Shown: in pieces, positions 1 to 64,000 of the stretch | Position numbering within the stretch: position 1 is the first letter of the stretch | How the letters are laid out: each line of letters opens with the position of its first letter | NCBI RefSeq assembly: GCF_029910535.1 | Contig: NZ_CP069362.1 | Span: 186,001-250,000 of the forward strand | Direction: 5' to 3' | Length of the DNA: 64,000 bases | DNA from: Marinitoga aeolica | GTDB lineage: Bacteria > Thermotogota > Thermotogae > Petrotogales > Petrotogaceae | Program-made: the position numbers and the translations under genes | Notes under the pieces: generated by a model | Seen by the model: only the letters and a program-made list of their open reading frames with translations | Told to the model about the DNA's origin: nothing | The model's database searches: none

Positions 1-278
1 TCTGCTTTCATATATTTATCAAATTTTTCAATAACTTGAGAATACAATGAAACAATAGCTTGATTCTCTGATGCTTCATTTAATTTTTTCTGACTTACTT
101 TTTTTAAAAACAATACAGGGTTTCTATTTACATCAACCCATAAGTCTTCATCTATTCTTTCAAATATCTCTTGTGCATCATAATTCCATGTCCACCAAAG
201 ATTCTTACTTAATTCTGGTAACCTGGATAATTTTTCAGGTACCTTAGGTAAAACATTTATCTTTGAAATAAATTCCAT
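1..278 (-). CDS. glgP: Alpha-glucan phosphorylase, N-terminal part (cut by window edge)
   Basis: The first 92 codons read MEFISKINVLPKVP then LSKNLWWTWNYDAQEIFERI and DEDLWVDVNRNPVLFLKKV. This is the N-terminal helical domain (DUF3417 type) that precedes the catalytic domain in the short bacterial/archaeal alpha-glucan phosphorylases. The enzyme releases glucose-1-phosphate from maltodextrin or glycogen in the cytoplasm. The ATG at 278 has a strong GGAGGGAGGA ribosome site just upstream. The catalytic and pyridoxal-phosphate parts lie outside the window, so the function rests on the N-terminal domain alone. Confidence 0.8.
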   Translation of the reverse strand, partial: MEFISKINVLPKVPEKLSRLPELSKNLWWTWNYDAQEIFERIDEDLWVDVNRNPVLFLKKVSQKKLNEASENQAIVSLYSQVIEKFDKYMKA

Positions 279-376
279 GGAAAGTCCTCCCTCCAAAATT
301 TAATATATCCAATACATATTATACCAAAAATTATTGATTTTGTGCAATAATCATAGAAATTTAACTTTAATTAAAA

Positions 377-1714
377 TTAATTACTATTATTTGCCTTTAA
401 AAACGCAAAATTTTCAATATGAAAAGTATTAGGAAACATATCAAAAGGCCTTATAAATTCTATATTATAGAATTTACTTAATTTTGATAAATCTCTTGCC
501 AGAGTTGTTGAATCACAAGATAAATAAAAAATATTTTTTGGTTTCAATTGTAAAATTTTGGTTAAAACTTCTTTACCAAGCCCACTTCGAGGTGGATCAA
601 CAATCAATAAATCTATTTTTTTATTATAATCTTTTATAAATTCTTCTACATCCGCTTTAATAAATGTAGTATTTTTTATACTATTTATATTTGAATTAGA
701 ATGTGCTGCTTTAACAGAAACTCCATTACTTTCTACACCAGTTACATGTTTAAACAATGGAGCTAAATATATTGAAAACAATCCAACACCAGAATATAGA
801 TCCAGTAAATTACCAGAAATTTTTTCTTCTTTTACTATTCTTATAAATTCATCTAAAATCTTTTTAGTTACGTTGTAATTATTTTGAAAGAAAGCTGTTG
901 GTGGAATTTGGTATTCAAATCCATCAAACTCTTCTCTTATTACACCTTCTCCTTTTATAGTTTTATATGGACCTCTTAAAACAACAGAATCAGATCCATT
1001 CATAACATGAATAATCGAATTCGCTCTTATATTTTGTTTTATTAATTCTTTAAATTTTTTATAATTGCTAATATATTCTGTTTTAGTAATAAATATACTC
1101 ATTATTTCATTCTTAGAAAATGATTTTCTAAGAACCAGATGTTTAAATTCTCCTCTTCTAGATTTTGGATTATAAATTTTTAAATTCAATGCTTCAAATA
1201 TCTTTTTAGTTTCATGAATAATCTTATTAAATTCTTTTGGAGCAATTAAACATTTTTTTATATCTATAATTTCATTACTATTTCTCTTTTTAAGACCTAT
1301 TTTTATCTCACCTTTATCATAAGAAAAAGCAAATTCCATTTTACTCCTATAGTGGTTTATTTCATTAGAACCTACTGCATCTAAAACAAGAGAATCGTCT
1401 AATTTACCTATTCTTCTTATTTGTTCTTTAACAATGTTTGTCTTTATTTTTAGTTGCTCATTATAATCAAGATCCAATAACTGACAACCTCCACATTCTT
1501 GAAAATGTGGGCAGGTTGTTCTATTTCTATATGGAGATTTTTCTAAATATTCTACTACTTCTGCAAAATACACATCTTTTTTATTTCCTTTTACTTTTAT
1601 TTTTACAAATTCCCCTGGATAAGCATGTTCAATCATATATATCTTATTATCATACCTCGCAAAACCATATCCTCCGTTTACAATTTTCTCCACAACAACA
1701 TCTATAGTTTCCAT
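377..1714 (-). CDS. rlmD: 23S rRNA (uracil-5-)-methyltransferase, RumA/RlmD family
   Basis: SAM-dependent enzyme of the TrmA/RumA family that makes 5-methyluridine in 23S rRNA. Domains in order: a TRAM RNA-binding domain (about residues 3-60), an iron-sulfur cysteine set CPHFQECGGC with the spacing of E. coli RumA plus a fourth Cys in IIDIKKCLIAP, and a Rossmann methyltransferase domain with LLDLYSGVGLF (SAM loop), DPPRSGLG and YLSCDSTTLARDL carrying the catalytic Cys. The length (about 445 aa) is normal. I chose ATG 1714 because GAGGTGATTAAA precedes it; the GTG nine bases upstream lies inside that ribosome site. Whether it modifies U1939, U747 or both (RlmCD) cannot be read from sequence. 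Confidence 0.9.
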   Translation of the reverse strand: METIDVVVEKIVNGGYGFARYDNKIYMIEHAYPGEFVKIKVKGNKKDVYFAEVVEYLEKSPYRNRTTCPHFQECGGCQLLDLDYNEQLKIKTNIVKEQIRRIGKLDDSLVLDAVGSNEINHYRSKMEFAFSYDKGEIKIGLKKRNSNEIIDIKKCLIAPKEFNKIIHETKKIFEALNLKIYNPKSRRGEFKHLVLRKSFSKNEIMSIFITKTEYISNYKKFKELIKQNIRANSIIHVMNGSDSVVLRGPYKTIKGEGVIREEFDGFEYQIPPTAFFQNNYNVTKKILDEFIRIVKEEKISGNLLDLYSGVGLFSIYLAPLFKHVTGVESNGVSVKAAHSNSNINSIKNTTFIKADVEEFIKDYNKKIDLLIVDPPRSGLGKEVLTKILQLKPKNIFYLSCDSTTLARDLSKLSKFYNIEFIRPFDMFPNTFHIENFAFLKANNSN

Positions 1715-1801
1715 TTTAATCACCTCTTAAATTATTCTATTTTCATTATATCATATATTTCATTTTTTGCCGTTTTTCTGATAAAATATAGTATATGGAA
1801 A

Positions 1802-2269
1802 TTAAAAACCTTTAGCTTTTAATCCCTTCATTATTAAGTCAGATATCTTTATATAATAAAATTTTATTACAACAAATGTTGATGCCCCAATCAAAGGCCA
1901 CAAATATTCAAACATTTTTATATTAAAAAAAGATTTATACATAAAATAGGATGATGCCACTGGTACGAGAAAAAATATAATGTGGGGTATTTTATTTTTT
2001 TTATTATATACAATACTCAATACTGGTGGTAGTAAATAAGTTGAAAAAAATATCAACCCAAACATATCATTTAAAATCAAAATCAAAAAACCTGATGTTA
2101 ATGCTGAAATTACAAAATATTTCATATCCGTAAGCTTATATACAAGTATTAAAGGAATTAAACTAAAAAAGGATATAAGTATTCCAAAAACAGGAATAAA
2201 CATTTGAGATGTAAATAGTAATACCGTAATAACGCTTAGCATAGCAGAAAAAGTTATATTTTTTACCAA
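1802..2269 (-). CDS. Small integral membrane protein, unknown function
   Basis: A 155-aa hydrophobic protein with about five predicted membrane segments: residues ~8-28, ~30-45, ~50-68, ~72-88 and ~95-135. It has no motif I can tie to a family. The start is TTG at 2269, preceded by GAGGTAATTAAG. It diverges from the MarR-type regulator at 2320 and lies upstream of the rRNA methyltransferase on the same strand. A weak overall similarity to small DUF2232/ECF-like membrane proteins is only an impression. The gap of about 50 bp to the divergent gene must hold both promoters, so the MarR protein could regulate it. Confidence 0.7.
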   Translation of the reverse strand: MVKNITFSAMLSVITVLLFTSQMFIPVFGILISFFSLIPLILVYKLTDMKYFVISALTSGFLILILNDMFGLIFFSTYLLPPVLSIVYNKKNKIPHIIFFLVPVASSYFMYKSFFNIKMFEYLWPLIGASTFVVIKFYYIKISDLIMKGLKAKGF

Positions 2270-2319
2270 CTTAATTACCTCACTTTCAAAAATAAAAATA
2301 TTTAGATAGGAGGAACATC

Positions 2320-2763
2320 ATGGAAAAAAACAGATTAGAAAATTTTGAAAAAATTTTAAGGGATATATGTTTTAAAATTAAGGTTGAAGGTAGGAAAATT
2401 ATTAAAAACAGCGAAATTTCTCCCGCACAATTTGATTTACTTCAAATTATATATTTTAGAGGTCCTAAAAGAGTTACTGATATTAGTATTGCTTTAGGAA
2501 TTACCAAAAGTACTACAACTGGTTTAATAAATAGATTAGAGAATTCAGGTTATCTTAAAAAAACAAAGGATGAAAAAGATAAAAGAGTTACCACAATTCA
2601 AATTACACAAAAAGGTGAAAACGTCATAAAAGAAGTTATTAAAGCTCGTGTTGAATTTATGAATAAAGTATTATCTCAAATTGAAAATCCAGAAAATTTA
2701 ATGCGTCAATTAGAGCACCTGGATTATACTATAAATGAGGTGAGGAATAATGAAAAAGAATAA
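2320..2763 (+). CDS. MarR-family winged-helix transcriptional regulator
   Basis: A 147-aa protein with the MarR layout: N-terminal dimerisation helix, winged helix at about residues 35-100 (PKRVTDISIALGITKSTTTG, then LINRLENSGYLKKTKDEKDK and RVTTIQITQKG as the wing), and a C-terminal dimerisation helix. The ligand cannot be inferred. The ATG follows GATAGGAGGAACATC. Its 3' end overlaps the next gene by 14 bases, so it is the first gene of an operon running through the surface-protein genes to rsmE. The divergent membrane-protein gene is another possible target. Confidence 0.9.
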   Translation: MEKNRLENFEKILRDICFKIKVEGRKIIKNSEISPAQFDLLQIIYFRGPKRVTDISIALGITKSTTTGLINRLENSGYLKKTKDEKDKRVTTIQITQKGENVIKEVIKARVEFMNKVLSQIENPENLMRQLEHLDYTINEVRNNEKE

Positions 2764-4438
2764 TATTATATTACTTATATTCTTAACATTCACCATTTTA
2801 TCTTTTTCATTTCAATTAACCATTAATGCTCCAAAAGGTTCATTAGTATATGTTGATAATCAATACACATTAACCATGAAAAATAACAAGGAAATCATTT
2901 CCTTAAATAAAGGAACATATAATATTTTGGTATCAAAATATGGTTATAAAGACTTTAAAATATCCATTTTAATGGATTCAGACAAAGAAATAACAGCAGA
3001 ATTAATTCCTCTGGCTTCTATAATTTTTCATTCAAATTTAAATTCTTTTTATGTTATATTTGACAATAATAAATTGTTGATACAAAATGGCGAAATTTTA
3101 AAAATCCCTGTAAACATAAACAAAATTATTCTTTCTTCAAAAAACTATAAATCTCAGGAAATAGAATTAAAATTAAAACCTTTTGAAACAAAAAATATTA
3201 ATGTTAATTTTATTCCCAATGGGATGGTAACTATAGAATCTACACCAACTGCTAAATTATATATAAATAATGTTTTTATTGGAGAAACCCCATATTCTAC
3301 CGTTTTATCTTTAAATAAAAAATATAATTTAAAGTTAGAAAAAGATGGATATTTAACTCTTGAAAAAAGTATATCTTTAAAAAACGATGAACCAATTAAT
3401 CTTAAATATGAATTAAAAAAAGGAATTCAGTTGTATATTGATTCTTCACCACAAAACGCATTAGTTACAATTAATGGCAAAAGAATGGGGTATACTCCTC
3501 ATACATTTACAGTGCCTTCAGGAAATCTAAAGATTATTTTATCAAAAATTGGTTACATATCAAAAGAATTAACAATAAACTTAGATAAATCTCTTTCAAA
3601 AAAACAACTATTCTTTGAATTATATGAAAACAATAGAATTATAAAATTTCAAAATGTTAATGATCTAGCTTTTTATTTAGATGGAAAATATATTGGAGAA
3701 AATGTTGAATATTTAGAGCTAGATGGAATGCCACATATAATAGAAATCACATCTGAAAAAGATGATAACATATTTTTTAGATACATAATAAATAAAGATT
3801 CTCCAAAAGAAATTATTTTAAATCCAAAATTATCAACTTCAGTTGAAGTTTTATCTCAGGAAAAAATATTAACGTATATTGGGGATAAATATGCATTCAC
3901 ACCTTCAACAATTTTAATAAATACAATGCAGAATACTAAAAATATTGATATTTATTATTTAAATTCAAAAAAATCAACTATTTTAAGAAAAAACAGATCA
4001 CAAACAGTGTTCCTAACAAATAATGAAAATGTTGGCGCTGTTTCATTATTTACATCATCATCCTATGCTTTAATCTATATCGATGGAAAATATATAAATA
4101 AAGGATATGTTTTAGGATATGTTTTGGATTCTGGATCACATAACGTCACATTTAAATTTCCAGACGGAAAAATGTACAATATCAATGTTAATATAAACAA
4201 TTATGAACATAGAGTTATATTTTTCTCAAAAGCAAATCTTGTACCGGTAAAAATTATTAAAACAAAGTCTTTTGATGTTTATGTGGATGATGTTAAATAT
4301 TCATCATCTGAACTTGATTTAAGATTAGAATATGGAGTACATAAAATTGCAATATATAAAGGCCAGAAAAAGATTGCTGAAAGATTTATATATTTAACAG
4401 ATGAGGGAAAATACATCAATCTTGATAATTGGTATTAA
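2750..4438 (+). CDS. Secreted PEGA-repeat surface protein
   Basis: A 562-aa exported protein with N-terminal signal peptide MKKNNIILLIFLTFTILSF. It carries several PEGA repeats, beta-sandwich modules typical of cell-surface proteins. The clearest are GMVTIESTPTAKLYINNVF followed by IGETPYSTVLSL, and LYIDSSPQNALVTINGKRMG followed by YTPHTFTVPSG. More diverged copies follow around FQNVNDLAFYLDGKYIGENV and SSYALIYIDGKYINKG. It probably sits in the periplasm or on the toga/outer membrane; its binding partner is unknown. The start ATG lies inside the MarR gene end and follows GAGGTGAGGAATA. The next gene, an outer-membrane anchor, is 12 bp downstream, consistent with a shared cell-envelope role. 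Confidence 0.85.
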   Translation: MKKNNIILLIFLTFTILSFSFQLTINAPKGSLVYVDNQYTLTMKNNKEIISLNKGTYNILVSKYGYKDFKISILMDSDKEITAELIPLASIIFHSNLNSFYVIFDNNKLLIQNGEILKIPVNINKIILSSKNYKSQEIELKLKPFETKNINVNFIPNGMVTIESTPTAKLYINNVFIGETPYSTVLSLNKKYNLKLEKDGYLTLEKSISLKNDEPINLKYELKKGIQLYIDSSPQNALVTINGKRMGYTPHTFTVPSGNLKIILSKIGYISKELTINLDKSLSKKQLFFELYENNRIIKFQNVNDLAFYLDGKYIGENVEYLELDGMPHIIEITSEKDDNIFFRYIINKDSPKEIILNPKLSTSVEVLSQEKILTYIGDKYAFTPSTILINTMQNTKNIDIYYLNSKKSTILRKNRSQTVFLTNNENVGAVSLFTSSSYALIYIDGKYINKGYVLGYVLDSGSHNVTFKFPDGKMYNINVNINNYEHRVIFFSKANLVPVKIIKTKSFDVYVDDVKYSSSELDLRLEYGVHKIAIYKGQKKIAERFIYLTDEGKYINLDNWY

Positions 4439-4450
4439 GGGGGCAAAAAA

Positions 4451-6781
4451 ATGAAAAGAGTTATTCTTTCAATTATATTATTACTATTTATATTATCTGT
4501 ATTTGGAGAAATTGCAGATGTAAAACCAGCATCTCCTGTTTATCCACATGTGTATAAGGTTGTCAATGCCGGCATAATGGAAACTGATACACAAGGAAAA
4601 TTTAATGGTGCAATATCTATTTCAAGATATGATCTTGCCATTTTTGGCTCAAAATTTCTTGATTATCTAGATGAAAATTATAAAAAAGAATTAACTACTT
4701 TAGATGCATCACTCACAAAATTAGAAACTGAAAAATTGCCTACAAGAGTATATACTCTTGAAAATTTTATTTTTTCACTTGACGCCGATTATAAAAACAC
4801 CAAAAATACCGTTATGGATTTATCCACCAGAGTTAAAAATTTAGAAAATGCCATAACCATAGATTCTACTGATTCAAACAATCCTATTTTTAAAGCGATA
4901 GCTCAAAATGCTTATATGGTTGCCGAAAAAAAATCTGTTGAAAAAATAAATGAATTATATGAAACCACATTAGCTTCTATGGTTTTATTTAGCAATAGAA
5001 TGAATGACTTTGAAAAGGCTGTAGAAGGTGTATTGGAACAATTTTCAAAAACAAAAGAATATATGACAAACACCCTTGATGATTATTTAAAAAGAGAACA
5101 AAACAATTATAAATCATATATAGATGATCTATTTACAAAAGAAAAAGAAGGATTAAAATTATTTATCACCAATGAAGTTTCAGCACAAATGCGTTGGAAA
5201 GATAGCAGTGAAAATGCAACAATTACTCAATTGATGAATGAAATTAATAATTTAAAAAATGAAATTTCTTCATCAAATGACTATATTGACAACATAATTC
5301 AGCAGAAATTTGATTTTCAGGTTAAACCTTTAATTAATTTAACCTCTAAAATTCCAGAATTAGACAATCAGATTAAAGAATTAAATGATAAAGTATTACA
5401 ATTAGAAACTTCAAGAGTAAAAATAACAGACTATTCAACGATATCAAATGATACATTATTATATAAAAAACTACAAGAAATTGAAAATAAAACCAATGAT
5501 ATACCAACATTAAAAACAAAGGTTGAAGAATTGGAAAAAGTTATAAATTCATATAATGGAATATTATCTGATGCATCTAATAGAATAAATAATTTAGAAA
5601 GTAAAGTCATAGATTTAGAAAAAACCATAAGCGATATAAAAGTTACAGCTAATACTCAACTTCCTCAAGAATTACTTGATAGATTATCAAACATTGAAAA
5701 AAGATTAGATAACATGAAAACTTTAGAAAGTGCTGCTAATGAAATAAATACATTTAATAAAAAATTACAAGAATTTGATCAAAGAATCGGTTTATTAGAA
5801 GGAGCTGCTTTTGATAAAGAAAATGAAAGCATATCTAATCTATTTACTAAATTGGATCAAATTGAATCAAGAATTAACACTAATGATTATGCTGTTTCAA
5901 ACTTAACTGCCCAAGTTTTAAACATGGCAAAAGATTTAGAAGACTTTAGAAACGCAGTAAAAGAGAGCGGATTAAAAAATATCGGAGAATTACTAACAAA
6001 TGTAAACTCTGTATTACCTAAAATTAGTAATTTAGAACAAATGAGCACAAAAAATTATCAGGAGATACAGAAAATCAATGACCAACTGAAAGCAATAGAT
6101 GAATTAAAAGCTAAAGATGATGAGTTAACTAAAAAGATTAGAGATATGAATAAACTAGTTCAAGATTTAGCTTTGCAACCTCCAACAGAAAAATTACAAA
6201 ATGATGTTATCAATAATACTAAGACCTTATTTGAATTGAAAAGCGAATTTGACAAAAAAGTATTACAATTAAACACATTTGAAAATAGACTAAAATCATT
6301 AGAAAACTCTATATACAATTTAGAGAACCTTCCTTCTAACAATAAAGATGTTCTAACAGAAATAATAAGTGAAATGGTATCTCAATCAATCATGAAAAAA
6401 TCAGATGATATTAAAAATTACGTATATATGCAAATAAAAGATGATTTAATAAAAGAAAATATGAAATCTTTAGAATCTATCATCACTAGATTAAACAATG
6501 TAGAACAAAAAGTAGAAAATATTTCTGATACTTCTTATTTAGATGAGAAAGTAATAAACTTAGAAAAAGAAGTTACAGAATTGAAATCACAAAATAATAA
6601 ACTTACATCAGAAATCCTGGAAATGAAAAAAGAGTCAACAGATACAAATTCTCTAAAAAATAAAGTAGAAAACTTAGAAAACAGAATTAATAATCAAAAT
6701 ATATTAAATAATATACTATACAGTTTAGTTGGTGGAATTGTTGGAGGAATTGCAGTTTATGTTATAATGGGAGGAATGTGA
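4451..6781 (+). CDS. Omp-alpha-like outer-membrane anchor (SLH domain plus long coiled coil)
   Basis: A 776-aa protein. A signal peptide (MKRVILSIILLLFILSVFG) is followed by an SLH-type domain (DVKPASPVYPHVYKVVNAGI, then ISRYDLAIFGSKFLDYL). About 600 residues of heptad-repeat coiled coil follow, and the C-terminus is a single membrane segment, LVGGIVGGIAVYVIMGG. This is the architecture of Thermotoga Omp-alpha, which spans the periplasm and links the peptidoglycan side to the outer membrane. It is the strongest lineage marker in the window. The ribosome site is AAGGGGGCAAAAA. It sits between the PEGA protein and two patatin-like proteins in one tight operon. Confidence 0.85.
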   Translation: MKRVILSIILLLFILSVFGEIADVKPASPVYPHVYKVVNAGIMETDTQGKFNGAISISRYDLAIFGSKFLDYLDENYKKELTTLDASLTKLETEKLPTRVYTLENFIFSLDADYKNTKNTVMDLSTRVKNLENAITIDSTDSNNPIFKAIAQNAYMVAEKKSVEKINELYETTLASMVLFSNRMNDFEKAVEGVLEQFSKTKEYMTNTLDDYLKREQNNYKSYIDDLFTKEKEGLKLFITNEVSAQMRWKDSSENATITQLMNEINNLKNEISSSNDYIDNIIQQKFDFQVKPLINLTSKIPELDNQIKELNDKVLQLETSRVKITDYSTISNDTLLYKKLQEIENKTNDIPTLKTKVEELEKVINSYNGILSDASNRINNLESKVIDLEKTISDIKVTANTQLPQELLDRLSNIEKRLDNMKTLESAANEINTFNKKLQEFDQRIGLLEGAAFDKENESISNLFTKLDQIESRINTNDYAVSNLTAQVLNMAKDLEDFRNAVKESGLKNIGELLTNVNSVLPKISNLEQMSTKNYQEIQKINDQLKAIDELKAKDDELTKKIRDMNKLVQDLALQPPTEKLQNDVINNTKTLFELKSEFDKKVLQLNTFENRLKSLENSIYNLENLPSNNKDVLTEIISEMVSQSIMKKSDDIKNYVYMQIKDDLIKENMKSLESIITRLNNVEQKVENISDTSYLDEKVINLEKEVTELKSQNNKLTSEILEMKKESTDTNSLKNKVENLENRINNQNILNNILYSLVGGIVGGIAVYVIMGGM

Positions 6782-7572
6782 TGAATTATGGAATCGCTTT
6801 AGGTAGCGGCGGTATTCGAGGAATGGCACATATTGCTTTATTGGAATATTTAGAAAATAAATATGAAAAAAAACCTATATCTATAAGTGGTTGTAGCGCC
6901 GGTTCTTTAATTGGCGCATTATATGCTTTAGAACCAGATAGTAAAATAGTTATGAGAAAGCTTAGTTACATTATCAATCATTCTACAAAAGAAATAACCC
7001 ACATAAAGAAAAGCCTTGAAAATAAAATTGCAGGATTCGCAAAATTATTATCTTCTCCTGGAATTTTAAATAACGATTTATTATTTAGTCTATTAAAATC
7101 TCTTTTCTACAAAAAAAGATTTTCTGATTGTAAAATACCCTTTGGTGCCGTAGCGTTGGATATTGAATCCGAAACAATTGAAGAAATTACCGAAGGCTAT
7201 ATTTTAGATGCTGTAATGGCATCATCAAATGTACCGGCTGCATTTACGCCTAAATTAATGGGTGGAATGACATTAATTGATGGTGGAACGCTTGAAGAAG
7301 TTCCTGTTGAACTTTGCAGAAAATTAGGAGCAGAATATGTTATTGCATCACATATCCCTCAAAAAAATGAAAAATTTAATGATGGTTTAGAATACATTAA
7401 TTTTATTTCTTCTTTAAGTGCTAATTTAATAACAACTAATCATTTGAAAAATGCTGATGAAACATATATATTTGATTCTATATATCAATGGTATGAATTT
7501 GATAAATATAAAGAAATTTATCTTGAAGCAAAATTGAAACTCGAAAGAAGTGATAAAAATGAAAGAAATTAA
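6781..7572 (+). CDS. Patatin-like phospholipase (RssA type)
   Basis: A serine acyl hydrolase of the patatin family. It has the oxyanion-hole loop GSGGIRGMAH near the N-terminus, the nucleophile elbow GCSAG (GxSxG) around residue 40, and the catalytic Asp in LIDGGTLEEVP (DGG). At 263 aa it is the short bacterial form without extra domains. I prefer ATG 6781, which overlaps the upstream TGA as TGATG, six bases from GGAGG; a GTG at 6778 is also possible but too close to the ribosome site. The neighbour is a second, degenerate patatin-like gene, suggesting an ancient duplication. Substrates are probably membrane lipids. Confidence 0.88.
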   Translation: MNYGIALGSGGIRGMAHIALLEYLENKYEKKPISISGCSAGSLIGALYALEPDSKIVMRKLSYIINHSTKEITHIKKSLENKIAGFAKLLSSPGILNNDLLFSLLKSLFYKKRFSDCKIPFGAVALDIESETIEEITEGYILDAVMASSNVPAAFTPKLMGGMTLIDGGTLEEVPVELCRKLGAEYVIASHIPQKNEKFNDGLEYINFISSLSANLITTNHLKNADETYIFDSIYQWYEFDKYKEIYLEAKLKLERSDKNERN

Positions 7573-8350
7573 AATTGCCTCTGGAGATTTCAAATATGGT
7601 ATATACTGGAATTCTGGTGTTATAGCTGAATTTATTAACTATAACATACCTATTTTTTTAAGAGTATCTGGTATTAGTTCATTATTAATATTTTTTATCT
7701 CAAAATATAAAAGCAATTTTTTTGGAAAAATGATTGAATTCATAAAAAACTCTAAAATATTAAACAGATACTTTTTTAAAGACAAAATATATGAAAATTT
7801 ATACAATCAAGCTATTACATTGTGGAAATTGAATAGAAAAAAACAATTTGAATTTGAATCACATAAAGAATTGGAAAAAGAATTAAAAAATTACTTTGGC
7901 AACCTTAAAATAAAAGATTTAGGTAATTTTTTTGAAATTGAAAGTTATGATATTTCAAAAAATGAAATTTATAACTTTAGTCCCGATGAATATTATATAG
8001 ATGCTTTACTAGCTTCTTTTTCATCACCTCCATTTTTTAAATATTTTGAATATAAAGAAAAATGGTTGGTACCAACAGCAGAAATCTCATTATGTCCACT
8101 AAAATTAGATGACATAGATGTTATTACTTCTTTAGAATGTTCTTTAAAATTGCCAACGCCAAAGAATGGAGCAGAAATATTACTTTATTCATTTTTTTTG
8201 AGAAAAAAGAAATTATTTGATATAATTACTAAAGAAAAAGATATTTTAACCCCTTTAAAATTAACTTCACTCTCTTTAAGTGGGGCATCATACAATAATG
8301 CAAAAAAAATGGCTCAATTATGGATAAATAAAAATCTGGAGGTATTATAA
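7559..8350 (+). CDS. Degenerate patatin-like protein, probably catalytically dead
   Basis: A 263-aa protein of nearly the same length as its upstream neighbour and collinear with it, but the catalytic positions are lost. The glycine-rich N-terminal loop has become ASGDFKYGIYWNSG, the GxSxG elbow is replaced by VSGISSLLI, and no DGG/DGA triplet is found where expected (WLVPTAEISLCPL). It may be a pseudoenzyme partner of the active patatin. I chose ATG 7559, which overlaps the end of the previous gene; a GTG at 7550 in the same frame is possible. The paralogy is inferred from size, order and the aligned elbow, not from a computed alignment. Confidence 0.6.
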   Translation: MKEIKIASGDFKYGIYWNSGVIAEFINYNIPIFLRVSGISSLLIFFISKYKSNFFGKMIEFIKNSKILNRYFFKDKIYENLYNQAITLWKLNRKKQFEFESHKELEKELKNYFGNLKIKDLGNFFEIESYDISKNEIYNFSPDEYYIDALLASFSSPPFFKYFEYKEKWLVPTAEISLCPLKLDDIDVITSLECSLKLPTPKNGAEILLYSFFLRKKKLFDIITKEKDILTPLKLTSLSLSGASYNNAKKMAQLWINKNLEVL

Positions 8351-8994
8351 TGAAAAAGGTATTTTTATTTTTATTTGTAATTCTTATTACTATTTCTTTT
8401 TCATCAACTATTCATGTTAGTGCCAATTCTGTTAAAGGTGGAGATGATTTCTACGTATTAAAAAATAACGTCCAGGTAATAAAAGACACTTTAGAAGTTT
8501 TAACAGATTTAGCAACAGTTACACTTGTAAATGAAGAATGGAGAGATTTAGAATCTGAAGGCAATATAAAAATTAAAACTGATACAATGGAAGCTACATC
8601 ATTATTTTTAAGTTATGATTTAAAGAAAGATATAGGCGAATTAAAAGACAATGTCGAAACAAAAATCACATTAAAAGAAGAAAATAAAGACATTTTTATA
8701 TATTGTGATATCATTGAATTTGACAATAAAAATAAAACTTATTCTGGTAAGATGGTAGATGAAAATTCACTGGTAAAAATTATTAAAGATGATTATTTAA
8801 TTTTTGCAAAGTCTTTTGAATATGATGAAAATACAAAACTTTTAACATTAAAAGACAATGTAAATATTAAGAACGATAAGAAAAAAATTGATATGAAAAC
8901 TTCTCAAGCAACATTTAAAACCGATAAAAACGAAATTTCTGCACAAAGGGTAAAATTAACTCTTGAAATAAAGGATAAGGAGGAAAACAAATGA
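8350..8994 (+). CDS. Exported OstA/LptA-like protein
   Basis: A 214-aa protein with signal peptide [19 protein letters not shown] and a repetitive beta-strand pattern. Segments such as [52 protein letters not shown] and [19 protein letters not shown] are typical of the OstA/LptA beta-jellyroll used in periplasmic lipid or LPS transport. The ATG overlaps the previous TAA and follows GGAGGTATTATA. It overlaps serS by four bases at its 3' end. The order patatin, patatin-like, OstA suggests a role in envelope lipid handling, though the lineage's lipids may differ from classical LPS. Confidence 0.65.
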
Positions 8995-10265
8995 TAGATA
9001 TTAAGTTAATTAGAAAAAATCCTGAGGTTGTTATTGATGCATTAATAAAAAGAAACCACGAAACCGATTTAATAAATCAAATTAAAGAATTAGATGAAGA
9101 AAAAAGAAATATTCAAAAAGAGGTCGAAATATTAAGGGCTCAAAGAAATTCCTTTTCAAAACAAATTGCTAAACTAAAATCAGCTGGAAATACTGAAGAA
9201 TTAAAGAATATAATGGAAGAATCAAAAGAAGTGGGTACTAAAATAAAAGAATTAGAATTAAAAATGAGAGAAATTGAAGATAAAATTCATATAAAATTAT
9301 TATATATTCCTAATATTCCAGATGAAACTGTACCTATAGGAAAATCAGAAGATGATAATGTTGAAATAAGAAAATGGGGAAAACCAAAAGAATTTGATTT
9401 TGAACCTAAAGCTCATTGGGATTTAGGCCCTGAATTAGGAATGTTAGACTTTGAAAGAGCTTCTAAAATAAGTGGTTCAAGATTCTCTATTTTAAAATCA
9501 CAATTAGCTAAAATGGAAAGAGCTTTAATAAATTTCATGCTTGATGTTCACACAAAAGAACATGGATATATGGAAATTGTTCCTCCACATTTGGTAAAAA
9601 GAGAAACAATGCTTGGCACAGGGCAATTACCAAAATTCGAAGAAGAAGCATACAATACAAAAGATGACGATTTATTTTTAATTCCAACTGCAGAAGTCAC
9701 ATTAGCAGGAATGCATCAAAATGAAGTTTTAAGTTTTAAAGATTTACCTTTAAAATATGTTGCATACACACCATGTTATAGAAGAGAAGCTGGAAGTTAT
9801 GGAAAAGATGTGCGTGGAATGATCAGACAACATCAATTTGACAAAGTTGAATTATTCTGGTATACAACACCTGATGAATCAGAAAAAGCTTTAGAAGAAT
9901 TAACATCACATGCAGAAAGAATTTTACAGCTATTAGAATTACCATATAGAGTTATAACCTTATGTACTGGCGATCTTGGTTTTGGTGCTGCTAAAACTTA
10001 TGATCTTGAAGTATGGTTACCAAGTTATAATGCATATAAAGAAATCTCTTCATGTAGTAATGTAAAAGATTTCCAGGCACGAAGAGGAAATACAAGATAT
10101 AGAACAAGAGAAAACAAAATGGAATATGTGCACACTTTAAATGGTTCAGGATTAGCAATTGGGAGAACATTAGTGGCTATAATGGAAAATTATCAAATGC
10201 CTGATGGAAAGATTAAAGTACCAGAGGTATTAGTTCCATATATGGGTATGGAGGTTATTGGTTAA
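8991..10265 (+). CDS. serS: Seryl-tRNA synthetase
   Basis: A 424-aa class II aminoacyl-tRNA synthetase that charges tRNA-Ser in the cytoplasm. It has the N-terminal tRNA-binding helical arm (residues ~1-105), then the catalytic core. Motif 2 is [19 protein letters not shown] followed by [10 protein letters not shown], and motif 3 is [37 protein letters not shown] is the usual segment before motif 2. The length is typical. The start overlaps the OstA gene as ATGA with GGAGG upstream, and its stop overlaps the rsmE start as TAATG, so these are translationally coupled. Confidence 0.97.
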
Positions 10266-10957
10266 TGCCCAATGCTTTTTATGGTATTGTAGAAAAAGAA
10301 AAAATATTACTGGATAAAAATGAAACTGCTCATTTGAAAATTGTGAGATTACAGGAAAATAGTGAAATAAAAGTTTTTGATGGAAAAGGATATATATATC
10401 ATTGTAAAATAGAAAAAATTAAAAAAAATGAGACAATATGTCAAATAATCAAAAAAAATGAATATAAAAAAATATACAAACCACAAATAGACTTTTATAT
10501 TGGTGCTAGTAAATTTGATAGGATGAAAATATTAATAGAAAAGTTAGTAGAATTAAGAGTAAATAATATATATATATTCCATGGCCAAAAATCACAATTA
10601 AAATTCAAATCACTGGAAAAATTTCAAAAAACAATTATAGAAAGCTCAAAACAATCAGAAAATCCCGTTTTTCCTGAGATACAATTTTTCAAATTTGAAG
10701 ATTTTAAGCTAATAGAAAATCCTATTCTCCTGGATTTAACAACAAAAGCAACATTAAAAGAAACATTAGAAAAAATTCATACACCAAACAAAATTTCTAT
10801 AATCATAGGCCCTGACATGGGTTTTTCTAAAGAAGAATTAGAAAATCTACCTGATAATGTATTTAGAACAAATTTAGGAAATACCATTATGAGATTTGAA
10901 ACAGCTGGGATATATACAATGAGTATTTTAAATTATTATTATAATAGGTTATATTAA
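10265..10957 (+). CDS. rsmE: 16S rRNA (uracil-1498-N3)-methyltransferase, RsmE family
   Basis: A 230-aa SPOUT-fold methyltransferase. It has an N-terminal PUA-like part (HLKIVRLQENSEIKVFDGKG) and a C-terminal trefoil knot with SIIIGPDMGFSKEEL and RTNLGNTIMRFETAGI, the conserved SAM-binding knot of RsmE. Known members methylate U1498 of 16S rRNA. The usual GPEGGF loop reads GPDMGF here, a mild deviation. The start is coupled to the serS stop. Confidence 0.9.
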   Translation: MPNAFYGIVEKEKILLDKNETAHLKIVRLQENSEIKVFDGKGYIYHCKIEKIKKNETICQIIKKNEYKKIYKPQIDFYIGASKFDRMKILIEKLVELRVNNIYIFHGQKSQLKFKSLEKFQKTIIESSKQSENPVFPEIQFFKFEDFKLIENPILLDLTTKATLKETLEKIHTPNKISIIIGPDMGFSKEELENLPDNVFRTNLGNTIMRFETAGIYTMSILNYYYNRLY

Positions 10958-11013
10958 GAACTTTTCCCTTTTTTTAAAGTCAAAATTAGTAGACTAAACA
11001 GGGAGGGGAAAGC

Positions 11014-11385
11014 ATGATGAAATCTTATGTGAAATTTTACGAAGAAACAAAAAAAGATTATCATGACATGTTAAATCACGCAAAAAGGCCACAAGATGTT
11101 GTAGACACATTTGCCAAATATACATTAAACTTCTTAAAAAAAGCTTTTCCAGACAAAATTACAGATGAACACTTAAATTATATTGTATTCGATGAAGAAA
11201 CTGAAGAAGGTTATTACTTTGAAGATCCTTTAATGGAAATATTAAAAGAAGAATTTGAAACATCTGATCTACCTTCAATAATAAGGAAAAAAGCGAAAGA
11301 AGCGAAAGACAGATATCTACATATAGTAAATGATAATGATAGAACGGAAACTTTTCGATTATCTAATAGTTCAAAAAGTTATTAA
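11014..11385 (+). CDS. Small acidic protein of unknown function
   Basis: A 123-aa, charged, mostly helical protein (KFYEETKKDYHDMLNHAKRP, FLKKAFPDKITDEHLNYIVF) with no recognised domain, signal peptide or membrane segment. The ribosome site GGGAGGGGAAAGC is strong and a well-formed terminator follows, so it is very likely expressed. It could be transcribed with rsmE (56 bp upstream) or alone. I cannot assign a function. Confidence 0.75.
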   Translation: MMKSYVKFYEETKKDYHDMLNHAKRPQDVVDTFAKYTLNFLKKAFPDKITDEHLNYIVFDEETEEGYYFEDPLMEILKEEFETSDLPSIIRKKAKEAKDRYLHIVNDNDRTETFRLSNSSKSY

Positions 11386-11388
11386 TTT

Positions 11389-11415
11389 AAGGCGGATTTC
11401 TCCGCCTTATTTTTT
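11389..11415 (+). terminator. Intrinsic terminator of the core operon
   Basis: A perfect 8-bp stem AAGGCGGA / TCCGCCTT with a TTTC loop, followed by ATTTTTT on the plus strand. It ends the 2320-11385 transcript. The minus-strand gene that stops at 11424 could also use the hairpin, but no clean U-run follows in that direction. Confidence 0.9.
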
Positions 11416-11423
11416 GATTGCTA

Positions 11424-12878
11424 CTAGATATTTATTTTATTATATCTTTCAGAATTAATTACAATATCTACTAAATCATATGGTGTAAATTCTTTTCCTT
11501 CAATTATATAATCTAGTATTACTGGATTAAAACCAGAGAGAGTCATAACACCTTTTTCATCATCTTTTACAGGTACATCTCTTCCATATGAACTAACATT
11601 CCAAAAAACGATTCTTGGTACTTCATAACCATATCCTTTATACATTTGTTTTATTTTTTCATAATTAGTCATTTTATTATCTTCTACTGCAATATCAAAT
11701 TGCATATCAGATATAATGTATATAGTTTTTGGCAGATCTTCATTTGTATAATTTCCTTTTTTGGCTACGTCTAATATTAATTTAAAAGTTTTTATTATAT
11801 CCGTGTTCATTCCCCAATCAGCATTTTGTAAAGTCACAACATTTTCATATAATGTTTCTCCCTTTATTTCTTGCAATTCCGGATTTTGAGAGAACGTTAA
11901 AAATGTGTTTTTGAACTTTCCTTTGTTCCTCTGCGCAATATATATTGCTAAAGATATACTTACAAGTATAGGCATAGGGTATCCGCTATACATTGAACCA
12001 GATACATCTGCCATTACCAAAGCATCCTCTTTCACTTCATGTTTTGGTAGGTTTTTCCATAACAATTCTGCTGTCTCATCTGGTTTTTCCATAACCATTT
12101 CTACAACTTGGTGTGGATATAATGTACTAGCATTTATTTTCTTTTTTCCTTCTTTAACTTTTTCTAGATATTCTAAAAATCTTTTCTCATCATGTTTTAA
12201 AAATGATTTTCTATACCTTTTCATAGCTTGTGAGGGTACTATTTCATAATCTATGTTCTCCCAATTATTACTACTAACATCTCTTTCTACTATTCTCAAA
12301 TGTTCTCTTAAACCTGAAAGTACTTTTCTGTATGTTTTAGAATCCATGTTAAAATATTTACTCGTTAGTTTTCCTAGTTTTCTTGATTCTGCAGAACTAG
12401 TGTTTTCAGACTTTAACCATTTAGCTAATAAACTTATTTCTTTTCCTTCCTTATAGTTTTTTATATCTTCTATCAATTGGTTATACATCATCTTAAACAC
12501 TTGTGCTTCTATACTTGTTCCAACAAATGCGTATAAATCATCCCATCTTCCATATTCAGGTACATATTTTGCTATTTTGAGTGCAATATCTGGGTAAAAT
12601 GTCCCTAGCCTATTTAAGATAGTTCTAAAAGTGTTTCTAACGCCTTGACCACCTCTGACATCCCTGGAGTAAAAAAGAATTCTTATGGCTTTTAATCTAT
12701 CTTCATTAAAAGCATTAAAAAACATAGTCTCGAATCTTTTAAGATCATCCATCAAAGCGCCACAAAAGTAAAAAAAGTCCACAACATAGCTACCACTAGT
12801 CTTAAAAGAAAGAGCTCCATTTGCTGTAAAAGAAACGTTTGATTCCAATTTTAATGATTCAATAAATTCTCTACTCAT
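11424..12878 (-). CDS. DUF2828/TROVE-like (Ro60-like) protein with vWA domain
   Basis: A 484-aa protein. Residues ~1-270 match the helical-repeat module of the DUF2828/TROVE group (GALSFKTSGSYVVDFFYFCG, ARILFY-like RAIRILFYSRDVRGGQGVR, KIAKYVPEYGRWDDLYAFVG). Residues ~285-450 are a von Willebrand A domain with complete MIDAS: DVSGS in VMADVSGSMYSG, Thr in GMNTDIIKT and Asp in IISDMQFD. This is the layout of Ro60/Rsr, a ring-shaped RNA-binding protein that binds Y RNAs and misfolded or damaged RNA. Family assignment is by pattern; the link DUF2828-TROVE is from memory. ATG 12878 follows GAGGAGGTAATTAT, and that ribosome site can pair with an upstream complement. It neighbours hairpin repeats and the CARF/RNA polymerase operon. 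Confidence 0.75.
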   Translation of the reverse strand: MSREFIESLKLESNVSFTANGALSFKTSGSYVVDFFYFCGALMDDLKRFETMFFNAFNEDRLKAIRILFYSRDVRGGQGVRNTFRTILNRLGTFYPDIALKIAKYVPEYGRWDDLYAFVGTSIEAQVFKMMYNQLIEDIKNYKEGKEISLLAKWLKSENTSSAESRKLGKLTSKYFNMDSKTYRKVLSGLREHLRIVERDVSSNNWENIDYEIVPSQAMKRYRKSFLKHDEKRFLEYLEKVKEGKKKINASTLYPHQVVEMVMEKPDETAELLWKNLPKHEVKEDALVMADVSGSMYSGYPMPILVSISLAIYIAQRNKGKFKNTFLTFSQNPELQEIKGETLYENVVTLQNADWGMNTDIIKTFKLILDVAKKGNYTNEDLPKTIYIISDMQFDIAVEDNKMTNYEKIKQMYKGYGYEVPRIVFWNVSSYGRDVPVKDDEKGVMTLSGFNPVILDYIIEGKEFTPYDLVDIVINSERYNKINI

Positions 12879-12886
12879 ATAATTAC

Positions 12887-12988
12887 CTCCTCTGTGTAAT
12901 TAAAATATGATAATAAAAATACCTGAAAAATGCTGATAGGAAAAATTTTTTTATAAAAAAATACAAACAGCCTTTTTTCACAGAGGAG
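12887..12988 (-). promoter_or_regulatory. Inverted repeat able to mask the ribosome site of the Ro60-like gene
   Basis: On the minus strand CTCCTCTGTG (12988 to 12979) is perfectly complementary to CACAGAGGAG (12896 to 12887), which contains the ribosome site of the gene starting at 12878. The two arms are 82 nt apart with an AT-rich loop. Folding would hide the ribosome site, so the leader may act as a translation switch, or a separate RNA carrying the upstream arm could act in trans. The pairing is seen directly; the regulatory role is inferred. Confidence 0.55.
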
Positions 12989-12992
12989 TATA

Positions 12993-13264
12993 AACAAGAC
13001 TCATTATTTTTTTAATAATCAAGATAAAATAAAAATATTGCTGATGAGTCTTTTAATTTGAAAATAATATATTTGAGTAGAGATTGCTGGACAATCTTTT
13101 TCAAGATTGATTTAAGTAAAAGAAGCTTTTCAAAAAACTTGAAGCCTAACAAGACTCATTTTATAATTTAAAAATAGTTGATAAAAATAAATATTGCTGA
13201 TGAGTCTTAATAATATAAAAATATAGAAAAAATGAAGTTTGCTGTATAAATTTTCTCAAGATTG
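12993..13264. repeat. Two diverged ~118-bp direct repeats (155-bp period) forming bulged hairpins; possible small RNAs
   Basis: Non-coding stretch. Copy A is about 12993-13110 and copy B about 13148-13264. Each starts AACAAGACTCATT. The 9-nt AAGACTCAT (12996-13004; 13151-13159) pairs with ATGAGTCTT (13044-13052; 13200-13208). In both copies the sequence TTGCTG directly precedes the 3' arm as a one-sided bulge, with an inner AT stem. Each copy then continues to a TCAAGATTG element. TTGCTG recurs at 13038, 13084, 13194, 13239 and 13284, often 45-46 bp apart. The stretch ends at a bidirectional terminator. A bulged terminal stem next to a Ro60-like gene recalls Y RNAs, but no known Y-RNA or YrlA sequence signature is recognised. 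Confidence 0.6.
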
Positions 13265-13274
13265 TTACATAAAT

Positions 13275-13311
13275 AAAAAAGTCTTGCTGGGAAACCCAAC
13301 AAGACTTTTTT
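13275..13311. terminator. Bidirectional intrinsic terminator
   Basis: GTCTTGCTGGG (13281-13291) pairs with CCCAACAAGAC (13295-13305) around an AAA loop. A six-T run lies on each side (13306-13311 on plus; the complement of 13275-13280 on minus). The one non-Watson-Crick position is a G-U pair in minus-strand RNA and a C-A mismatch in plus-strand RNA, so minus-strand use is favoured. It would end the CARF/RNA-polymerase operon. Confidence 0.85.
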
Positions 13312-13410
13312 AAGTCTTTCAAATATATTATATCATAAAAAATATTTTTTGTCAACAACATAATTTTACATAATAATTACAAAAATGAGGGAGATGTGTA
13401 AATTTTTATA

Positions 13411-14802
13411 TTAATATGCTATATGTTTATCTAAAATAATATCTAAATTTTCTGCCGAAGCCATATTAACAGCGTTTTTCAGTATTCCTTCTAACTCTCT
13501 GAAGTTTCCTGGATAACTATAATTTTCTAGTTTTTCAATAGCATCTAAAGAGATTTTTTCTATTTGATATTTGTTTTTATCTTTATCAAAATGATTAATA
13601 TATGGATTTAATAATATAAAGTTAATTAAAAATCTTAAATCTTCTTTTCTTTCTCTTAATGAAGGAATTTTTATTTTATATTTAAATCTATAATACAAAT
13701 CTTCTCTAAATTTATTATTATTAATTTCTCTCCTTAAATCTCTATTAGTTGCAGCAATTATAAAAGCTGGAGCCAGTATAGGCGATCCATCTAATCCTTC
13801 CGGCCTTATTTTAAAGTCATCTAAATATAACAATAATTTAGTTTGTACATCAGTTGGTATTTCTGCTATTTCATCTAAAAATACACATTTACCAACATTA
13901 GTTAATATCTTACCTTTTCTATTTTTCGCATCAGTAAAAGCTCCTTCTCTTGTTCCAAATAATTCAGAATCGACAAGTTCTTTAGATATATTAGATAATG
14001 AAAATTTATATATTTGATTACTTATAACTGAAGAAATAATTTCTGCAATTAAAGTCTTTCCAGTACCTGTTTCGCCTTCAATTAACAATGAAGGTAAAAA
14101 TATCTTTTCATTCAAAGCGGATAAATTCTTATCCAAAATCTCTAAATTTTTTTTATCCTCAATTACTTTATTAATGTTTTCTAATATTTCACTATATTTA
14201 TTCATTGCTAATTTAAAATCCCTTATTATAACTCTTAATTTTTTAGAAAAATCTTTCATTGTTGGATCTAGAAATATTGATACATATTTATTTTTCTCAT
14301 AAAATCCATATACATCTTCTGTATCTGGATAAAATTTCCAATCTCTTAACTTTTTATATGGTATGTCCATATATAATTTATTCCCTTTAGTTTTTAATCC
14401 ATAATTAATGTTTCTGATGTATTCTTTTAATAATTTTTCAAATTTCCCGATTTCCTCAAACTCATACATTAATCGTTTTTTTCTAAATATACCTATGATT
14501 TCATATTCTAAAAATTTTTCAAAAATTTCTCCTTTTATTTTATCTTCAACAATTAAAACAATTTTCTTGTCTTTTATTTTTTTTAAAAGATTACCATTTT
14601 TGTTTTTTAATGCTGGATTTTTCCTTTTTCTTTCTCCTTTTTTTAATAACTCTTTTTCTTCTAAAATGCATAAGTCAGCAGAATCTATATCTTTACAAAA
14701 TAATTCTGTTATACTTATTTTTTCTTCTTTCTCATTAAATTGTTTTTCTAAAGATTCAATAATATCATCAATATATTTTTCTTTTTTAGATATATAAATC
14801 AA
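13411..14802 (-). CDS. Sigma-54-activator-like AAA+ ATPase, no DNA-binding domain
   Basis: A 463-aa protein. The N-terminal ~230 residues form an unassigned sensor region. The AAA+ core has Walker A GETGTGKT, Walker B CVFLDEIAEI, a sensor AATNRDLRREI and arginine-finger context FREDLYYRFKYKIKIPSLRE. This is the central domain of enhancer-binding proteins such as RtcR, NtrC and PspF. The sigma-54-contacting GAFTGA loop reads GAFTDA, and the chain ends at YPGNFRELEGILKNAVNMAS plus a short tail, without the usual Fis-type HTH. TTG 14802 is the likely start: it follows GGGGTGATTAAA and sits one base after the upstream stop. It is the last gene of the CARF/RNA-polymerase operon and probably remodels that polymerase or a sigma factor (inference). 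Confidence 0.8.
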   Translation of the reverse strand: MIYISKKEKYIDDIIESLEKQFNEKEEKISITELFCKDIDSADLCILEEKELLKKGERKRKNPALKNKNGNLLKKIKDKKIVLIVEDKIKGEIFEKFLEYEIIGIFRKKRLMYEFEEIGKFEKLLKEYIRNINYGLKTKGNKLYMDIPYKKLRDWKFYPDTEDVYGFYEKNKYVSIFLDPTMKDFSKKLRVIIRDFKLAMNKYSEILENINKVIEDKKNLEILDKNLSALNEKIFLPSLLIEGETGTGKTLIAEIISSVISNQIYKFSLSNISKELVDSELFGTREGAFTDAKNRKGKILTNVGKCVFLDEIAEIPTDVQTKLLLYLDDFKIRPEGLDGSPILAPAFIIAATNRDLRREINNNKFREDLYYRFKYKIKIPSLRERKEDLRFLINFILLNPYINHFDKDKNKYQIEKISLDAIEKLENYSYPGNFRELEGILKNAVNMASAENLDIILDKHIAY

Positions 14803-14803
14803 T

Positions 14804-15589
14804 TTAATCACCCCAGAAAAATTTTTTATATTCTTCTAATACCATTTCAACTAAATTACTTTCTATAAGTTTATCATCATCTTCCATAATTTTATTATAT
14901 ATTTTTTCAACATAATCATCATTATAATATTTCTTTTTTTCTTCAATCGCAACTAAAAAAGCTCCAACAAAAATATTTAAATCATCTAAGTTTTCTTCAT
15001 TTTTTACATCTCCTTTTTTTAATTGATTGATATATTCAATATTGTTTTTTATAAACCTTCTAAATTCTCTATATTTTTTAAATTCTGGATTTTCATATCT
15101 GCCCTTTTCTTTCTTCATGGAAGACAAAGGCACAATATCTCCATTAGGTAATAACATAGAATAATCATAACCATAGTTTTTGTCAAATTCTACTATCCCA
15201 CCTGTTCTTTTATCTGAAGCAATTGCATAAAATTTTTCTTTTGTTAACTTTTCAAACCATGGGAATAATTTCGTTATCTCTTTTAAATTATTATATAAAT
15301 TTATACCATTAGTTAAATTCAATAATTCATAATAATAATAACCATTTTCATTTTTTACCTTAATTATTTGAAATCCAATTTTTCTTTTACTAATTTTCTC
15401 AGTTTCTGGATTGAGAGTTTTTTCTAGTTTTTTCAATTCTTTTTCTGAATAGTCTTCGCTATCTTCTTCTATATTTTCTAATTCATCTGTTTCTTCAGAA
15501 TTATTCATATAAATTTCGTTACTATAATACGATCTTTTTTTCTTGGTTATTTTTATAGTTTTTTCCTCTTCTTTTTTTCCTTTACTCAT
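14804..15589 (-). CDS. Unknown 261-aa protein coupled to the fused RNA polymerase
   Basis: The N-terminus (residues 1-75) is low-complexity and highly charged (KGKKEEEKTIKITKKKRS; an acidic EETDELENIEEDSEDYSEK stretch). The remainder looks globular (FQIIKVKNENGYYYYELLNL; AIASDKRTGGIVEFDKNYG; helical C-terminus ending KKFFWGD). I recognise no family. The ATG overlaps the RNA polymerase stop by eight bases behind GGAGGGATATAA, and the stop is one base from the AAA+ start, so it is tightly co-translated. A polymerase accessory subunit or promoter-specificity factor is possible, but no sigma-like motif is visible. Confidence 0.75.
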   Translation of the reverse strand: MSKGKKEEEKTIKITKKKRSYYSNEIYMNNSEETDELENIEEDSEDYSEKELKKLEKTLNPETEKISKRKIGFQIIKVKNENGYYYYELLNLTNGINLYNNLKEITKLFPWFEKLTKEKFYAIASDKRTGGIVEFDKNYGYDYSMLLPNGDIVPLSSMKKEKGRYENPEFKKYREFRRFIKNNIEYINQLKKGDVKNEENLDDLNIFVGAFLVAIEEKKKYYNDDYVEKIYNKIMEDDDKLIESNLVEMVLEEYKKFFWGD

Positions 15590-18500
15590 TTATATCCCTC
15601 CAGAAAAATGCATATTCTATTCTCGGATGCGTTTCATTATATAAATTCCCATTTTCAACTTTCTTCAATACATCTAAACCTTTTTCAAATGACATGCATG
15701 TCAAAGGACCTCTTAAATCAATATCATTGAAATACTTATTAACAGATGTTATGTTCTTATTACTCTTCAAATATCGAGCAAATAAATATAATAATTCAAA
15801 ATAGATAGATTTAGAATTCAATTTGCTAAAAATATATTCTTTAAAAATCTTATAAAATTCATCTTCAATATTTTTTAAAAATTCCATATAAGATTCACTA
15901 TTAAATGCGCTATTAAAAATCCAACTACTTACTTTTTGCATATTAATCCCTTCACAACCCGAGTGGAATGTTTCCATTGATAATTGAGTTCCTCTTTCAC
16001 CTAAAACATGTCCTGCAGAAATACCAACATATTCATTTATATCAAACTCTTTTAATTTTGAAACATCCCAACCTAAATATTTTCGACTTACATAATATTT
16101 ATTATCTATTTCTTTTATTTTAGGAGATAATAATATAAATTTATCTGGAATTTCTTCCACAGAAGTAATAAATTTAATTTCATATCCTGTTTTTATATAT
16201 CTATACATAAATCTATCTTTTCCAAAATTTTCACCTATTTTATTTCCATTATTTAATTGTAAATTCAAATCTATTTCAATCTCTTCAAAATCCTCAAAAT
16301 CTCCTGCTAATAATACTCCTAAAAATTCTACTAATTTTCTTGTAAAATAACCAGCATCTGCTACTTTCAATTTTTTATCCATTAATGTTCTTCTTGCTCT
16401 TCTTGCAATACCTTTTTTTATATCAAAATAATCTTTTTCTCCTAATCCATGAACAAATCCTTTTCCAAAATTTTCTACACTTTTATTTAATTGATTAAAT
16501 TGCGAATCTTTACCTCTACATTTCGATTCTCTTATATGTTTCATACTTTCAGCGTCATTAATTATTTCAAAAACACTTAAAGTTAAATTTTTTTCTGTTG
16601 CTTTTTTGATGTCTTTATCTATTATTTCTTCATTAATTAATTTCTTAATACCTTCAAAATCCCTATTTATAGCCAAATCTTTTATTTTTTCACTATACTC
16701 TTTTTTTATTTTTCCTTTATTGTCTCCTGATTCTAAATATTTTCCATATACCATATCCTGATCAATAGAATATATTAAATCTCCATCTCCAAGCTTAAAT
16801 GAATTTCTAGAAGGCAACATTTTAATTAGTTCAGACTTAACATTATCATCTAACTCAATATTTGGAAAATATACAGCCATAGTATCTCCGTCAAAATCAG
16901 CATTAAATCCTTCACAAACATTAATTGGTAATCCAATTGTGTAATTATGCCAGAACCTTGGAATAAAAGATTGTATAGAATGTCTATGCAATGATGGTTG
17001 CCTATTTAATAGAACATACATTTCTTTATTTTCAATATACTTATTTAGAATTTTTGCAATTTCAATTCTTTTTTTCTTATCTCCCTTTAAAGCTTTACTT
17101 AAATCATATTTATTTATTTTTATATTTTTCAACCACTCTATACCAAATTCAATAGGTAATATCACTTTATCTATATCCATATTCAAATCATATTCTTCTA
17201 TATAACTTAATGGTTGTGGTGTAATTACTGTTCTACTTGAAAAATGTAATCTTCTAGCTATAACTAAGTTTCTTAAATATCCATCTTTTTTGAATAAATA
17301 ATCTTTTAATGCATTTTCTACTCTAGTATTATAATCACTTTCATAATATTTTAAAGATATTTCCTTCTTTGATTTAGCTAATTTCTCCGTATATTCTTTG
17401 AATTTCTCATAATCTCCATCAAATAGTTTTATATGATTCATTGCAAATTTAAGAAATGGGATTTCAAAGCCTGGATACATAAAGTCATATATGTATTTTT
17501 CTACATCTTCATCATTGAATATTTTATTTTTATCATCAATAAATGTAAATTTAGATTTCATATATTCTTTTGTTTCTAATTTTATATTGAAATATTCCAA
17601 TATTTTCTTAAAATAATCTTCAGGATATCTCTTGTATTCTTTTTTAGTATATTTATCTAAATTTTTCTTTGCAAATAACTTTATTATATTTTTATTGTTA
17701 TACGAATACATTGACCAAAATTCCATTTCACCAAATCTTTGGCCACCTTTTCGTGATTTTCCTTTTAATGGTTGCCAATTAATTTCACCTTCACGCGCAA
17801 AAGAAACAACATGTATTTTATCTCTTACACAATGATCTAATCTAACAAAATATTGAAATCCAGCAGTTAAATTCCATTGATTATTTTTATATATTACCTT
17901 AAATCGTCCATAATCATCAGAACCTATTTTCTTTAATTCATTTAATAATTTATCTTTATATTTAAATCCATTTTCAAAAGGCAACACTCCATTATCAAAA
18001 TCTCTAAAATCTCCAAACTCTTTGGCAACAGAAAAATGAACTTCGTATAATTGACCTATATTCATTCTAGATACAACACCTAAAGGACTTAAAATAACTT
18101 CTACATTATGTTCTTTATTATTAATAATCACTTTTGGCATTTCGGCATCTGGAAGTATAAGCGATATTGTACCTTTATTTCCATGCCTTCCCATTATTTT
18201 ATCCCCAACTTCTAGGTGTTTTTTCACTAAATACTTAACTCTTATTTCTATTATCTTTTTAGATCCATCATAAGTTTGATAGGGTAATTCTGGATCTATA
18301 GGTATTTCTTTTATTTGTGCATTATATTTCCCCATATATCTTATAGTTTTTTTTAATTTACCATTATCATATATTTCAATTAATTTATCATCATATGAAA
18401 CCCAATCACCAACATGAACCTTCCATATTAATTCAATTTTTTCATCTTTACTTTTTTTATATAACCATTTATTGCCTGATTTTTTTGGATGTTTATCTTC

Positions 18501-19652
18501 TTTTACCTCAATGATGTATTTCTCTTCTTCTAAAACATGAGCTTCCATTTTTTCCGCAAAACTTTCAGAAACAACTATTCCATCTTCAAAATTAAATCCC
18601 TTAAAAAGACCATATACAACTAAACCATTTACTCCTATATAATCTTTTTCATTTCCAGTAAAAATTATTGGTTTTTCTGCCTTATCCAATTTTATAGCTT
18701 GTTTTAAATTTTTTGATCCCATTAATACTCTTGCACCATCTGAATGTAATATAAAAGGTATTTGACTTGTAGCAAATGACAACTTATTTTTACTCTTTTT
18801 AAAATTTAATTTTTCAAAATCATATGTTAAGTCATCAGAATATACTAAACTCAAAGTAAGTCCAATTTTTTCTGATTCTGGAGTCTCTAAAAAGTCTACT
18901 ATTCCTTTATGACTTTCATGTGGTAATCTCATATACTCATTTACTTTTTCATTAGGATACACAACTTTTCTAGGATTAGTATAGTATTCTATATAATTTA
19001 AATCATCTGGCTCAAAAAAAACAGGTATTTTTTGAGCTATATATCCTTGCTTTTTCTTTTTTTTATTTGTTAAAAAATACAAATAATATTTTACTCCTAT
19101 AGTTTTTGATAATTCATTTATATAATTCCCATATACAGCCTCATCATTTCCTTTTTTTTTCTTTTTTCTTTCAACAGAATTTACAATTCTTAAAAATGTA
19201 GATAAAATTGCAAGATAATATCCTTGAATAACAATTGTCTTTGAAATATCAAGATCTTTTTTTTCTTTTTTTTCTTTTTTTTCTTCATCATTTTTCTCTT
19301 CTAAAATAAATTTATCAAAAATAACAAATGGAGAATACAATTTTCTGTTTGCAGAATAAAAATATCCATCTTCATCCGGAACTAATATTAAAATATTTTC
19401 AAAAAAATATTTTATTTCATTTTTAAAATAATATTTTATATCGTACAAGTATCCCGTTAGTTTTTCTTCATCATTTATATTTGTATATACTTCTCGCTTA
19501 TTTAAGAATTCAAATTTAGAATTTTTTATATTATTAATTAATTTTTCATTTATATCTTTCAAATCTTCATCTTCTAATTTTATTAGTATTTTTTCAAAAA
19601 AAGAATTTAATATTTTTTGAATATTTATATTCCCAAAAACAGTGAAATTCAT
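15582..19652 (-). CDS. Single-chain beta-beta' fused DNA-dependent RNA polymerase
   Basis: A 1356-aa protein with both large RNA polymerase subunits in one frame. Beta part: TPESEKIGL (~254), DGARVLMGSKNLKQA (~302), GFNFEDGIVVSE (~351), MGRHGNKGTISL (~486, NTP-contacting region), ILSPLGVVSRMNIGQ and GGQRFGEMEFW (~634). Beta' part: SSRTVITP, LLNRQPSLHRHSIQ, the catalytic metal loop NADFDGDTMAV (~916) and the trigger-loop region GHVLGERGTQLSMETFHSG (~1214). All key active-site residues seen are intact. It is less than half the combined length of cellular RpoB plus RpoC, so lineage insertions and much of the N- and C-terminal modules are missing. ATG 19652 follows AGGAGG. It sits 13 bp after the CARF gene, implying signal-controlled transcription. 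A phage or plasmid origin (compare YonO-like enzymes) is plausible. Confidence 0.93.
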   Translation of the reverse strand: MNFTVFGNINIQKILNSFFEKILIKLEDEDLKDINEKLINNIKNSKFEFLNKREVYTNINDEEKLTGYLYDIKYYFKNEIKYFFENILILVPDEDGYFYSANRKLYSPFVIFDKFILEEKNDEEKKEKKEKKDLDISKTIVIQGYYLAILSTFLRIVNSVERKKKKKGNDEAVYGNYINELSKTIGVKYYLYFLTNKKKKKQGYIAQKIPVFFEPDDLNYIEYYTNPRKVVYPNEKVNEYMRLPHESHKGIVDFLETPESEKIGLTLSLVYSDDLTYDFEKLNFKKSKNKLSFATSQIPFILHSDGARVLMGSKNLKQAIKLDKAEKPIIFTGNEKDYIGVNGLVVYGLFKGFNFEDGIVVSESFAEKMEAHVLEEEKYIIEVKEDKHPKKSGNKWLYKKSKDEKIELIWKVHVGDWVSYDDKLIEIYDNGKLKKTIRYMGKYNAQIKEIPIDPELPYQTYDGSKKIIEIRVKYLVKKHLEVGDKIMGRHGNKGTISLILPDAEMPKVIINNKEHNVEVILSPLGVVSRMNIGQLYEVHFSVAKEFGDFRDFDNGVLPFENGFKYKDKLLNELKKIGSDDYGRFKVIYKNNQWNLTAGFQYFVRLDHCVRDKIHVVSFAREGEINWQPLKGKSRKGGQRFGEMEFWSMYSYNNKNIIKLFAKKNLDKYTKKEYKRYPEDYFKKILEYFNIKLETKEYMKSKFTFIDDKNKIFNDEDVEKYIYDFMYPGFEIPFLKFAMNHIKLFDGDYEKFKEYTEKLAKSKKEISLKYYESDYNTRVENALKDYLFKKDGYLRNLVIARRLHFSSRTVITPQPLSYIEEYDLNMDIDKVILPIEFGIEWLKNIKINKYDLSKALKGDKKKRIEIAKILNKYIENKEMYVLLNRQPSLHRHSIQSFIPRFWHNYTIGLPINVCEGFNADFDGDTMAVYFPNIELDDNVKSELIKMLPSRNSFKLGDGDLIYSIDQDMVYGKYLESGDNKGKIKKEYSEKIKDLAINRDFEGIKKLINEEIIDKDIKKATEKNLTLSVFEIINDAESMKHIRESKCRGKDSQFNQLNKSVENFGKGFVHGLGEKDYFDIKKGIARRARRTLMDKKLKVADAGYFTRKLVEFLGVLLAGDFEDFEEIEIDLNLQLNNGNKIGENFGKDRFMYRYIKTGYEIKFITSVEEIPDKFILLSPKIKEIDNKYYVSRKYLGWDVSKLKEFDINEYVGISAGHVLGERGTQLSMETFHSGCEGINMQKVSSWIFNSAFNSESYMEFLKNIEDEFYKIFKEYIFSKLNSKSIYFELLYLFARYLKSNKNITSVNKYFNDIDLRGPLTCMSFEKGLDVLKKVENGNLYNETHPRIEYAFFWRDINE

Positions 19653-19665
19653 ACTTTTCCTCCTA

Positions 19666-20778
19666 TTAAAATTTTTTATTCAAATATTCTTCTAATTTTA
19701 ATTTAATAACTTCTAGTTCCTCATTATTTCTGGCTGTTGTCTCAGCTTCTAAATGAAGTATTCCTTGCCTAGTTTGTAAAATTATTATTATATTATTACC
19801 TCTAATTTTTACTTTAGCTTTTGTAGATTTTTCATGCAGTGAATATCTTGATACCCATATTTTTTCAATATATTCAAAATCTTCAAAAATTTTCCTTAAA
19901 TTATATTTATTAATTAATTCCTTTGAATGCCCTTCGCTATTACTACTTAAAAAAAGTAAATCTTTATCTCTTTTTTTAGGTTTTATCTTATCTTGTAAAT
20001 GATAAAATTCATTTTTAATACTTTCAATATATATTTGTCCCATCGGACTAATTGATATATATTTTTCATTATCAATTTTTGTTATATCAAAAAATATTCT
20101 AGCTTCTCTAGATAATGACTTATACATAGACTCAAAATCAATATATGGTTTAATATCATCTTGTAAATCTTCAAATAATTCTCTACACAAAAAATACAAA
20201 CTCGAGTCCAAATTTAAAGGTAAAGGTTCTAATTCTATAACCTCTGGGAATCTCTCAAATCTGTAATATACTGGAACTTTTAATCCTTGACCTAAAGCCA
20301 ATGCAAAAGCTATTTGGGCTTTATATCCCCCTGTTGCGTTTATAATTATGCTTCCATAGTGTTGTCGGATAATACCTGCCATATTTTTTATTAAATTCTT
20401 TAAGCCATATATTTTAAAATCATATGGTTTTGAATCATCTAATCTTTCGTTTACCTTAACTTCTACATGTTCAAATTTATATTCTGATTTTTCAAAATAT
20501 TTTTTTAAGATTCTTCCTATTTTTTTCCCATCTAATGTATCAGAAATTAAAAAATAAAGGTATTTTCTTTCATTTATATATCCTTTTTTGATTATACTCA
20601 CTATAGAATTTATCTCTGCACCAAATCCCCTATAACTTTCTGGATCCTCATTTAAATTTAACAAATAATCTGAAAGCTCATCAACTTTACCTTTTTCAAA
20701 TAATTCTCTTAATTTATCATCTACTCTTAAATTGCCTAAAAGACTTGCCCCCACAGTACTAATTAATGTATTACTCAT
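19666..20778 (-). CDS. CARF-domain protein (APE2256/Csx1-like sensor)
   Basis: A 370-aa protein. The N-terminal ~190 residues are a CARF Rossmann domain: LISTVGASLLGNLR (first strand and loop), YLYFLISDTLDGKKIGRILK, and the family signature IIINATGGYKAQIAFALALG followed by VPVYYRFERFPEVIELEPL. CARF domains bind cyclic oligoadenylates made by Cas10 of type III CRISPR systems. The C-terminal ~170 residues (RKIFEDFEYIEKIWVSRYS; LQTRQGILHLEAETTARN) match no HEPN or nuclease motif I know, so output by nuclease activity is not evident. ATG 20778 follows AAGGGGGTG. It is the first gene of the operon with the fused RNA polymerase and AAA+ ATPase, and probably is the sensor that controls them. Confidence 0.85.
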   Translation of the reverse strand: MSNTLISTVGASLLGNLRVDDKLRELFEKGKVDELSDYLLNLNEDPESYRGFGAEINSIVSIIKKGYINERKYLYFLISDTLDGKKIGRILKKYFEKSEYKFEHVEVKVNERLDDSKPYDFKIYGLKNLIKNMAGIIRQHYGSIIINATGGYKAQIAFALALGQGLKVPVYYRFERFPEVIELEPLPLNLDSSLYFLCRELFEDLQDDIKPYIDFESMYKSLSREARIFFDITKIDNEKYISISPMGQIYIESIKNEFYHLQDKIKPKKRDKDLLFLSSNSEGHSKELINKYNLRKIFEDFEYIEKIWVSRYSLHEKSTKAKVKIRGNNIIIILQTRQGILHLEAETTARNNEELEVIKLKLEEYLNKKF

Positions 20779-20965
20779 CAAAACACCCCCTTTTAAATTC
20801 TATAATATTATAACATATTTTCATTATTAAATATATTAATAAATAAAATTTTTACTCTTTGATTTTTTACATATAATAAATTGAAATTTTTATATCTCAA
20901 TAATAATTATTTTTCTCTTATATATTTAATTAAAAAATATGTTATAATTGCACAGGGTGATTTAT
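20779..20965. promoter_or_regulatory. Divergent promoter region between CARF operon and helicase operon
   Basis: A very AT-rich 187-bp gap. For the minus-strand operon a TATAAT lies at 20812-20807, about 30 bp before the start codon. For the plus strand a TATAAT lies at 20943-20948, only 18 bp before the TTG start, so that mRNA would begin at or next to its AGGGTGA ribosome site. No good -35 box is seen for either. The shared region would let one factor control both operons. Confidence 0.5.
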
Positions 20966-23506
20966 TTGAATAATTTAAATATAGATAAAATTTATATCCA
21001 TAAAAATGCATTTAAAACAATAAAAAGAAATAAAAATCTTTTTATTGAGTTTAAAAATTTTATACAAAAAATAAATAATATAAGTCCAAAGCAAATAAAA
21101 ATAATATCTAATAGTCATTATAGAGGAAGACTTAGCTATAAAAATAGAATTATCTTTGATTTTTTAGATAACTCTATCTTAGTGTACATGATTGGAAATC
21201 ATGATATATATAATAAAATGGATTTTTCTTTAAAAAATTATCACAATAATATAAATTTAGATGGATTTCAAATAATAGAATTATCAAAAAATAACATTAA
21301 TAAAATACCAAAAATCAAACACATTGAATTATATTTAAGAAATGATAGTATCCAAAACGAGATTATCCACAATACAACTTATATCGATAATTTTCATTAT
21401 GGAATTAGTGGAATTGCAGGAAGCGGAAAAACAACTATTTTAAATAAATTATCATATATGTTCTTAAAAGAAAATAAAAATTTTATGTATTTAACTTATA
21501 ATGCGAAATTAAAAGATTATTTTTTTAATTTGGTAAAAAAATACTATGAAGAAGAAAACGAAGATTTTTCTAAAGCTAGAAACAAATTAAATGTATATAC
21601 CTTTAAAGAATTTATAAAAAATATAATTAAAAATTTTAACTTAAATATAAACCTATCTTATTATGTTTCTGATGATGATTGCAAAACTATAATAATGAAC
21701 ATTATAGAAAACTCAAAAAAAGATTTTAGTAGCCTTAGTTTTTATCCAAATGAAATAGCAAAATTAATAAACTCATTATTTATTGATATTGATTTTAATG
21801 ATAATATCAATGATATTCAAATTAAAATTCAGAAAAAGTTAGAAAGAAAAAATAAAGGTATATCATACTCTGAAAAGGATATTAAATTATTAAGTTATAT
21901 TATAAAAGAATATTATACTATATTAAAAAAAGAAAATAGAAAACCATTTTATTACTTATATAATGATATTGATATAAGCAAATTAAATTTCTCAGAAAAA
22001 TATATATTTATAGATGAAATGCAAGATTTATCTATAATCGAATTCGAATTTATAAAAAAAATCTTTAAAGATAATAATTTAATATTCACATATGATATAA
22101 ATCAAAACATTACATATAATGATGCTAAAGATAGAAACGTTTTAAATAGAGTTAAAGGTTTTAATGCTAATGATATTAAATATTTTAATCTAAAATACAA
22201 TTATAGAAACTCCTATGTAATAAACAAATTTGCTAATTTATTTGCTGATAATATTGAATTTGTAAATGGTAATCACAACCATATTCCAGTAAAAATTTAT
22301 ATTGGTGATAAAAATAAACTTATAACGATTTTAGAAAAAAGTATCCAAGAAAAACAAATTTTTGTTGGTGCTATTACTCCATATGATTATAAAATTAAAA
22401 ATAACAACTATATTGAATATTTCACCATAGATGAAGTAAAAGGCCTTGAATTTACTAACGTAGCAATCTTAGATTTTTATTATTCAACAAATAAAAAGAA
22501 AACTATTGATGATATTGACATAAAAAGATGGTATGTAGCCATTACTAGAGCAAAGGAAAATTTATTAATACATTTTAATAATATAAAAGAATTTGAAGAT
22601 TTTAAAAGAACATTTAATATAGATGATTTAATAAAAGAAAATTTAATCGAAATTGGCAATGATAAAAATATTATAGATTTATTCATAAATGATTTAGTAT
22701 ATGAAGATACTCAAGAAATAGAAAATATTAAATTGCTAGAAGCAGAAAAATTGTTCAAAGAATATGAAAAATATAAAGATAATACTTCTTTAGAGAATGC
22801 ATTAAACTTATTAATTGATATTAATTATATTTATTATTTAGAAGAGAAAATTAACTTATTAGATATACCAAATGATATTTTAGAAAATATCATTTATAAT
22901 AGAATAATAAAGAATGATATTAGAACAGTACAAAATCTTATGCATATTATTCCATCAAATATAATTAAAAACGTATTTAAAAAAATTATAAGCAACTTAT
23001 CACATATTGAAAAGTTTATAAATATATTTGCTGATAGCGAAAAAATAGATTATTTATTTAACATAATATTCGATGATAATATAAACACCAATAATTCAGA
23101 TTATATATTTCTAAAAAAGCATTTTATAGATTTATGTACAAAATACTTCCAAAAAACAAATGATAATATCTTTTTAGAATATATAGCTAAAACGCATGAA
23201 AAATTTAAAGATTATGAAAATGCGATTGAATATTATTTCAAAATCAAAGATTATAAAAAGGTTAATAACCTATCAAAAAAAATAAAAACAGTAACACATA
23301 CTCTTAGAGATATTATATTCAAGTCATACGTTAAAATTGAAAATAACAAAAAAATATTCGAAAAATATAATGAGTTATATAATGATAATAATATCTTAGA
23401 AAAAATCAAAGAGATTGATAATAACAAATATAAAGAAATTTATAATATTTTTTATTTAAACGAGTTAAATGAATTTCTAAATGACTTAAAAAGGAGGATA
23501 AAATGA
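20966..23506 (+). CDS. RelE-like domain fused to UvrD/Rep-type SF1 helicase
   Basis: About 846 aa. Residues ~1-95 resemble a RelE/ParE toxin fold (KNAFKTIKRNKNLFIEFKNF, then HYRGRLSYKNRIIFDF and SILVYMIGNHDIYNK). An SF1A helicase core follows: Walker A GIAGSGKTT, Walker B FIDEMQDLS, YNYRNSYVI, TIDEVKGLEFTNVAILDFY and motif VI RWYVAITRAKENLLI. The C-terminal ~300 residues are all-helical and unassigned. The start is placed at TTG 20966 with AGGGTGA five bases upstream; the upstream in-frame TTG at 20948 lies inside the promoter -10. RelE-helicase fusions are plausible anti-phage effectors; that role is inferred. It overlaps the coiled-coil gene by four bases. Confidence 0.8.
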   Translation: MNNLNIDKIYIHKNAFKTIKRNKNLFIEFKNFIQKINNISPKQIKIISNSHYRGRLSYKNRIIFDFLDNSILVYMIGNHDIYNKMDFSLKNYHNNINLDGFQIIELSKNNINKIPKIKHIELYLRNDSIQNEIIHNTTYIDNFHYGISGIAGSGKTTILNKLSYMFLKENKNFMYLTYNAKLKDYFFNLVKKYYEEENEDFSKARNKLNVYTFKEFIKNIIKNFNLNINLSYYVSDDDCKTIIMNIIENSKKDFSSLSFYPNEIAKLINSLFIDIDFNDNINDIQIKIQKKLERKNKGISYSEKDIKLLSYIIKEYYTILKKENRKPFYYLYNDIDISKLNFSEKYIFIDEMQDLSIIEFEFIKKIFKDNNLIFTYDINQNITYNDAKDRNVLNRVKGFNANDIKYFNLKYNYRNSYVINKFANLFADNIEFVNGNHNHIPVKIYIGDKNKLITILEKSIQEKQIFVGAITPYDYKIKNNNYIEYFTIDEVKGLEFTNVAILDFYYSTNKKKTIDDIDIKRWYVAITRAKENLLIHFNNIKEFEDFKRTFNIDDLIKENLIEIGNDKNIIDLFINDLVYEDTQEIENIKLLEAEKLFKEYEKYKDNTSLENALNLLIDINYIYYLEEKINLLDIPNDILENIIYNRIIKNDIRTVQNLMHIIPSNIIKNVFKKIISNLSHIEKFINIFADSEKIDYLFNIIFDDNINTNNSDYIFLKKHFIDLCTKYFQKTNDNIFLEYIAKTHEKFKDYENAIEYYFKIKDYKKVNNLSKKIKTVTHTLRDIIFKSYVKIENNKKIFEKYNELYNDNNILEKIKEIDNNKYKEIYNIFYLNELNEFLNDLKRRIK

Positions 23507-24315
23507 ATTTTGAACTAAATGAATTAATAACAGGGTTAAAAGAAAAAATTAATATAATAGATAATTATATTGAAAGTACTGAAAAAAGCTTTTCTAAAAC
23601 AATAAAAAAATTGGATGAAAAAGAAAATGAAATTTTAAAAAATATTGATCAACTTCATATGATTCAAAAAGAAATTATAACAGAAAATTCTAAATTAAAA
23701 GAGGAAATTAATAATTCAAACAATGATATAATGTCTTTATCTGAAAAAATAGAATCATTAAATGAAAAAGCCAAAAAAATTTCAGAAGACTTTTATTCAT
23801 TTAATAAAAAATATGATTTGGAATTATCAAAAATAAAATATATAAAAGAAAAAACCGAAAAATCATTATCGCAATTATTAAATGAACTAGAAAATAAAAA
23901 GAACGAAATAGGGAGTATTTTAGAAAATTTAAATGAAATAAAGAATAAATATGAATCAGAAATTGATATAAATAAAATTATAGGAGAAAAATTTAATGAC
24001 TTTTTTGAAGATTTGTTTAATAAAATAGAGACAGATTTAAAAGATAAGATTGAAGAAACTTTAGATGAGACATATTCATTATATGAAGATTATAAAGATA
24101 AAATTGAAAGCATTGCAAGAAGAATAGATAGGGATATTAAAAAAGTAAATGATGAAATTACATATTTAAAACTAAGTGTTTCACGAATTGATGCTACATT
24201 AGATAATAAAATAGCTAAAGCATTAAATGATATAGAAAAAAATATTATAAATCATATTGATGAAAAATTTGAAACCGATAAAAAAAGTTTTATTGATAAA
24301 ATGTTTAGAAAATAA
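23503..24315 (+). CDS. Coiled-coil protein partnered with the helicase
   Basis: A 270-aa protein that is almost entirely coiled coil (DNYIESTEKSFSKTIKKLDE; LNEKAKKISEDFYSFNKKYD; LDETYSLYEDYKDKIESIA). It has no membrane segment, Walker motif or nuclease motif. The ATG overlaps the helicase stop as ATGA behind GGAGGATAAA, so the two are translationally coupled and probably form one complex. I cannot name a family. Confidence 0.8.
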   Translation: MNFELNELITGLKEKINIIDNYIESTEKSFSKTIKKLDEKENEILKNIDQLHMIQKEIITENSKLKEEINNSNNDIMSLSEKIESLNEKAKKISEDFYSFNKKYDLELSKIKYIKEKTEKSLSQLLNELENKKNEIGSILENLNEIKNKYESEIDINKIIGEKFNDFFEDLFNKIETDLKDKIEETLDETYSLYEDYKDKIESIARRIDRDIKKVNDEITYLKLSVSRIDATLDNKIAKALNDIEKNIINHIDEKFETDKKSFIDKMFRK

Positions 24316-24344
24316 AAGAGCAAAAATTAAATAATTTGAACAAA

Positions 24345-24376
24345 AAATCAAGGTCTTAAAGGCCTTGATTTTTTTA
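24345..24376. terminator. Terminator of the helicase operon, next to the distal end of CRISPR array 1
   Basis: AAATCAAGG (24345-24353) pairs with CCTTGATTT (24363-24371), followed by a T-run that merges into the degenerate last repeat of the array. On the minus strand it is flanked by A-rich sequence whose complement is U-rich, so it could also stop the CRISPR precursor RNA. Confidence 0.8.
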
Positions 24377-26659
24377 TATCTCATAGGTAGATTAAAAACC
24401 ACATTTGTTCCTAAGATTGATGAATGGATGAATGAGTTTCCATACCTCATAGGTAGATTAAAAACTTATTACCTAAACAAATACAGTGAGCAAGCCACTG
24501 GTAAGTTTCCATACCTCATAGGTAGATTAAAAACAACCAGAATATCATAAAGGAGAAATATCAGAAAGAAAAACAGTTTCCATACCTCATAGGTAGATTA
24601 AAAACCTGAGCTAGGTATCGACGTGTTCGTGTTACCTAAACAGTTTCCATACCTCATAGGTAGATTAAAAACTTTGTTCATTCCAAGAATACAAGAAATT
24701 CATGCAAATTACGTTTCCATACCTCATAGGTAGATTAAAAACCCTTAATTATGTCTTAATCAGAATGAAGGACGAAATAAAGTTTCCATACCTCATAGGT
24801 AGATTAAAAACTTTTTTAATGCAATTTTAAACAGAGACTTAGAATTAAAGTTTCCATACCTCATAGGTAGATTAAAAACATTAAAAAACGTATATATATA
24901 TTAGACAAAAAATATTCAGTTTCCATACCTCATAGGTAGATTAAAAACTCTTATTTTTAAATTATACATATTGCTATCCCTATCGTTAGTTTCCATACCT
25001 CATAGGTAGATTAAAAACGATACAGCAAATGTAGTAAGTAATATACTTGGAATTCCGTTTCCATACCTCATAGGTAGATTAAAAACACATATAGCATATG
25101 CACATATTACAACCCATATACAAGTTTCCATACCTCATAGGTAGATTAAAAACTCTACCGAAACACCACAAGAGTTAGTAAATTCAATTGGGGTTTCCAT
25201 ACCTCATAGGTAGATTAAAAACGATGAGTTTTCAATTGTGGAATTAACAAAAGAAGGTGTCGTTTCCATACCTCATAGGTAGATTAAAAACGACATATTA
25301 GAATTAAACGAATTAAAAGATAAAACACAAGTTTCCATACCTCATAGGTAGATTAAAAACTTATGCTTAATTCAAATGACATTCTTGTTTTTGATGTAAC
25401 GTTTCCATACCTCATAGGTAGATTAAAAACTTTAAGAGGATTCAAAGGTATTGTAACTTATTGGGCAGGTTTCCATACCTCATAGGTAGATTAAAAACTA
25501 TATTAAAATTTGATAATTATTCCATTCTGTTAATTTAGTTTCCATACCTCATAGGTAGATTAAAAACGCAAAAGAAAATCATTTAAAGAATTTGAGGAGG
25601 GTGAGTTTCCATACCTCATAGGTAGATTAAAAACAATATCCAAAACTTGCTAGACCTGACACAAAGTTTGATCGTTTCCATACCTCATAGGTAGATTAAA
25701 AACTATATTAAAATTTGATAATTATTCCATTCTGTTAATTTAGTTTCCATACCTCATAGGTAGATTAAAAACGCAAAAGAAAATCATTTAAAGAATTTGA
25801 GGAGGGTGAGTTTCCATACCTCATAGGTAGATTAAAAACAATATCCAAAACTTGCTAGACCTGACACAAAGTTTGATCGTTTCCATACCTCATAGGTAGA
25901 TTAAAAACATAATGAACAATATCAAAGATTTTCTGTTATATGTAAAAAGTTTCCATACCTCATAGGTAGATTAAAAACTTTCACACCTCACAATCTAATA
26001 GAAAGGAGATGTTTTTAGTTTCCATACCTCATAGGTAGATTAAAAACGAGGCCGCCGATTTCTAAGGCGGCTTTTGTTTTTTATTTGTTTCCATACCTCA
26101 TAGGTAGATTAAAAACGAAAAAATGAAGAGAGTGACTATTCCTTTTACAGATGATAGAGTTTCCATACCTCATAGGTAGATTAAAAACAAAGAAGAAGTA
26201 AAAGAAGTAAAAGGTGAAGTAATATCGTTTCCATACCTCATAGGTAGATTAAAAACAAAATCACAATAAAAGGTATAGGGCGACCTTAACAGCCGTTTCC
26301 ATACCTCATAGGTAGATTAAAAACAAATCAGATATCAATAAAGATTATGTAATTATTGATAGTTTCCATACCTCATAGGTAGATTAAAAACATATAGAAG
26401 CATTAAGTTCGTTCTTATCAGAAGAAGCAGTTTCCATACCTCATAGGTAGATTAAAAACGTACTTGCATCAATTGAACAGATTGGAAAGTTACAGTTTCC
26501 ATACCTCATAGGTAGATTAAAAACGAAGAAGAAAAAAAGGTAAAAGAATTTATCCGTGAATGTTTCCATACCTCATAGGTAGATTAAAAACCGAATTATT
26601 GAAGAGGCTTTATTAAAATATTTAGAGAGGTTTCCATACCTCATAGGTAGATTAAAAAC
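24370..26659 (-). CRISPR. CRISPR array 1: 34 repeats, 33 spacers
   Basis: A 30-nt repeat, read on the minus strand as GTTTTTAATCTACC... ...GAGGTATGGAAAC. There are 33 perfect copies from 24436 to 26659 plus a degenerate copy at 24370-24399 with four mismatches. Spacers are 35-41 nt. The degenerate end at the left and the leader at the right (26660 on) show that newest spacers are at the right and transcription runs on the minus strand. A three-spacer block is duplicated (25499-25908). In the many spacers I translated, the plus strand reads as coding sense, so crRNAs would be antisense to target mRNA, as type III RNA targeting needs. The repeat matches array 2 except for one base. Confidence 0.97.
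25499..25908. repeat. Tandem duplication of three spacer-repeat units inside array 1
   Basis: The 205-bp segment 25499-25703 recurs directly at 25704-25908. Three consecutive spacers (starting TATATTAAAATTTGA, GCAAAAGAAAATCAT and AATATCCAAAACTTG) appear twice in the same order. This is unequal recombination or replication slippage between repeats, not new acquisition. Confidence 0.95.
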
Positions 26660-26960
26660 ACGTAGAAATACTGATTATTATTATAACACCTTTTCTTTTC
26701 ATTTCATTTATCGTGCGGTTTACTAAATATTAAATTCGCTAATGAAAATATTTTTAGAATTTTTTGTGTTTTCCGGATCCCCCTCATTTTTCTTTAATTT
26801 TTATGAATTAACCTGGTTGTTACATAGTTACAAAATTGTGATTCACTAATAATAAATATTTTAGACGATTTTTATTTCCCCGGATCTCGGCATATAATTC
26901 GTATATCAAACTATATTTTATTTAACATTGTTATTTTTTAGTTTAATTTTTGATAATTAT
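26660..26960 (-). promoter_or_regulatory. Leader of CRISPR array 1
   Basis: About 300 bp of non-coding sequence flanking the newest repeat. It is almost identical (about seven or eight differences counted) to 48449-48750 next to array 2. A minus-strand TATAAT lies at 26685-26680, placing a start site about a dozen bases before the first repeat. GATCCGG occurs twice in the leader. Near-identity over the whole length marks its left and right boundaries and indicates a recent duplication or conversion between leaders. Confidence 0.9.
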
Positions 26961-26962
26961 TT

Positions 26963-26997
26963 AATAAAAAGGGCGATTTAATCATCGCCCTTTTTTT
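26963..26997. terminator. Bidirectional terminator overlapping the giant-gene stop codon
   Basis: GGGCGAT (26971-26977) pairs with ATCGCCC (26984-26990); a T-run follows on plus and TTTTTATTAA on minus. The TAA stop of the giant gene (26978-26980) lies in the loop. It separates the giant-gene operon from the CRISPR leader. Confidence 0.85.
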
Positions 26998-29900
26998 CTA
27001 CATAAAATTTATTATTTTTATAAATATATTTGTATTTTTTCGAGGAAAAAATTATATCGTTTTCAAACTCTTTTAATTTTTGGTTTCTATATTTTTCCAT
27101 ATTAATAGGTTTACTATTTTCGTATACTATTACATAACCTGTTTTGTCTCTCATGTATATTTTATTTTGATCAATATAAATATCAATTATTATATCATCA
27201 TAAAAATGATTATTTAAATAAACCCTTTTTAGATTTGGATTAAATTTATTTATAAACATTAATTTATTTTCATATGTATCCCAAATCCATTTATTATCCG
27301 AAATTTCTAGCTTCTTAGGCGAGTAATCAACAGTTTTTCCATTTAATACAATAAACTTCTTTTGATTTTTTAAATATTCATCATGAGCATTTAATATCTT
27401 TTTTGCACTATTAAATTTTATGATATGATTTTTTGAGAAAATACCATATTGGTTAATGTTGTATAGTTCATCAGTTTTTATTACTTTCCCTAATTTATCA
27501 AATACAAAAATATTATCAGTTATACTCTTTTCCATATTTTTAATTTTAATATAATCACCTGAAGATTTAATTCTTTCTTCTATATTCATATTTGGATCAA
27601 TATATATTTCTAGCAAAGCAGCATTTAGCATGGATTTTTTCATTTTTAATTTATTATACAATTTATTGTCCTTTACAAAATAATTATCAAGAGACCTCGT
27701 TGATAAATAATATGGAATTAATGTTTTCTTCCAAGTTCCAGAGTTATTTGATATATATAATGTATCATCAATATTGAAATCTTTTATTATATCAAATATA
27801 AATACTCCATTTAAGATTAAATTATCTAAACTAAAATGTTGATATTTAAATTCAAAATTTTCCGATAATTCTTCAGTAAATTTGGTGCCATCATAAGATA
27901 TTTTTACATTTAAATTTTTAAGTTCTGGCATATTAAATCTAAAATCTTTATTTTTTGTTTTAATAAGCAGGGAATCATTTATTCTCTTTTTATATACAAT
28001 ATTATTTGGTTCTATTAATTCTCGGAAAATACTTTTACTTATTCCATATTTATTTTCTATATAAATTTCATCAGCCTCAAATACATCTATAGGTTTTATG
28101 TTATTTAAATCATTTAATAATGATCCGTTAAATTTTAGTTCTACTTTTTTCTTTACCTTAGTCAATTTATTATTTACAAAATCAAATGACCAAAAATCAA
28201 ATTCATCAGTTTTATATTCATTAGTAGAATTTTTAGTTATTAAATATTCATTATTTTTTGAATCAATAGCTATTATATTATCCTCTTTTAAAAATACACT
28301 TTTTACATTTTCCTTTATTTTGTTTATATATATACCATCTTTAAAAACCATTATATTATTGTTATGAATAGATACTCTAATATCTCCAATTGGCTTAATA
28401 TCAAAATAATCATTAAAGGTTATATTTATATTTTCTTTATCTTGATAAAGATATAGGTTACTTGATAAATCATAAATATTAGATACTGTATAATCTGGAT
28501 TTAATACTATAGAATTATATATTCTTCCATCCCATTTATTAATCTTATCATCAAAAATATAATATTTTTTATTTGATTTTATGATTATATCATCAAATAG
28601 TTTATATGTTTTTTCTATATTCATTGTATTTTTGTACCCCATTCTGCCTGCTTCATATTCATATACTCCGTTATTCGCAATTATCTCTAACTTATTATAA
28701 TTTGATTTGATATTGAATATTTCATCAAAAAACAATCTTTTTGTTTTAATATTATTATTATAATAATTAAAGGTCATATCATTGGAATCAACTATTTTTA
28801 ATTCATTATTTTTATACATTAAATCTTTTAAATTATGTATTGATATTAATTCTTTTTCAGAAAGTTCTTTATATTTACCTTCATTAAAGATATACTTTTT
28901 ATTTAGTATAATTTCGTTTTTAATTAGATCAATACTTTTAGCTTCAAATGGTGCTTTATATAATTCATATTTATTATTATATTTTTTTAATATATTATTA
29001 GATTTCAAAAGGAAATAATAATCTTCGTTTTTCTTTATTATATTTATGACATTTTCTAATCCAAATATTTCATTAGATATTTTTGCATCTCTAATACTAT
29101 AATATTTATTGGCAAATTTTATATCGTAATTATCAAATTTCATTTTCATTTCATCTAGATCTAAAGATAATTTCTGATTATTATATTTTTCAATGGAATT
29201 ATCCTTTAAGCTAAATATCAATTGTTCATTTTCTAATATAATTAATAAATAATCTAATATTCTCTTTACTCCTATAGCATTTTTTAATTTTTGTCTGATT
29301 GTTAGATTATTATCTTTTAACTCAAATATATAATTTCTTGTAATGATGTATTTAGAATTATAATAGGATATTACACTTATAATATCTTCTGATTTGGTTT
29401 TTTCAATTTTTTTATTGTTATAATATAATGCATTTTTAGAGCTTTCTTGAGTTTCTAAAATGCCATTATCAATGTCAATATTTACACTATACTTTTTTAA
29501 ATATTCTGGATAATTTTTAATGTTTGCTAAATCAACTATTTCGTTTTTTATTACCATAGGAGCCTTATAATTATTTTTATCAACTATTTGAATTTCTATA
29601 TTATTCAATTTGTATAAGAATTTTGAGTTATTAAATACTACATTATTATTATAATATATAGCATTCAAAGGTTTTGCTAATGTGTTATATATATTATTAT
29701 AAAATTCATCTATATCCATTTTTTTATTGAAATAATAATATTCATTATTATTGCTTTCAAATGACTTAAACTTAGAATCAAAATATATTGCTTGTTTTTT
29801 ATATATTATATTGCTATCTTCCTTTAAAACATCATTTTCTATTTTAAATATTTTTCCATTAATATTAACAAAAACACCATTGTCTGCTGTAATTAAATCA

Positions 29901-32900
29901 TCAATATTACCTAAATATATATATTTTAAAGTATTGAGGTTTATTATACCAACATTTAGAACATAAGCATAATTATTATATGCTACTTTTGTTATTGCAT
30001 CAAAATACAATTTTCCACTAATTATTTTCAAACTATTTTCTTTATTAGTAGGAGCAATGGATAGTTTATTTCCTATAACAATTTTATATTTTTCGTCTAT
30101 TTGATCTTTTAATTCTACAACATCATTTTTAGATATCAGATTTCCAGATATATCATATGCAAAAAAATTACCTTCAAATATTATTTCATTATTTTTTAAT
30201 GAAAATCTTTTATATATATAGTCATTTATTTTTATATTGTTATAATATATTCCACTTTTAAAACGTGTATACTCAACATTACCCGTATTAGATATTTTTA
30301 AACTTCCATAACTATATGGTGAAAATGCTGCGTTAACTCCTAGTATTTTATTATTTGCTAAAATATATGTTTTCCCATTAAGCATAAAAATATTATTATA
30401 TGTTTTTAAATCAGAACTACCTTTTTCAAAATAATTATTATCTTCAAAATATATATAATTATAATTTTTTATAAACTTTTTCATGTATTGCTTATATGTT
30501 TCTAACTCTTTATAATTTTTTCTTATAGACAAATTATTATTCTTACTAATATGTTGTAAATAACCCCTATTATAAGAATATTGCATTATTTCTTGCTTAA
30601 AAGAAATAAAATCATATTTTTCAAAAACAATTTCTTCCTTACCACTAAAATCTATAATCTCTTTTCCATTAATTCTATATTTTGGTATTGAAATAACATA
30701 TTGAGGATAATAATAGTGAAAATTATTCATTAAATCTTTGAATTTTGATAATTCATTTTTTAGTGAACTTTCTTCTTTTTCATATATTTTTAATTTTATA
30801 ATCAAAACACCCTTTAATTGAATCTGAATATTTTTAAGCTCTTCTAATTCCAAGCTTTTTTGAAATTCTATATTATCTATTTTTTGATTATTGCCATATA
30901 CCTTTCCCGAGTTTATCATTTTTTCTTTTTCTAATTTTTCTATATTTTTTGTCAATGTTTCTATGCTATTTTTACTGAATGAGAAAAGCTTTAATAAGAA
31001 GTTTTTCCCTTTTTTATTTGATTCTATTTTTTCTATTTTTTGTCTGTATTCATTTATTTTATTATCATTTGTTTTTATTATTTCATTTAATCTTTCATTT
31101 TCTTGTTTTATTTCCTCTATTTGTGAATTTAAATCAGCTATTTTTTGTTTTATTGTTTCATTCTTCTGTTTTAATAAATTCTCTAAATTTTCTAAGTCTG
31201 TTAAATTATTATATTTAATTGCTGTAGCATTAACTGAAAGCCCTTCTAATTCTGATAATTCCGATTTCGTATTATCTATTAGATTTTCTATATCTTTTTC
31301 TTTTTCTAATAAATTATTATATTTATTTATTATCTTTTCTTTTTCCTTTTTCCCTTCTTCAGTTAACGTTATTGCTTTTTCTATTGATACATTAGGTTTT
31401 ATTAAAATATTATTGAAACTAATTTCTGAAATTTCATTTAATGATTTTATGCCATTGTCTGTAATTAAAAGATCATCTATTCTAATAAAATTAGAGTGTA
31501 TTTCATATTTTTTAAAAGTCCAAGATGAAAAATCTTTTAAATTAAAGACTACCTTATTTTTTGTTGAAACTAAATAGTTACCAATTTTATAATCATATTC
31601 AAAATACTCATTAAATAGTGGTTTTTGTAATTTTATACCTGTTTGATCATATAATTCTTTTCCTTTAGAAAATATTTCTATATTATATATCAAATACTTA
31701 TTATCAATAACTTTATCTTTTTCTTCGATAAGTAGATTTTTATTTATTAAATAATCATTATCTTTTTCATCTTTAATATAATAATTATCTTTGAATCTAA
31801 AGACATATTTTATATCTGGCAAATCTGGCAATGTTATTGTTTTTTCTACATTTTTTTTATTATTATAAATCTTTACCTCTTTATTTGTCATAATATATAT
31901 TTGACTATTAAACACAGTATAATCTATAATATTATCTTCCATATCTACAAAATCATAAAAATCATTAGAAATATCATAATAATATAATCTATCTTTAGAA
32001 CTTTGCCAAAACAAATATTTATTTTTGGTTATTACATCTTTTATAATTTGATATTTATCTAAATTTTTATTATTTCTATGTTTTTCTACAACATTATGTG
32101 ACACCAAATCATAAATGTATATATTAGATCTTTTGTCTAAAATGATAATACTGGACTTATCGATTGGATAGAAATACTCTATTTCAGCTTCAATATTATA
32201 ATTGAAAAACTTTTCCCCATTAATATATACATTATTATCATAATCTGAATAAATGCAATTGTTATTTTTACATACAAAACTTTTCACATTAACATATAAA
32301 TTTGATTCCTTACCTTTTTCAAACTTATAAACTTTACCATTATTTATCACAAATAAATTATTGTCAATATATAAAAATTCCGGGTTATAATATGTATATT
32401 TGCTAAAACCTGTTTTTGAATAAACATATAATGTTTTATTTGAAATTAAATATAAGTAATTATCAATATAATATATTTTATCAACCTTTTTTGGAAATTC
32501 AAATATACTTTTTTCATAAATCTTATTTAAGTCTTTATCATACACCATATATTTATTATCGCTATATAGTACTATATTATCCGAATACCAATAATTACTA
32601 AAAAAGATATTTATTTCTTTTTTTTCCAATTTATTATTGTATTTTGTGATTTTATTTTTTTGAATAATAATCATTCCATCTTTTTCCGGATAACCTTCTA
32701 ATACATATGAAAAATCATCTAGTTTTTTCCATGAATAAGTCATTATATTATATTTCAATAATGCTTTATTTGTTAAAACCAATAAAATTTTATGATTTTT
32801 ATAAATCGCCTTTATATCATCAAGAGATTGATTTATGTTTATAAAATAACCATTATAATTATTATAAACATTAAAATCTGGAATTTCATCTTTTATAAAA

Positions 32901-35539
32901 TTTTTATTATCTAAATAACCAACTTCTCCATTATATTTCTTTATATAAATTTTATTATTTATAAAATTTGAATCAACAATACTTATATGTTCGTTTAAAT
33001 ATTCCCATTTTAAATTATCTGGTGAATAAATAGCATAAAAATTATTTCCTAAAAAATATAATTTGTTATTATAATAGTACACATTTTTCACTATGTGATA
33101 TTTTAATGGATTAAAATCAAATATAAGATTTTTTTGGTTATTCGATATATTATAAATTTTATGATTTTCTTTTATGTATAATTCATTATTATTAACAGAA
33201 TATGATGGATTAGCATATGCTTCACTATTCTCTAAAGTAAAAAGATCTAAATTAAAATAATGTAATTTATCTTCATTTATAATATATGCATAATTTTTAT
33301 CTACTACAACATCTTTGATTTTTATATCAAATGTTGATATATTGTATTTATTCAAATCCATTTTTTCTATACCATTAGTAAAAAATAAATAAAGATTATT
33401 GTTATACTGATAACTACTCAAATAATTCCCTTCAACTTTTTTAATATTATCAAAAAGATTTTCATCATTGGTTTTTATATAATTATCAACAGTAAGGTAA
33501 TAAAATTTATTGTTTAAATATATATAATCCACAACATTTTCTTTTATTTTCTCTTTTTTAAATAGTTTATACAATGTATTATTTGAAATACAGTAATATT
33601 CATTATTCACTTCATTTATTTTTTCTATTGGATAATTATATTTTACATTTAATTTATTAAACAAAAATAGTTTGGGGATATACTTATACATTTCCCCAGT
33701 CTTTAATCTAAAATATATTTCATTTTTTAATGCAAATAATTGCTCTACATTTGAAAATTCAAAAGGTATTGTACTTTCTTCAAATTTTTTACTCTTACCA
33801 TATTTATCATAAAAATAATATTCATTATTATCTTTTAAAACAATATAATCACCTCTTGTATTTACTATTTCATTATTACGTGAAATTTCTTTTATTATTT
33901 TTGAATTTTCAAAAAAATAGATTTTATTTTTCCCTATTAATGCAAAGTTTGCTTCATCATATTTTTTTACATTTTCAATTTCATCTTCAAATTCTATTTT
34001 TGATTTTATTTTATAATTTTCTAAATTTAATATAATTGCTTCCTGTTTATTTACTAAAAGTAGATCTTTATCCAATTTTAGCAGGTATATTAGAGATTTT
34101 AAATCAAAATCATAATTTTCTTCAAATAATGTGATTTTTTTGTTATTCTGTAATATATTTAATCTATTTTTAGAATCTATATAATACACAACATTGTCAA
34201 AAACATCATATTTATGCACATCTTCTGCCAAAATCCTTTTTTCTTTTAAATCATACATATATAGTTTATTATCAGACAAATAATATATATTTTTATTAAA
34301 CAATATATTATTAACATTTTTTCCAACTATTTTATATTCTTTTTTTTCAAAATCATATACATAAATAGAATTCTTTGAAATTAATATTAATTTATTATCT
34401 TTAAAATGTGATTCTACTATTTCATCAGGGTTAAAATCTTCAAACTTTCCTTTATAACCCTCAAAATACTTTATAGCATTTTTATTTTCAATTTTGTATA
34501 TATCATTACCTTTTCTGAAATATAATGTTTTGCCATCAAAAAAATAATTATCGTCATAATTATAACTATTATTCCCAAGTACATATATTTTGTCATTAGT
34601 TATAACATAAATCTCATCAGAAACATAAAAATCTTTTTTTATTCCATCAATTTTTATATTTTTCCAGGTTCTGTCTTTATATATTGATAATCCATAATCT
34701 GTTAGAAGATATATTTTATCATTTTGATATCTAACACCTAAAATATTTTTACCCATAAAATTGTTTTGGGTAAAAACTTTCTCTTTTTTATCAAAAGTAT
34801 ATGAGTATTTGTATATAGAATTATCTGAAACAATATAAATATCATTTTCATCTAGTGATATATCATTTATTTCTTTAAATTCCAAAATTCTTTTTACTGT
34901 AAAATCTTTCGGATTAAATACATACATTTCTGTGGCAGTAGTTGTAATAAAATAATTTGGTTTAAAATATATATTCTGAAAATTCTTTTCTATATTTAGC
35001 CTTTTTGTAAGACTTGTCCAATAGTTTTTGTTTGTATCATATAAAAAAATATTTCCATCAAATGCTACTATTTTATCTTTGTACTGATATATTTTTTCTC
35101 CTATCTTCGAAGGTCCATTGTCATTATTTTTTAAAATAGTATCTTCAATTTTTAAATTGCTATCTCCAATATACACATTATTATTAGTATCTAAAATCAC
35201 ACTTTTATCCTTATATACACTAAAATCTTTTATATTAAAATTTGGAATTGATGAATACTTCAAATTTTTCTCATTTCTTATATGTATATATTTATCATCA
35301 TTAAAATATACTTTCAAATTATCTGGGTTATTGTTGGTTTCTATATCATTTACATTTTGATAGTTTACTTTTATCGTTTTTCTAGGATCATATTCTATTC
35401 TTGATTTTTCATTATTAATATTATAATTGATGAATTTGTATGATAATATTGAAGATAAAATTATTACTATAATTGCAAGAATTTTAAATATATTTGGTTT
35501 TTTAAAATTAATAAATGTATATATCCATCTTTTTCTCAT
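26978..35539 (-). CDS. Giant 2853-aa membrane-anchored beta-propeller-like repeat protein
   Basis: Starts MRKRWIYTFINFKKPN, then a single membrane segment (~residues 17-38). The basic N-terminus implies the rest is outside the cytoplasm, though this is inference. Dozens of diverged repeats follow, in which a two-strand hairpin such as NNKFYYLTVDNYI or DDKLYMYDLKEKRI recurs, suggesting several seven-bladed-type propellers. A coiled coil at ~residues 1385-1605 (KEKEKIINKYNNLLEKEKDI; LKQKNETIKQKIADLNSQIE) splits the chain into two repeat arms. Composition is extreme in Asn, Lys, Ile and Tyr. It is the last gene of the MoxR operon and overlaps the upstream membrane protein gene by four bases. No catalytic motif is seen. 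Known MoxR-linked conflict systems include beta-propeller partners, the best analogy I have. Confidence 0.8.
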   Translation of the reverse strand: MRKRWIYTFINFKKPNIFKILAIIVIILSSILSYKFINYNINNEKSRIEYDPRKTIKVNYQNVNDIETNNNPDNLKVYFNDDKYIHIRNEKNLKYSSIPNFNIKDFSVYKDKSVILDTNNNVYIGDSNLKIEDTILKNNDNGPSKIGEKIYQYKDKIVAFDGNIFLYDTNKNYWTSLTKRLNIEKNFQNIYFKPNYFITTTATEMYVFNPKDFTVKRILEFKEINDISLDENDIYIVSDNSIYKYSYTFDKKEKVFTQNNFMGKNILGVRYQNDKIYLLTDYGLSIYKDRTWKNIKIDGIKKDFYVSDEIYVITNDKIYVLGNNSYNYDDNYFFDGKTLYFRKGNDIYKIENKNAIKYFEGYKGKFEDFNPDEIVESHFKDNKLILISKNSIYVYDFEKKEYKIVGKNVNNILFNKNIYYLSDNKLYMYDLKEKRILAEDVHKYDVFDNVVYYIDSKNRLNILQNNKKITLFEENYDFDLKSLIYLLKLDKDLLLVNKQEAIILNLENYKIKSKIEFEDEIENVKKYDEANFALIGKNKIYFFENSKIIKEISRNNEIVNTRGDYIVLKDNNEYYFYDKYGKSKKFEESTIPFEFSNVEQLFALKNEIYFRLKTGEMYKYIPKLFLFNKLNVKYNYPIEKINEVNNEYYCISNNTLYKLFKKEKIKENVVDYIYLNNKFYYLTVDNYIKTNDENLFDNIKKVEGNYLSSYQYNNNLYLFFTNGIEKMDLNKYNISTFDIKIKDVVVDKNYAYIINEDKLHYFNLDLFTLENSEAYANPSYSVNNNELYIKENHKIYNISNNQKNLIFDFNPLKYHIVKNVYYYNNKLYFLGNNFYAIYSPDNLKWEYLNEHISIVDSNFINNKIYIKKYNGEVGYLDNKNFIKDEIPDFNVYNNYNGYFININQSLDDIKAIYKNHKILLVLTNKALLKYNIMTYSWKKLDDFSYVLEGYPEKDGMIIIQKNKITKYNNKLEKKEINIFFSNYWYSDNIVLYSDNKYMVYDKDLNKIYEKSIFEFPKKVDKIYYIDNYLYLISNKTLYVYSKTGFSKYTYYNPEFLYIDNNLFVINNGKVYKFEKGKESNLYVNVKSFVCKNNNCIYSDYDNNVYINGEKFFNYNIEAEIEYFYPIDKSSIIILDKRSNIYIYDLVSHNVVEKHRNNKNLDKYQIIKDVITKNKYLFWQSSKDRLYYYDISNDFYDFVDMEDNIIDYTVFNSQIYIMTNKEVKIYNNKKNVEKTITLPDLPDIKYVFRFKDNYYIKDEKDNDYLINKNLLIEEKDKVIDNKYLIYNIEIFSKGKELYDQTGIKLQKPLFNEYFEYDYKIGNYLVSTKNKVVFNLKDFSSWTFKKYEIHSNFIRIDDLLITDNGIKSLNEISEISFNNILIKPNVSIEKAITLTEEGKKEKEKIINKYNNLLEKEKDIENLIDNTKSELSELEGLSVNATAIKYNNLTDLENLENLLKQKNETIKQKIADLNSQIEEIKQENERLNEIIKTNDNKINEYRQKIEKIESNKKGKNFLLKLFSFSKNSIETLTKNIEKLEKEKMINSGKVYGNNQKIDNIEFQKSLELEELKNIQIQLKGVLIIKLKIYEKEESSLKNELSKFKDLMNNFHYYYPQYVISIPKYRINGKEIIDFSGKEEIVFEKYDFISFKQEIMQYSYNRGYLQHISKNNNLSIRKNYKELETYKQYMKKFIKNYNYIYFEDNNYFEKGSSDLKTYNNIFMLNGKTYILANNKILGVNAAFSPYSYGSLKISNTGNVEYTRFKSGIYYNNIKINDYIYKRFSLKNNEIIFEGNFFAYDISGNLISKNDVVELKDQIDEKYKIVIGNKLSIAPTNKENSLKIISGKLYFDAITKVAYNNYAYVLNVGIINLNTLKYIYLGNIDDLITADNGVFVNINGKIFKIENDVLKEDSNIIYKKQAIYFDSKFKSFESNNNEYYYFNKKMDIDEFYNNIYNTLAKPLNAIYYNNNVVFNNSKFLYKLNNIEIQIVDKNNYKAPMVIKNEIVDLANIKNYPEYLKKYSVNIDIDNGILETQESSKNALYYNNKKIEKTKSEDIISVISYYNSKYIITRNYIFELKDNNLTIRQKLKNAIGVKRILDYLLIILENEQLIFSLKDNSIEKYNNQKLSLDLDEMKMKFDNYDIKFANKYYSIRDAKISNEIFGLENVINIIKKNEDYYFLLKSNNILKKYNNKYELYKAPFEAKSIDLIKNEIILNKKYIFNEGKYKELSEKELISIHNLKDLMYKNNELKIVDSNDMTFNYYNNNIKTKRLFFDEIFNIKSNYNKLEIIANNGVYEYEAGRMGYKNTMNIEKTYKLFDDIIIKSNKKYYIFDDKINKWDGRIYNSIVLNPDYTVSNIYDLSSNLYLYQDKENINITFNDYFDIKPIGDIRVSIHNNNIMVFKDGIYINKIKENVKSVFLKEDNIIAIDSKNNEYLITKNSTNEYKTDEFDFWSFDFVNNKLTKVKKKVELKFNGSLLNDLNNIKPIDVFEADEIYIENKYGISKSIFRELIEPNNIVYKKRINDSLLIKTKNKDFRFNMPELKNLNVKISYDGTKFTEELSENFEFKYQHFSLDNLILNGVFIFDIIKDFNIDDTLYISNNSGTWKKTLIPYYLSTRSLDNYFVKDNKLYNKLKMKKSMLNAALLEIYIDPNMNIEERIKSSGDYIKIKNMEKSITDNIFVFDKLGKVIKTDELYNINQYGIFSKNHIIKFNSAKKILNAHDEYLKNQKKFIVLNGKTVDYSPKKLEISDNKWIWDTYENKLMFINKFNPNLKRVYLNNHFYDDIIIDIYIDQNKIYMRDKTGYVIVYENSKPINMEKYRNQKLKEFENDIIFSSKKYKYIYKNNKFYVEKKGDD

Positions 35540-36675
35540 ATCATACCCCTTTCAATGTATTTATTGAACAAATTTGATGTAGTTCTATTAAGCAGAGTAA
35601 TTTCAGGATACGATTCTTTTAGTTCTTTATTTTTTTCTAAATCTTCTAAAACATTGTTTATTTTATCTTTAAAAATATAAATAAAATTATATGGATATGT
35701 GCTGTATTCTATTTTAGGTAATTCTATATAATATTGATATTCAAAAAGTAAATCTAATAAAAAATATATTTGTGAGTATTCATTAGAATATTTTTGTATA
35801 TTGTATAATATTGCAGATAATAATATTTCTCTTTTTTGTTCATTATATTCAGAGTCAATATCTGTTGATAATTCTTTTAAATGCGTAAATGATTCTTCAT
35901 TTATTTCTTCAAATAATTTAAGTATATTTTTTAACTCTTTATTTTGTATTTTATTTTTTATTTTTTCTATTTCATCATTTAAATCTACTTCTAATGAATA
36001 GTTCATAGATATTGAATATAATATAGATAACTCTATATTATCTTCTAATTCATCAATCATCTTATTTATTTCACTTTTTAATTTTTCTTTTTTCATTTTA
36101 GGTAATTTATGTATAAAATATTCTAAATAAAAATTCCTATTCTCTTTAAAGGTATTTGGTTTGAAAGTTTTTAAAAATATTCTAATTAATATAGGTTTTA
36201 TATTGTCTCTGAAAATAAAATAGAAAAATAATATTTCACTTGTATAATAAATAAATTTTAACGATGAATAAAAGAAAAATCTAAAAGAATAGATGAAATT
36301 AACTATTTTTAAAATATAATTGTCAAAAAAAACAGGATGCATTTGAAGATATATATTAAAAAAGTATAAAAATATCAGAGAAGAACTATGAAAAAAAGCT
36401 ATTGTTATATTAGAAAAAATAAAACCTTTTAGCGTGTAATTATTTAATATCTTTTCATATGGAATAATTTTTAATTTATTCTTTTTCAAAATATTTAAAG
36501 AATAGAAAACTAATAGCAGTATTAATTCACTAACCAGAATTACAGTTTTTTCTTTGATAAAAAATATGGGATTACTCCCCATATAATAATTGGATATCAA
36601 ATCAAAAAAACCTAGTCCTAATAATATATAAGTTATAAAATTAATTATCCATATTATCAATATTATTGCTATCAT
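35536..36675 (-). CDS. Multi-pass membrane protein of the MoxR operon
   Basis: About 379 aa. The N-terminal half has about five membrane segments (MIAIILIIWIINFITYILLG; VILVSELILLLVFYSL; FIFSNITIAFFHSSSLIFL; FFFYSSLKFIYYTSEILFFY). The C-terminal half is soluble, charged and helical (KLKSEINKMIDELEDNIELS; EEINEESFTHLKELSTDIDS). No family is recognised. ATG 36675 is preferred because GGGGGTAAAA precedes it; the ATG at 36687 lies before that site. It overlaps the coiled-coil gene at its 5' end and the giant gene at its 3' end, so it probably anchors the complex. Confidence 0.75.
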   Translation of the reverse strand: MIAIILIIWIINFITYILLGLGFFDLISNYYMGSNPIFFIKEKTVILVSELILLLVFYSLNILKKNKLKIIPYEKILNNYTLKGFIFSNITIAFFHSSSLIFLYFFNIYLQMHPVFFDNYILKIVNFIYSFRFFFYSSLKFIYYTSEILFFYFIFRDNIKPILIRIFLKTFKPNTFKENRNFYLEYFIHKLPKMKKEKLKSEINKMIDELEDNIELSILYSISMNYSLEVDLNDEIEKIKNKIQNKELKNILKLFEEINEESFTHLKELSTDIDSEYNEQKREILLSAILYNIQKYSNEYSQIYFLLDLLFEYQYYIELPKIEYSTYPYNFIYIFKDKINNVLEDLEKNKELKESYPEITLLNRTTSNLFNKYIERGMI

Positions 36676-39034
36676 TTTTACCCCCATACAGCATTATTTT
36701 AATTATTCCAAAAATTCTTGACAAAAAATTTTTATTTTCAATTTTGATTTTATGGGCTATTTTTAATCCGTAAGCTGTTTTATACAAATATTTCAACTTT
36801 GGAATTTTCAATTTTGATTTAATTTTTTTATTAATCTTGCTTATTTCCTTATCATAATTCATATATTCTTCTATTTTAATTGAAAGGTCAGCATATCCAT
36901 ATTCTATTTCTTTTATTTTTTCAAAATCTTTAAACAAAATAGCTTTTAATAATGCTTTATATTCATTATGATAATGTTCAATTCTTTGAATTGTATCTTT
37001 TAGTAAATTTTTTATATGATTTTTTATATAATCTTCTATAGAATGATATTTTAAATTAGGACGAAAATAAACAAAATTTTTTACTTTTTTCAGTATATTA
37101 TCAAATTCGTATTTTATTTCGTTATATTGCTTATAATAATCATCAATGAGATTACTAATTTTTCTTGCATTTATTGTTTTTATATTATTTATTTCTTCAA
37201 TTTTAGAATTATAAATTTTATCTATTTTTTGATTTAATTCATTTTCTTTTATTGGTAATAATGATTTTATTTTATTAATAATTTCAGAGATATCTAAAGT
37301 TAAATCTATACTTAATTTATTTTTTATAATTTTAATATCAAATCCTTTTACCTCTTTTTTTATTTCATTTATAAACCCTTTTATCTTTTTATCATAATCT
37401 CCTTTTAAATCAACAAGATTTTTTGAATATGATTTATATAATTTTAATGCCTTAATTAAATCAAAAAGATTATTAGAATCTTTTTTTGAATTTAAATCCA
37501 TTTGATAAGCATCTTTTTGATTTTTTAATTTTTCTAAATAAAAATATATAACATCATTTAAATAATCATTCACTAATTCTTCTAATTTATTCTTATTATC
37601 AAAATAATATGAGTATTTATAATTTAATGAAAACTCAGAATTATACTTATCTATTGTTTCTTTAACATCTTTAATATACTTTAATATGTAATCCTTTTTT
37701 TTCTTTTTTCCCAAAATTACAAAATCACTTTCAAGTTTTTTAAGAGTAATATTTATTAATTTCCTCAAAATAATCTCATAATTTTCTTTATATTTATCAA
37801 ATAGTTGTTGTTTGAAAGTTTTAAACTGAATATCTGGTTTAATATTACCCAATTTGTATTTGTTTTCAAAACTCTCCAAAATATTTATTTCATTTTTAAT
37901 TTCTATTATTGTTTTTTCTAAATCCTTAGAAATGTTTTCATAATAATTTTTTATATTATTATATTTATCAATTACATTATTTTCATTAATTCCAGATATA
38001 TATTCATCCAATAACTTACTTTTTCTAACTATATAATTTTCTAAATTAGATTTTATTTTAATTATATAATTATTAAACACATTATTTTTAAAATTTTTTA
38101 TTTTATCAAATAATGCGCTTTGTTCTTTTTCAATATCATTTATAATTTCAATTTTAATATATTTTAAAAATTTTTTCGATTCATTTATACTACTCGATAA
38201 TTTATTAATTTCTATGTTATATAAAATCACAATATCTTCTAATCCGTTTATAATCTTATCCACTTGTTCTAAATTTAATAAAACTTCTTTTTTTAAATGG
38301 ATTTTTTCATTGATATTATTTTTTAAATTTTCCATTTGATTATTTAATATGGTAGTATAATAATCTTTTATTTTCTCGCATAAATCACTATAATAAATTT
38401 TTATAATATCTTTCATATTATCAACAAGAGAAAATATTTTACCTATATAGATATTATAAAAGTCTAAATCTATTCTTTTTAATTTTTCACATTTAAACTT
38501 GGTAAAATCATGATATTGATTAGTAAATTTTTCAAAATCAACAAAAGTATTATCATAATTATTTTTATCTATTAATACTAAAAATTCTCTTGATAAAACG
38601 TCAAAAAATTCAATGCTTTTATTTAAATATTGCTTTAATTTTAATAGTTCATCATATGCATAAAAATATTTATTTGATTCGTCTTCTAAATATAAAAGTA
38701 TTTTGTCAAAATCTTTCAAAACTTCATTTTTATAATAATTATTCACGCTTTCAATTTCTTCTTTTATTTTAACAATTAATAATTCTAACTCTTTTTTTGA
38801 GCTTTCTAATTTATATATATTAGCTTCAATATTTTCCAAAACATTATTATTTATTATTGATACTTTTTCTTCTTTGATTTTTATACTTTCATCTAAATGT
38901 TGAACAATATTCTCTGTATTCATCTTTTTTTGCAGATTACTTCTTTGAGAATCAATGAAATTTCCTAATTTATTATTTTTAAAATTATCTAGATTTTCAT
39001 CTATAAAATCTTCATATTCTTTAAACTTCTTCAT
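36641..39034 (-). CDS. 797-aa coiled-coil protein of the MoxR operon
   Basis: Almost wholly helical and rich in heptads from end to end (LESSKKELELLIVKIKEEIE; KNNINEKIHLKKEVLLNLEQ; LNQKIDKIYNSKIEEINNI). The C-terminus is more basic (KIKSKLKIPKLKYLYKTAYG). I see no P-loop, so it is not a dynamin or SMC ATPase, although the stalk-like appearance is similar. Function unknown. It overlaps both neighbours by 14 bases or more, fixing it in the operon. Confidence 0.75.
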   Translation of the reverse strand: MKKFKEYEDFIDENLDNFKNNKLGNFIDSQRSNLQKKMNTENIVQHLDESIKIKEEKVSIINNNVLENIEANIYKLESSKKELELLIVKIKEEIESVNNYYKNEVLKDFDKILLYLEDESNKYFYAYDELLKLKQYLNKSIEFFDVLSREFLVLIDKNNYDNTFVDFEKFTNQYHDFTKFKCEKLKRIDLDFYNIYIGKIFSLVDNMKDIIKIYYSDLCEKIKDYYTTILNNQMENLKNNINEKIHLKKEVLLNLEQVDKIINGLEDIVILYNIEINKLSSSINESKKFLKYIKIEIINDIEKEQSALFDKIKNFKNNVFNNYIIKIKSNLENYIVRKSKLLDEYISGINENNVIDKYNNIKNYYENISKDLEKTIIEIKNEINILESFENKYKLGNIKPDIQFKTFKQQLFDKYKENYEIILRKLINITLKKLESDFVILGKKKKKDYILKYIKDVKETIDKYNSEFSLNYKYSYYFDNKNKLEELVNDYLNDVIYFYLEKLKNQKDAYQMDLNSKKDSNNLFDLIKALKLYKSYSKNLVDLKGDYDKKIKGFINEIKKEVKGFDIKIIKNKLSIDLTLDISEIINKIKSLLPIKENELNQKIDKIYNSKIEEINNIKTINARKISNLIDDYYKQYNEIKYEFDNILKKVKNFVYFRPNLKYHSIEDYIKNHIKNLLKDTIQRIEHYHNEYKALLKAILFKDFEKIKEIEYGYADLSIKIEEYMNYDKEISKINKKIKSKLKIPKLKYLYKTAYGLKIAHKIKIENKNFLSRIFGIIKIMLYGGKNDSNNIDNMDN

Positions 39035-40865
39035 TCTTTCCCCCTACTTCAGACAATTTTTTGTCTAAATATTCATAATTGCTTAAAATACCATTTAGAG
39101 AATCTATTAGATCACTCAAATCGTCAGAAATAACATTAAAATTTTCATTATATTTATTTTTTTCTTCTTCCATATTAGTTTTTAAATTATTCAACAAATT
39201 TAATGTATTAAACATCATTTTTTTAGTATTTTCATATTCATCTTCAGTGAGTACTTTAAGTTCATCTGATTCAACGAAATTCTTAATATCTTTATTATAG
39301 GTATTTATATTGTTTATAATATTATTTAATAAATTAAATACTGTAGGATTTTCAAAATAATTTTCTATTTTTTCTTTCATTAAATTTAAGTCATTAATAA
39401 AAAGTTTTAATTTTTCCTCTTCTTCCTTCATAATATTTATTATTTCTTTCTTACTATTTTCCCATTTTTTAAAAGCTTGATCTATCTCACTATCAATATC
39501 TTCAATTATAGAATTATAGAATAATTCCAAATTCTTATCTAAATCTATTTCATATTTAGATCTTTCTTTAATATTAAAATCTTTTATATACATTTCAAAA
39601 TTTTCAGGACTTTCAAATTTTACATATTTTTCAATAAAATCTTTTAATGTAATTCCAGAATCTTTTTTTATAAACACTCCATATTTATCAAAAAATTTGT
39701 TTTTAAAATCTAAAATCAATATATAATCTTCCACATTAATGTCTTCATTTGTAATTGAATTAATAAATTTTTCAAATAACTTATCACTTTTAGATATATT
39801 TAATTCTGGTGTTAATTGGTAATTTGAAGGAACTAATACTTTCAATTTAATAGTTGAATAATTTGGATCTTCACTATATTTATACATCATAGAATTTGGA
39901 ACTAAATAATCTGGGCCATAGAAAAAATAATAATATTTATTTTCTGATTTAAATAAATATACTTTTATTTTGTCTGAATCTTCCGTATCATATAATAACA
40001 GTAATGGATATACTTGATATAATTTATCCTCTTCAATTATAAAACCACCCATATATTCCAAATTATTTTCTATTTTATATAATATTCTATCTATATTTCT
40101 CAATTCTCTTTCTAATCTTTTTTTTGTATTTTTTAATTCTCTATATGTTTCTTTATAATTCTTTCTTTTTATTAAGTCTAGATTTAAATATAAACTCATA
40201 AAATCTTCAGAAAGCTCTTCAAATTTTGCTTTTTCTGAAAAATCAAATTGTATAAAATTATTAATTGTTTGAAATTTGATATTATCAATTATAATATTGT
40301 TGTCTATTATCATAATATCCTGAATAAATGTAAATTCATAATTTTGAACACAATATTCATCTTTTACAAATATTCTTGAAAATATCTTCTTTTTAAAATC
40401 ACACTCTTTATAAACATCATATAATAACGTTTCACCTTGTGCTTTTAGATTTTCCAAAAAAAGCTTTAAACTTAAATGATTATTAAATTTTTCTATTAAT
40501 AAATAATATGCAATACCATCTTTTGCTATTTTAATGTGTGGAGTATAATATATCATCATTTGTAGAATCTTTTCTAATGTATTACTTTTTTCATCTACAG
40601 AAACTTTTAAAATTATATTATTTTTATATTTTCCATATTTAGTTTCAAAAATTTTTGGTTTTATTTTTGACATTAAATTTTTCAAAGTAATTTCAATTGA
40701 AGTTTTACATTTATCTTCAGAAATAAAAAAATATTTAAATTCTTTTGAAAGTGTATTTTCAAATATTTCTTCTCCTAATATTTTTTCTTTTTTATCGGTA
40801 AAACATAAAAATACTTTTTTTTCTGGATTTTCCTTATACAATCCATATAATTCTCTTATATTCAT
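39021..40865 (-). CDS. Unknown 614-aa protein of the MoxR operon
   Basis: Residues ~1-410 look like mixed alpha/beta globular sequence (KKVFLCFTDKKEKILGEEIF; IIIDNIKFQTINNFIQFDF; DKIKVYLFKSENKYYYFFYG). The last ~190 residues are coiled coil. No family is recognised and there is no membrane segment. I chose ATG 40865 with AGGTGATA just upstream; an in-frame ATG at 40883 precedes that site. The C-terminal coiled coil could bind the next gene's long coiled-coil product. Confidence 0.7.
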   Translation of the reverse strand: MNIRELYGLYKENPEKKVFLCFTDKKEKILGEEIFENTLSKEFKYFFISEDKCKTSIEITLKNLMSKIKPKIFETKYGKYKNNIILKVSVDEKSNTLEKILQMMIYYTPHIKIAKDGIAYYLLIEKFNNHLSLKLFLENLKAQGETLLYDVYKECDFKKKIFSRIFVKDEYCVQNYEFTFIQDIMIIDNNIIIDNIKFQTINNFIQFDFSEKAKFEELSEDFMSLYLNLDLIKRKNYKETYRELKNTKKRLERELRNIDRILYKIENNLEYMGGFIIEEDKLYQVYPLLLLYDTEDSDKIKVYLFKSENKYYYFFYGPDYLVPNSMMYKYSEDPNYSTIKLKVLVPSNYQLTPELNISKSDKLFEKFINSITNEDINVEDYILILDFKNKFFDKYGVFIKKDSGITLKDFIEKYVKFESPENFEMYIKDFNIKERSKYEIDLDKNLELFYNSIIEDIDSEIDQAFKKWENSKKEIINIMKEEEEKLKLFINDLNLMKEKIENYFENPTVFNLLNNIINNINTYNKDIKNFVESDELKVLTEDEYENTKKMMFNTLNLLNNLKTNMEEEKNKYNENFNVISDDLSDLIDSLNGILSNYEYLDKKLSEVGGKNEEV

Positions 40866-40869
40866 ATTA

Positions 40870-42153
40870 TCACCTATCTTCAATAGTATTAGAGATAATG
40901 AACATTAATATTCTTTTTATCAAATTATATATATTGAGTTTTTCCTCATGATCATCATATTGTATTTTAAAAAGATTTGAATCAAAATCAACCTTATTTT
41001 TATCTTTTGCATTAATTAGTTCATCTATGGGCTTGATGAAAAAATTATAGTTATTATATTTTTTATTAGAATATGTAAAGTTATCCCCAAAATAGATGTT
41101 GATATTTATATCATTATAATAATTTTTCTTATGATAATATCCTTCATAATCATCAAAATTATTTGAAACAAAAAAGTCAGGTATTATTTCTAATATATTT
41201 CCTTTAAAATTATCAAAATCAATTTCTATATTCTCATCAAGAAATAACATATCTCTGTCTAAATATATTTTTCGTGAATTTAAATAAAAAGTAAATTCAT
41301 TATTTTGTATAAGCTCATTGGAATAGAACTCTTTATATATTATATAAAATACATATAGAAAAATTAACTTTAAAAAAGTTGTTGCAAAAAAATTGTTCCC
41401 GTTTATTTCCAATATTCTATTATTTGAATAATTAAAATAAAATTTAATATTAATTTTTTTATTTACTTCTAATTGTCCAGAATGATTAAAAGATAACAAC
41501 TCATTTTTTGAAAAGAGATAATTAAATATATCTTCGTATTCTTTTTCAAAAAACATAAAATAAGATGGCAATAAATTTTTTATGTCTTCAATATCCCTTA
41601 ACCTTTTTATGTCATCAATATTTTGAGTCATTCTCTCATCTATACCTATGTATATTTCACTTATGTCTTTTTTTACTTCAATATATTTATCAGAATATTC
41701 ATTTTCAGATAAAATATATTTTGATTTAATAAGATTATCTTCAATTAATCCATTATTGTTTTTATTAAATAAAACTATATAATAATCAATATTTTCTTTA
41801 ATAATTATTTTTGACAACCCATCACTATATTTTTTATCGTAATATTCATTAATAATATTCTCTAGATTATTTGCATTTAACAATTTCCCATCAGCATTAT
41901 AAAAATAATTAATTATCTTTGATACATAAATGTATATTTTTTCTTTATTTATATCTCCTAAATAATTTTTCTTCAAAGAATTAATAAATATTTCTATTTG
42001 TGGAAATTCTTTGTCATATTTATTATATTTAAAAAAATCATATAGATTAACTCCCAAAATTACCGCACCATTTTTTGCATCATCTATAGAAATAGTTGAT
42101 ATAATCTTTTTTAAACATTTAATATCTTCATAGGAGTATTCTTTCAATTTCAT
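40870..42153 (-). CDS. Unknown 427-aa protein of the MoxR operon
   Basis: A globular, Asn/Lys/Tyr-rich protein (KEYSYEDIKCLKKIISTIS; NEFTFYLNSRKIYLDRDMLF; FDNFKGNILEIIPDFFVSN). I see no MIDAS-type vWA motif, which would be the expected partner next to a MoxR ATPase, but a diverged vWA fold cannot be excluded without structure prediction. ATG 42153 has GAGGAG seven bases upstream; an earlier ATG at 42168 overlaps that site. It overlaps the MoxR gene end by 26 bases. Confidence 0.7.
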   Translation of the reverse strand: MKLKEYSYEDIKCLKKIISTISIDDAKNGAVILGVNLYDFFKYNKYDKEFPQIEIFINSLKKNYLGDINKEKIYIYVSKIINYFYNADGKLLNANNLENIINEYYDKKYSDGLSKIIIKENIDYYIVLFNKNNNGLIEDNLIKSKYILSENEYSDKYIEVKKDISEIYIGIDERMTQNIDDIKRLRDIEDIKNLLPSYFMFFEKEYEDIFNYLFSKNELLSFNHSGQLEVNKKINIKFYFNYSNNRILEINGNNFFATTFLKLIFLYVFYIIYKEFYSNELIQNNEFTFYLNSRKIYLDRDMLFLDENIEIDFDNFKGNILEIIPDFFVSNNFDDYEGYYHKKNYYNDININIYFGDNFTYSNKKYNNYNFFIKPIDELINAKDKNKVDFDSNLFKIQYDDHEEKLNIYNLIKRILMFIISNTIEDR

Positions 42154-43105
42154 CTTTTTGCTCCTCATTATTAAATATTTTTGACAAAATAAATTTCACA
42201 TCTTCCAAATTTAATTGTAAATCCAATGATTCATTTCTTATCATAGAATAAGCAATCATGTTTTTAACATAGAATTTCAAATTTCTATCTGATATAAATA
42301 TATCCCTATCTTTTTTCAATATTTCTATTCTATCTAATAGACTTATAATATATTTATCATGCTTTAACTCAAAATATTTTTTTATAATATATTCATTCAT
42401 TTTTTTAGCAAAACTTATACTTTCCTCTCTTTTAAACAAACTTTTTTTACTATGTTTAATATTATTTTCTTCAATTTCAAACTCTCTATTTAATAATTCC
42501 TCATAATCTCTTCTATCTAATCCTTCAACTAAAACCCTTATAGGAAATCTATCATAAAAAGCTTTTAATAAAGGATCCGTCGGAGTATGATTTGTAGCTC
42601 CAAATATTACTATTAAATCATCAAGTGATTTATATACGTCACCAATAAGCAATTTTTTTTCATTTATTATTGTTAAAAGAGAATTTAATATCGCAGAATT
42701 TGCATTAAAAACTTCATCTAAGAAAACCACATTAGCTTCTGGTAATTTGTTTTTAGTATTAATTACATATTTTCCTTTTTTTAATTCAGAAATGTTTAAA
42801 GATCCTAATACTTCAGATGGCTCGGTGAATTTTGTTAATAAATAATGAAAATATCCTTCTTCATTATCAAATCCCATTAATTTAGAAAATTCATTAATTA
42901 TCATACTTTTTGCTGTTCCAGGTTCTCCTACCAAAAGAACATTGGTATTTGTTATAAAACTGCAACTTATAGCTTCTATTACATCATCCTTATTCAAAAT
43001 AATCTTTTTTAATTCATTTATAACATTTAAATAATTTTCAAACATTTCATTTAAACCGTTTGATTCATCTAATTCTTTTAAATGTTTATTTTTTCTTCTT
43101 GGCAT
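42128..43105 (-). CDS. MoxR-type AAA+ ATPase
   Basis: A 325-aa MoxR/RavA-class AAA+ protein. Walker A GEPGTAKS (~residue 60), Walker B VVFLDEVFNAN, sensor 1 IFGATNHTPTDPLLKAFYDR with the arginine finger, and RFPIRVLVEGLDRRDYEEL matching the MoxR pattern. The lid domain follows (ISDRNLKFYVKNMIAYSMI). MoxR ATPases are chaperone-like remodelling machines that usually act with vWA-domain partners. Here it is the only recognisable enzyme of a seven-gene operon of very large structural proteins, so it probably assembles or switches that complex (inference). Confidence 0.92.
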   Translation of the reverse strand: MPRRKNKHLKELDESNGLNEMFENYLNVINELKKIILNKDDVIEAISCSFITNTNVLLVGEPGTAKSMIINEFSKLMGFDNEEGYFHYLLTKFTEPSEVLGSLNISELKKGKYVINTKNKLPEANVVFLDEVFNANSAILNSLLTIINEKKLLIGDVYKSLDDLIVIFGATNHTPTDPLLKAFYDRFPIRVLVEGLDRRDYEELLNREFEIEENNIKHSKKSLFKREESISFAKKMNEYIIKKYFELKHDKYIISLLDRIEILKKDRDIFISDRNLKFYVKNMIAYSMIRNESLDLQLNLEDVKFILSKIFNNEEQKDEIERILL

Positions 43106-43976
43106 ACTTTACCCCTTCCCTTATAATTTCTTTAAAATATTCATTTTTTTCTTTTGGTAATGGATATGTTTTATATAATAATTCCCATTTATCTTTTATT
43201 GGATTTAATGAAATATCATATACTTTTTCTATTTCTTCCAAATAATATTTATAATTAACATCTTTATCTTTTTTATATTCCTCTATTAGTTCATTCATTT
43301 TTTCTATAGCATTATATTCATACATAATATATAAAAATTCTAAATTTTCATCACCTATAGGAATATTATTTTTTATAATAATATCAACAAAAAATCGAAG
43401 TATATAGTTTTTGCCTCTATCCTTTAATAAATGATATATAAAATATGCTGGATTAATAATTAATGATTTTTCAAAGAAAAATTTTAAGCTATCTAAAAAT
43501 AATTTTTTCTCATTCTCATCCATTTTCAACTTTAATATATCTTTATTATTTAAAATAACAAATAAAAAATTAAATTCTTTTGTATTTAATAAATAATACT
43601 CCCAAAATTCCTTATTCAACAATATTTTTTTTATTAAAAAAGCATATTCTAAATTTGATATATTGGTTTCTTCAAAACTGATTCCATATAGAGTATTATA
43701 AATATTTAATAGGTATAAAATCCTAACATCTTCTTGATTAATATCGTTTTTTTCAATATACCAATATTTTAAATTTTTTTCAAATACAAAATCATATATT
43801 TTCTTTTGAATTTCAGGTGAAAAAGATAGATTATATTTACTAATATTAATTATATGAACTTTAAAAATATCATGTATATTTACAAAAAATTTATCTACTT
43901 TTTCATCTAAAAAGAAAAAATTGTAAAAATTATTTTCATATAACCTAAATATTTCTTTATATTTTAATTTAATCAC
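43086..43976 (-). CDS. Unknown 296-aa helical protein, first gene of the MoxR operon
   Basis: Helical, repeat-like protein (KIYDFVFEKNLKYWYIEKND; FLDSLKFFFEKSLIINPAYF; NENLEFLYIMYEYNAIEKMN) that could be TPR-like. No clear family. The start is unclear: the only usual codon is GTG 43976, which lies inside the ribosome site AGGAGGTGATTAAATTA. The AAA+ gene at 14802 has the same context with TTG where this gene has TTA, so initiation at an unusual codon just downstream is possible. It overlaps the MoxR gene by 20 bases. Confidence 0.7.
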   Translation of the reverse strand: MIKLKYKEIFRLYENNFYNFFFLDEKVDKFFVNIHDIFKVHIINISKYNLSFSPEIQKKIYDFVFEKNLKYWYIEKNDINQEDVRILYLLNIYNTLYGISFEETNISNLEYAFLIKKILLNKEFWEYYLLNTKEFNFLFVILNNKDILKLKMDENEKKLFLDSLKFFFEKSLIINPAYFIYHLLKDRGKNYILRFFVDIIIKNNIPIGDENLEFLYIMYEYNAIEKMNELIEEYKKDKDVNYKYYLEEIEKVYDISLNPIKDKWELLYKTYPLPKEKNEYFKEIIREGVKYAKKKK

Positions 43977-43990
43977 CTCCTAATCATATT

Positions 43991-43996
43991 ATTATA
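43991..43996 (-). promoter_or_regulatory. Sigma-A-like -10 box of the MoxR operon
   Basis: On the minus strand TGATATAATAAT precedes the first gene by about 15-20 bases, giving TATAAT at 43996-43991 with only a weak T/A-rich -35. This operon does not carry the ATGTCTA-type box found upstream of its neighbours. Confidence 0.55.
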
Positions 43997-44028
43997 TCAT
44001 ACAAAAAACGATATTAAAACAGTTTATT

Positions 44029-44592
44029 TTAAGATATTATTTTTGAATTTAAAGTATTTTTTTGTTTATAATTAAACATCTTATCTATTATTTTTGATTC
44101 TATATAATTTATATTTTTCGACTTAGGTAATAATTCATAAACACCATATTTATTTGTTTTATTAGAATATACTTGAGAACCATACCCAACAACTATTTGC
44201 CCTTTACCTAATAATTCAATTGCATAATTATTCATCACTATTTTACTTTTATTGAAAACTTTGTTTGTAACAAAAAATATATGATATCCCCCACTCACAG
44301 TTTTTTGAATAAAAGGATTTTTTAATTTCAAATAATTAATGATATTCTTTAATAAATTATTTTTAGTATTATCATATACATCAATATCTATAACATGAAA
44401 ATATATATCATCTTTAATTTTTATCCCTGTCAACAATCCATATCCAGTAATTTTCTCAAAATCTTTCTCATTATACACATAATGAGGCCAATCGTTAAAT
44501 ATTGGCCTTTTCTGATAATTATATAGAGGAATGACTTTAAAATTATTTCTTCTCCACATTTCTACTACTCTTGTTAATTTGCCGTTATTCAT
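44029..44592 (-). CDS. Short primase-polymerase (Prim-Pol, archaeo-eukaryotic primase fold)
   Basis: A 187-aa protein covering only the Prim-Pol core. Motif I is FHVIDIDVYD (hhDhD, metal ligands, ~residue 70), motif II is SGGYHIFF (S-x-H type) and motif III is ELLGKGQIVVGYGS. The N-terminal part (KVIPLYNYQKRPIFNDWPHY) is typical of bifunctional primase/polymerase domains. Prim-Pols are known to associate with CRISPR loci, including in Marinitoga (CRISPR-associated Prim-Pols), where a role in spacer capture is proposed; those are usually larger and fused to other domains. Here it is stand-alone, coupled to a small membrane protein by an ATGA overlap and preceded by the ATGTCTA box shared with the CARF/kinase region. 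Confidence 0.85.
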   Translation of the reverse strand: MNNGKLTRVVEMWRRNNFKVIPLYNYQKRPIFNDWPHYVYNEKDFEKITGYGLLTGIKIKDDIYFHVIDIDVYDNTKNNLLKNIINYLKLKNPFIQKTVSGGYHIFFVTNKVFNKSKIVMNNYAIELLGKGQIVVGYGSQVYSNKTNKYGVYELLPKSKNINYIESKIIDKMFNYKQKNTLNSKIIS

Positions 44593-44765
44593 CTTTGTTC
44601 CCCATATACGATATTTAAAGCTTCATAAAATGTCATTTTATAACATATTTTTGATTCTCGATATATAAGTATTCCTCCCAAAATCATTAAACCAATTGAA
44701 GCTGGAAATAATACTTTTTCACTTTTGATAAAATCCAAAAAATCTTCTAATGTAAAATTTTTCAC
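44589..44765 (-). CDS. Small membrane protein (58 aa) coupled to Prim-Pol
   Basis: The sequence reads MKNFTLEDFLDFIKSEKVLF then PASIGLMILGGILIYR and a short charged tail. There is one membrane helix at ~residues 21-36. The GTG start at 44765 follows AAAGGAGAGATATAG, and the TGA overlaps the Prim-Pol ATG, so both are translated together. It could tether Prim-Pol or act as a toxin-like small membrane effector; no family is recognised. Confidence 0.65.
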   Translation of the reverse strand: MKNFTLEDFLDFIKSEKVLFPASIGLMILGGILIYRESKICYKMTFYEALNIVYGEQR

Positions 44766-44808
44766 CTATATCTCTCCTTTCATTATTAAAAAATGAGGTT
44801 TTGGTTTC

Positions 44809-44831
44809 TTTCAAGTTACTACTAGACATTT
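44809..44831 (-). promoter_or_regulatory. Shared box (ATGTCTAGTAGTAACTTG) upstream of Prim-Pol unit
   Basis: One of six copies of a conserved box, core ATGTCTANTANTAAYTTG on the minus strand. Here it lies 43 bp before the GTG of the small membrane protein and 35 bp after a terminator hairpin. The other copies are at 58449, 59349, 59583, 59681 and 63477. It is probably a promoter or operator; TAGTAAC/TAATAAT inside could be the -10. Confidence 0.65.
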
Positions 44832-44862
44832 AAAATATAGATCGCATTTTATATGAATTAAA

Positions 44863-44890
44863 AACAAAAAAATGGGGATTAATCCCCATT
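44863..44890 (-). terminator. Terminator at the distal end of CRISPR array 2
   Basis: AAAATGGGGATTAATCCCCATTTT is nearly palindromic, with a T-rich run after it on the minus strand (44871 downward). It would end the array 2 precursor RNA and separates it from the Prim-Pol unit. The ~100 bp between it and the array show nothing else. Confidence 0.75.
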
Positions 44891-44996
44891 TTCATTATAA
44901 GCACATAACTTCAAAAACAAATTTACATTCATAGATACATTTATAAAATTCAACATTTCCTTAGTTTTTTTCCTATTAATAAGTGGAAAGATGTAA

Positions 44997-47900
44997 TATT
45001 CTGTACCTTATAGGTAGATTAAAAACCTTAGTATTGGTTTAAAGGCGAGAGTTAAAACTATAAAAGTTTCCATACCTTATAGGTAGATTAAAAACATGTA
45101 TGGAAAAATATAAAATAGTGACAATTAGCGAAAGGTTTCCATACCTTATAGGTAGATTAAAAACTAATATTGAAAGAGGTGTAAAAAACAATAAGCAAGT
45201 AAGTTTCCATACCTTATAGGTAGATTAAAAACCAAGGAAGACCCAGAGTTCAAACTTTATCTTGGGTTCGGTTTCCATACCTTATAGGTAGATTAAAAAC
45301 AACATAAGTACTTTATTATGTATAAGAATAGTGAATTGTTTCCATACCTTATAGGTAGATTAAAAACAGAGATGAGATTGTATCTTGGGTTCGTTGAACC
45401 CAAGAAACGTTTCCATACCTTATAGGTAGATTAAAAACATATAACGGACGATTATTCTTTTTTAATATAAAAGAATGGTTTCCATACCTTATAGGTAGAT
45501 TAAAAACTTAGGTCTTTCTCTATAGCTGAACCATATATACCGGCAAGTTTCCATACCTTATAGGTAGATTAAAAACCTCATATCGTAATGAGAAAAGCAA
45601 AAAAATATGCCAGATTGTTTCCATACCTTATAGGTAGATTAAAAACCTATTACAGAAGATAATGTGTTTGAAGTGGATAATTTGTTTCCATACCTTATAG
45701 GTAGATTAAAAACCTACCTGAACCTCAAAGGGGTGTGATGTATATTGTTAGTTTCCATACCTTATAGGTAGATTAAAAACAAAAAACCTATTTCAAGGGT
45801 AGGATATTTAATGACAGTTTCCATACCTTATAGGTAGATTAAAAACTAGTTAAAGAACAAGTAGATGGAATAGACAAAGAAATCATCGTTTCCATACCTT
45901 ATAGGTAGATTAAAAACCATTCGCTATTTCACGCTTTGTCTAGACAGGCGTCTAGGTTTCCATACCTTATAGGTAGATTAAAAACAAAATTAACTATCAA
46001 CAGAAAAAAGATAGATAGTGAGTTTCCATACCTTATAGGTAGATTAAAAACTATGACAGATACAATGACAATGGAAACGGGAATGGCAGAGTTTCCATAC
46101 CTTATAGGTAGATTAAAAACAAAATAAACGAAGCAACGGAATTTTAAATATTTATGAGTTTCCATACCTTATAGGTAGATTAAAAACATTATTTAAAGAA
46201 AAGATTTAAGGGTTTAAGAGAAAGTTTCCATACCTTATAGGTAGATTAAAAACAAGAAGTAAAAGGATTTAAAAGATTTGACAAGGTTTGTTTCCATACC
46301 TTATAGGTAGATTAAAAACAAAATATCGCTGAAAAAGCAGAAGAAATGTTTAATGAGTTTCCATACCTTATAGGTAGATTAAAAACAAAAATAAAAAAAT
46401 CAAGGAGGCGTGGTTATGAAAAAGTTTCCATACCTTATAGGTAGATTAAAAACTAAAACCCCTCTTCCTTTTTTGTAAACGCCTGCTAATCGTTTCCATA
46501 CCTTATAGGTAGATTAAAAACTGAACCCAAGGAAAGAGAAGAGATAGAAAATGCATTCAGGTTTCCATACCTTATAGGTAGATTAAAAACATGAAGCTAT
46601 TCTAGATTGGAAACTTAAATAAGGGGCCTGTTTCCATACCTTATAGGTAGATTAAAAACGAAGAATTAGAAAATGCGTTCAAGATAATCTTGAACGCAGT
46701 TTCCATACCTTATAGGTAGATTAAAAACCAGGACAATACTGAATGCTTGCGAAGAAATAGAAAGGTTTCCATACCTTATAGGTAGATTAAAAACATTGTG
46801 TTGGCGGGGTATATAACTTCAACATGGTTTCTGTTTCCATACCTTATAGGTAGATTAAAAACAAAGGAATAACAATATCTGTAATTGATCCTATACTTGA
46901 GGTTTCCATACCTTATAGGTAGATTAAAAACAAAGGAATAACAATATCTGTAATTGATCCTATACTTGAGGTTTCCATACCTTATAGGTAGATTAAAAAC
47001 GAGTTTATCCAAATATATCTTAAAAAATATGATATTTATGAGTTTCCATACCTTATAGGTAGATTAAAAACGCAATGACTAATAGAGATTTGTTTTTTGA
47101 AGAATTGGAAAAGTTTCCATACCTTATAGGTAGATTAAAAACTTTTTATATAATAAGAAAATAATAATAATCTAATGTTAACAGTTTCCATACCTTATAG
47201 GTAGATTAAAAACTGATGAACATACATATGTATGGATAAGAGATGAAGAAGGTTTCCATACCTTATAGGTAGATTAAAAACCCAATATATCCCTATGAAG
47301 AGTTAGAAGATGGCTCTTACAAGTTTCCATACCTTATAGGTAGATTAAAAACGTGATGACTGATGACGGTAATATTATAGAATTTCCACCTGTTTCCATA
47401 CCTTATAGGTAGATTAAAAACGTTTATAAGCAAAAGAAAAAAATTAAAAAAATCATCATGGTTTCCATACCTTATAGGTAGATTAAAAACCTACACATTG
47501 ATAGCCTATGTATAGCACGGCAGTCCTGCGTTTCCATACCTTATAGGTAGATTAAAAACAATGATTAAAAAAGCAACTGGTATTGAATTTGATAACTGGG
47601 TTTCCATACCTTATAGGTAGATTAAAAACATCAAGACGTAATAGAACAAATCAAAGAGCAACAAGACAGTTTCCATACCTTATAGGTAGATTAAAAACAT
47701 GAGAAAAGATAACCAAATTATATTAAAGGGTAATTATACGTTTCCATACCTTATAGGTAGATTAAAAACGAAAGTTACACATACAACAATCTGTTTCAAT
47801 TTGTAAGTTTCCATACCTTATAGGTAGATTAAAAACAAAATACAATTAAATATTTTGATAAATTACGTAAAAAGTTTCCATACCTTATAGGTAGATTAAA

Positions 47901-48448
47901 AACGAAGAATACGAAGTTGAAACAATAGAATTTTGAGAGCTTCGTTTCCATACCTTATAGGTAGATTAAAAACAAAAAACAAATAGCAGAGATTTTGAAA
48001 AACAAAATTGGTTTCCATACCTTATAGGTAGATTAAAAACTGAATTTGAAGGAATAGAAATAATGAAAAAGAAAGAAGTTTCCATACCTTATAGGTAGAT
48101 TAAAAACTGGTGGGAATCAACGAAATTATTTATTTTCAAAAGAGCGTTTCCATACCTTATAGGTAGATTAAAAACTTTTGTCATTAAGGACGTTCAGCCA
48201 GCAACATTCATAGGTTTCCATACCTTATAGGTAGATTAAAAACAATAGTAAGAACAAGTGATGAATTAGTAAATAAGTTTTTGTTTCCATACCTTATAGG
48301 TAGATTAAAAACATTGTTTTAGGTAATACATATAAATATAAAGATATTATAAGTTTCCATACCTTATAGGTAGATTAAAAACTTAAAGGTTATGTATGGT
48401 ATGCACATAATATCAATTGTTTCCATACCTTATAGGTAGATTAAAAAC
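44997..48448 (-). CRISPR. CRISPR array 2: 51 repeats, 50 spacers
   Basis: A 30-nt repeat identical to array 1 except one base (CTT instead of CTC on the plus strand). There are fifty full copies from 45066 to 48448 plus a degenerate first copy at 44997-45026 with four mismatches. The leader is at the right end, so transcription is minus. Spacers are 36-41 nt; two neighbouring spacers are identical (46863-46901 and 46932-46970). Five spacers (45233, 45368, 46522, 46660, 46729) translate into overlapping stretches of one protein segment, and one (from 46387) holds a ribosome site and ATG in plus orientation. No spacer shared with array 1 was noticed. Confidence 0.97.
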
Positions 48449-48750
48449 ACGTAGAAATACTGACTATTATTATAACACCTTTTCTTTTCATTTCCTTTAT
48501 CGTGCGGTTTACTAAATATTAAATTCACTAATGAATATATTTTTAGAATTTTTTGTGTTTTCCGGATCCCCCTCATTTTTCTTTAATTTTTATGAATTAA
48601 CCTGGTTGTTACATAGTTACAAAATTGTGATTCACTAATAATAAATATTTTGGATGATTTTTATTTCCCCGGATCTCGGCATATAATTCGTATATCGAAC
48701 TATATTTTATTTAACATTGTTATTTTTTAGTTTAATTTTTGATAATTATT
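48449..48750 (-). promoter_or_regulatory. Leader of CRISPR array 2
   Basis: Near-identical copy of the array 1 leader, with the same TATAAT (48474-48469) about 20 bases before the first repeat on the minus strand. Homology stops where the downstream gene's terminator begins. Confidence 0.9.
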
Positions 48751-48756
48751 TTTTAA

Positions 48757-48783
48757 ATAAAAAAAGGCAGCTTTAAAGCTGCC
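48757..48783 (-). terminator. Terminator of the cmr operon, overlapping the cmr6 stop
   Basis: A perfect palindrome GGCAGCTTTAAAGCTGCC (48766-48783) followed on the minus strand by TTTTTTTAT. The cmr6 TAA (48775-48773) lies in its centre, the same arrangement as at array 1. Confidence 0.88.
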
Positions 48784-49669
48784 CATTTATTTTAAACCTT
48801 CCATATCCCATTGATGTTTTTGCTCCAAGACCATAATATTCTATAAAATTTTTAAAATTGCTTTGTATTTCTTCAACAATGTTATTATTATTTCTTTCTA
48901 TTATTATATCAACTCTAAATTTACCTTTAAATACACTTAAAAAATTTAATGGAACTGGATTATATACATCATTTGGCGGTTGATTTCCGTTATAATATTT
49001 TTGAAAATGTGGTGTTTGATATTCAATTCCTAGTTCAATATCATTTATTGGAACAGCATCTAAAAATGATACTTTACCTTTTTTATCTTCTTCGCCAAAA
49101 ATTTCTTTAATAAATGTTGATTTTTCTGATTCTAAATATTTTCTAAAAGCTCCTTTTATAGTTGTTCCTGGTATAATAGGTAACCCTAAATTTCTACTCC
49201 AATAAAATCCAATCTCATCAATTGAAGGAATACCAGCTCCTACTAAAAATGGTGTTTTTGTATATATTTTATAACTAATAATATCATATCTATTTTTTAA
49301 AGAGCTTATCATATTGTGTCTTATATTTTTTGTTAATTCTATTTTTTTACAAAGATCTTTTATTACTAAATCTTTTAAGATGTTTTTATACCTTTGCTTA
49401 ATATGTTTTTCTAGAACTTTTTCTTTTTCTCCTTTTGCCAAATCCCTTATATCTTTTGTATTATTTAATATAAAAAGAGTATTTATATTTTTTAACTCAT
49501 TTTTATTCTTTTTTATGTTTTTATCTCCAGTATTACCTTTTAATATATTATTTATTTCATTTACAGTTGTGTTATCTTTTTCCATTATTCTTCTTTCACT
49601 AAATACAAATTTATCATAATATAAACTTGAATTTTTTATTTCATTTGGTTGATGTATAAAGTGCTTCAA
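48773..49669 (-). CDS. cmr6: Type III-B CRISPR RAMP protein Cmr6
   Basis: A 298-aa RAMP (Cas7-like) protein that caps the Cmr backbone. The C-terminal half has LGLPIIPGTTIKGAFRKYL, the RAMP loop motif, KGKVSFLDAVPI, TPHFQKYYNG and the glycine-rich end YGLGAKTSMGYGRF, the usual Cmr6 pattern. The N-terminal ~130 residues are charged helices. The start is likely TTG 49669, one base after the cmr5 TGA and downstream of AGGTGGTGAT. It is the last gene of the cmr operon. Confidence 0.92.
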   Translation of the reverse strand: MKHFIHQPNEIKNSSLYYDKFVFSERRIMEKDNTTVNEINNILKGNTGDKNIKKNKNELKNINTLFILNNTKDIRDLAKGEKEKVLEKHIKQRYKNILKDLVIKDLCKKIELTKNIRHNMISSLKNRYDIISYKIYTKTPFLVGAGIPSIDEIGFYWSRNLGLPIIPGTTIKGAFRKYLESEKSTFIKEIFGEEDKKGKVSFLDAVPINDIELGIEYQTPHFQKYYNGNQPPNDVYNPVPLNFLSVFKGKFRVDIIIERNNNNIVEEIQSNFKNFIEYYGLGAKTSMGYGRFKINGQL

Positions 49670-49670
49670 A

Positions 49671-50027
49671 TCAATCACCACCTATAAATATGTCTGCATA
49701 TCTTCTATACCAATTAGTAAATTCTAAAACTCTATCTTGTATTACAGATAAATTTTCTGTATTTTCAAGAAATTCTAATAAGTCATCACCTTGAAAAAGA
49801 TTTTTTTCTTTTAAAAAATGTTGTATATCATCAAAAACTGCCAGATGATGTGTTTTAGCTTTTGCCCTTAAAAAAACTAATGTTCCATATAATCCATTTT
49901 GAATTATCATTGAACCTAACCCTTTAATTAATGATCTATATATTTTTTTATCTTCTTCATTTAATCTATTTGAATTATTTAATACTAAATCTTTAGCTAT
50001 TCTTTTAGTGCTGTTTTCTCTTTTCAT
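49671..50027 (-). CDS. cmr5: Type III-B CRISPR small subunit Cmr5
   Basis: A 118-aa helical protein at the Cmr5 position between cmr4 and cmr6. LVFLRAKAKTHHLAVFDDIQ and MIIQNGLYGTLVFLRAKAK match the conserved core (Gly-Leu-Tyr/hydrophobic pattern) of Cmr5. It lines the Cmr filament along the crRNA. The second of two adjacent ATGs (50027) has better spacing to GAGGTGAA. Confidence 0.92.
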   Translation of the reverse strand: MKRENSTKRIAKDLVLNNSNRLNEEDKKIYRSLIKGLGSMIIQNGLYGTLVFLRAKAKTHHLAVFDDIQHFLKEKNLFQGDDLLEFLENTENLSVIQDRVLEFTNWYRRYADIFIGGD

Positions 50028-50036
50028 CATTTCACC

Positions 50037-50864
50037 TCACATTAATTTTATAAAAGCAAAACCTTTACCAACAGAAACTTTACCACCTACGTTTATATAT
50101 TGATTATCTAAATTATTTGAAACTATATTTATTAATTCATCATTGTTTTTTAATGGTTTGACTATAAAAAACATTATAGAGTCTTGTGGCAAATATTCTT
50201 CATACCATAAAGCACCTGCGTTTACAACACCAGTTTTGCTATCAATTCTTATTCTTGGTAATACTTCAGTAGCATTTTTTACAAAAAACGCAAAATCTTC
50301 ATCTTTTAAGAGTATTGTATTTTCTACTAATACATCTTTTAAATAGTTATCAGGAGCAATATTTTTTATTTTTTCAATTAAATCTTTTAATTTATCTGAT
50401 TTTTCTGGTTCAATTACATATTCTTCAAGATTTACTTTAGTTTCATTAAATGTAGAATATTCCTTATTTTTGTCAATATTATTTAAAAATTCTTCTATTT
50501 TATTTGTCATTTCTTTATTACCAACTACTTCAAAAGCGGTTTTTAATCTTGATAATACTAATGGACATGTTATCCAAATCATACCTCTATTTATACTTCT
50601 TAATGGAAAAAACAATATTTTTGCTTCTGAAAATGTCACATATCCTGGATTTGTTTCTTCATTAGTGTCTGGACGAGAACCAAATACTAATTTTTCATCT
50701 TTTCCAAAATCAATTTCATTTCTTATTGCACCTTTAATACCAGAAATTATAGGAAACCCTGTATGAACTTCTCTTTGTATTGGTTGATCAACTACTCCTA
50801 CATCCATACCCTTACCAGCATGAATTTGTGTAACAGCATATAAAAAACCTATTTTTCCACTCAA
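50037..50864 (-). CDS. cmr4: Type III-B CRISPR backbone RNase Cmr4
   Basis: A 275-aa Cas7-family subunit that forms the backbone and cuts target RNA every six nucleotides. KIGFLYAVTQIHAGKGMDVG carries His15, and Asp26 follows in VVDQPIQREV; both are at the positions reported as active-site residues in P. furiosus Cmr4. GFPIISGIKGAIRNEI is the RAMP loop and GGKVSVGKGFAFIKL the glycine-rich end. The start is TTG 50864 behind TAAGGGGGTTTTTAAA. Confidence 0.95.
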   Translation of the reverse strand: MSGKIGFLYAVTQIHAGKGMDVGVVDQPIQREVHTGFPIISGIKGAIRNEIDFGKDEKLVFGSRPDTNEETNPGYVTFSEAKILFFPLRSINRGMIWITCPLVLSRLKTAFEVVGNKEMTNKIEEFLNNIDKNKEYSTFNETKVNLEEYVIEPEKSDKLKDLIEKIKNIAPDNYLKDVLVENTILLKDEDFAFFVKNATEVLPRIRIDSKTGVVNAGALWYEEYLPQDSIMFFIVKPLKNNDELINIVSNNLDNQYINVGGKVSVGKGFAFIKLM

Positions 50865-50877
50865 TTTAAAAACCCCC

Positions 50878-51849
50878 TTATAATTTTATCTCTATATATT
50901 TTCCAAAATTATATTCGCTAAATTTATCTGTGAAATTATCTTTATACTCATTTTTAAATTCATTATTTATATAATAAACACTTCCAGAAGGTACAACTTT
51001 AAATAATTCTCCAGGCTTTTTGTTTTTTAAATCCCAAAATCCTATGTTTTCTGGTTTGTAATTTGCAATAGCTATAATATTTTCATTTCTTATTGGCAAT
51101 ACTCCATTATCGAAATATGCTGGCGTTAATAATATTAATCCTTTTTCATTATTAGTAATTTTATCAAAAATTGAGGTCTCTATTTCTTTTATTTCTAATT
51201 TAGCTAATTTTCCTTTTGTGCCTAATGTTATATATTCAATTTCATTTAAAATATTTAATTCATCTTTTTCAACAAATAATACAAATCCTGCATTTTCTTT
51301 AAACCTAAAATATGAATATGAATATAACATGCCTTCTTTAGATTTTCTATTTTCTAAAGCTATTCCTATTTTTTCTTCTCTTTCAAATATTTCAGGAATG
51401 GTATCTTCAATTGCAATATTTCCTTTTTTTAATTCTTCTAATTCATTTAATGAAATATATGATTTTTGAGGTTCTTTTAAATTTCTCATAGACTCATATT
51501 TAATTCCATATAATTCTTTACTACTTATTACAAATGAAAAATTACTATCTAATGTACCTTTAAAGTATTCTTTTGTTTCTTCATTTTGTTTAATAATAGC
51601 TGGAATTTTAAAATATATATTTTCATTTACATCAGATAAAAAAGGACCTACAATTTTTAGTTTTTTTGAATTAATTATTTCTTCTATATCTTCTGCTTTT
51701 AAATTATTATTTCTAAAATATGCACCTAATATTGCACCATAAAAGGTTTTTATATTAGGAAATATAGCTTCTTCGGAATGAGAAAACGTTTTTGATTTTC
51801 TGAATCCCACATAATCTATTGGTTTAATAAATAATGTTTTAATCTTCAT
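50878..51849 (-). CDS. cmr3: Type III-B CRISPR RAMP protein Cmr3
   Basis: A 323-aa Cas5-like subunit that holds the crRNA 5' handle together with Cmr2. KIKTLFIKPIDYVGFRKSKT and EAIFPNIKTFYGAILGAYFR fit the conserved Cmr3 N-terminus; the C-terminal PSGSVYYINN is also characteristic. The ATG overlaps the cmr2 end by 11 bases, after GGGAGAATAAAT. Confidence 0.92.
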   Translation of the reverse strand: MKIKTLFIKPIDYVGFRKSKTFSHSEEAIFPNIKTFYGAILGAYFRNNNLKAEDIEEIINSKKLKIVGPFLSDVNENIYFKIPAIIKQNEETKEYFKGTLDSNFSFVISSKELYGIKYESMRNLKEPQKSYISLNELEELKKGNIAIEDTIPEIFEREEKIGIALENRKSKEGMLYSYSYFRFKENAGFVLFVEKDELNILNEIEYITLGTKGKLAKLEIKEIETSIFDKITNNEKGLILLTPAYFDNGVLPIRNENIIAIANYKPENIGFWDLKNKKPGELFKVVPSGSVYYINNEFKNEYKDNFTDKFSEYNFGKYIEIKL

Positions 51850-54157
51850 ATTTATTCTCCCTTCCTGAATATTCTATATTTTCAAGGGTATTAAAATAAT
51901 CTAAAATTTTTTCTTTGTTAAAATTCATATTTTCGTCTAATATAATTTTAATTTCATCTTTTAATTTTTTTAATTGCATTCTTTTTTGTATATATGGAAT
52001 AACTTTATCTCTGAAATCTTTTATTGACATTATTTCATTTCCTAATTCATCTAAACAGAAATTTATATATTCATTTTTTAATCTACTAATTAAATTTTTT
52101 ATGGATTTTTCATTTTCAAAGTTTTCAATAAATTCTTGTGCTTTGGCTAATACATCATATCTTTCAATATCCCAAAAACTTTTTGATTGAGTTACTTGGC
52201 CACTTCTTCTGATGGTTGCTATTGCAAAACTATTTTTTTTCATATTTCCTTCTTCATTTGCTTTTGCTAATTTTTCCATTTCTCTTGCTTTATTTAAAGC
52301 TAGTTTTAGATTAAAATTATGTTTTGAAACTGTGATTCCTGCACTCATTGTTGCTGTTTTTCCCATCATATTGAATATAGGAATATTTTTTAAATAACAC
52401 CAACCATTTTTAAATACATAATCTCCAATATTTACATCACCAATTCCAGAATATACTTTTCTTAATTTATTAGCTGCATTGAATACTTTGTTTGAAGGGA
52501 ATAATGCTAAGACGTCATCACCACCAGCATATATTAATAATCCATCAAATTCTTCAACTATTTTTGGAACAAAGTTTGAAAAGTGATTTAATGTTCTACT
52601 AATCATTCTTTGATATGCCGGAGTTACAAAATGAATTTTATCCAAAATTTCTACATATTCTTTATTTTCTTTTTCTAATTCAGATACGATTTTTGAATGC
52701 AATCTATTTTTTATGGAAGGCCCTAAATTCCCAGAAATCCATTTTCCCATATTGTCCCCATCCATTAATAATACAGCTAAGTTATATTTATCTGCTATTT
52801 TTTCTGTTGATCTAATATCCTTTAATTTATCATATGCTTCTGTATAACCTATTTCTTTTAAATAATGAACGAAAAATCTTTTTATTGCTGATAGTGCAGA
52901 AAGTTTTTCTAATCTTTCACTATTTTCATATATAGTTTTTACTTCTATTAGTGATTTATTATTACCGCTAATATCATCACCATGTTCTTCGCTATTTTCA
53001 TATAATTGAGTAAAATCTCTAGTTGCTTTTCTTAATGCACTTTTTATACCTAATAATTCACTATATACACCATAGAAAGAAATATTTTTTATTGTATATG
53101 TATTTTCTAATTTTTTTATTTCATTATATAATTTCTTTATTTTTTCATCTTTTGTATAATTATAATGATTTTCTATATTTCCTTCTATATCATCTATTTT
53201 TTGTTCAATTATCATTACAGTTGGAAATTGAGATACTTGTTCATCCCATTTATTAAAGTTATTTAATATTGTTATATTATCATCTTTATTTTTTTCTATG
53301 TATGATTTTATAAATTCACTTATTTTTTTCATTTCATTTTTTATTGCAGTATTAATTTCTATTTTTAAATCTTGAACATCTTTTGAAGGTACTATAGCAG
53401 TAAACACATTTGGTAATGAAGCAACTGATGGATCAGCATTTGTTTTTAAGTTTAATCCTAGTTTTTCTAATTCTTTTTTAACGAAATAATTTCCTCTCAT
53501 ATATGGAAAGATAACATTATCGTATCCATATTTTTCACCAATTACTTTTATACCCTGGAATGTTAAATAAGATAATATATAACTTCCCACTTTAAGATCT
53601 ATTGTACTTCTGCCTGCTGCTATAAATTCTTGAACAGGACCTATTGAAACTAATATCAAAGAAAGGTTATTAGACACACTCATTGCTGATGCACTATCTA
53701 AATGATCTATAATAGAATGACTTGGCATTCTTGTGTCTGCTGGTAACATATATGAAATATTTAATAATTCTGGTAATTCCCACCATAATTTATAATATGT
53801 TTTTTTATAATCATTATCTATAAACTTTAACTTTTTTGTTATTTCATCAGAATCTATTTTTCTAACTTCTTTTTTGAATTCTTCATTAAAATAGTCTTCT
53901 AATTTTTCTCCAGTTAAAGGATGAATATATTCAGGATGTAAATTTATGTCTAATGAATATCTTTTAGAAAAATGTTCTTTTTCTTTTGGAAACAATATTC
54001 TATCTGCTGCACTTGATAAATAATCAAAGTTTTTGTTTTTTATATATAATTTGAATTTTCTTAATCTCTCATCAGCAATATTTTCATGGTTGGTAATATT
54101 AATGGCTTTTTCTATAGGATCATGTAATAATGCTATTATTTTATTTTCCCAATTCAC
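51839..54157 (-). CDS. cmr2: Type III-B Cas10/Cmr2, HD plus GGDD cyclase
   Basis: A 772-aa large subunit. N-terminal IIALLHDPIEKAI carries an HD-type motif. The GGDD of LLIYAGGDDVLALF (~residue 543) is intact in the Palm domain and should make cyclic oligoadenylates when target RNA is bound. SHSIIDHLDSASAMS and GPVQEFIAAGRSTIDLKVGS match Cmr2. I chose GTG 54157 because GGGGGTAAAAAA precedes it; an upstream in-frame ATG at 54175 precedes that site. The product links directly to the two CARF proteins in the window (19666-20778 and 63032-63454). Confidence 0.95.
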   Translation of the reverse strand: MNWENKIIALLHDPIEKAINITNHENIADERLRKFKLYIKNKNFDYLSSAADRILFPKEKEHFSKRYSLDINLHPEYIHPLTGEKLEDYFNEEFKKEVRKIDSDEITKKLKFIDNDYKKTYYKLWWELPELLNISYMLPADTRMPSHSIIDHLDSASAMSVSNNLSLILVSIGPVQEFIAAGRSTIDLKVGSYILSYLTFQGIKVIGEKYGYDNVIFPYMRGNYFVKKELEKLGLNLKTNADPSVASLPNVFTAIVPSKDVQDLKIEINTAIKNEMKKISEFIKSYIEKNKDDNITILNNFNKWDEQVSQFPTVMIIEQKIDDIEGNIENHYNYTKDEKIKKLYNEIKKLENTYTIKNISFYGVYSELLGIKSALRKATRDFTQLYENSEEHGDDISGNNKSLIEVKTIYENSERLEKLSALSAIKRFFVHYLKEIGYTEAYDKLKDIRSTEKIADKYNLAVLLMDGDNMGKWISGNLGPSIKNRLHSKIVSELEKENKEYVEILDKIHFVTPAYQRMISRTLNHFSNFVPKIVEEFDGLLIYAGGDDVLALFPSNKVFNAANKLRKVYSGIGDVNIGDYVFKNGWCYLKNIPIFNMMGKTATMSAGITVSKHNFNLKLALNKAREMEKLAKANEEGNMKKNSFAIATIRRSGQVTQSKSFWDIERYDVLAKAQEFIENFENEKSIKNLISRLKNEYINFCLDELGNEIMSIKDFRDKVIPYIQKRMQLKKLKDEIKIILDENMNFNKEKILDYFNTLENIEYSGRENKYED

Positions 54158-54161
54158 TTTT

Positions 54162-55292
54162 TTACCCCCTAACATTATTTTTTAATTCTTCAATTAATTC
54201 ATCATAATTTTCATTCCCTTTTACAAAAATTCTATTTCTACTTTTTTGAAAAATTAATTTAGAATCACTATTTGTTAATCTGCTTTTTAAAACTAAAAAT
54301 CTAATTGTATAGCCACTATTTTTTTTATGAACTGAAATAAAAAGTGGTGAAGCTTTTCTGTCTGTTTCTCTGGGTTTTAATGTATAATTACTACCTCTTA
54401 ACCTTCTATGCTGTCCATCCCATGTTTTATAGTTTATTGGCAATCCTAAAATTGATTGATGAAATATTATGTCTCTTTCACCATTGTTTCTTTCAACTTC
54501 GTGTATAGCACTTGTAAATGAATCTCCACCTTTTCTTCTTAACCTTAATTTTGTTTTTGTATAAATACCCTTTTGATTAAAGTTTCGAGCTGTTCTAAAT
54601 AAATAATTATATACATCTTTGAATGAATTATTATTTTTGTTAATTGAAAAACTTTTATAATAACCCCTGACTAATACCGGATAGTCAGCAACTTCACCAT
54701 TAAATTCTGTAGGGTTTAATTCAAACTTATCATTTGAAAATATTTTTTTGTTTTCTTCATCTAATTTATTCAATATATCATTTAGTGTAATATTAGTTAT
54801 ATTGTTTATCTTAAAACTTCCAAATCCTTTTCTTGATTTAGCACCAAATCCACTTACTAAAGATGTAAGAATTAATAAGTCATTTAATAACTCTTTCACT
54901 TTTTCATCTTTTATTACAAAAATTAATTTAATTTTTGAATTTTCTTTTAAAAATTCCCTATTTTCTACACCATATATACCATATTTATTATACCTACCAG
55001 GTGCGAATTCATCAGTATTTCTGCTTTTTTGTAAATCAATTTCTTCGATAATAACATCAAATGTGGATTTTATTTTAGTTGAACCAAATATTAACTCCTC
55101 TGCTTTTTTCAATCCAATATAATTTTCTTCTCTTCCATCATAATGATGAATATTTAATATTCTTGGTATAACTGCTCTAAACCAAAATCTTAATACTCCT
55201 CTAACACTTTGTGATGTTAATTCGAAAGTACTTCCATTACGGCTTGCAAACATAGGCGAAATAGTTGTTATTTCGTACTCTAATAAATTCAC
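54162..55292 (-). CDS. cmr1: Type III-B CRISPR RAMP protein Cmr1
   Basis: A 376-aa RAMP at the 3' end of the crRNA in Cmr complexes. EITTISPMFASRNGSTFELT, SVRGVLRFWFRAVIPR and EELIFGSTKIKS are the Cmr1 signature, and SGFGAKSRKGFGSFKI is the glycine-rich loop. The GTG start at 55292 follows AGGGGGTAAAAAT. An ATG overlapping it is immediately followed by TGA, a start-stop arrangement that might tune initiation. It is the first gene of the cmr operon. Confidence 0.95.
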   Translation of the reverse strand: MNLLEYEITTISPMFASRNGSTFELTSQSVRGVLRFWFRAVIPRILNIHHYDGREENYIGLKKAEELIFGSTKIKSTFDVIIEEIDLQKSRNTDEFAPGRYNKYGIYGVENREFLKENSKIKLIFVIKDEKVKELLNDLLILTSLVSGFGAKSRKGFGSFKINNITNITLNDILNKLDEENKKIFSNDKFELNPTEFNGEVADYPVLVRGYYKSFSINKNNNSFKDVYNYLFRTARNFNQKGIYTKTKLRLRRKGGDSFTSAIHEVERNNGERDIIFHQSILGLPINYKTWDGQHRRLRGSNYTLKPRETDRKASPLFISVHKKNSGYTIRFLVLKSRLTNSDSKLIFQKSRNRIFVKGNENYDELIEELKNNVRG

Positions 55293-55335
55293 ATTTTTAC
55301 CCCCTATTGTTAAAATTTAAATTTATATACTATAC

Positions 55336-55365
55336 ATTATACCATATTTATAATTATTTTGTAAA
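55336..55365 (-). promoter_or_regulatory. Sigma-A-type promoter of the cmr operon
   Basis: TTTACA (55365-55360) and TATAAT (55341-55336) separated by 18 bp on the minus strand, about 45 bp before the cmr1 start. The -35 lies within the last codons of the upstream pseudokinase gene. The cmr operon therefore has a housekeeping-type promoter, unlike the box-containing signalling genes. Confidence 0.65.
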
Positions 55366-56244
55366 TTCTCTACATTTTTCTTTAATATCTTCAAATTTTT
55401 CCATTCTATTTACAGGATTTGGATCAATTAAATCTAAAATAAATTGCATTACATTTTGACTTTCAAAATAATTTAAATAATATTTTGCATTATATATTAA
55501 ATCACCAGTAATTTCATTATTTATATATGCTCCTTTCGTAACAATATCAAAAAGCAATATACCAATTTGATATGAAACTATAGTTTTTGCTTTTATTTTT
55601 TTATTTCCTTTAGATTTTATGTATTCAATTAGTTCAGGTGGTGTATATCTTTTATTTATTATGCTTCCATATAAATTTTCATTTGTTATTACTTTATCAT
55701 CAATGTATCCATTAATATGTCTGCTTATATATCTTAACCCTTTAATTTTTAATATATCATCTTTTTGAACAATTATATGTTCTGGAAATATTCCTAAATG
55801 AATCAAATTTTTATTATATAAATCTCTTTGAAAGTCTATTAATGATGGAATTATACTTCTCATAATTCTTTTTAATGCTATTTCATCTTGATCTTTTTTA
55901 GTATTTGAATTATATTTTACAAAAAAATTGTTTTTTATAGCATCTTTCATTATTACTCCATCAAAATAATCCATATATACTATATTATTTTTAAAATCTA
56001 CTATTTCTGGTAATTGATTGCTGGAAGCTAAATTATTTACTTTTATTATTCTTTCTAATATTTTTTGTCTTTTTATTTTTTTTTCTTCATTATCTGAAAC
56101 AGGCAAAATATAACCTAATACAATATTATCTTTTAATACATCTTTTGTATAAAATCTAATTTTAAATGTTTCACTAAAACTATTTATTTTTGAACTAATG
56201 ATACTTTCTTTGTTAGAATAATTTTTGTATTTCTTCCATTCCAA
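55354..56244 (-). CDS. Protein-kinase-like pseudokinase
   Basis: A 296-aa protein with the outline of a Hanks-type kinase. In the C-lobe NLIHLGIFPEHIIVQKDDIL stands where HRDxKPxN belongs; the catalytic Asp and metal Asn are replaced. The DFG position reads IKGLRYISR. RYTPPELIEYIK corresponds to the APE region, and SYQIGILLFDIVTKG to the DxYSLGxxLxELxTG helix. It should be inactive as a kinase and may be a scaffold or substrate sensor for the active kinase at 61833. TTG 56244 is the likely start behind GGAGATGATAT; an in-frame ATG at 56268 precedes that site. Confidence 0.7.
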   Translation of the reverse strand: MEWKKYKNYSNKESIISSKINSFSETFKIRFYTKDVLKDNIVLGYILPVSDNEEKKIKRQKILERIIKVNNLASSNQLPEIVDFKNNIVYMDYFDGVIMKDAIKNNFFVKYNSNTKKDQDEIALKRIMRSIIPSLIDFQRDLYNKNLIHLGIFPEHIIVQKDDILKIKGLRYISRHINGYIDDKVITNENLYGSIINKRYTPPELIEYIKSKGNKKIKAKTIVSYQIGILLFDIVTKGAYINNEITGDLIYNAKYYLNYFESQNVMQFILDLIDPNPVNRMEKFEDIKEKCREFTK

Positions 56245-56257
56245 AATATCATCTCCT

Positions 56258-57049
56258 TTATATTTCATTTATGTCTCTTACATCTATTCCCAAACCTCTA
56301 GCTTTTAACTTTAAATTTTTATCTGAAGTTATAAATATACAATCTTTTTCTTCCAATGCTACTGAAAGAATTATATTATCTGCTTTACTCATATTTAATT
56401 CTGGTGGTAAATTATTTACATTACCTAATTTAACTTCAATCATATTATTTTTTGTGTATTTGTCTAATTTTTTATGAATCTTGCTAATATTATGTTGCAA
56501 ATCTTTTTTTCTTTTTAAATTGTCTAATTCTTCTAATATTTCATATGGTATTATTATTCTGTTTTTTTTAGATATTAATTTTTCTATTATTCCAATATCG
56601 TTTATTAAAACATTTGTATCTAAAATTATTTTTTTATTTTCTATAGTAATTTCATCAGGTATGTCATTTCCTTTGCTTTCTCTATTATTTATTATGATTT
56701 TTATTCCAAGCATTCTATTAATTATTATTTTGTCACCATTATTTAATTCATATCTTTTATCTTTAGTCATTATTTTTTTATTAAATATTACTTCATTATT
56801 TGATATATCCTCTATATAATATTTTCCTTCCAATCTTAATATTCTTAATATTTTTCTTGAAAAACTTTTTTTAGAATCAAATTCTGAAATATCAATATCA
56901 GATTCTACACTTCTTCCTATAATCGCTTCATCATATTTTAATTCTTTTGTCAAAACTATTTTGTTTTTTAAATAAAACTCTAATTTCAATTTATCTTCAT
57001 TTTCTTCTTCAATATCAAATAAATTTTCAAAAATTTCAGCATATTTCAA
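56258..57049 (-). CDS. FHA domain fused to PIN-type ribonuclease
   Basis: A 263-aa protein. FHA domain at ~20-120: EAIIGRSVESDIDIS with the GR and FSRKI motifs and a C-terminal GDKIIINRMLGIKII. PIN domain at ~135-263: IILDTNVLINDIG (first Asp), IIPYEILEELDNLKRK (Glu), SKADNIILSVALEE (Asp) and CIFITSDKNLKLKARGLG (Asp), so all four acidic metal ligands are present. FHA binds phospho-threonine, so this looks like an RNase recruited or gated by the nearby kinase. TTG 57049 follows GGAGGTGAAAAGA. A terminator T-run abuts that ribosome site directly, leaving no room for a promoter. Confidence 0.85.
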   Translation of the reverse strand: MKYAEIFENLFDIEEENEDKLKLEFYLKNKIVLTKELKYDEAIIGRSVESDIDISEFDSKKSFSRKILRILRLEGKYYIEDISNNEVIFNKKIMTKDKRYELNNGDKIIINRMLGIKIIINNRESKGNDIPDEITIENKKIILDTNVLINDIGIIEKLISKKNRIIIPYEILEELDNLKRKKDLQHNISKIHKKLDKYTKNNMIEVKLGNVNNLPPELNMSKADNIILSVALEEKDCIFITSDKNLKLKARGLGIDVRDINEI

Positions 57050-57063
57050 TCTTTTCACCTCCA

Positions 57064-57086
57064 AAAAAGCCCCGCTAAATGCGGGG
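57064..57086 (-). terminator. Terminator directly abutting the FHA-PIN ribosome site
   Basis: CCCCGC (57086 side GCGGGG) forms a 6-bp GC stem around ATTTA, and TTTTTT follows on the minus strand, then immediately GGAGGTG. It ends the vWA transcript, and FHA-PIN would be made only by read-through. It may act as an attenuator. Confidence 0.75.
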
Positions 57087-57091
57087 TAAGG

Positions 57092-58423
57092 TTAAAATAT
57101 ATCATTATATAATGAATCTAAATCTTCTTCATCTGTTATAAATCCTTCATCATTTATTTTTGTAGAGGAATTTGAAGCAGCTATTAATAAATCATTTGGT
57201 ATATTTTTGGTTATTATATATTGTTCTTTTATTTTTCTATAATTTTCTGCTATTTCATCTTCACCTATTTCTTCAGCTCTTTCTATTATTTCATCTAATG
57301 TTTTTAATACTCCTCTATCATTATTTTTATTAATATATTCATTTAAATAATCATCTAATCTTTTTATATTACATCTTTGAACTATATCTTTTACACTTTG
57401 ATATTCATAATTTGATTTTTCATAATCACTTGTCATATCTATTACAATATCTACATTTTGTTCTTTTCTTTCGTTTGTTGCTGGTATATGATAGCTTAAT
57501 TTTGCTGACATTACTCTAAATTTTCCATCATATTTATTTCTTGCTGAAGGTATAGCTATTTCAAATACATATTGATAGAATCTATTATTTTCAATATCAT
57601 CTAATTTTATTTTATATATTCTTTCTTTATCTAATTCCATTTTTCCATAATATGTTGTTTCAGGTACTGCTCTATAATAATCATTAACTCTAACTTTTTC
57701 TGATACTTTTATTTCTATTTCAATTTCATTTACTACAACTGATTTAGATCTTTTTAATGCGCTTTCAAATACTTGTATTGATTGTGAAGCATTTTTTATC
57801 CAATCTGTTGTACCTCTTCCTGGTTTTACGATTTTTTCAATAAATGAGTAATTAAAATCATTACCTATTCCAAGTGCTGTTATACTTATATTTTCTTCTG
57901 CTATTAAAGCACCTTCTCTTATTCCATCTTCTTCTCTATCTTCTACAGGTAATCCATCTGTTAAAAATATAATTTTTTTTGTATTTCCTGTGTTTATTTT
58001 CAATATTTCTCTTGCTTTAGCCAAAGCTGCTGAAATATTTGTTGCTCCAGATTCACTATATGCTTTTTCAACTGCATCATTAAATTGTTCTTCTGTTAAA
58101 TTTTTTGCATGATCCAATATTACAACAGGATATGAATGATATATTATTAAACTTATACTATCTTCTGGAGTTAAAAATTGATATAAGTTTTTAGTAGATT
58201 TTACAGCTGTTTCTAATTTTGTTATTTTACCTTCAATATATTCATTCATTGAACCTGATACATCCAAAACAATACAGAAATCTGTTCCTTTTACTGCATA
58301 TTCTTCTTTTCTTAATTCTTCTCCAGGTTTTACTTCTAATAATAAATTTACATATGTATCTTCTTTTGAGCCAGAATAAACATAAGGTTTATCAAAGTTA
58401 TAAGATAGTACTAATTCTTTCAA
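57092..58423 (-). CDS. vWA-domain protein (TerY/YfbK-like)
   Basis: A 443-aa protein. The vWA domain at ~45-230 has a complete MIDAS: DVSGS in CIVLDVSGSMNEYI, Thr in SGATNISAAL, and Asp in IFLTDGLPVED. The C-terminal half is a beta-rich region (VNEIEIEIKVSEKVRVNDYY; RVMSAKLSYHIPATNERKE) and a helical tail. vWA proteins of this kind occur with PP2C phosphatases and Ser/Thr kinases in TerY-type triads, and all three classes are present here. TTG 58423 follows GGGAGGTATTAAC. It has its own ATGTCT box and ends at its own terminator. Confidence 0.88.
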   Translation of the reverse strand: MKELVLSYNFDKPYVYSGSKEDTYVNLLLEVKPGEELRKEEYAVKGTDFCIVLDVSGSMNEYIEGKITKLETAVKSTKNLYQFLTPEDSISLIIYHSYPVVILDHAKNLTEEQFNDAVEKAYSESGATNISAALAKAREILKINTGNTKKIIFLTDGLPVEDREEDGIREGALIAEENISITALGIGNDFNYSFIEKIVKPGRGTTDWIKNASQSIQVFESALKRSKSVVVNEIEIEIKVSEKVRVNDYYRAVPETTYYGKMELDKERIYKIKLDDIENNRFYQYVFEIAIPSARNKYDGKFRVMSAKLSYHIPATNERKEQNVDIVIDMTSDYEKSNYEYQSVKDIVQRCNIKRLDDYLNEYINKNNDRGVLKTLDEIIERAEEIGEDEIAENYRKIKEQYIITKNIPNDLLIAASNSSTKINDEGFITDEEDLDSLYNDIF

Positions 58424-58448
58424 GTTAATACCTCCCTTTATTTTTGAT

Positions 58449-58471
58449 TTTTCAAATTATCAACAGACATT
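58449..58471 (-). promoter_or_regulatory. Shared box (ATGTCTGTTGATAATTTG) upstream of vWA gene
   Basis: Copy of the conserved box, 26 bp before the TTG start. It directly follows the T-run of the preceding terminator (TTTTTTAATGTCTG). GATAAT inside could serve as a -10. Confidence 0.65.
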
Positions 58472-58495
58472 AAAAAAGGCCAGGTTTTCCTGGCC
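58472..58495 (-). terminator. Terminator of the coiled-coil membrane protein gene
   Basis: GGCCAGG / CCTGGCC 7-bp stem with an AAAA loop on the minus strand and TTTTTT following. It separates the gene ending at 58501 from the vWA unit. Confidence 0.9.
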
Positions 58496-58500
58496 ATACA

Positions 58501-59319
58501 TTATTCACCATCAAATAATTTATCAATTTCTTCTTTTATATTTGTTTTTGTTTCAACTTCATCTAGTTCTTTTGTTAGTTTATTTATATCTTCTAATCCT
58601 TCAGAATTCATAGTTTCACTTTTTGCATCATATTTCATTATTTCTTCATCTAATGCTTTTTCTATTTCTTCACCTGTTTTTGTATATTTTCCTGTCATAA
58701 AATCTTCTTCAAATCCTTCTAATTCTTTTTTCATATCTAATTTCATTTTCTTTGCAGTAACTCTTGCTAATCTTGCTTTTTCTTCTTCAATTTTCGTTCT
58801 ATATTCTTTTAATAATTTATTTGCATTATTTAATGATTCAGTTATTTCTCCGTATATTTCTTTTTTTAATTCAAGTTGTTTGCTTAAGTTTTCATCAATT
58901 TCATTTTTCAATATTTCTGCTTTTTCTTTTAATTCATTTAATTTATATTTATTTGTACCAATTTCAACTTCATTTTTTCCTTTATTTTTAGCTGATCTGT
59001 AAATTTCTGCTAATTTATTTATTTTTTCTTCATAATCTTTTATTTTTGATTCTATATCTTCTATTTCTTTTTCTAGATTCATTTTTTTTACTTTTACTTC
59101 TGCAATTTTTTCTAATTTACTATTATATTCATTTTCCATATCTTCTATTTCTTTTTTTATTAGTTCAATTGAGCTTTCAGCTGTATTACTTTTTTCAATT
59201 TTTTCTCTTTGTGTATCTACTTTTGCCATAAATCCTTTTGTTGAGTCTGGAAATACTATTGCTAAAACCACAAAAACAATTACAACTCCTACAATTAAAG
59301 ATATTAATTTTCCACTCAT
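58501..59319 (-). CDS. Membrane-anchored coiled-coil protein
   Basis: A 272-aa protein with one N-terminal membrane helix (LISLIVGVVIVFVVLAIVF) and then ~190 residues of coiled coil (IELIKKEIEDMENEYNSKLE; RTKIEEEKARLARVTAKKMK). It resembles PspA/IM30-type membrane-stress proteins in general shape only; the family is not certain. ATG 59319 follows GGGAGGTTAGAGC. It has its own box and terminator, so it is separately transcribed in the signalling cluster. Confidence 0.75.
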   Translation of the reverse strand: MSGKLISLIVGVVIVFVVLAIVFPDSTKGFMAKVDTQREKIEKSNTAESSIELIKKEIEDMENEYNSKLEKIAEVKVKKMNLEKEIEDIESKIKDYEEKINKLAEIYRSAKNKGKNEVEIGTNKYKLNELKEKAEILKNEIDENLSKQLELKKEIYGEITESLNNANKLLKEYRTKIEEEKARLARVTAKKMKLDMKKELEGFEEDFMTGKYTKTGEEIEKALDEEIMKYDAKSETMNSEGLEDINKLTKELDEVETKTNIKEEIDKLFDGE

Positions 59320-59348
59320 GCTCTAACCTCCCATTAATAAATTTGTTT

Positions 59349-59370
59349 TTCAAATTATAAATAGACATTT
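59349..59370 (-). promoter_or_regulatory. Shared box (ATGTCTATTTATAATTTG) upstream of coiled-coil gene
   Basis: Copy of the conserved box 30 bp before the ATG. Here the inner hexamer is a perfect TATAAT, supporting a promoter -10 reading of the box. Confidence 0.65.
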
Positions 59371-59385
59371 GAAATTTTTAGAATT

Positions 59386-59409
59386 AATCAGGGAGAATAC
59401 TCCCTGATT
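59386..59409 (-). terminator. Hairpin after the 47-aa gene
   Basis: AATCAGGGAG / CTCCCTGATT 10-bp stem around a 4-nt loop. The following minus-strand sequence is AT-rich without a clean U-run, so termination may be partial. Confidence 0.6.
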
Positions 59410-59552
59410 TAAATTAAAAGCCCAATAATTGCTAATATTATTGCCAAAGGCCATGTTCCAGATACTGCTGTTCCAAACATTGCAACTCCTATATGAGATC
59501 CTATAATACGACCTAAAATAGCTAATCCAACACTTTGTATTAACTTTCTCAT
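59409..59552 (-). CDS. Small glycine-rich membrane protein (47 aa)
   Basis: The sequence reads MRKLIQSVGLAILGRIIGSH then IGVAMFGTAVSGTWPLAIIL and a hydrophobic end. There are two short membrane segments with a glycine-zipper look. ATG 59552 follows AAGGGAGGTAGAAAA, and the shared box lies 31 bp upstream, so it is a real transcription unit. Function unknown; a phage-shock, pore-forming or anchor role is possible. Confidence 0.7.
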   Translation of the reverse strand: MRKLIQSVGLAILGRIIGSHIGVAMFGTAVSGTWPLAIILAIIGLLI

Positions 59553-59582
59553 TTTTCTACCTCCCTTTTAACAATTTTGTTT

Positions 59583-59604
59583 TTCAAATTATTATTAGAC
59601 ATTT
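59583..59604 (-). promoter_or_regulatory. Shared box (ATGTCTAATAATAATTTG) upstream of the 47-aa gene
   Basis: Copy of the conserved box, directly following the terminator stem at 59605-59634 on the minus strand. Confidence 0.65.
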
Positions 59605-59634
59605 AAAAATGGTCAGAGAAACCTGACCATTTTT
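59605..59634 (-). terminator. Terminator between two box copies
   Basis: AAAAATGGTCAG (59605-59616) pairs with CTGACCATTTTT (59623-59634), a 12-bp stem whose minus-strand 3' arm ends in TTTTT. It ends either read-through from the FHA gene or a short RNA started at the 59681 box. Confidence 0.8.
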
Positions 59635-59680
59635 ATAATTTATATTTAGTTTTTGAATATGAAATTTTAATATTTATTTA

Positions 59681-59703
59681 TTCTAAGTTATTTATAGACA
59701 TTT
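59681..59703 (-). promoter_or_regulatory. Shared box (ATGTCTATAAATAACTTA) without a following gene
   Basis: Copy of the conserved box, slightly diverged (TTAGAA instead of TTGAAA). Only ~75 bp of non-coding sequence separates it from the terminator at 59634, so it may drive a small RNA, or be a vestige of a lost gene. Confidence 0.5.
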
Positions 59704-59734
59704 AATTTTGTCATTAAATATACATTTTTAGTGA

Positions 59735-60310
59735 TTACATAAATGAAACTTGAATTCCTATTTTTTTGGATATAATTATTTTATCAGCATCATTTAATTT
59801 TATTTTTTCTCCAATTTTTACAATATTTTGATTTAAATATATAGGTGTTTTTTTTGTCAATCTTAATAAATAATATTCATTATTTTCTCTTATTATTTTT
59901 ATATGTCTTTTGCTTATTTCTTTTTCTAAATCAAAATCTTCTAAATCTATATCTGTTTCTGGATTTTTTCTCCCAATTAATATTTCGTCATATAAAAAAT
60001 TTTTTTCTATTAATTCTTTCTTACTAGAATATACTTTTATTATTATTCCAGCTGTTTCTGCAATATTTTCTATTTTTTCAGTTTTTTCTATTTCTGCATC
60101 ATCTAAATTTTTATTAATTTCATAATCGCCAATAGTTTCATCTAATTGATTATTTTCATGTACTACATTTAATACTTTTAAAAATTCATTCATTTCTTTT
60201 TCTATTTTTTTTTCAGTTTGTTGCTCTTGAATAATATATCCACCACACTCACAAAATTCTTCTGGATAGTCGTCTTCATATTCTCTTTGGCAATTTAAAC
60301 ATTTTTTCAT
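59735..60310 (-). CDS. Zinc-ribbon plus FHA-domain protein
   Basis: A 191-aa protein. An N-terminal four-cysteine zinc ribbon (KCLNCQREY and EFCECGGYI), an acidic linker, then an FHA domain at ~95-191 with DEILIGRKNPETDIDLEDFD, EISKRHIKII (the conserved SxxH) and a C-terminal GEKIKLNDADKIIISKKIG. It should bind phospho-threonine on the kinase or its substrates. The ATG overlaps the PP2C stop (TAATG) behind GGAGG, so kinase, phosphatase and this FHA protein form one operon. Confidence 0.88.
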   Translation of the reverse strand: MKKCLNCQREYEDDYPEEFCECGGYIIQEQQTEKKIEKEMNEFLKVLNVVHENNQLDETIGDYEINKNLDDAEIEKTEKIENIAETAGIIIKVYSSKKELIEKNFLYDEILIGRKNPETDIDLEDFDLEKEISKRHIKIIRENNEYYLLRLTKKTPIYLNQNIVKIGEKIKLNDADKIIISKKIGIQVSFM

Positions 60311-61821
60311 TATTTTTCCTCCTTTTTATATATAGGATTAAATAAATGTAATGTTATATTATCCGCTGCTTCATTGGATTCTAATTCACAAATTATTTTT
60401 ATTGCTGCTACTTTCAATTTATTATATTTTGAATATATTTTAAAAAAATCTTCTTTAAAAAAATCTTCTTTATTGTCTTCTTCTCCTTTCCAATAGTCCA
60501 ATACTCCATCAGAACTTACAAGTACTATTTCATCATCTAATAATTTTGTTTCTGAATAGAAATAATTGATCTTTTCTGGTACAATTTCATTTTCTATTTG
60601 TTTATATTTCCCTATATATTCTGTTAATGATGATTCTTTACCTTTTAAATTTCTTTTATTAATTAATTTTTCTCTTTTTATGTTATGTTCTATATTCATT
60701 TTTAAGATATAATCTTTATTCATTATAAATATATTTGAATCTCCTACTGATGCAATGTATAAGTTATCATTGTATAATATTACTAATGCTAAAGTACTAG
60801 CCATAATATCAGTTGCATTAAATTCTTTTTTTAATTCTTTTGCTTTAATCAATATTTTTTCATTAGATTCTTTTAATATATCTTCAATAAATCTTTTTAC
60901 TGTTTCAGTGTTAATATCTTTTTCTTTTAATTCATCCCATTTATTTAAAATAATTTCTTTAACTATATTTGAAGCTATTTTTCCATTTCCCACTTTAGCT
61001 GTTGATACACCATCCATAACTGCAAATATAGCTTTTTCATTATATACATCTTTAAACCACGAATCTTGATTTACATCATCTAAAAAATCATCTTCTTCCT
61101 TTAATTTTTTACTTCCTTCAGAACTTTTAGTTGCTCTTGCTATTTTTTCAATTAATTTTTTTTGTGTTTTTCTTCTTTTTCTTCTTTCCAAAGTTTTTAA
61201 AAATATTTTTTTAGATTGCTTGATTGAATAATCGTTATATAATGACTTTTTAAACCAATATTGTAAATCATATTCTCCCATTTCTTTTAATTTTTCTTTT
61301 ACGTAATATTTTTTTTCCTTTATTTTTCCAATAGATATATAATCATCACCAAATAATAATCTTGCAAATATTTCTGCTATCAATGTTGAATTATTTAAAT
61401 CAAATTTAGAAATTTTTGATCTTATTGATATTGGCATATTAAATTTTTTTAATTCAACTATATCATATTCGCTAAATATTGGGTAATATAGAAATATATA
61501 TGGTTTTAACTCTTGATCAAAATATATAGATTTTGGATCGATTATAAAAAACTTATAACCGTTTTCTTCTGTTTTTTCCATTAATTCTAATAAATTCAAA
61601 GTCATATTTATTACACTTTCAATATCATTATTTACTTCTTTAAAAGGTTTTAATTTTTCATCAAATAAAAATAAAACTTCATTATTCTCAAAATTTTTTA
61701 ATGGATATTCTATATTTTCTAAATTTGGTTTTTCTTTAAATATTTTGAAATCTGTTATCCATTCAACATTGTTAAATATTAAAATATCCCTTTTTTCTAT
61801 TCTTGATTCAATATATGCCAA
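60310..61821 (-). CDS. PP2C-type protein phosphatase with kinase-like N-terminal region
   Basis: A 503-aa protein. Residues ~235-500 are a PP2C phosphatase: VNQDSWF, IFAVMDGVSTAKVGNGKIAS, YIASVGDSNIFIM, VLVSSDGVLDYW and AADNITLHLF, with all metal-binding Asp residues in place. Residues ~1-215 look like a decayed kinase lobe: GYKFFIIDPKSIYFDQELKP at the catalytic-loop position and NSTLIAEIFARLLFGDDY at the later helix. The start is TTG 61821 behind GGAGGGATTAAT, 11 bp after the kinase stop. It should reverse the phosphorylation made by the adjacent kinase. Confidence 0.9.
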   Translation of the reverse strand: MAYIESRIEKRDILIFNNVEWITDFKIFKEKPNLENIEYPLKNFENNEVLFLFDEKLKPFKEVNNDIESVINMTLNLLELMEKTEENGYKFFIIDPKSIYFDQELKPYIFLYYPIFSEYDIVELKKFNMPISIRSKISKFDLNNSTLIAEIFARLLFGDDYISIGKIKEKKYYVKEKLKEMGEYDLQYWFKKSLYNDYSIKQSKKIFLKTLERRKRRKTQKKLIEKIARATKSSEGSKKLKEEDDFLDDVNQDSWFKDVYNEKAIFAVMDGVSTAKVGNGKIASNIVKEIILNKWDELKEKDINTETVKRFIEDILKESNEKILIKAKELKKEFNATDIMASTLALVILYNDNLYIASVGDSNIFIMNKDYILKMNIEHNIKREKLINKRNLKGKESSLTEYIGKYKQIENEIVPEKINYFYSETKLLDDEIVLVSSDGVLDYWKGEEDNKEDFFKEDFFKIYSKYNKLKVAAIKIICELESNEAADNITLHLFNPIYKKEEK

Positions 61822-61832
61822 ATTAATCCCTC

Positions 61833-63020
61833 CTATATCGATGAATTTATATGATATGCACTGCTTACATTTCTTAATGCTATAAAAACATCATTTAGCA
61901 TTTCCTTACAATCAAGATATCTTTTATTTATATCTTTTTGTGATGCCTTTTCTATTATTTTTACTATACTTTGATGTATATTTAACTTTGAATAATCTAA
62001 ATTTGCAATCCCTTTTTCATTTGTATAATTTGATAGATTTTCTTCAGTAAATAAGTCATACATCATCACACCTAATGTATATATATCTGCTCTTCCATCA
62101 AAAGGTAAATTCCTATCTTTTATTTCTGGCGCCATATAACCTGGTGTTCCAACTCCTCTGTTTATAAATTTTCCATTAGGATTTATTATAGCAACTCCTC
62201 CTAAATCTATTAATGTAAATGTGTTATTAGGGCTTGCTATTATATTGTCTGGTTTTAAATCTTGATATACAAATTTTGCTCCTTTGCTATTTCCTTTATG
62301 CATATCTTTGAATGTTTTTAATAATTGTTTGGCTAATTTTAATACGAACATTTGCCAATAAGGAGATTCCCTATCTATATTGTTATTTTTTATATAATCA
62401 GATATAGTATCTCCATCAATATATTGCATTACAATATATGGTTCATCATATGCTAGTTCATTTAAAAATTGTTTTCCAGGAATAATTTTTCCGTCAGGCC
62501 AGTTTATTGTTGGTGCGTACCCTTTTACGTAATTACATAGTACAGGTATATTTGGAATATTCATTTTTTTTAATGCTAATAATATAGCTTTTTCTATTTC
62601 AATATCTTTTCTTCTTTTTTCTATTATTTCCTTACTATCTAAATTCGTTCTTTTTATTTTGTTTTTATAATTATTAGATTTTATTAATACTTTTCTACCA
62701 AATAAAACTTTATCTTCAGCTATTAATATCAATCCAAATCCGCTATTTGCACTTAATATATCTTGAACAATATATCTACCAGAAATCTCAGCAGGAACTA
62801 AAAATTCTTTTCCATTTTTTATTATTTTTAATACATTTTCAGCTACTTGTTCTTTTTTGTTTTCATTAACATTCTCATTGAATTCTTGATTATTTTCATT
62901 AATATTTGTTGTTATTACATTGTTATTTTTTTCTGATTCTCTTTCATTATTTTCTATAACTTTTTTTTCGTTATTCATTACTGATTTATTATAATTTAAT
63001 AGTTTTTTCAAAAATTCCAC
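61833..63020 (-). CDS. Hanks-type Ser/Thr protein kinase
   Basis: A 395-aa protein. Residues ~15-65 are a low-complexity Asn/Glu linker; the kinase domain spans ~80-395. RKVLIKSNNYK carries the ATP-binding Lys, YQDLKPDNIIAS is the catalytic loop (Tyr-Gln-Asp for HRD), FTLIDLGGV replaces DFG with DLG, and GTPGYMAPEIKDR and DIYTLGVMMYDLF complete the pattern. It should be active and, with no membrane segment, cytoplasmic. GTG 63020 follows GGAGGTGATTAA, 11 bp after the CARF gene stop, so a cyclic-oligoadenylate sensor and a kinase are co-translated. Confidence 0.92.
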   Translation of the reverse strand: MEFLKKLLNYNKSVMNNEKKVIENNERESEKNNNVITTNINENNQEFNENVNENKKEQVAENVLKIIKNGKEFLVPAEISGRYIVQDILSANSGFGLILIAEDKVLFGRKVLIKSNNYKNKIKRTNLDSKEIIEKRRKDIEIEKAILLALKKMNIPNIPVLCNYVKGYAPTINWPDGKIIPGKQFLNELAYDEPYIVMQYIDGDTISDYIKNNNIDRESPYWQMFVLKLAKQLLKTFKDMHKGNSKGAKFVYQDLKPDNIIASPNNTFTLIDLGGVAIINPNGKFINRGVGTPGYMAPEIKDRNLPFDGRADIYTLGVMMYDLFTEENLSNYTNEKGIANLDYSKLNIHQSIVKIIEKASQKDINKRYLDCKEMLNDVFIALRNVSSAYHINSSI

Positions 63021-63031
63021 TTAATCACCTC

Positions 63032-63454
63032 CTATTTTACTTCTATCCATTCTCCTATTACATATGGATTCTCTTTTTGTTGAAATATATCTCTTTTATC
63101 TACTGCAAAAAAGCTTTTATTTTTCACATTAACTATTTCCTTTATTTTTCCAATTACGTATTGTAAAAATGATGTTCCACCACTTAAATTAAAATATATT
63201 TCTTCAGCATCATTTAAATATTTTTCTACATTTTTTATTTTTTCATCAATTTCTTCAAATCCATAAAAAGGATTATTAAATTTTATTACTTTTATATTTT
63301 TTAAATTAAAATCTGATTTTTCAGCAATTTCACTTATTTTTTCTGCACCTTTTTCTGATGTAACAATAATACATAGATCTGGATTTGTGCTTTTTAAAGC
63401 TGTATAAACAACTCCTGGTGATGTGCCTAATGGTGTAATTAAAATTTTACTCAT
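63032..63454 (-). CDS. Stand-alone CARF-domain protein
   Basis: A 140-aa protein consisting only of a CARF-type Rossmann fold: ILITPLGTSPGVVYTALKST (first strand and ligand loop), LCIIVTSEKGAEKISEIAE, IYFNLSGGTSFLQYVIGKI with the SGGT ligand motif, and a short C-terminal strand. There is no HEPN, nuclease or HTH domain. It could be a sensor subunit for the downstream kinase, or a ring nuclease that degrades cyclic oligoadenylate. ATG 63454 follows GAGGAGGCTAGAGT, and the shared box lies just upstream. It lies between cas2 and the kinase operon. Confidence 0.82.
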   Translation of the reverse strand: MSKILITPLGTSPGVVYTALKSTNPDLCIIVTSEKGAEKISEIAEKSDFNLKNIKVIKFNNPFYGFEEIDEKIKNVEKYLNDAEEIYFNLSGGTSFLQYVIGKIKEIVNVKNKSFFAVDKRDIFQQKENPYVIGEWIEVK

Positions 63455-63476
63455 ACTCTAGCCTCCTCTTTAATTT

Positions 63477-63498
63477 TTCAAATTATTACTAGACATTT
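63477..63498 (-). promoter_or_regulatory. Shared box (ATGTCTAGTAATAATTTG) upstream of the CARF-kinase operon
   Basis: Copy of the conserved box, overlapping the cas2 TAA by two bases and 23 bp before the CARF gene ATG. No terminator separates it from cas2, so read-through from cas1-cas2 is also possible. Confidence 0.65.
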
Positions 63499-63772
63499 AT
63501 TTAATTATTAATCCTTCAAATTTTGTTTTTACTACTCCAAAATCAAGTCTTATAAAGTTTTCTTTTGAATTGAATATATAAAATATAATATTATCTTCTT
63601 CTTTCTTTATAATTTTGTATAAATCCCTTTTTAATTTTTTGAAATTACCCTGAGTTATATATCCTTCAAATGTTGAATTTTGCTGCCAAATTAAATATTT
63701 TTTCATAATTTTATGTATTTTACCTACTCTTTCTTCGTTAACATCATATACACTTATTAAATACATACTCAT
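63497..63772 (-). CDS. cas2: CRISPR adaptation protein Cas2
   Basis: A 91-aa protein with the ferredoxin-like Cas2 fold: MYLISVYDVNEERVGKIHKI with the conserved Asp after the first strand, KYLIWQQNSTFEGYITQGNF and IIFYIFNSKENFIRLDFGV. It forms the bridge of the Cas1-Cas2 integrase. The ATG overlaps the cas1 stop by four bases. Confidence 0.95.
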   Translation of the reverse strand: MSMYLISVYDVNEERVGKIHKIMKKYLIWQQNSTFEGYITQGNFKKLKRDLYKIIKKEEDNIIFYIFNSKENFIRLDFGVVKTKFEGLIIK

Positions 63773-64000
63773 AATTTATATGGTTTATATTCCTCCTCTC
63801 CTTTTAAATGTTTTATTAGTTTATAACATTCATATCTAATTAAATTTTTGTATGATATTTTTTGATCTTTATATAATGTAATTTTTGTTTCTAATCTTTT
63901 TTCTATTTCTTCTATTAATTTAATTTGACCAGTTTTTGATAAATAAACACCTTCATTTACTGGAGTAAAATCTTCATCTTTTTTTATTATATTTTTATTT
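63769..64000 (-). CDS. cas1: CRISPR integrase Cas1, C-terminal part (cut by window edge)
   Basis: The last ~76 residues read through TPVNEGVYLSKTGQIKLIEE, KISYKNLIRYECYKLIKHL and end EEYKPYKL. This is the Cas1 C-terminus. The stop overlaps the cas2 ATG. Marinitoga Cas1 proteins are known to occur as fusions with reverse transcriptase and Cas6; the upstream part is outside the window, so this cannot be decided here. Confidence 0.9.
   Translation of the reverse strand, partial: NKNIIKKDEDFTPVNEGVYLSKTGQIKLIEEIEKRLETKITLYKDQKISYKNLIRYECYKLIKHLKGEEEYKPYKL

Follow-up and report, generated by a model that had tools for sequence, protein, structure and literature searches.

A single-chain RNA polymerase module associated with CARF and type III CRISPR genes in Thermotogota, and a promoter-like element of its islands

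The window analysed here, a stretch of 64,000 nucleotides from Marinitoga aeolica, contains on its minus strand an operon (13411-20778) of four tightly packed genes, encoding a CARF protein, an RNA polymerase, a 261-aa protein (protein X) and an AAA+ ATPase. The CARF protein (19666-20778, about 370 aa) is of the CARF7--CARF_DUF2103 type, with matches to Cas_APE2256 from Pfam (1.5e-31) and to the corresponding PADLOC profile (2.7e-116). It is the first gene of the operon, its best start is the ATG at 20778, and it ends 13 nt upstream of the polymerase gene (15582-19652, 1356 aa). The gene for protein X (14804-15589), which was absent from the initial annotation and belongs to the conserved core, lies between the polymerase and AAA+ genes and overlaps both. 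The AAA+ ATPase (13411-14811, 466 aa) resembles σ54 activators (Pfam Sigma54_activat, 1.8e-35), has a GAFTDA loop and lacks a C-terminal HTH. A TATAAT sequence at 20807-20812 on the minus strand is likely a host-type -10 box for the operon, and TATAAT-like boxes precede the polymerase operon in several genomes. The window also contains a type III-B cmr operon (48773-55292, minus strand), the Cas10/Cmr2 of which (51839-54175) has an HD domain and an intact GGDD motif at residue 551, two CRISPR arrays (24365-26460, repeat GTTTCCATACCTCATAGGTAGATTAAAAAC; 45062-48175, repeat GTTTCCATACCTTATAGGTAGATTAAAAAC), and, on the minus strand at 63497-64000, cas2 and the edge of a cas1 gene that runs past the window. 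The initial annotation had described a polymerase directly downstream of a CARF sensor and upstream of a σ54-activator-like ATPase, with an intact GGDD Cmr2 nearby, and these assignments were all borne out.

The 1356-aa frame had also been credited with the conserved β and β′ active-site segments, and we located every one of them: GRHGNKG (residue 488), GGQRFGEME (636), NADFDGD (917) and GERGTQLSM of the trigger loop (1218). Pfam polymerase profiles matched the same protein (Rpb2_6, 5e-36; Rpb1_2, 2e-22; Rpb1_5, 1e-10), and profiles and alignment together place both double-psi barrels, the bridge helix and the trigger loop in this one chain. In an alignment of 24 polymerases, NADFDGD, GNKG, GGQ and the trigger-loop core GERGTQLSM were nearly unchanged, with the exceptions GEK, GEF and RAM occurring once each. 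An intact frame with invariant catalytic residues is found in more than 20 genomes, so a chance open reading frame is ruled out. The chain resembles cellular RpoB and RpoC in its barrels, NADFDGD motif, bridge helix and trigger loop, but differs from them in being a single polypeptide that lacks the N-terminal third of β′, including the clamp, the Zn site and the σ-binding coiled coil. Matches to the rpoC profile start near position 302, and about 115 variable residues (660-775; about 70 in genome G002) stand in place of the missing region. Since the chain has no room for the β′ clamp and coiled coil, ordinary σ binding appears unlikely. By profile match only, Rpb2_6 spans the β-barrel region in which the flap (SBHM) insert would sit. 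The host rpoB and rpoC genes are located elsewhere, near 1.5 Mb, and their products are 33-43% identical to the fused polymerase over short stretches only.

The AAA+ core could be superimposed, as a predicted structure, on NtrC1 (Z 24.3, rmsd 2.1 over 240 residues). In the alignment of the family (A3), the Walker motifs are kept and the loop reads G-[AS]-[FYW]-T-[DGS], with an invariant first glycine and threonine. These proteins therefore share their core, Walker motifs and GAFTGA-type loop with σ54 activators such as NtrC, PspF and RtcR, but they differ from them in ending after the lid, without the Fis-type HTH, in 25 of 25 cases, and in being found where σ54 was not detected; the PADLOC match to an RtcR-type protein covers the AAA+ part only. 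A σ54 gene is present in M. aeolica but was not detected in seven other carriers (G006, G007, G053, G054, G094, G095 and G097), and a search for -24/-12-like sequences upstream of the polymerase operons gave scattered hits only. We therefore rejected σ54 as the partner of the AAA+ protein. In the seven carriers without detectable σ54 another partner is required, the simplest candidate being the polymerase together with protein X. The model of protein X (pLDDT 74.7) has an ordered core with values above 90, which matched no PDB entry by sequence, Foldseek or VIA-align; as X has no recognisable fold, its involvement in promoter recognition is a guess.

The fused polymerase was found in 27 of 103 Thermotogota genomes and, by profile search, also in Synergistota. 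Two further genomes (G045 and G056) gave low-scoring matches that resemble host rpoB and are not counted among the 27. Single-protein scans of the genome and viral collections returned no matches, and profile A1 was required to recover relatives. The order polymerase-X-AAA+ is kept in complete loci and the core is present in nearly all loci that span it; in two loci of G097, X was not called by the ORF filter, but a gap of the right kind is found there. In the CRISPR-linked clade, the polymerases are single chains of 1240-1525 aa. A Synergistaceae locus (L075) has the polymerase-X-AAA+ layout, with a CARF-HD gene directly before it and a CRISPR array, Cas6 and a second CARF gene. In a complete Synergistota genome (L077) the genes run in the order CARF-HD, polymerase, X, and CARF and Cas10 genes lie nearby; the AAA+ gene was not recovered in that stretch.

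More distant sister modules were found in Methylobacter, Desulfobulbaceae, Victivallales and Verrucomicrobia, with no CRISPR genes visible. In Methylobacter, a protein carrying a TCAD9 conflict-system domain is encoded ahead of the polymerase, and the modules from Desulfobulbaceae and Verrucomicrobia adjoin integrase genes. In the inferred tree, the AAA+-linked fused polymerases form one clade (0.998), separated from the fused viral polymerases (0.993) and from the cellular ones, and the Thermotogota and Synergistota sequences group together (support 0.964; ultrafast bootstrap 93). No close relatives of the polymerase were found in viral contigs, phages or plasmids. Across these modules, the sensor seems exchangeable and the three-gene core constant.

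The initial annotation, which had noted the adjacent CARF sensor, proposed that target recognition by the CRISPR complex switches on a dedicated transcription machine. There is strong support for a linkage of the polymerase to CARF and type III genes, and this linkage extends to a second phylum, but the adjacent protein is not the partner that tracks the polymerase: the CARF protein of about 370 aa precedes the polymerase only in the genus of the window (it is kept in G041 and G044), and we rejected it as a general partner. The dedicated CARF partner is instead a CARF-CYTH-HD protein (PADLOC PDLC01929), replaced by CARF-HD in Synergistota. CARF-CYTH-HD was found in 20 of the 27 carriers, two of them as partial matches at contig edges (G027 and G054), and in none of the 76 non-carriers (Fisher p 9e-16); by genus, it was present in 14 of 17 carrier and 0 of 21 non-carrier genera (p 7e-8). 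The HD residues are invariant in 13 sequences. In M. aeolica, the CARF-CYTH-HD gene is located outside the window, 2.3 kb beyond its edge (genome positions 252255-254528), and has a frame break inside its CYTH part, with the CARF and HD parts remaining open. Neither Cas10 nor CARF-CYTH-HD was detected in the carriers G023, G012, G057, G059 and G064 or in the incomplete G053; the polymerase gene of G059 is itself broken. Cyclic oligoadenylates may control the module.

The islands of carriers share a recurring sequence element, AAAGTGTnnnTATAAAnnTTGAAA and its variants, that is found before and around the modules, often in several copies per locus, and is nearly restricted to CRISPR islands. It reads AAATGTCTnnTAATAATTTGAA in the clade of the window (in this genome, AAATGTCTnnTAATAATTTGAAA) and AAAGTGTRnnTRWAAA in other carriers. 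The window contains four copies on the minus strand: TGTCTAGTAATAATTTGAA (63477-63495) before a 140-aa gene and kinase and PP2C genes; TGTCTAATAATAATTTGAA (59583-59601) after a terminator hairpin and before a short ORF; TGTCTATTTATAATTTGAA (59349-59367) before a 272-aa gene (58501-59319); and TGTCTGTTGATAATTTGAA (58451-58469) before a 443-aa gene that is followed by the cmr genes. Only about 24 positions of the element carry information, and a conserved -35-like box upstream is lacking; several copies follow terminator hairpins and are located roughly 30-50 nt before start codons.

The pattern TGTCNNNTNATAAYTTGRA had 23 matches in the 103 genomes, 21 of them in five carriers; for 20 of the 23, the polymerase, cas10 or cas1 lies no more than 25 kb away. 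The reversed pattern, used as a control, had three matches in total. All nine matches in M. aeolica lie on one strand within 15 kb (244451-259595), where they precede cas1-cas2, kinase/phosphatase genes, the cluster with CARF-CYTH-HD and the 443-aa gene that adjoins cmr. G041 has four copies, every one of them on its Cas10/Cas1 contig; the four copies in G052 likewise all fall within the two CRISPR islands of that genome, and G053 and G054 contain two copies each. The second pattern, AAAGTGTRNNTRWAAA, had 19 of 23 matches near the polymerase, cas10 or cas1 in nine carriers, with scattered single hits elsewhere. Island sequences were the source of the patterns, and some of the island matches are therefore built in; genome-wide counts, the reversed-pattern control and sites outside the sample (those of G041 and G054, and three of the four in G052) served as safeguards against this bias. 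The four non-carriers of the same genus had no match to TGTCNNNTNATAAYTTGRA, and in one polymerase-free member of the genus (G042) the element is missing from an orthologous cmr operon. In the carrier G044 the polymerase operon is present, whereas the element and CARF-CYTH-HD are both missing. Conversely, the draft genome of a non-carrier (G010) has the element near cas10 and cas6, and in G091 two copies occur in an island that is the orthologue of the one in G094 but has lost the polymerase and CARF-CYTH-HD and has a truncated Cas10. In single loci from Synergistota and other phyla, the search for repeated elements gave nothing convincing. The TGTC form is used by exactly the members of one clade of the polymerase tree (bootstrap 90), in which families f1 and f9 are mixed, whereas family f2 has the AAAGTGT form although it belongs to the order of f1. 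The form of the element follows the polymerase rather than taxonomy, a pattern that whole-island horizontal transfer would also produce.

We consider it probable that the polymerase, protein X and the AAA+ ATPase constitute the CRISPR island's own transcription machine, a reading built on sequence and gene context. The host polymerase would make the module from an ordinary, TATAAT-like promoter. The module would then start transcription at bipartite promoters, in which a box (TGTC or AAAGTGT) is separated by a few bases from an AT-rich TAA box followed by TTGAA or TTGGA, and these would drive the cas1-cas2, cmr, kinase/phosphatase and CARF-CYTH-HD genes that they precede. Protein X probably recognises or holds the promoter, and the AAA+ protein, having no DNA-binding domain, probably opens the complex through ATP hydrolysis, as σ54 activators do, but without σ54. 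Cyclic oligoadenylates made by Cas10 probably set the activity through CARF-CYTH-HD, and the result would be a feed-forward burst of immune gene expression untouched by phage inhibitors of the host polymerase. We give somewhat better than even chances to the more complete version of this proposal, a private system with its own polymerase, an initiation factor (X), an AAA+ starter and a promoter code evolving with the polymerase, amplified by Cas10.

The initial annotation had implied that the polymerase is a CRISPR effector. As an end effector switched by cyclic oligoadenylates, it would produce promoter-blind RNA or transcribe toxic genes, draining nucleotides or stopping growth. The linkage to CARF-CYTH-HD, the type III neighbourhood, the invariant HD site and the inclusion of an RNA polymerase among putative CARF effectors in the main text of PMC10910872 are consistent with such a role, but it leaves unexplained the island-confined element, its place before cas genes and the variants that track the polymerase tree, and Cas10 was not detected in some carriers. 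We consider this role unlikely. The polymerase seems to be a transcription machine more than an end effector because an island-confined, promoter-like element precedes the cas and CARF genes. The element might instead be an operator or promoter that the host polymerase uses together with a different regulator of the island, the private polymerase copying RNA or phage templates or the like. This we find improbable, although TAATAAT within the element is similar to a host -10 box and G010 has the element without a detected polymerase: there is no conserved -35 region, no other transcription regulator was seen to be common to the islands, the element is missing from the non-carriers of the genus even where the cmr operon is orthologous, and in G091, which has lost the polymerase, Cas10 is truncated.

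It seems very improbable that the polymerase derives from a phage or mobile element and is a passenger of defence islands, unconnected with CRISPR function. The integrase genes beside two of the sister modules and the existence of fused viral polymerases, as a separate clade, would fit such an origin, but the near-perfect co-occurrence with CARF-CYTH-HD, the conservation over a phylum, the lack of a close phage or plasmid copy and the pairing of the Methylobacter polymerase with a TCAD9 domain argue against it. YonO and the fused phage polymerases likewise have β and β′ parts in one chain, but the module described here is chromosomal, CRISPR-linked and accompanied by X and the AAA+ protein.

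The initial annotation knew of no described CRISPR effector that is an RNA polymerase. An association of an RNA polymerase with a CARF protein is, however, already known: Altae-Tran et al. catalogued it in 2023 (PMC10910872) as UAS-58, a "two-component RNAPol + CARF" near type III loci, described in one line of the main text as a putative effector. The corresponding figure legend also glosses CYTH, HD and FleQ. Set side by side by description, the module reported here is very likely UAS-58: both have an RNA polymerase and a CARF gene near a type III locus, and the CYTH, HD and FleQ of the legend match genes that we found. The main text of that paper differs in giving no three-gene core, promoter element or mechanism. 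Csa3 (CARF-HTH) also exemplifies CARF-linked control of CRISPR gene transcription (PMC9704534), but it regulates the host polymerase rather than being a private one. In the open-access journal papers searched, we found no report of the three-gene core, its independence of σ54, the sister families or the island promoter element.

The module converts a catalogue entry into a testable mechanism, with a defined template and three proteins. If our proposal is correct, it would represent a σ-independent route to transcription initiation that is gated by an AAA+ protein, and it would supply an orthogonal, heat-stable single-chain polymerase of natural origin for which a candidate promoter is known. 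Phages often take over or shut down the RNA polymerase of their host. To our knowledge, the expression of immune genes under such takeover is poorly understood. We infer that the module, through recognition of the element by its polymerase, would withstand this takeover: immune genes would be expressed independently of the virus-attacked host polymerase, and the cell would have an immune system equipped with a multisubunit-type polymerase and a promoter class of its own.

The polymerase operon of the window is adjoined by a DUF2828/DUF7788 gene (11424-12878, minus strand), and an SF1 helicase gene with a weak match to HelD lies divergent to the operon, together with a coiled-coil gene (20948-24315, plus strand). 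The DUF2828/DUF7788 gene is retained in G041, a polymerase carrier of the same genus, as is the helicase/coiled-coil pair, which is kept there together with the polymerase operon. The two CRISPR arrays of the window (24365-26460 and 45062-48175) have repeats CTCATAGG and CTTATAGG, differing by one base, and they flank an open frame of 2853 aa (26978-35539, minus strand). In another Thermotogota genome, G076, the polymerase module is adjoined by genes for an Argonaute resembling MpAgo and for a CRISPR PrimPol (L039:2699-7569), and arrays are present.

In M. aeolica, the sensor gene CARF-CYTH-HD has a frame break within its CYTH part (L230:5600-5880, minus strand), with the CARF and HD parts still open. 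The polymerase gene of G059 is split into several frames (L058:7325-10625), and neither Cas10 nor CARF-CYTH-HD was detected in that genome. Two copies of the module are present in G097 (L055 and L056).

The III-B island of the window contains a conserved block of a Ser/Thr kinase, a PP2C phosphatase and two uncharacterised genes (60310-63454 and 57092-58423, minus strand), also found in G066 (L235) and G053 (L239), and the promoter-like element of the island lies upstream of several genes of this block. In G052, which carries the TGTC form, the element precedes a DarT-like gene (L037:6203-6874) located between the polymerase and cmr genes. The AAAGTGT form was found in G020, at the start of a gene for a 1050-aa helicase (L040:11598-14747, minus strand) that adjoins CARF-CYTH-HD; this protein matched the PADLOC model C3a193 and is possibly an alternative Cas3.

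Follow-up and report, generated by a model that had tools for sequence, protein, structure and literature searches.

An FHA–PIN protein in a single reading frame beside type III-B CRISPR genes

Type III CRISPR effectors, as surveyed in PMC11229360, are switched by the direct binding of a nucleotide signal or act downstream of proteases that are so switched. A gene of Marinitoga aeolica raises the question of whether such an output might instead be governed by protein phosphorylation. It lies in the 64,000-nt stretch of DNA analysed here (the window; contig NZ_CP069362.1, positions 186,001 to 250,000), and an earlier note made from the sequence alone had read its product as a phosphothreonine-binding FHA domain joined to a PIN nuclease.

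The minus-strand open frame (57064–56258) encodes 268 amino acids. Of the two candidate starts, the TTG at 57049 that the earlier note had used (263 aa) is preferred, as it has GGAGGTG a few bases before it; residue numbers nevertheless follow the 268-aa frame. Pfam profiles recovered both the FHA and the PIN domain in this single frame (Table 1), in agreement with the earlier reading. In G041, a sister genome within the genus, the counterpart shares 79% amino acid identity, likewise in one frame, and the comparison indicated purifying selection (dN 0.111, dS 0.733, dN/dS about 0.15) with constraint on both the FHA half (0.102/0.899, about 0.11) and the PIN half (0.106/0.676). Given this identity and the constraint on both halves, FHA-PIN is, judged by sequence comparison, a single conserved frame and not a chance join.

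The gene is directly linked to type III-B Cmr genes, within a locus comprising Cas10/Cmr2, Cmr1-6, a CRISPR array and cas1-cas2. Read 5′ to 3′ on the minus strand, the order is cas2-cas1-cas2 (beside the module, outside the window), CARF protein, kinase, PP2C, zinc-ribbon FHA protein, coiled-coil protein, VWA protein, FHA-PIN, pseudokinase, Cmr1-6 and the CRISPR array.

Table 1. Features of the FHA-PIN locus, with positions in the window.
Feature	Position	Strand	Evidence
Stand-alone CARF protein, 140 aa	63032–63454	−	PADLOC CARF2 (CARF_HEPN_CARF, second CARF) E 5e-42; DUF1887 protein 8bao E 1.7e-4
Ser/Thr (Hanks-type) kinase	61833–63020	−	Pfam Pkinase E 6.4e-24; YQDLKPDN and DLG motifs intact
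PP2C-type phosphatase, N-terminal extension	60310–61821	−	Pfam PP2C_2 E 2.6e-11; Stp1 family E 1.4e-19
Zinc-ribbon + FHA protein	59735–60310	−	Pfam FHA E 2.9e-9
Coiled-coil protein, N-terminal hydrophobic segment, genus-specific	58501–59319	−
VWA protein	57092–58423	−	Pfam VWA_2 E 2.4e-15; MIDAS residues DxSxS...T...D by alignment
Intrinsic-terminator-like hairpin between VWA and FHA-PIN	57070–57086	−	Just upstream of FHA-PIN ribosome-binding site
FHA-PIN gene	56258–57049	−	TTG start, 263 aa, frame open to 57064; Pfam FHA + PIN_4; kept in G041 at 79%
FHA domain, aa 48-115	56718–56923	−	Pfam E 1.6e-8; GR, SR, N kept; SxxH His = Ile; model pLDDT 84
PIN domain, aa 146-265	56268–56629	−	Pfam PIN_4 E 2.6e-21; D149, E179, D229, D248
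Pseudokinase	55354–56268	−	Homology to module pseudokinases; Pfam gives no significant match
Cmr1	54162–55292	−	TIGR01894 E 7.1e-18
Cas10/Cmr2	51839–54175	−	TIGR02577 E 7.2e-58; HD and GGDD motifs present
Cmr3, Cmr4, Cmr5, Cmr6	48773–51849	−	Cmr5 TIGR01881 E 3e-16; other three named by order and similarity among Cmr loci
CRISPR array, about 50 repeats	44990–48450		Repeat GTTTCCATACCTTATAGGTAGATTAAAAAC

Other genes in and near the locus were recorded alongside. A small PrimPol-like protein (44029–44592, minus strand, 187 aa) adjoins the CRISPR array. Further along the window (13411–20781, minus strand), a gene for a CARF protein (Cas_APE2256, 371 aa) comes before one for a 1356-aa protein that combines the RNA polymerase domains Rpb2 and Rpb1, and two additional genes complete the set. 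It resembles the 'RNAPol + CARF' system UAS-58 (PMC10910872), and G044 and G052 have genes similar in size and order near Cmr. Outside the window, Csm1-type Cas10 and Cas6 genes mark another type III locus (L093:2590-9377), roughly 20 kb upstream of the Cmr operon, and an 804-aa CARF-CYTH-HD protein (L042:6228-8642; PADLOC E 5.9e-210) is encoded upstream of cas1, adjoining a macro-domain and DarT pair. A 563-aa protein with a CARF-like N-terminus and a STIV B116-like C-terminus (L088:3244-4935; E 5.8e-34) adjoins the Cmr genes of G042.

The operon encodes a kinase, a phosphatase and a stand-alone CARF protein

A Ser/Thr kinase and a PP2C-type phosphatase, both with catalytic motifs intact, share the operon with FHA-PIN, which bears out the kinase and phosphatase cluster described in the earlier note. 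The CARF protein is, by profile similarity, a detached relative of the second CARF in CARF-HEPN-CARF proteins. FHA-PIN itself sits between VWA and Cmr1, and its stop is overlapped by 11 nt by the start of the pseudokinase gene; the module pseudokinases lack HRD, DFG and the ATP-binding Lys. No MoxR gene was found within 48773–63454. In another operon, beyond the CRISPR array from the module (26978–43976, minus strand), lies a bpMoxR gene (42128–43105, E 1.2e-56) of the MoxR-vWA-beta-propeller ternary systems, together with a gene for a 2853-aa protein that has no Pfam match.

The reading that we favour, and regard as evenly poised between right and wrong, is that FHA-PIN would be a ribonuclease effector ending a phosphorylation relay attached to the type III-B (Cmr) system. 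The Cmr complex would recognise target RNA and Cas10 would make cyclic oligoadenylate (cOA), which the CARF protein beside the kinase would sense or degrade, thereby tuning the kinase. The latter would phosphorylate threonines on module partners (pseudokinase, VWA or Cmr), from which PP2C would strip the phosphate, and docking of the FHA domain on phosphothreonine would recruit or unlock the PIN nuclease, resulting in RNA cleavage. Gene content and order, the residues for each activity and the linkage of the module to CRISPR can be read from the DNA; we infer RNA cleavage, phosphopeptide binding, the direction of the switch, the substrate and the cOA step. An FHA-gated enzyme has a precedent in Bdellovibrio DgcB, a diguanylate cyclase. 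The FHA domain of DgcB binds the protein's own phosphorylated N-terminal peptide (title of PDB entry 6hc1).

The earlier note had placed phosphorylation in the stead of direct cOA binding. For the polypeptide itself this holds, as Pfam and PADLOC profiles detected neither a CARF nor a SAVED domain in FHA-PIN. For the system it is less likely to hold: since a stand-alone CARF protein adjoins the kinase and Cas10 keeps its GGDD motif, phosphorylation probably acts downstream of cOA rather than instead of it. Such a cOA-to-kinase link would not be general, because this CARF protein is absent from the module loci of other genera.

The terminator-like hairpin and its T-run are kept in G041 with an altered loop, and this position directly before the ribosome-binding site suggests low or attenuated production of FHA-PIN. 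A low level would also suit a different role, which we consider unlikely, namely that of a local RNA-processing or recruitment factor rather than a cell-wide effector. Here, FHA would tether PIN to a phosphorylated Cmr complex or VWA scaffold, so as to trim crRNA or target RNA or to tune the operon mRNA. The placement of the gene with the pseudokinase and Cmr1, after the conserved hairpin, fits such a role. So does the nearest match to the PIN domain in a PDB sequence search, SMG6, which works inside a complex. Yet the genome has a Cas6 gene (L093) and thus needs no PIN for crRNA processing, and Cmr loci elsewhere do without FHA-PIN. The same gene led us to reject the idea that PIN stands in for Cas6.

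Both domains retain the residues for their predicted activities

The relay reading calls for an FHA domain that binds phosphopeptide, and the earlier note had named absence of the phosphopeptide-binding Arg and Ser as an outcome that would speak against it. Both are present (R51 and S69), within a set of phosphothreonine-contact residues comprising G50-R51, S69-R70 and N90. The FHA family profile aligned over the Ser region with the phosphopeptide-binding FHA of Chk2, and an alignment of ten module FHAs revealed GR and Ser to be invariant. AlphaFold returned a poor model of full-length FHA-PIN from the single sequence (pLDDT 40), so that the PIN fold is assigned from profiles; FHA alone was modelled well, as a beta-sandwich FHA fold whose best structural matches (Z about 15) were the phosphopeptide-binding FHAs of Ki67, Rad53, EmbR, DgcB and GarA.

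One feature counts against the relay: the usual structural His of SxxH is replaced by Ile72. Two kinds of FHA occur in the module: one accompanies a zinc ribbon and has SxxH, the other shows SRK[A/I] together with an FE[ND]LF motif at the N-terminus. The domain of FHA-PIN belongs to the second kind, and the like FHAs of G066, G075 and G076 carry Ala at the His position. Loss of this His would be expected if the domain had given up phosphopeptide binding and served protein docking only, with PIN constitutively active or dead. The contact positions Arg, Ser, Arg and Asn are kept, however, and the FHA half evolves under the constraint given above, making this a rather improbable explanation.

Consistent with the earlier note, the PIN domain has all four acidic residues: D149 (LDTN), E179 (EELD), D229 (ADN) and D248 (TSDKN). 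Three of them (D149, E179, D248) align with the SMG6/EST1A PIN nuclease, and the four are common to stand-alone PIN and PhoH2-type PIN domains. Profile and acidic residues together place the domain in PIN_4, of the SMG6/PhoH clade, and predict it to be an RNase.

PIN is a candidate late addition to an older module

Across 103 Thermotogota genomes, the module VWA occurred in eight and the module PP2C in seven, in every case in a CRISPR locus. Six module loci adjoin Cmr genes, while the two on short MAG contigs adjoin cas2-cas1 and a fragment with weak similarity to Cas10. The module is missing from most Cmr loci, given that Cmr2 exceeds the family cut-off in 34 of these genomes. The search for FHA-PIN near type III loci that the earlier note had proposed succeeded in G000 (the present genome), G041 and G044 and nowhere else in the phylum, with intact copies confined to G000 and G041, that is, to one genus. 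Because module copies in other genera have no PIN, the description of RNA cleavage as the natural output of such a cluster was too general.

FHAs of the FE[ND]LF kind stand bare in G075 and G076 and are fused to the pseudokinase in G066. From these arrangements in other genera, the PIN domain appears to be a late addition, most simply made within one genus to a pre-existing FHA partner of the pseudokinase. In an FHA tree, the grouping of FHA-PIN with FHAs from the other pseudokinase pairs has weak support; the common FE[ND]LF motif and the lost His are, at the level of sequence, the better arguments for it.

Beyond the phylum, FHA-PIN was found neither in plasmids, where matches were to PIN only, nor in viral contigs, nor in 339 genomes of the Pseudanabaena phylum, where matches spanned the PIN part only, mostly in PhoH-sized frames. 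Searches of 400 genomes of the Anaerolineae phylum and 149 of another group also gave none, a silence that proves little as these searches lacked a positive control.

A comparison within the genus bears on what the module does. G042 lacks it and has a CARF protein at its Cmr locus instead, which is consistent with the module filling an effector slot. It is not a simple replacement for CARF effectors, since a CARF protein accompanies Cmr at two further module loci.

G044 harbours a degraded copy. The FHA-PIN start is cut off at a contig edge, with unrelated upstream sequence that by inspection looks like an insertion element, and the coiled-coil gene, read by eye, is broken. Kinase and PP2C were found nowhere in this assembly, though the FHA-PIN and VWA frames remain, which, like the lost His, is evidence against the phosphorylation relay. 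The pseudokinase frame of G044 is still open. This bears on a further possibility, that FHA-PIN is a toxin-like RNase held inactive by the pseudokinase and freed when the module is disturbed, for instance by a phage blocking the kinase or phosphatase. Overlap of the two genes, the frequency of PIN domains among toxins and a closely related PIN that stands alone near CRISPR arrays in G052 are in its favour. However, G044 lost the FHA-PIN start while keeping its pseudokinase, and other genera keep the pseudokinase in the module without any PIN; we deem the toxin reading rather improbable.

The PIN gene of G052 is directly preceded by a member of a small protein family (83-86 aa; L042:5050-5301 and L035:9359-9619) found in six of the 103 genomes, mostly adjoining CRISPR-type genes. 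The homologous orf83 of the present genome (G000 251053-251301) was dropped as a candidate antitoxin, as the family adjoins CRISPR-type genes without PIN in G053 and G054.

Relation to known systems

CRISPR-linked vWA, kinase and phosphatase genes are already known, as are FHA-PIN combinations in plants and vWA conflict systems. FLSHclust (PMC10910872) placed vWA, kinase and phosphatase genes near CRISPR loci (UAS-7, -87, -91, -100, -129, -139, -149 and -155), as here, but reported them as associations only and, in its main text, without FHA; the present locus may be among the systems of its supplements. In the vWA-MoxR-VMAP ternary conflict systems of Kaur et al. 2020 (PMC7159879), the vWA components may carry PIN and FHA on the same polypeptide, and a GAP1-N2-linked set has a catalytically active kinase, PP2C and stand-alone vWA as neighbours. 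By contrast, FHA-PIN is separate from the vWA protein, its operon has no MoxR and its partner is type III-B CRISPR.

Csm6/Csx1 and the other CARF effectors resemble FHA-PIN, a predicted RNase output of a type III system, yet all of these sense cOA in cis through CARF. Fusions of CARF to PIN, and one CARF protein that has a kinase domain, were described by Makarova et al. 2014 (PMC4012209). The closest PINs are those of PhoH2 and stand-alone PIN_4 RNases (about 32-43% identity, same acidic residues); unlike PhoH2, FHA-PIN has no ATPase and lacks the PhoH2 PIN hairpin insert. Arabidopsis AtPS1 and plant PSL (PMC2581889, PMC3071787) likewise join an N-terminal FHA to a C-terminal PINc of the SMG6/PhoH subfamily, with a role in RNA decay proposed by their authors. 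As published, these plant proteins differ in their long linker (1477 aa in AtPS1), meiotic role and reportedly conserved FHA His, and the plant and bacterial fusions are likely independent.

In the main texts of open-access papers, to which the search was confined, we found no FHA-PIN reported from a type III locus, and none of those published from 2022 on combined CARF, type III, protein kinase and FHA. In the 2024 survey of type III effectors (PMC11229360), the main text contains neither 'FHA' nor 'PIN domain' nor 'phosphatase'.

Implications for type III CRISPR immunity

Tentatively, and with some doubt, it is possible that in certain type III-B systems a reversible circuit of Ser/Thr phosphorylation (CARF, kinase, pseudokinase, PP2C, FHA, VWA) carries the cOA alarm to phospho-reading effectors that can be swapped, FHA-PIN being one. 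If such a kinase/phosphatase relay exists, it would be reversible, and through it the response could be amplified, reset and directed to several outputs. In one genus, PIN seems to have joined an FHA-pseudokinase pair that was already there, so that like modules with and without PIN can be compared cleanly for the part that phosphorylation plays in CRISPR immunity. If the relay is real, the CRISPR alarm would be passed on by protein phosphorylation, as a kinase cascade in CRISPR immunity.
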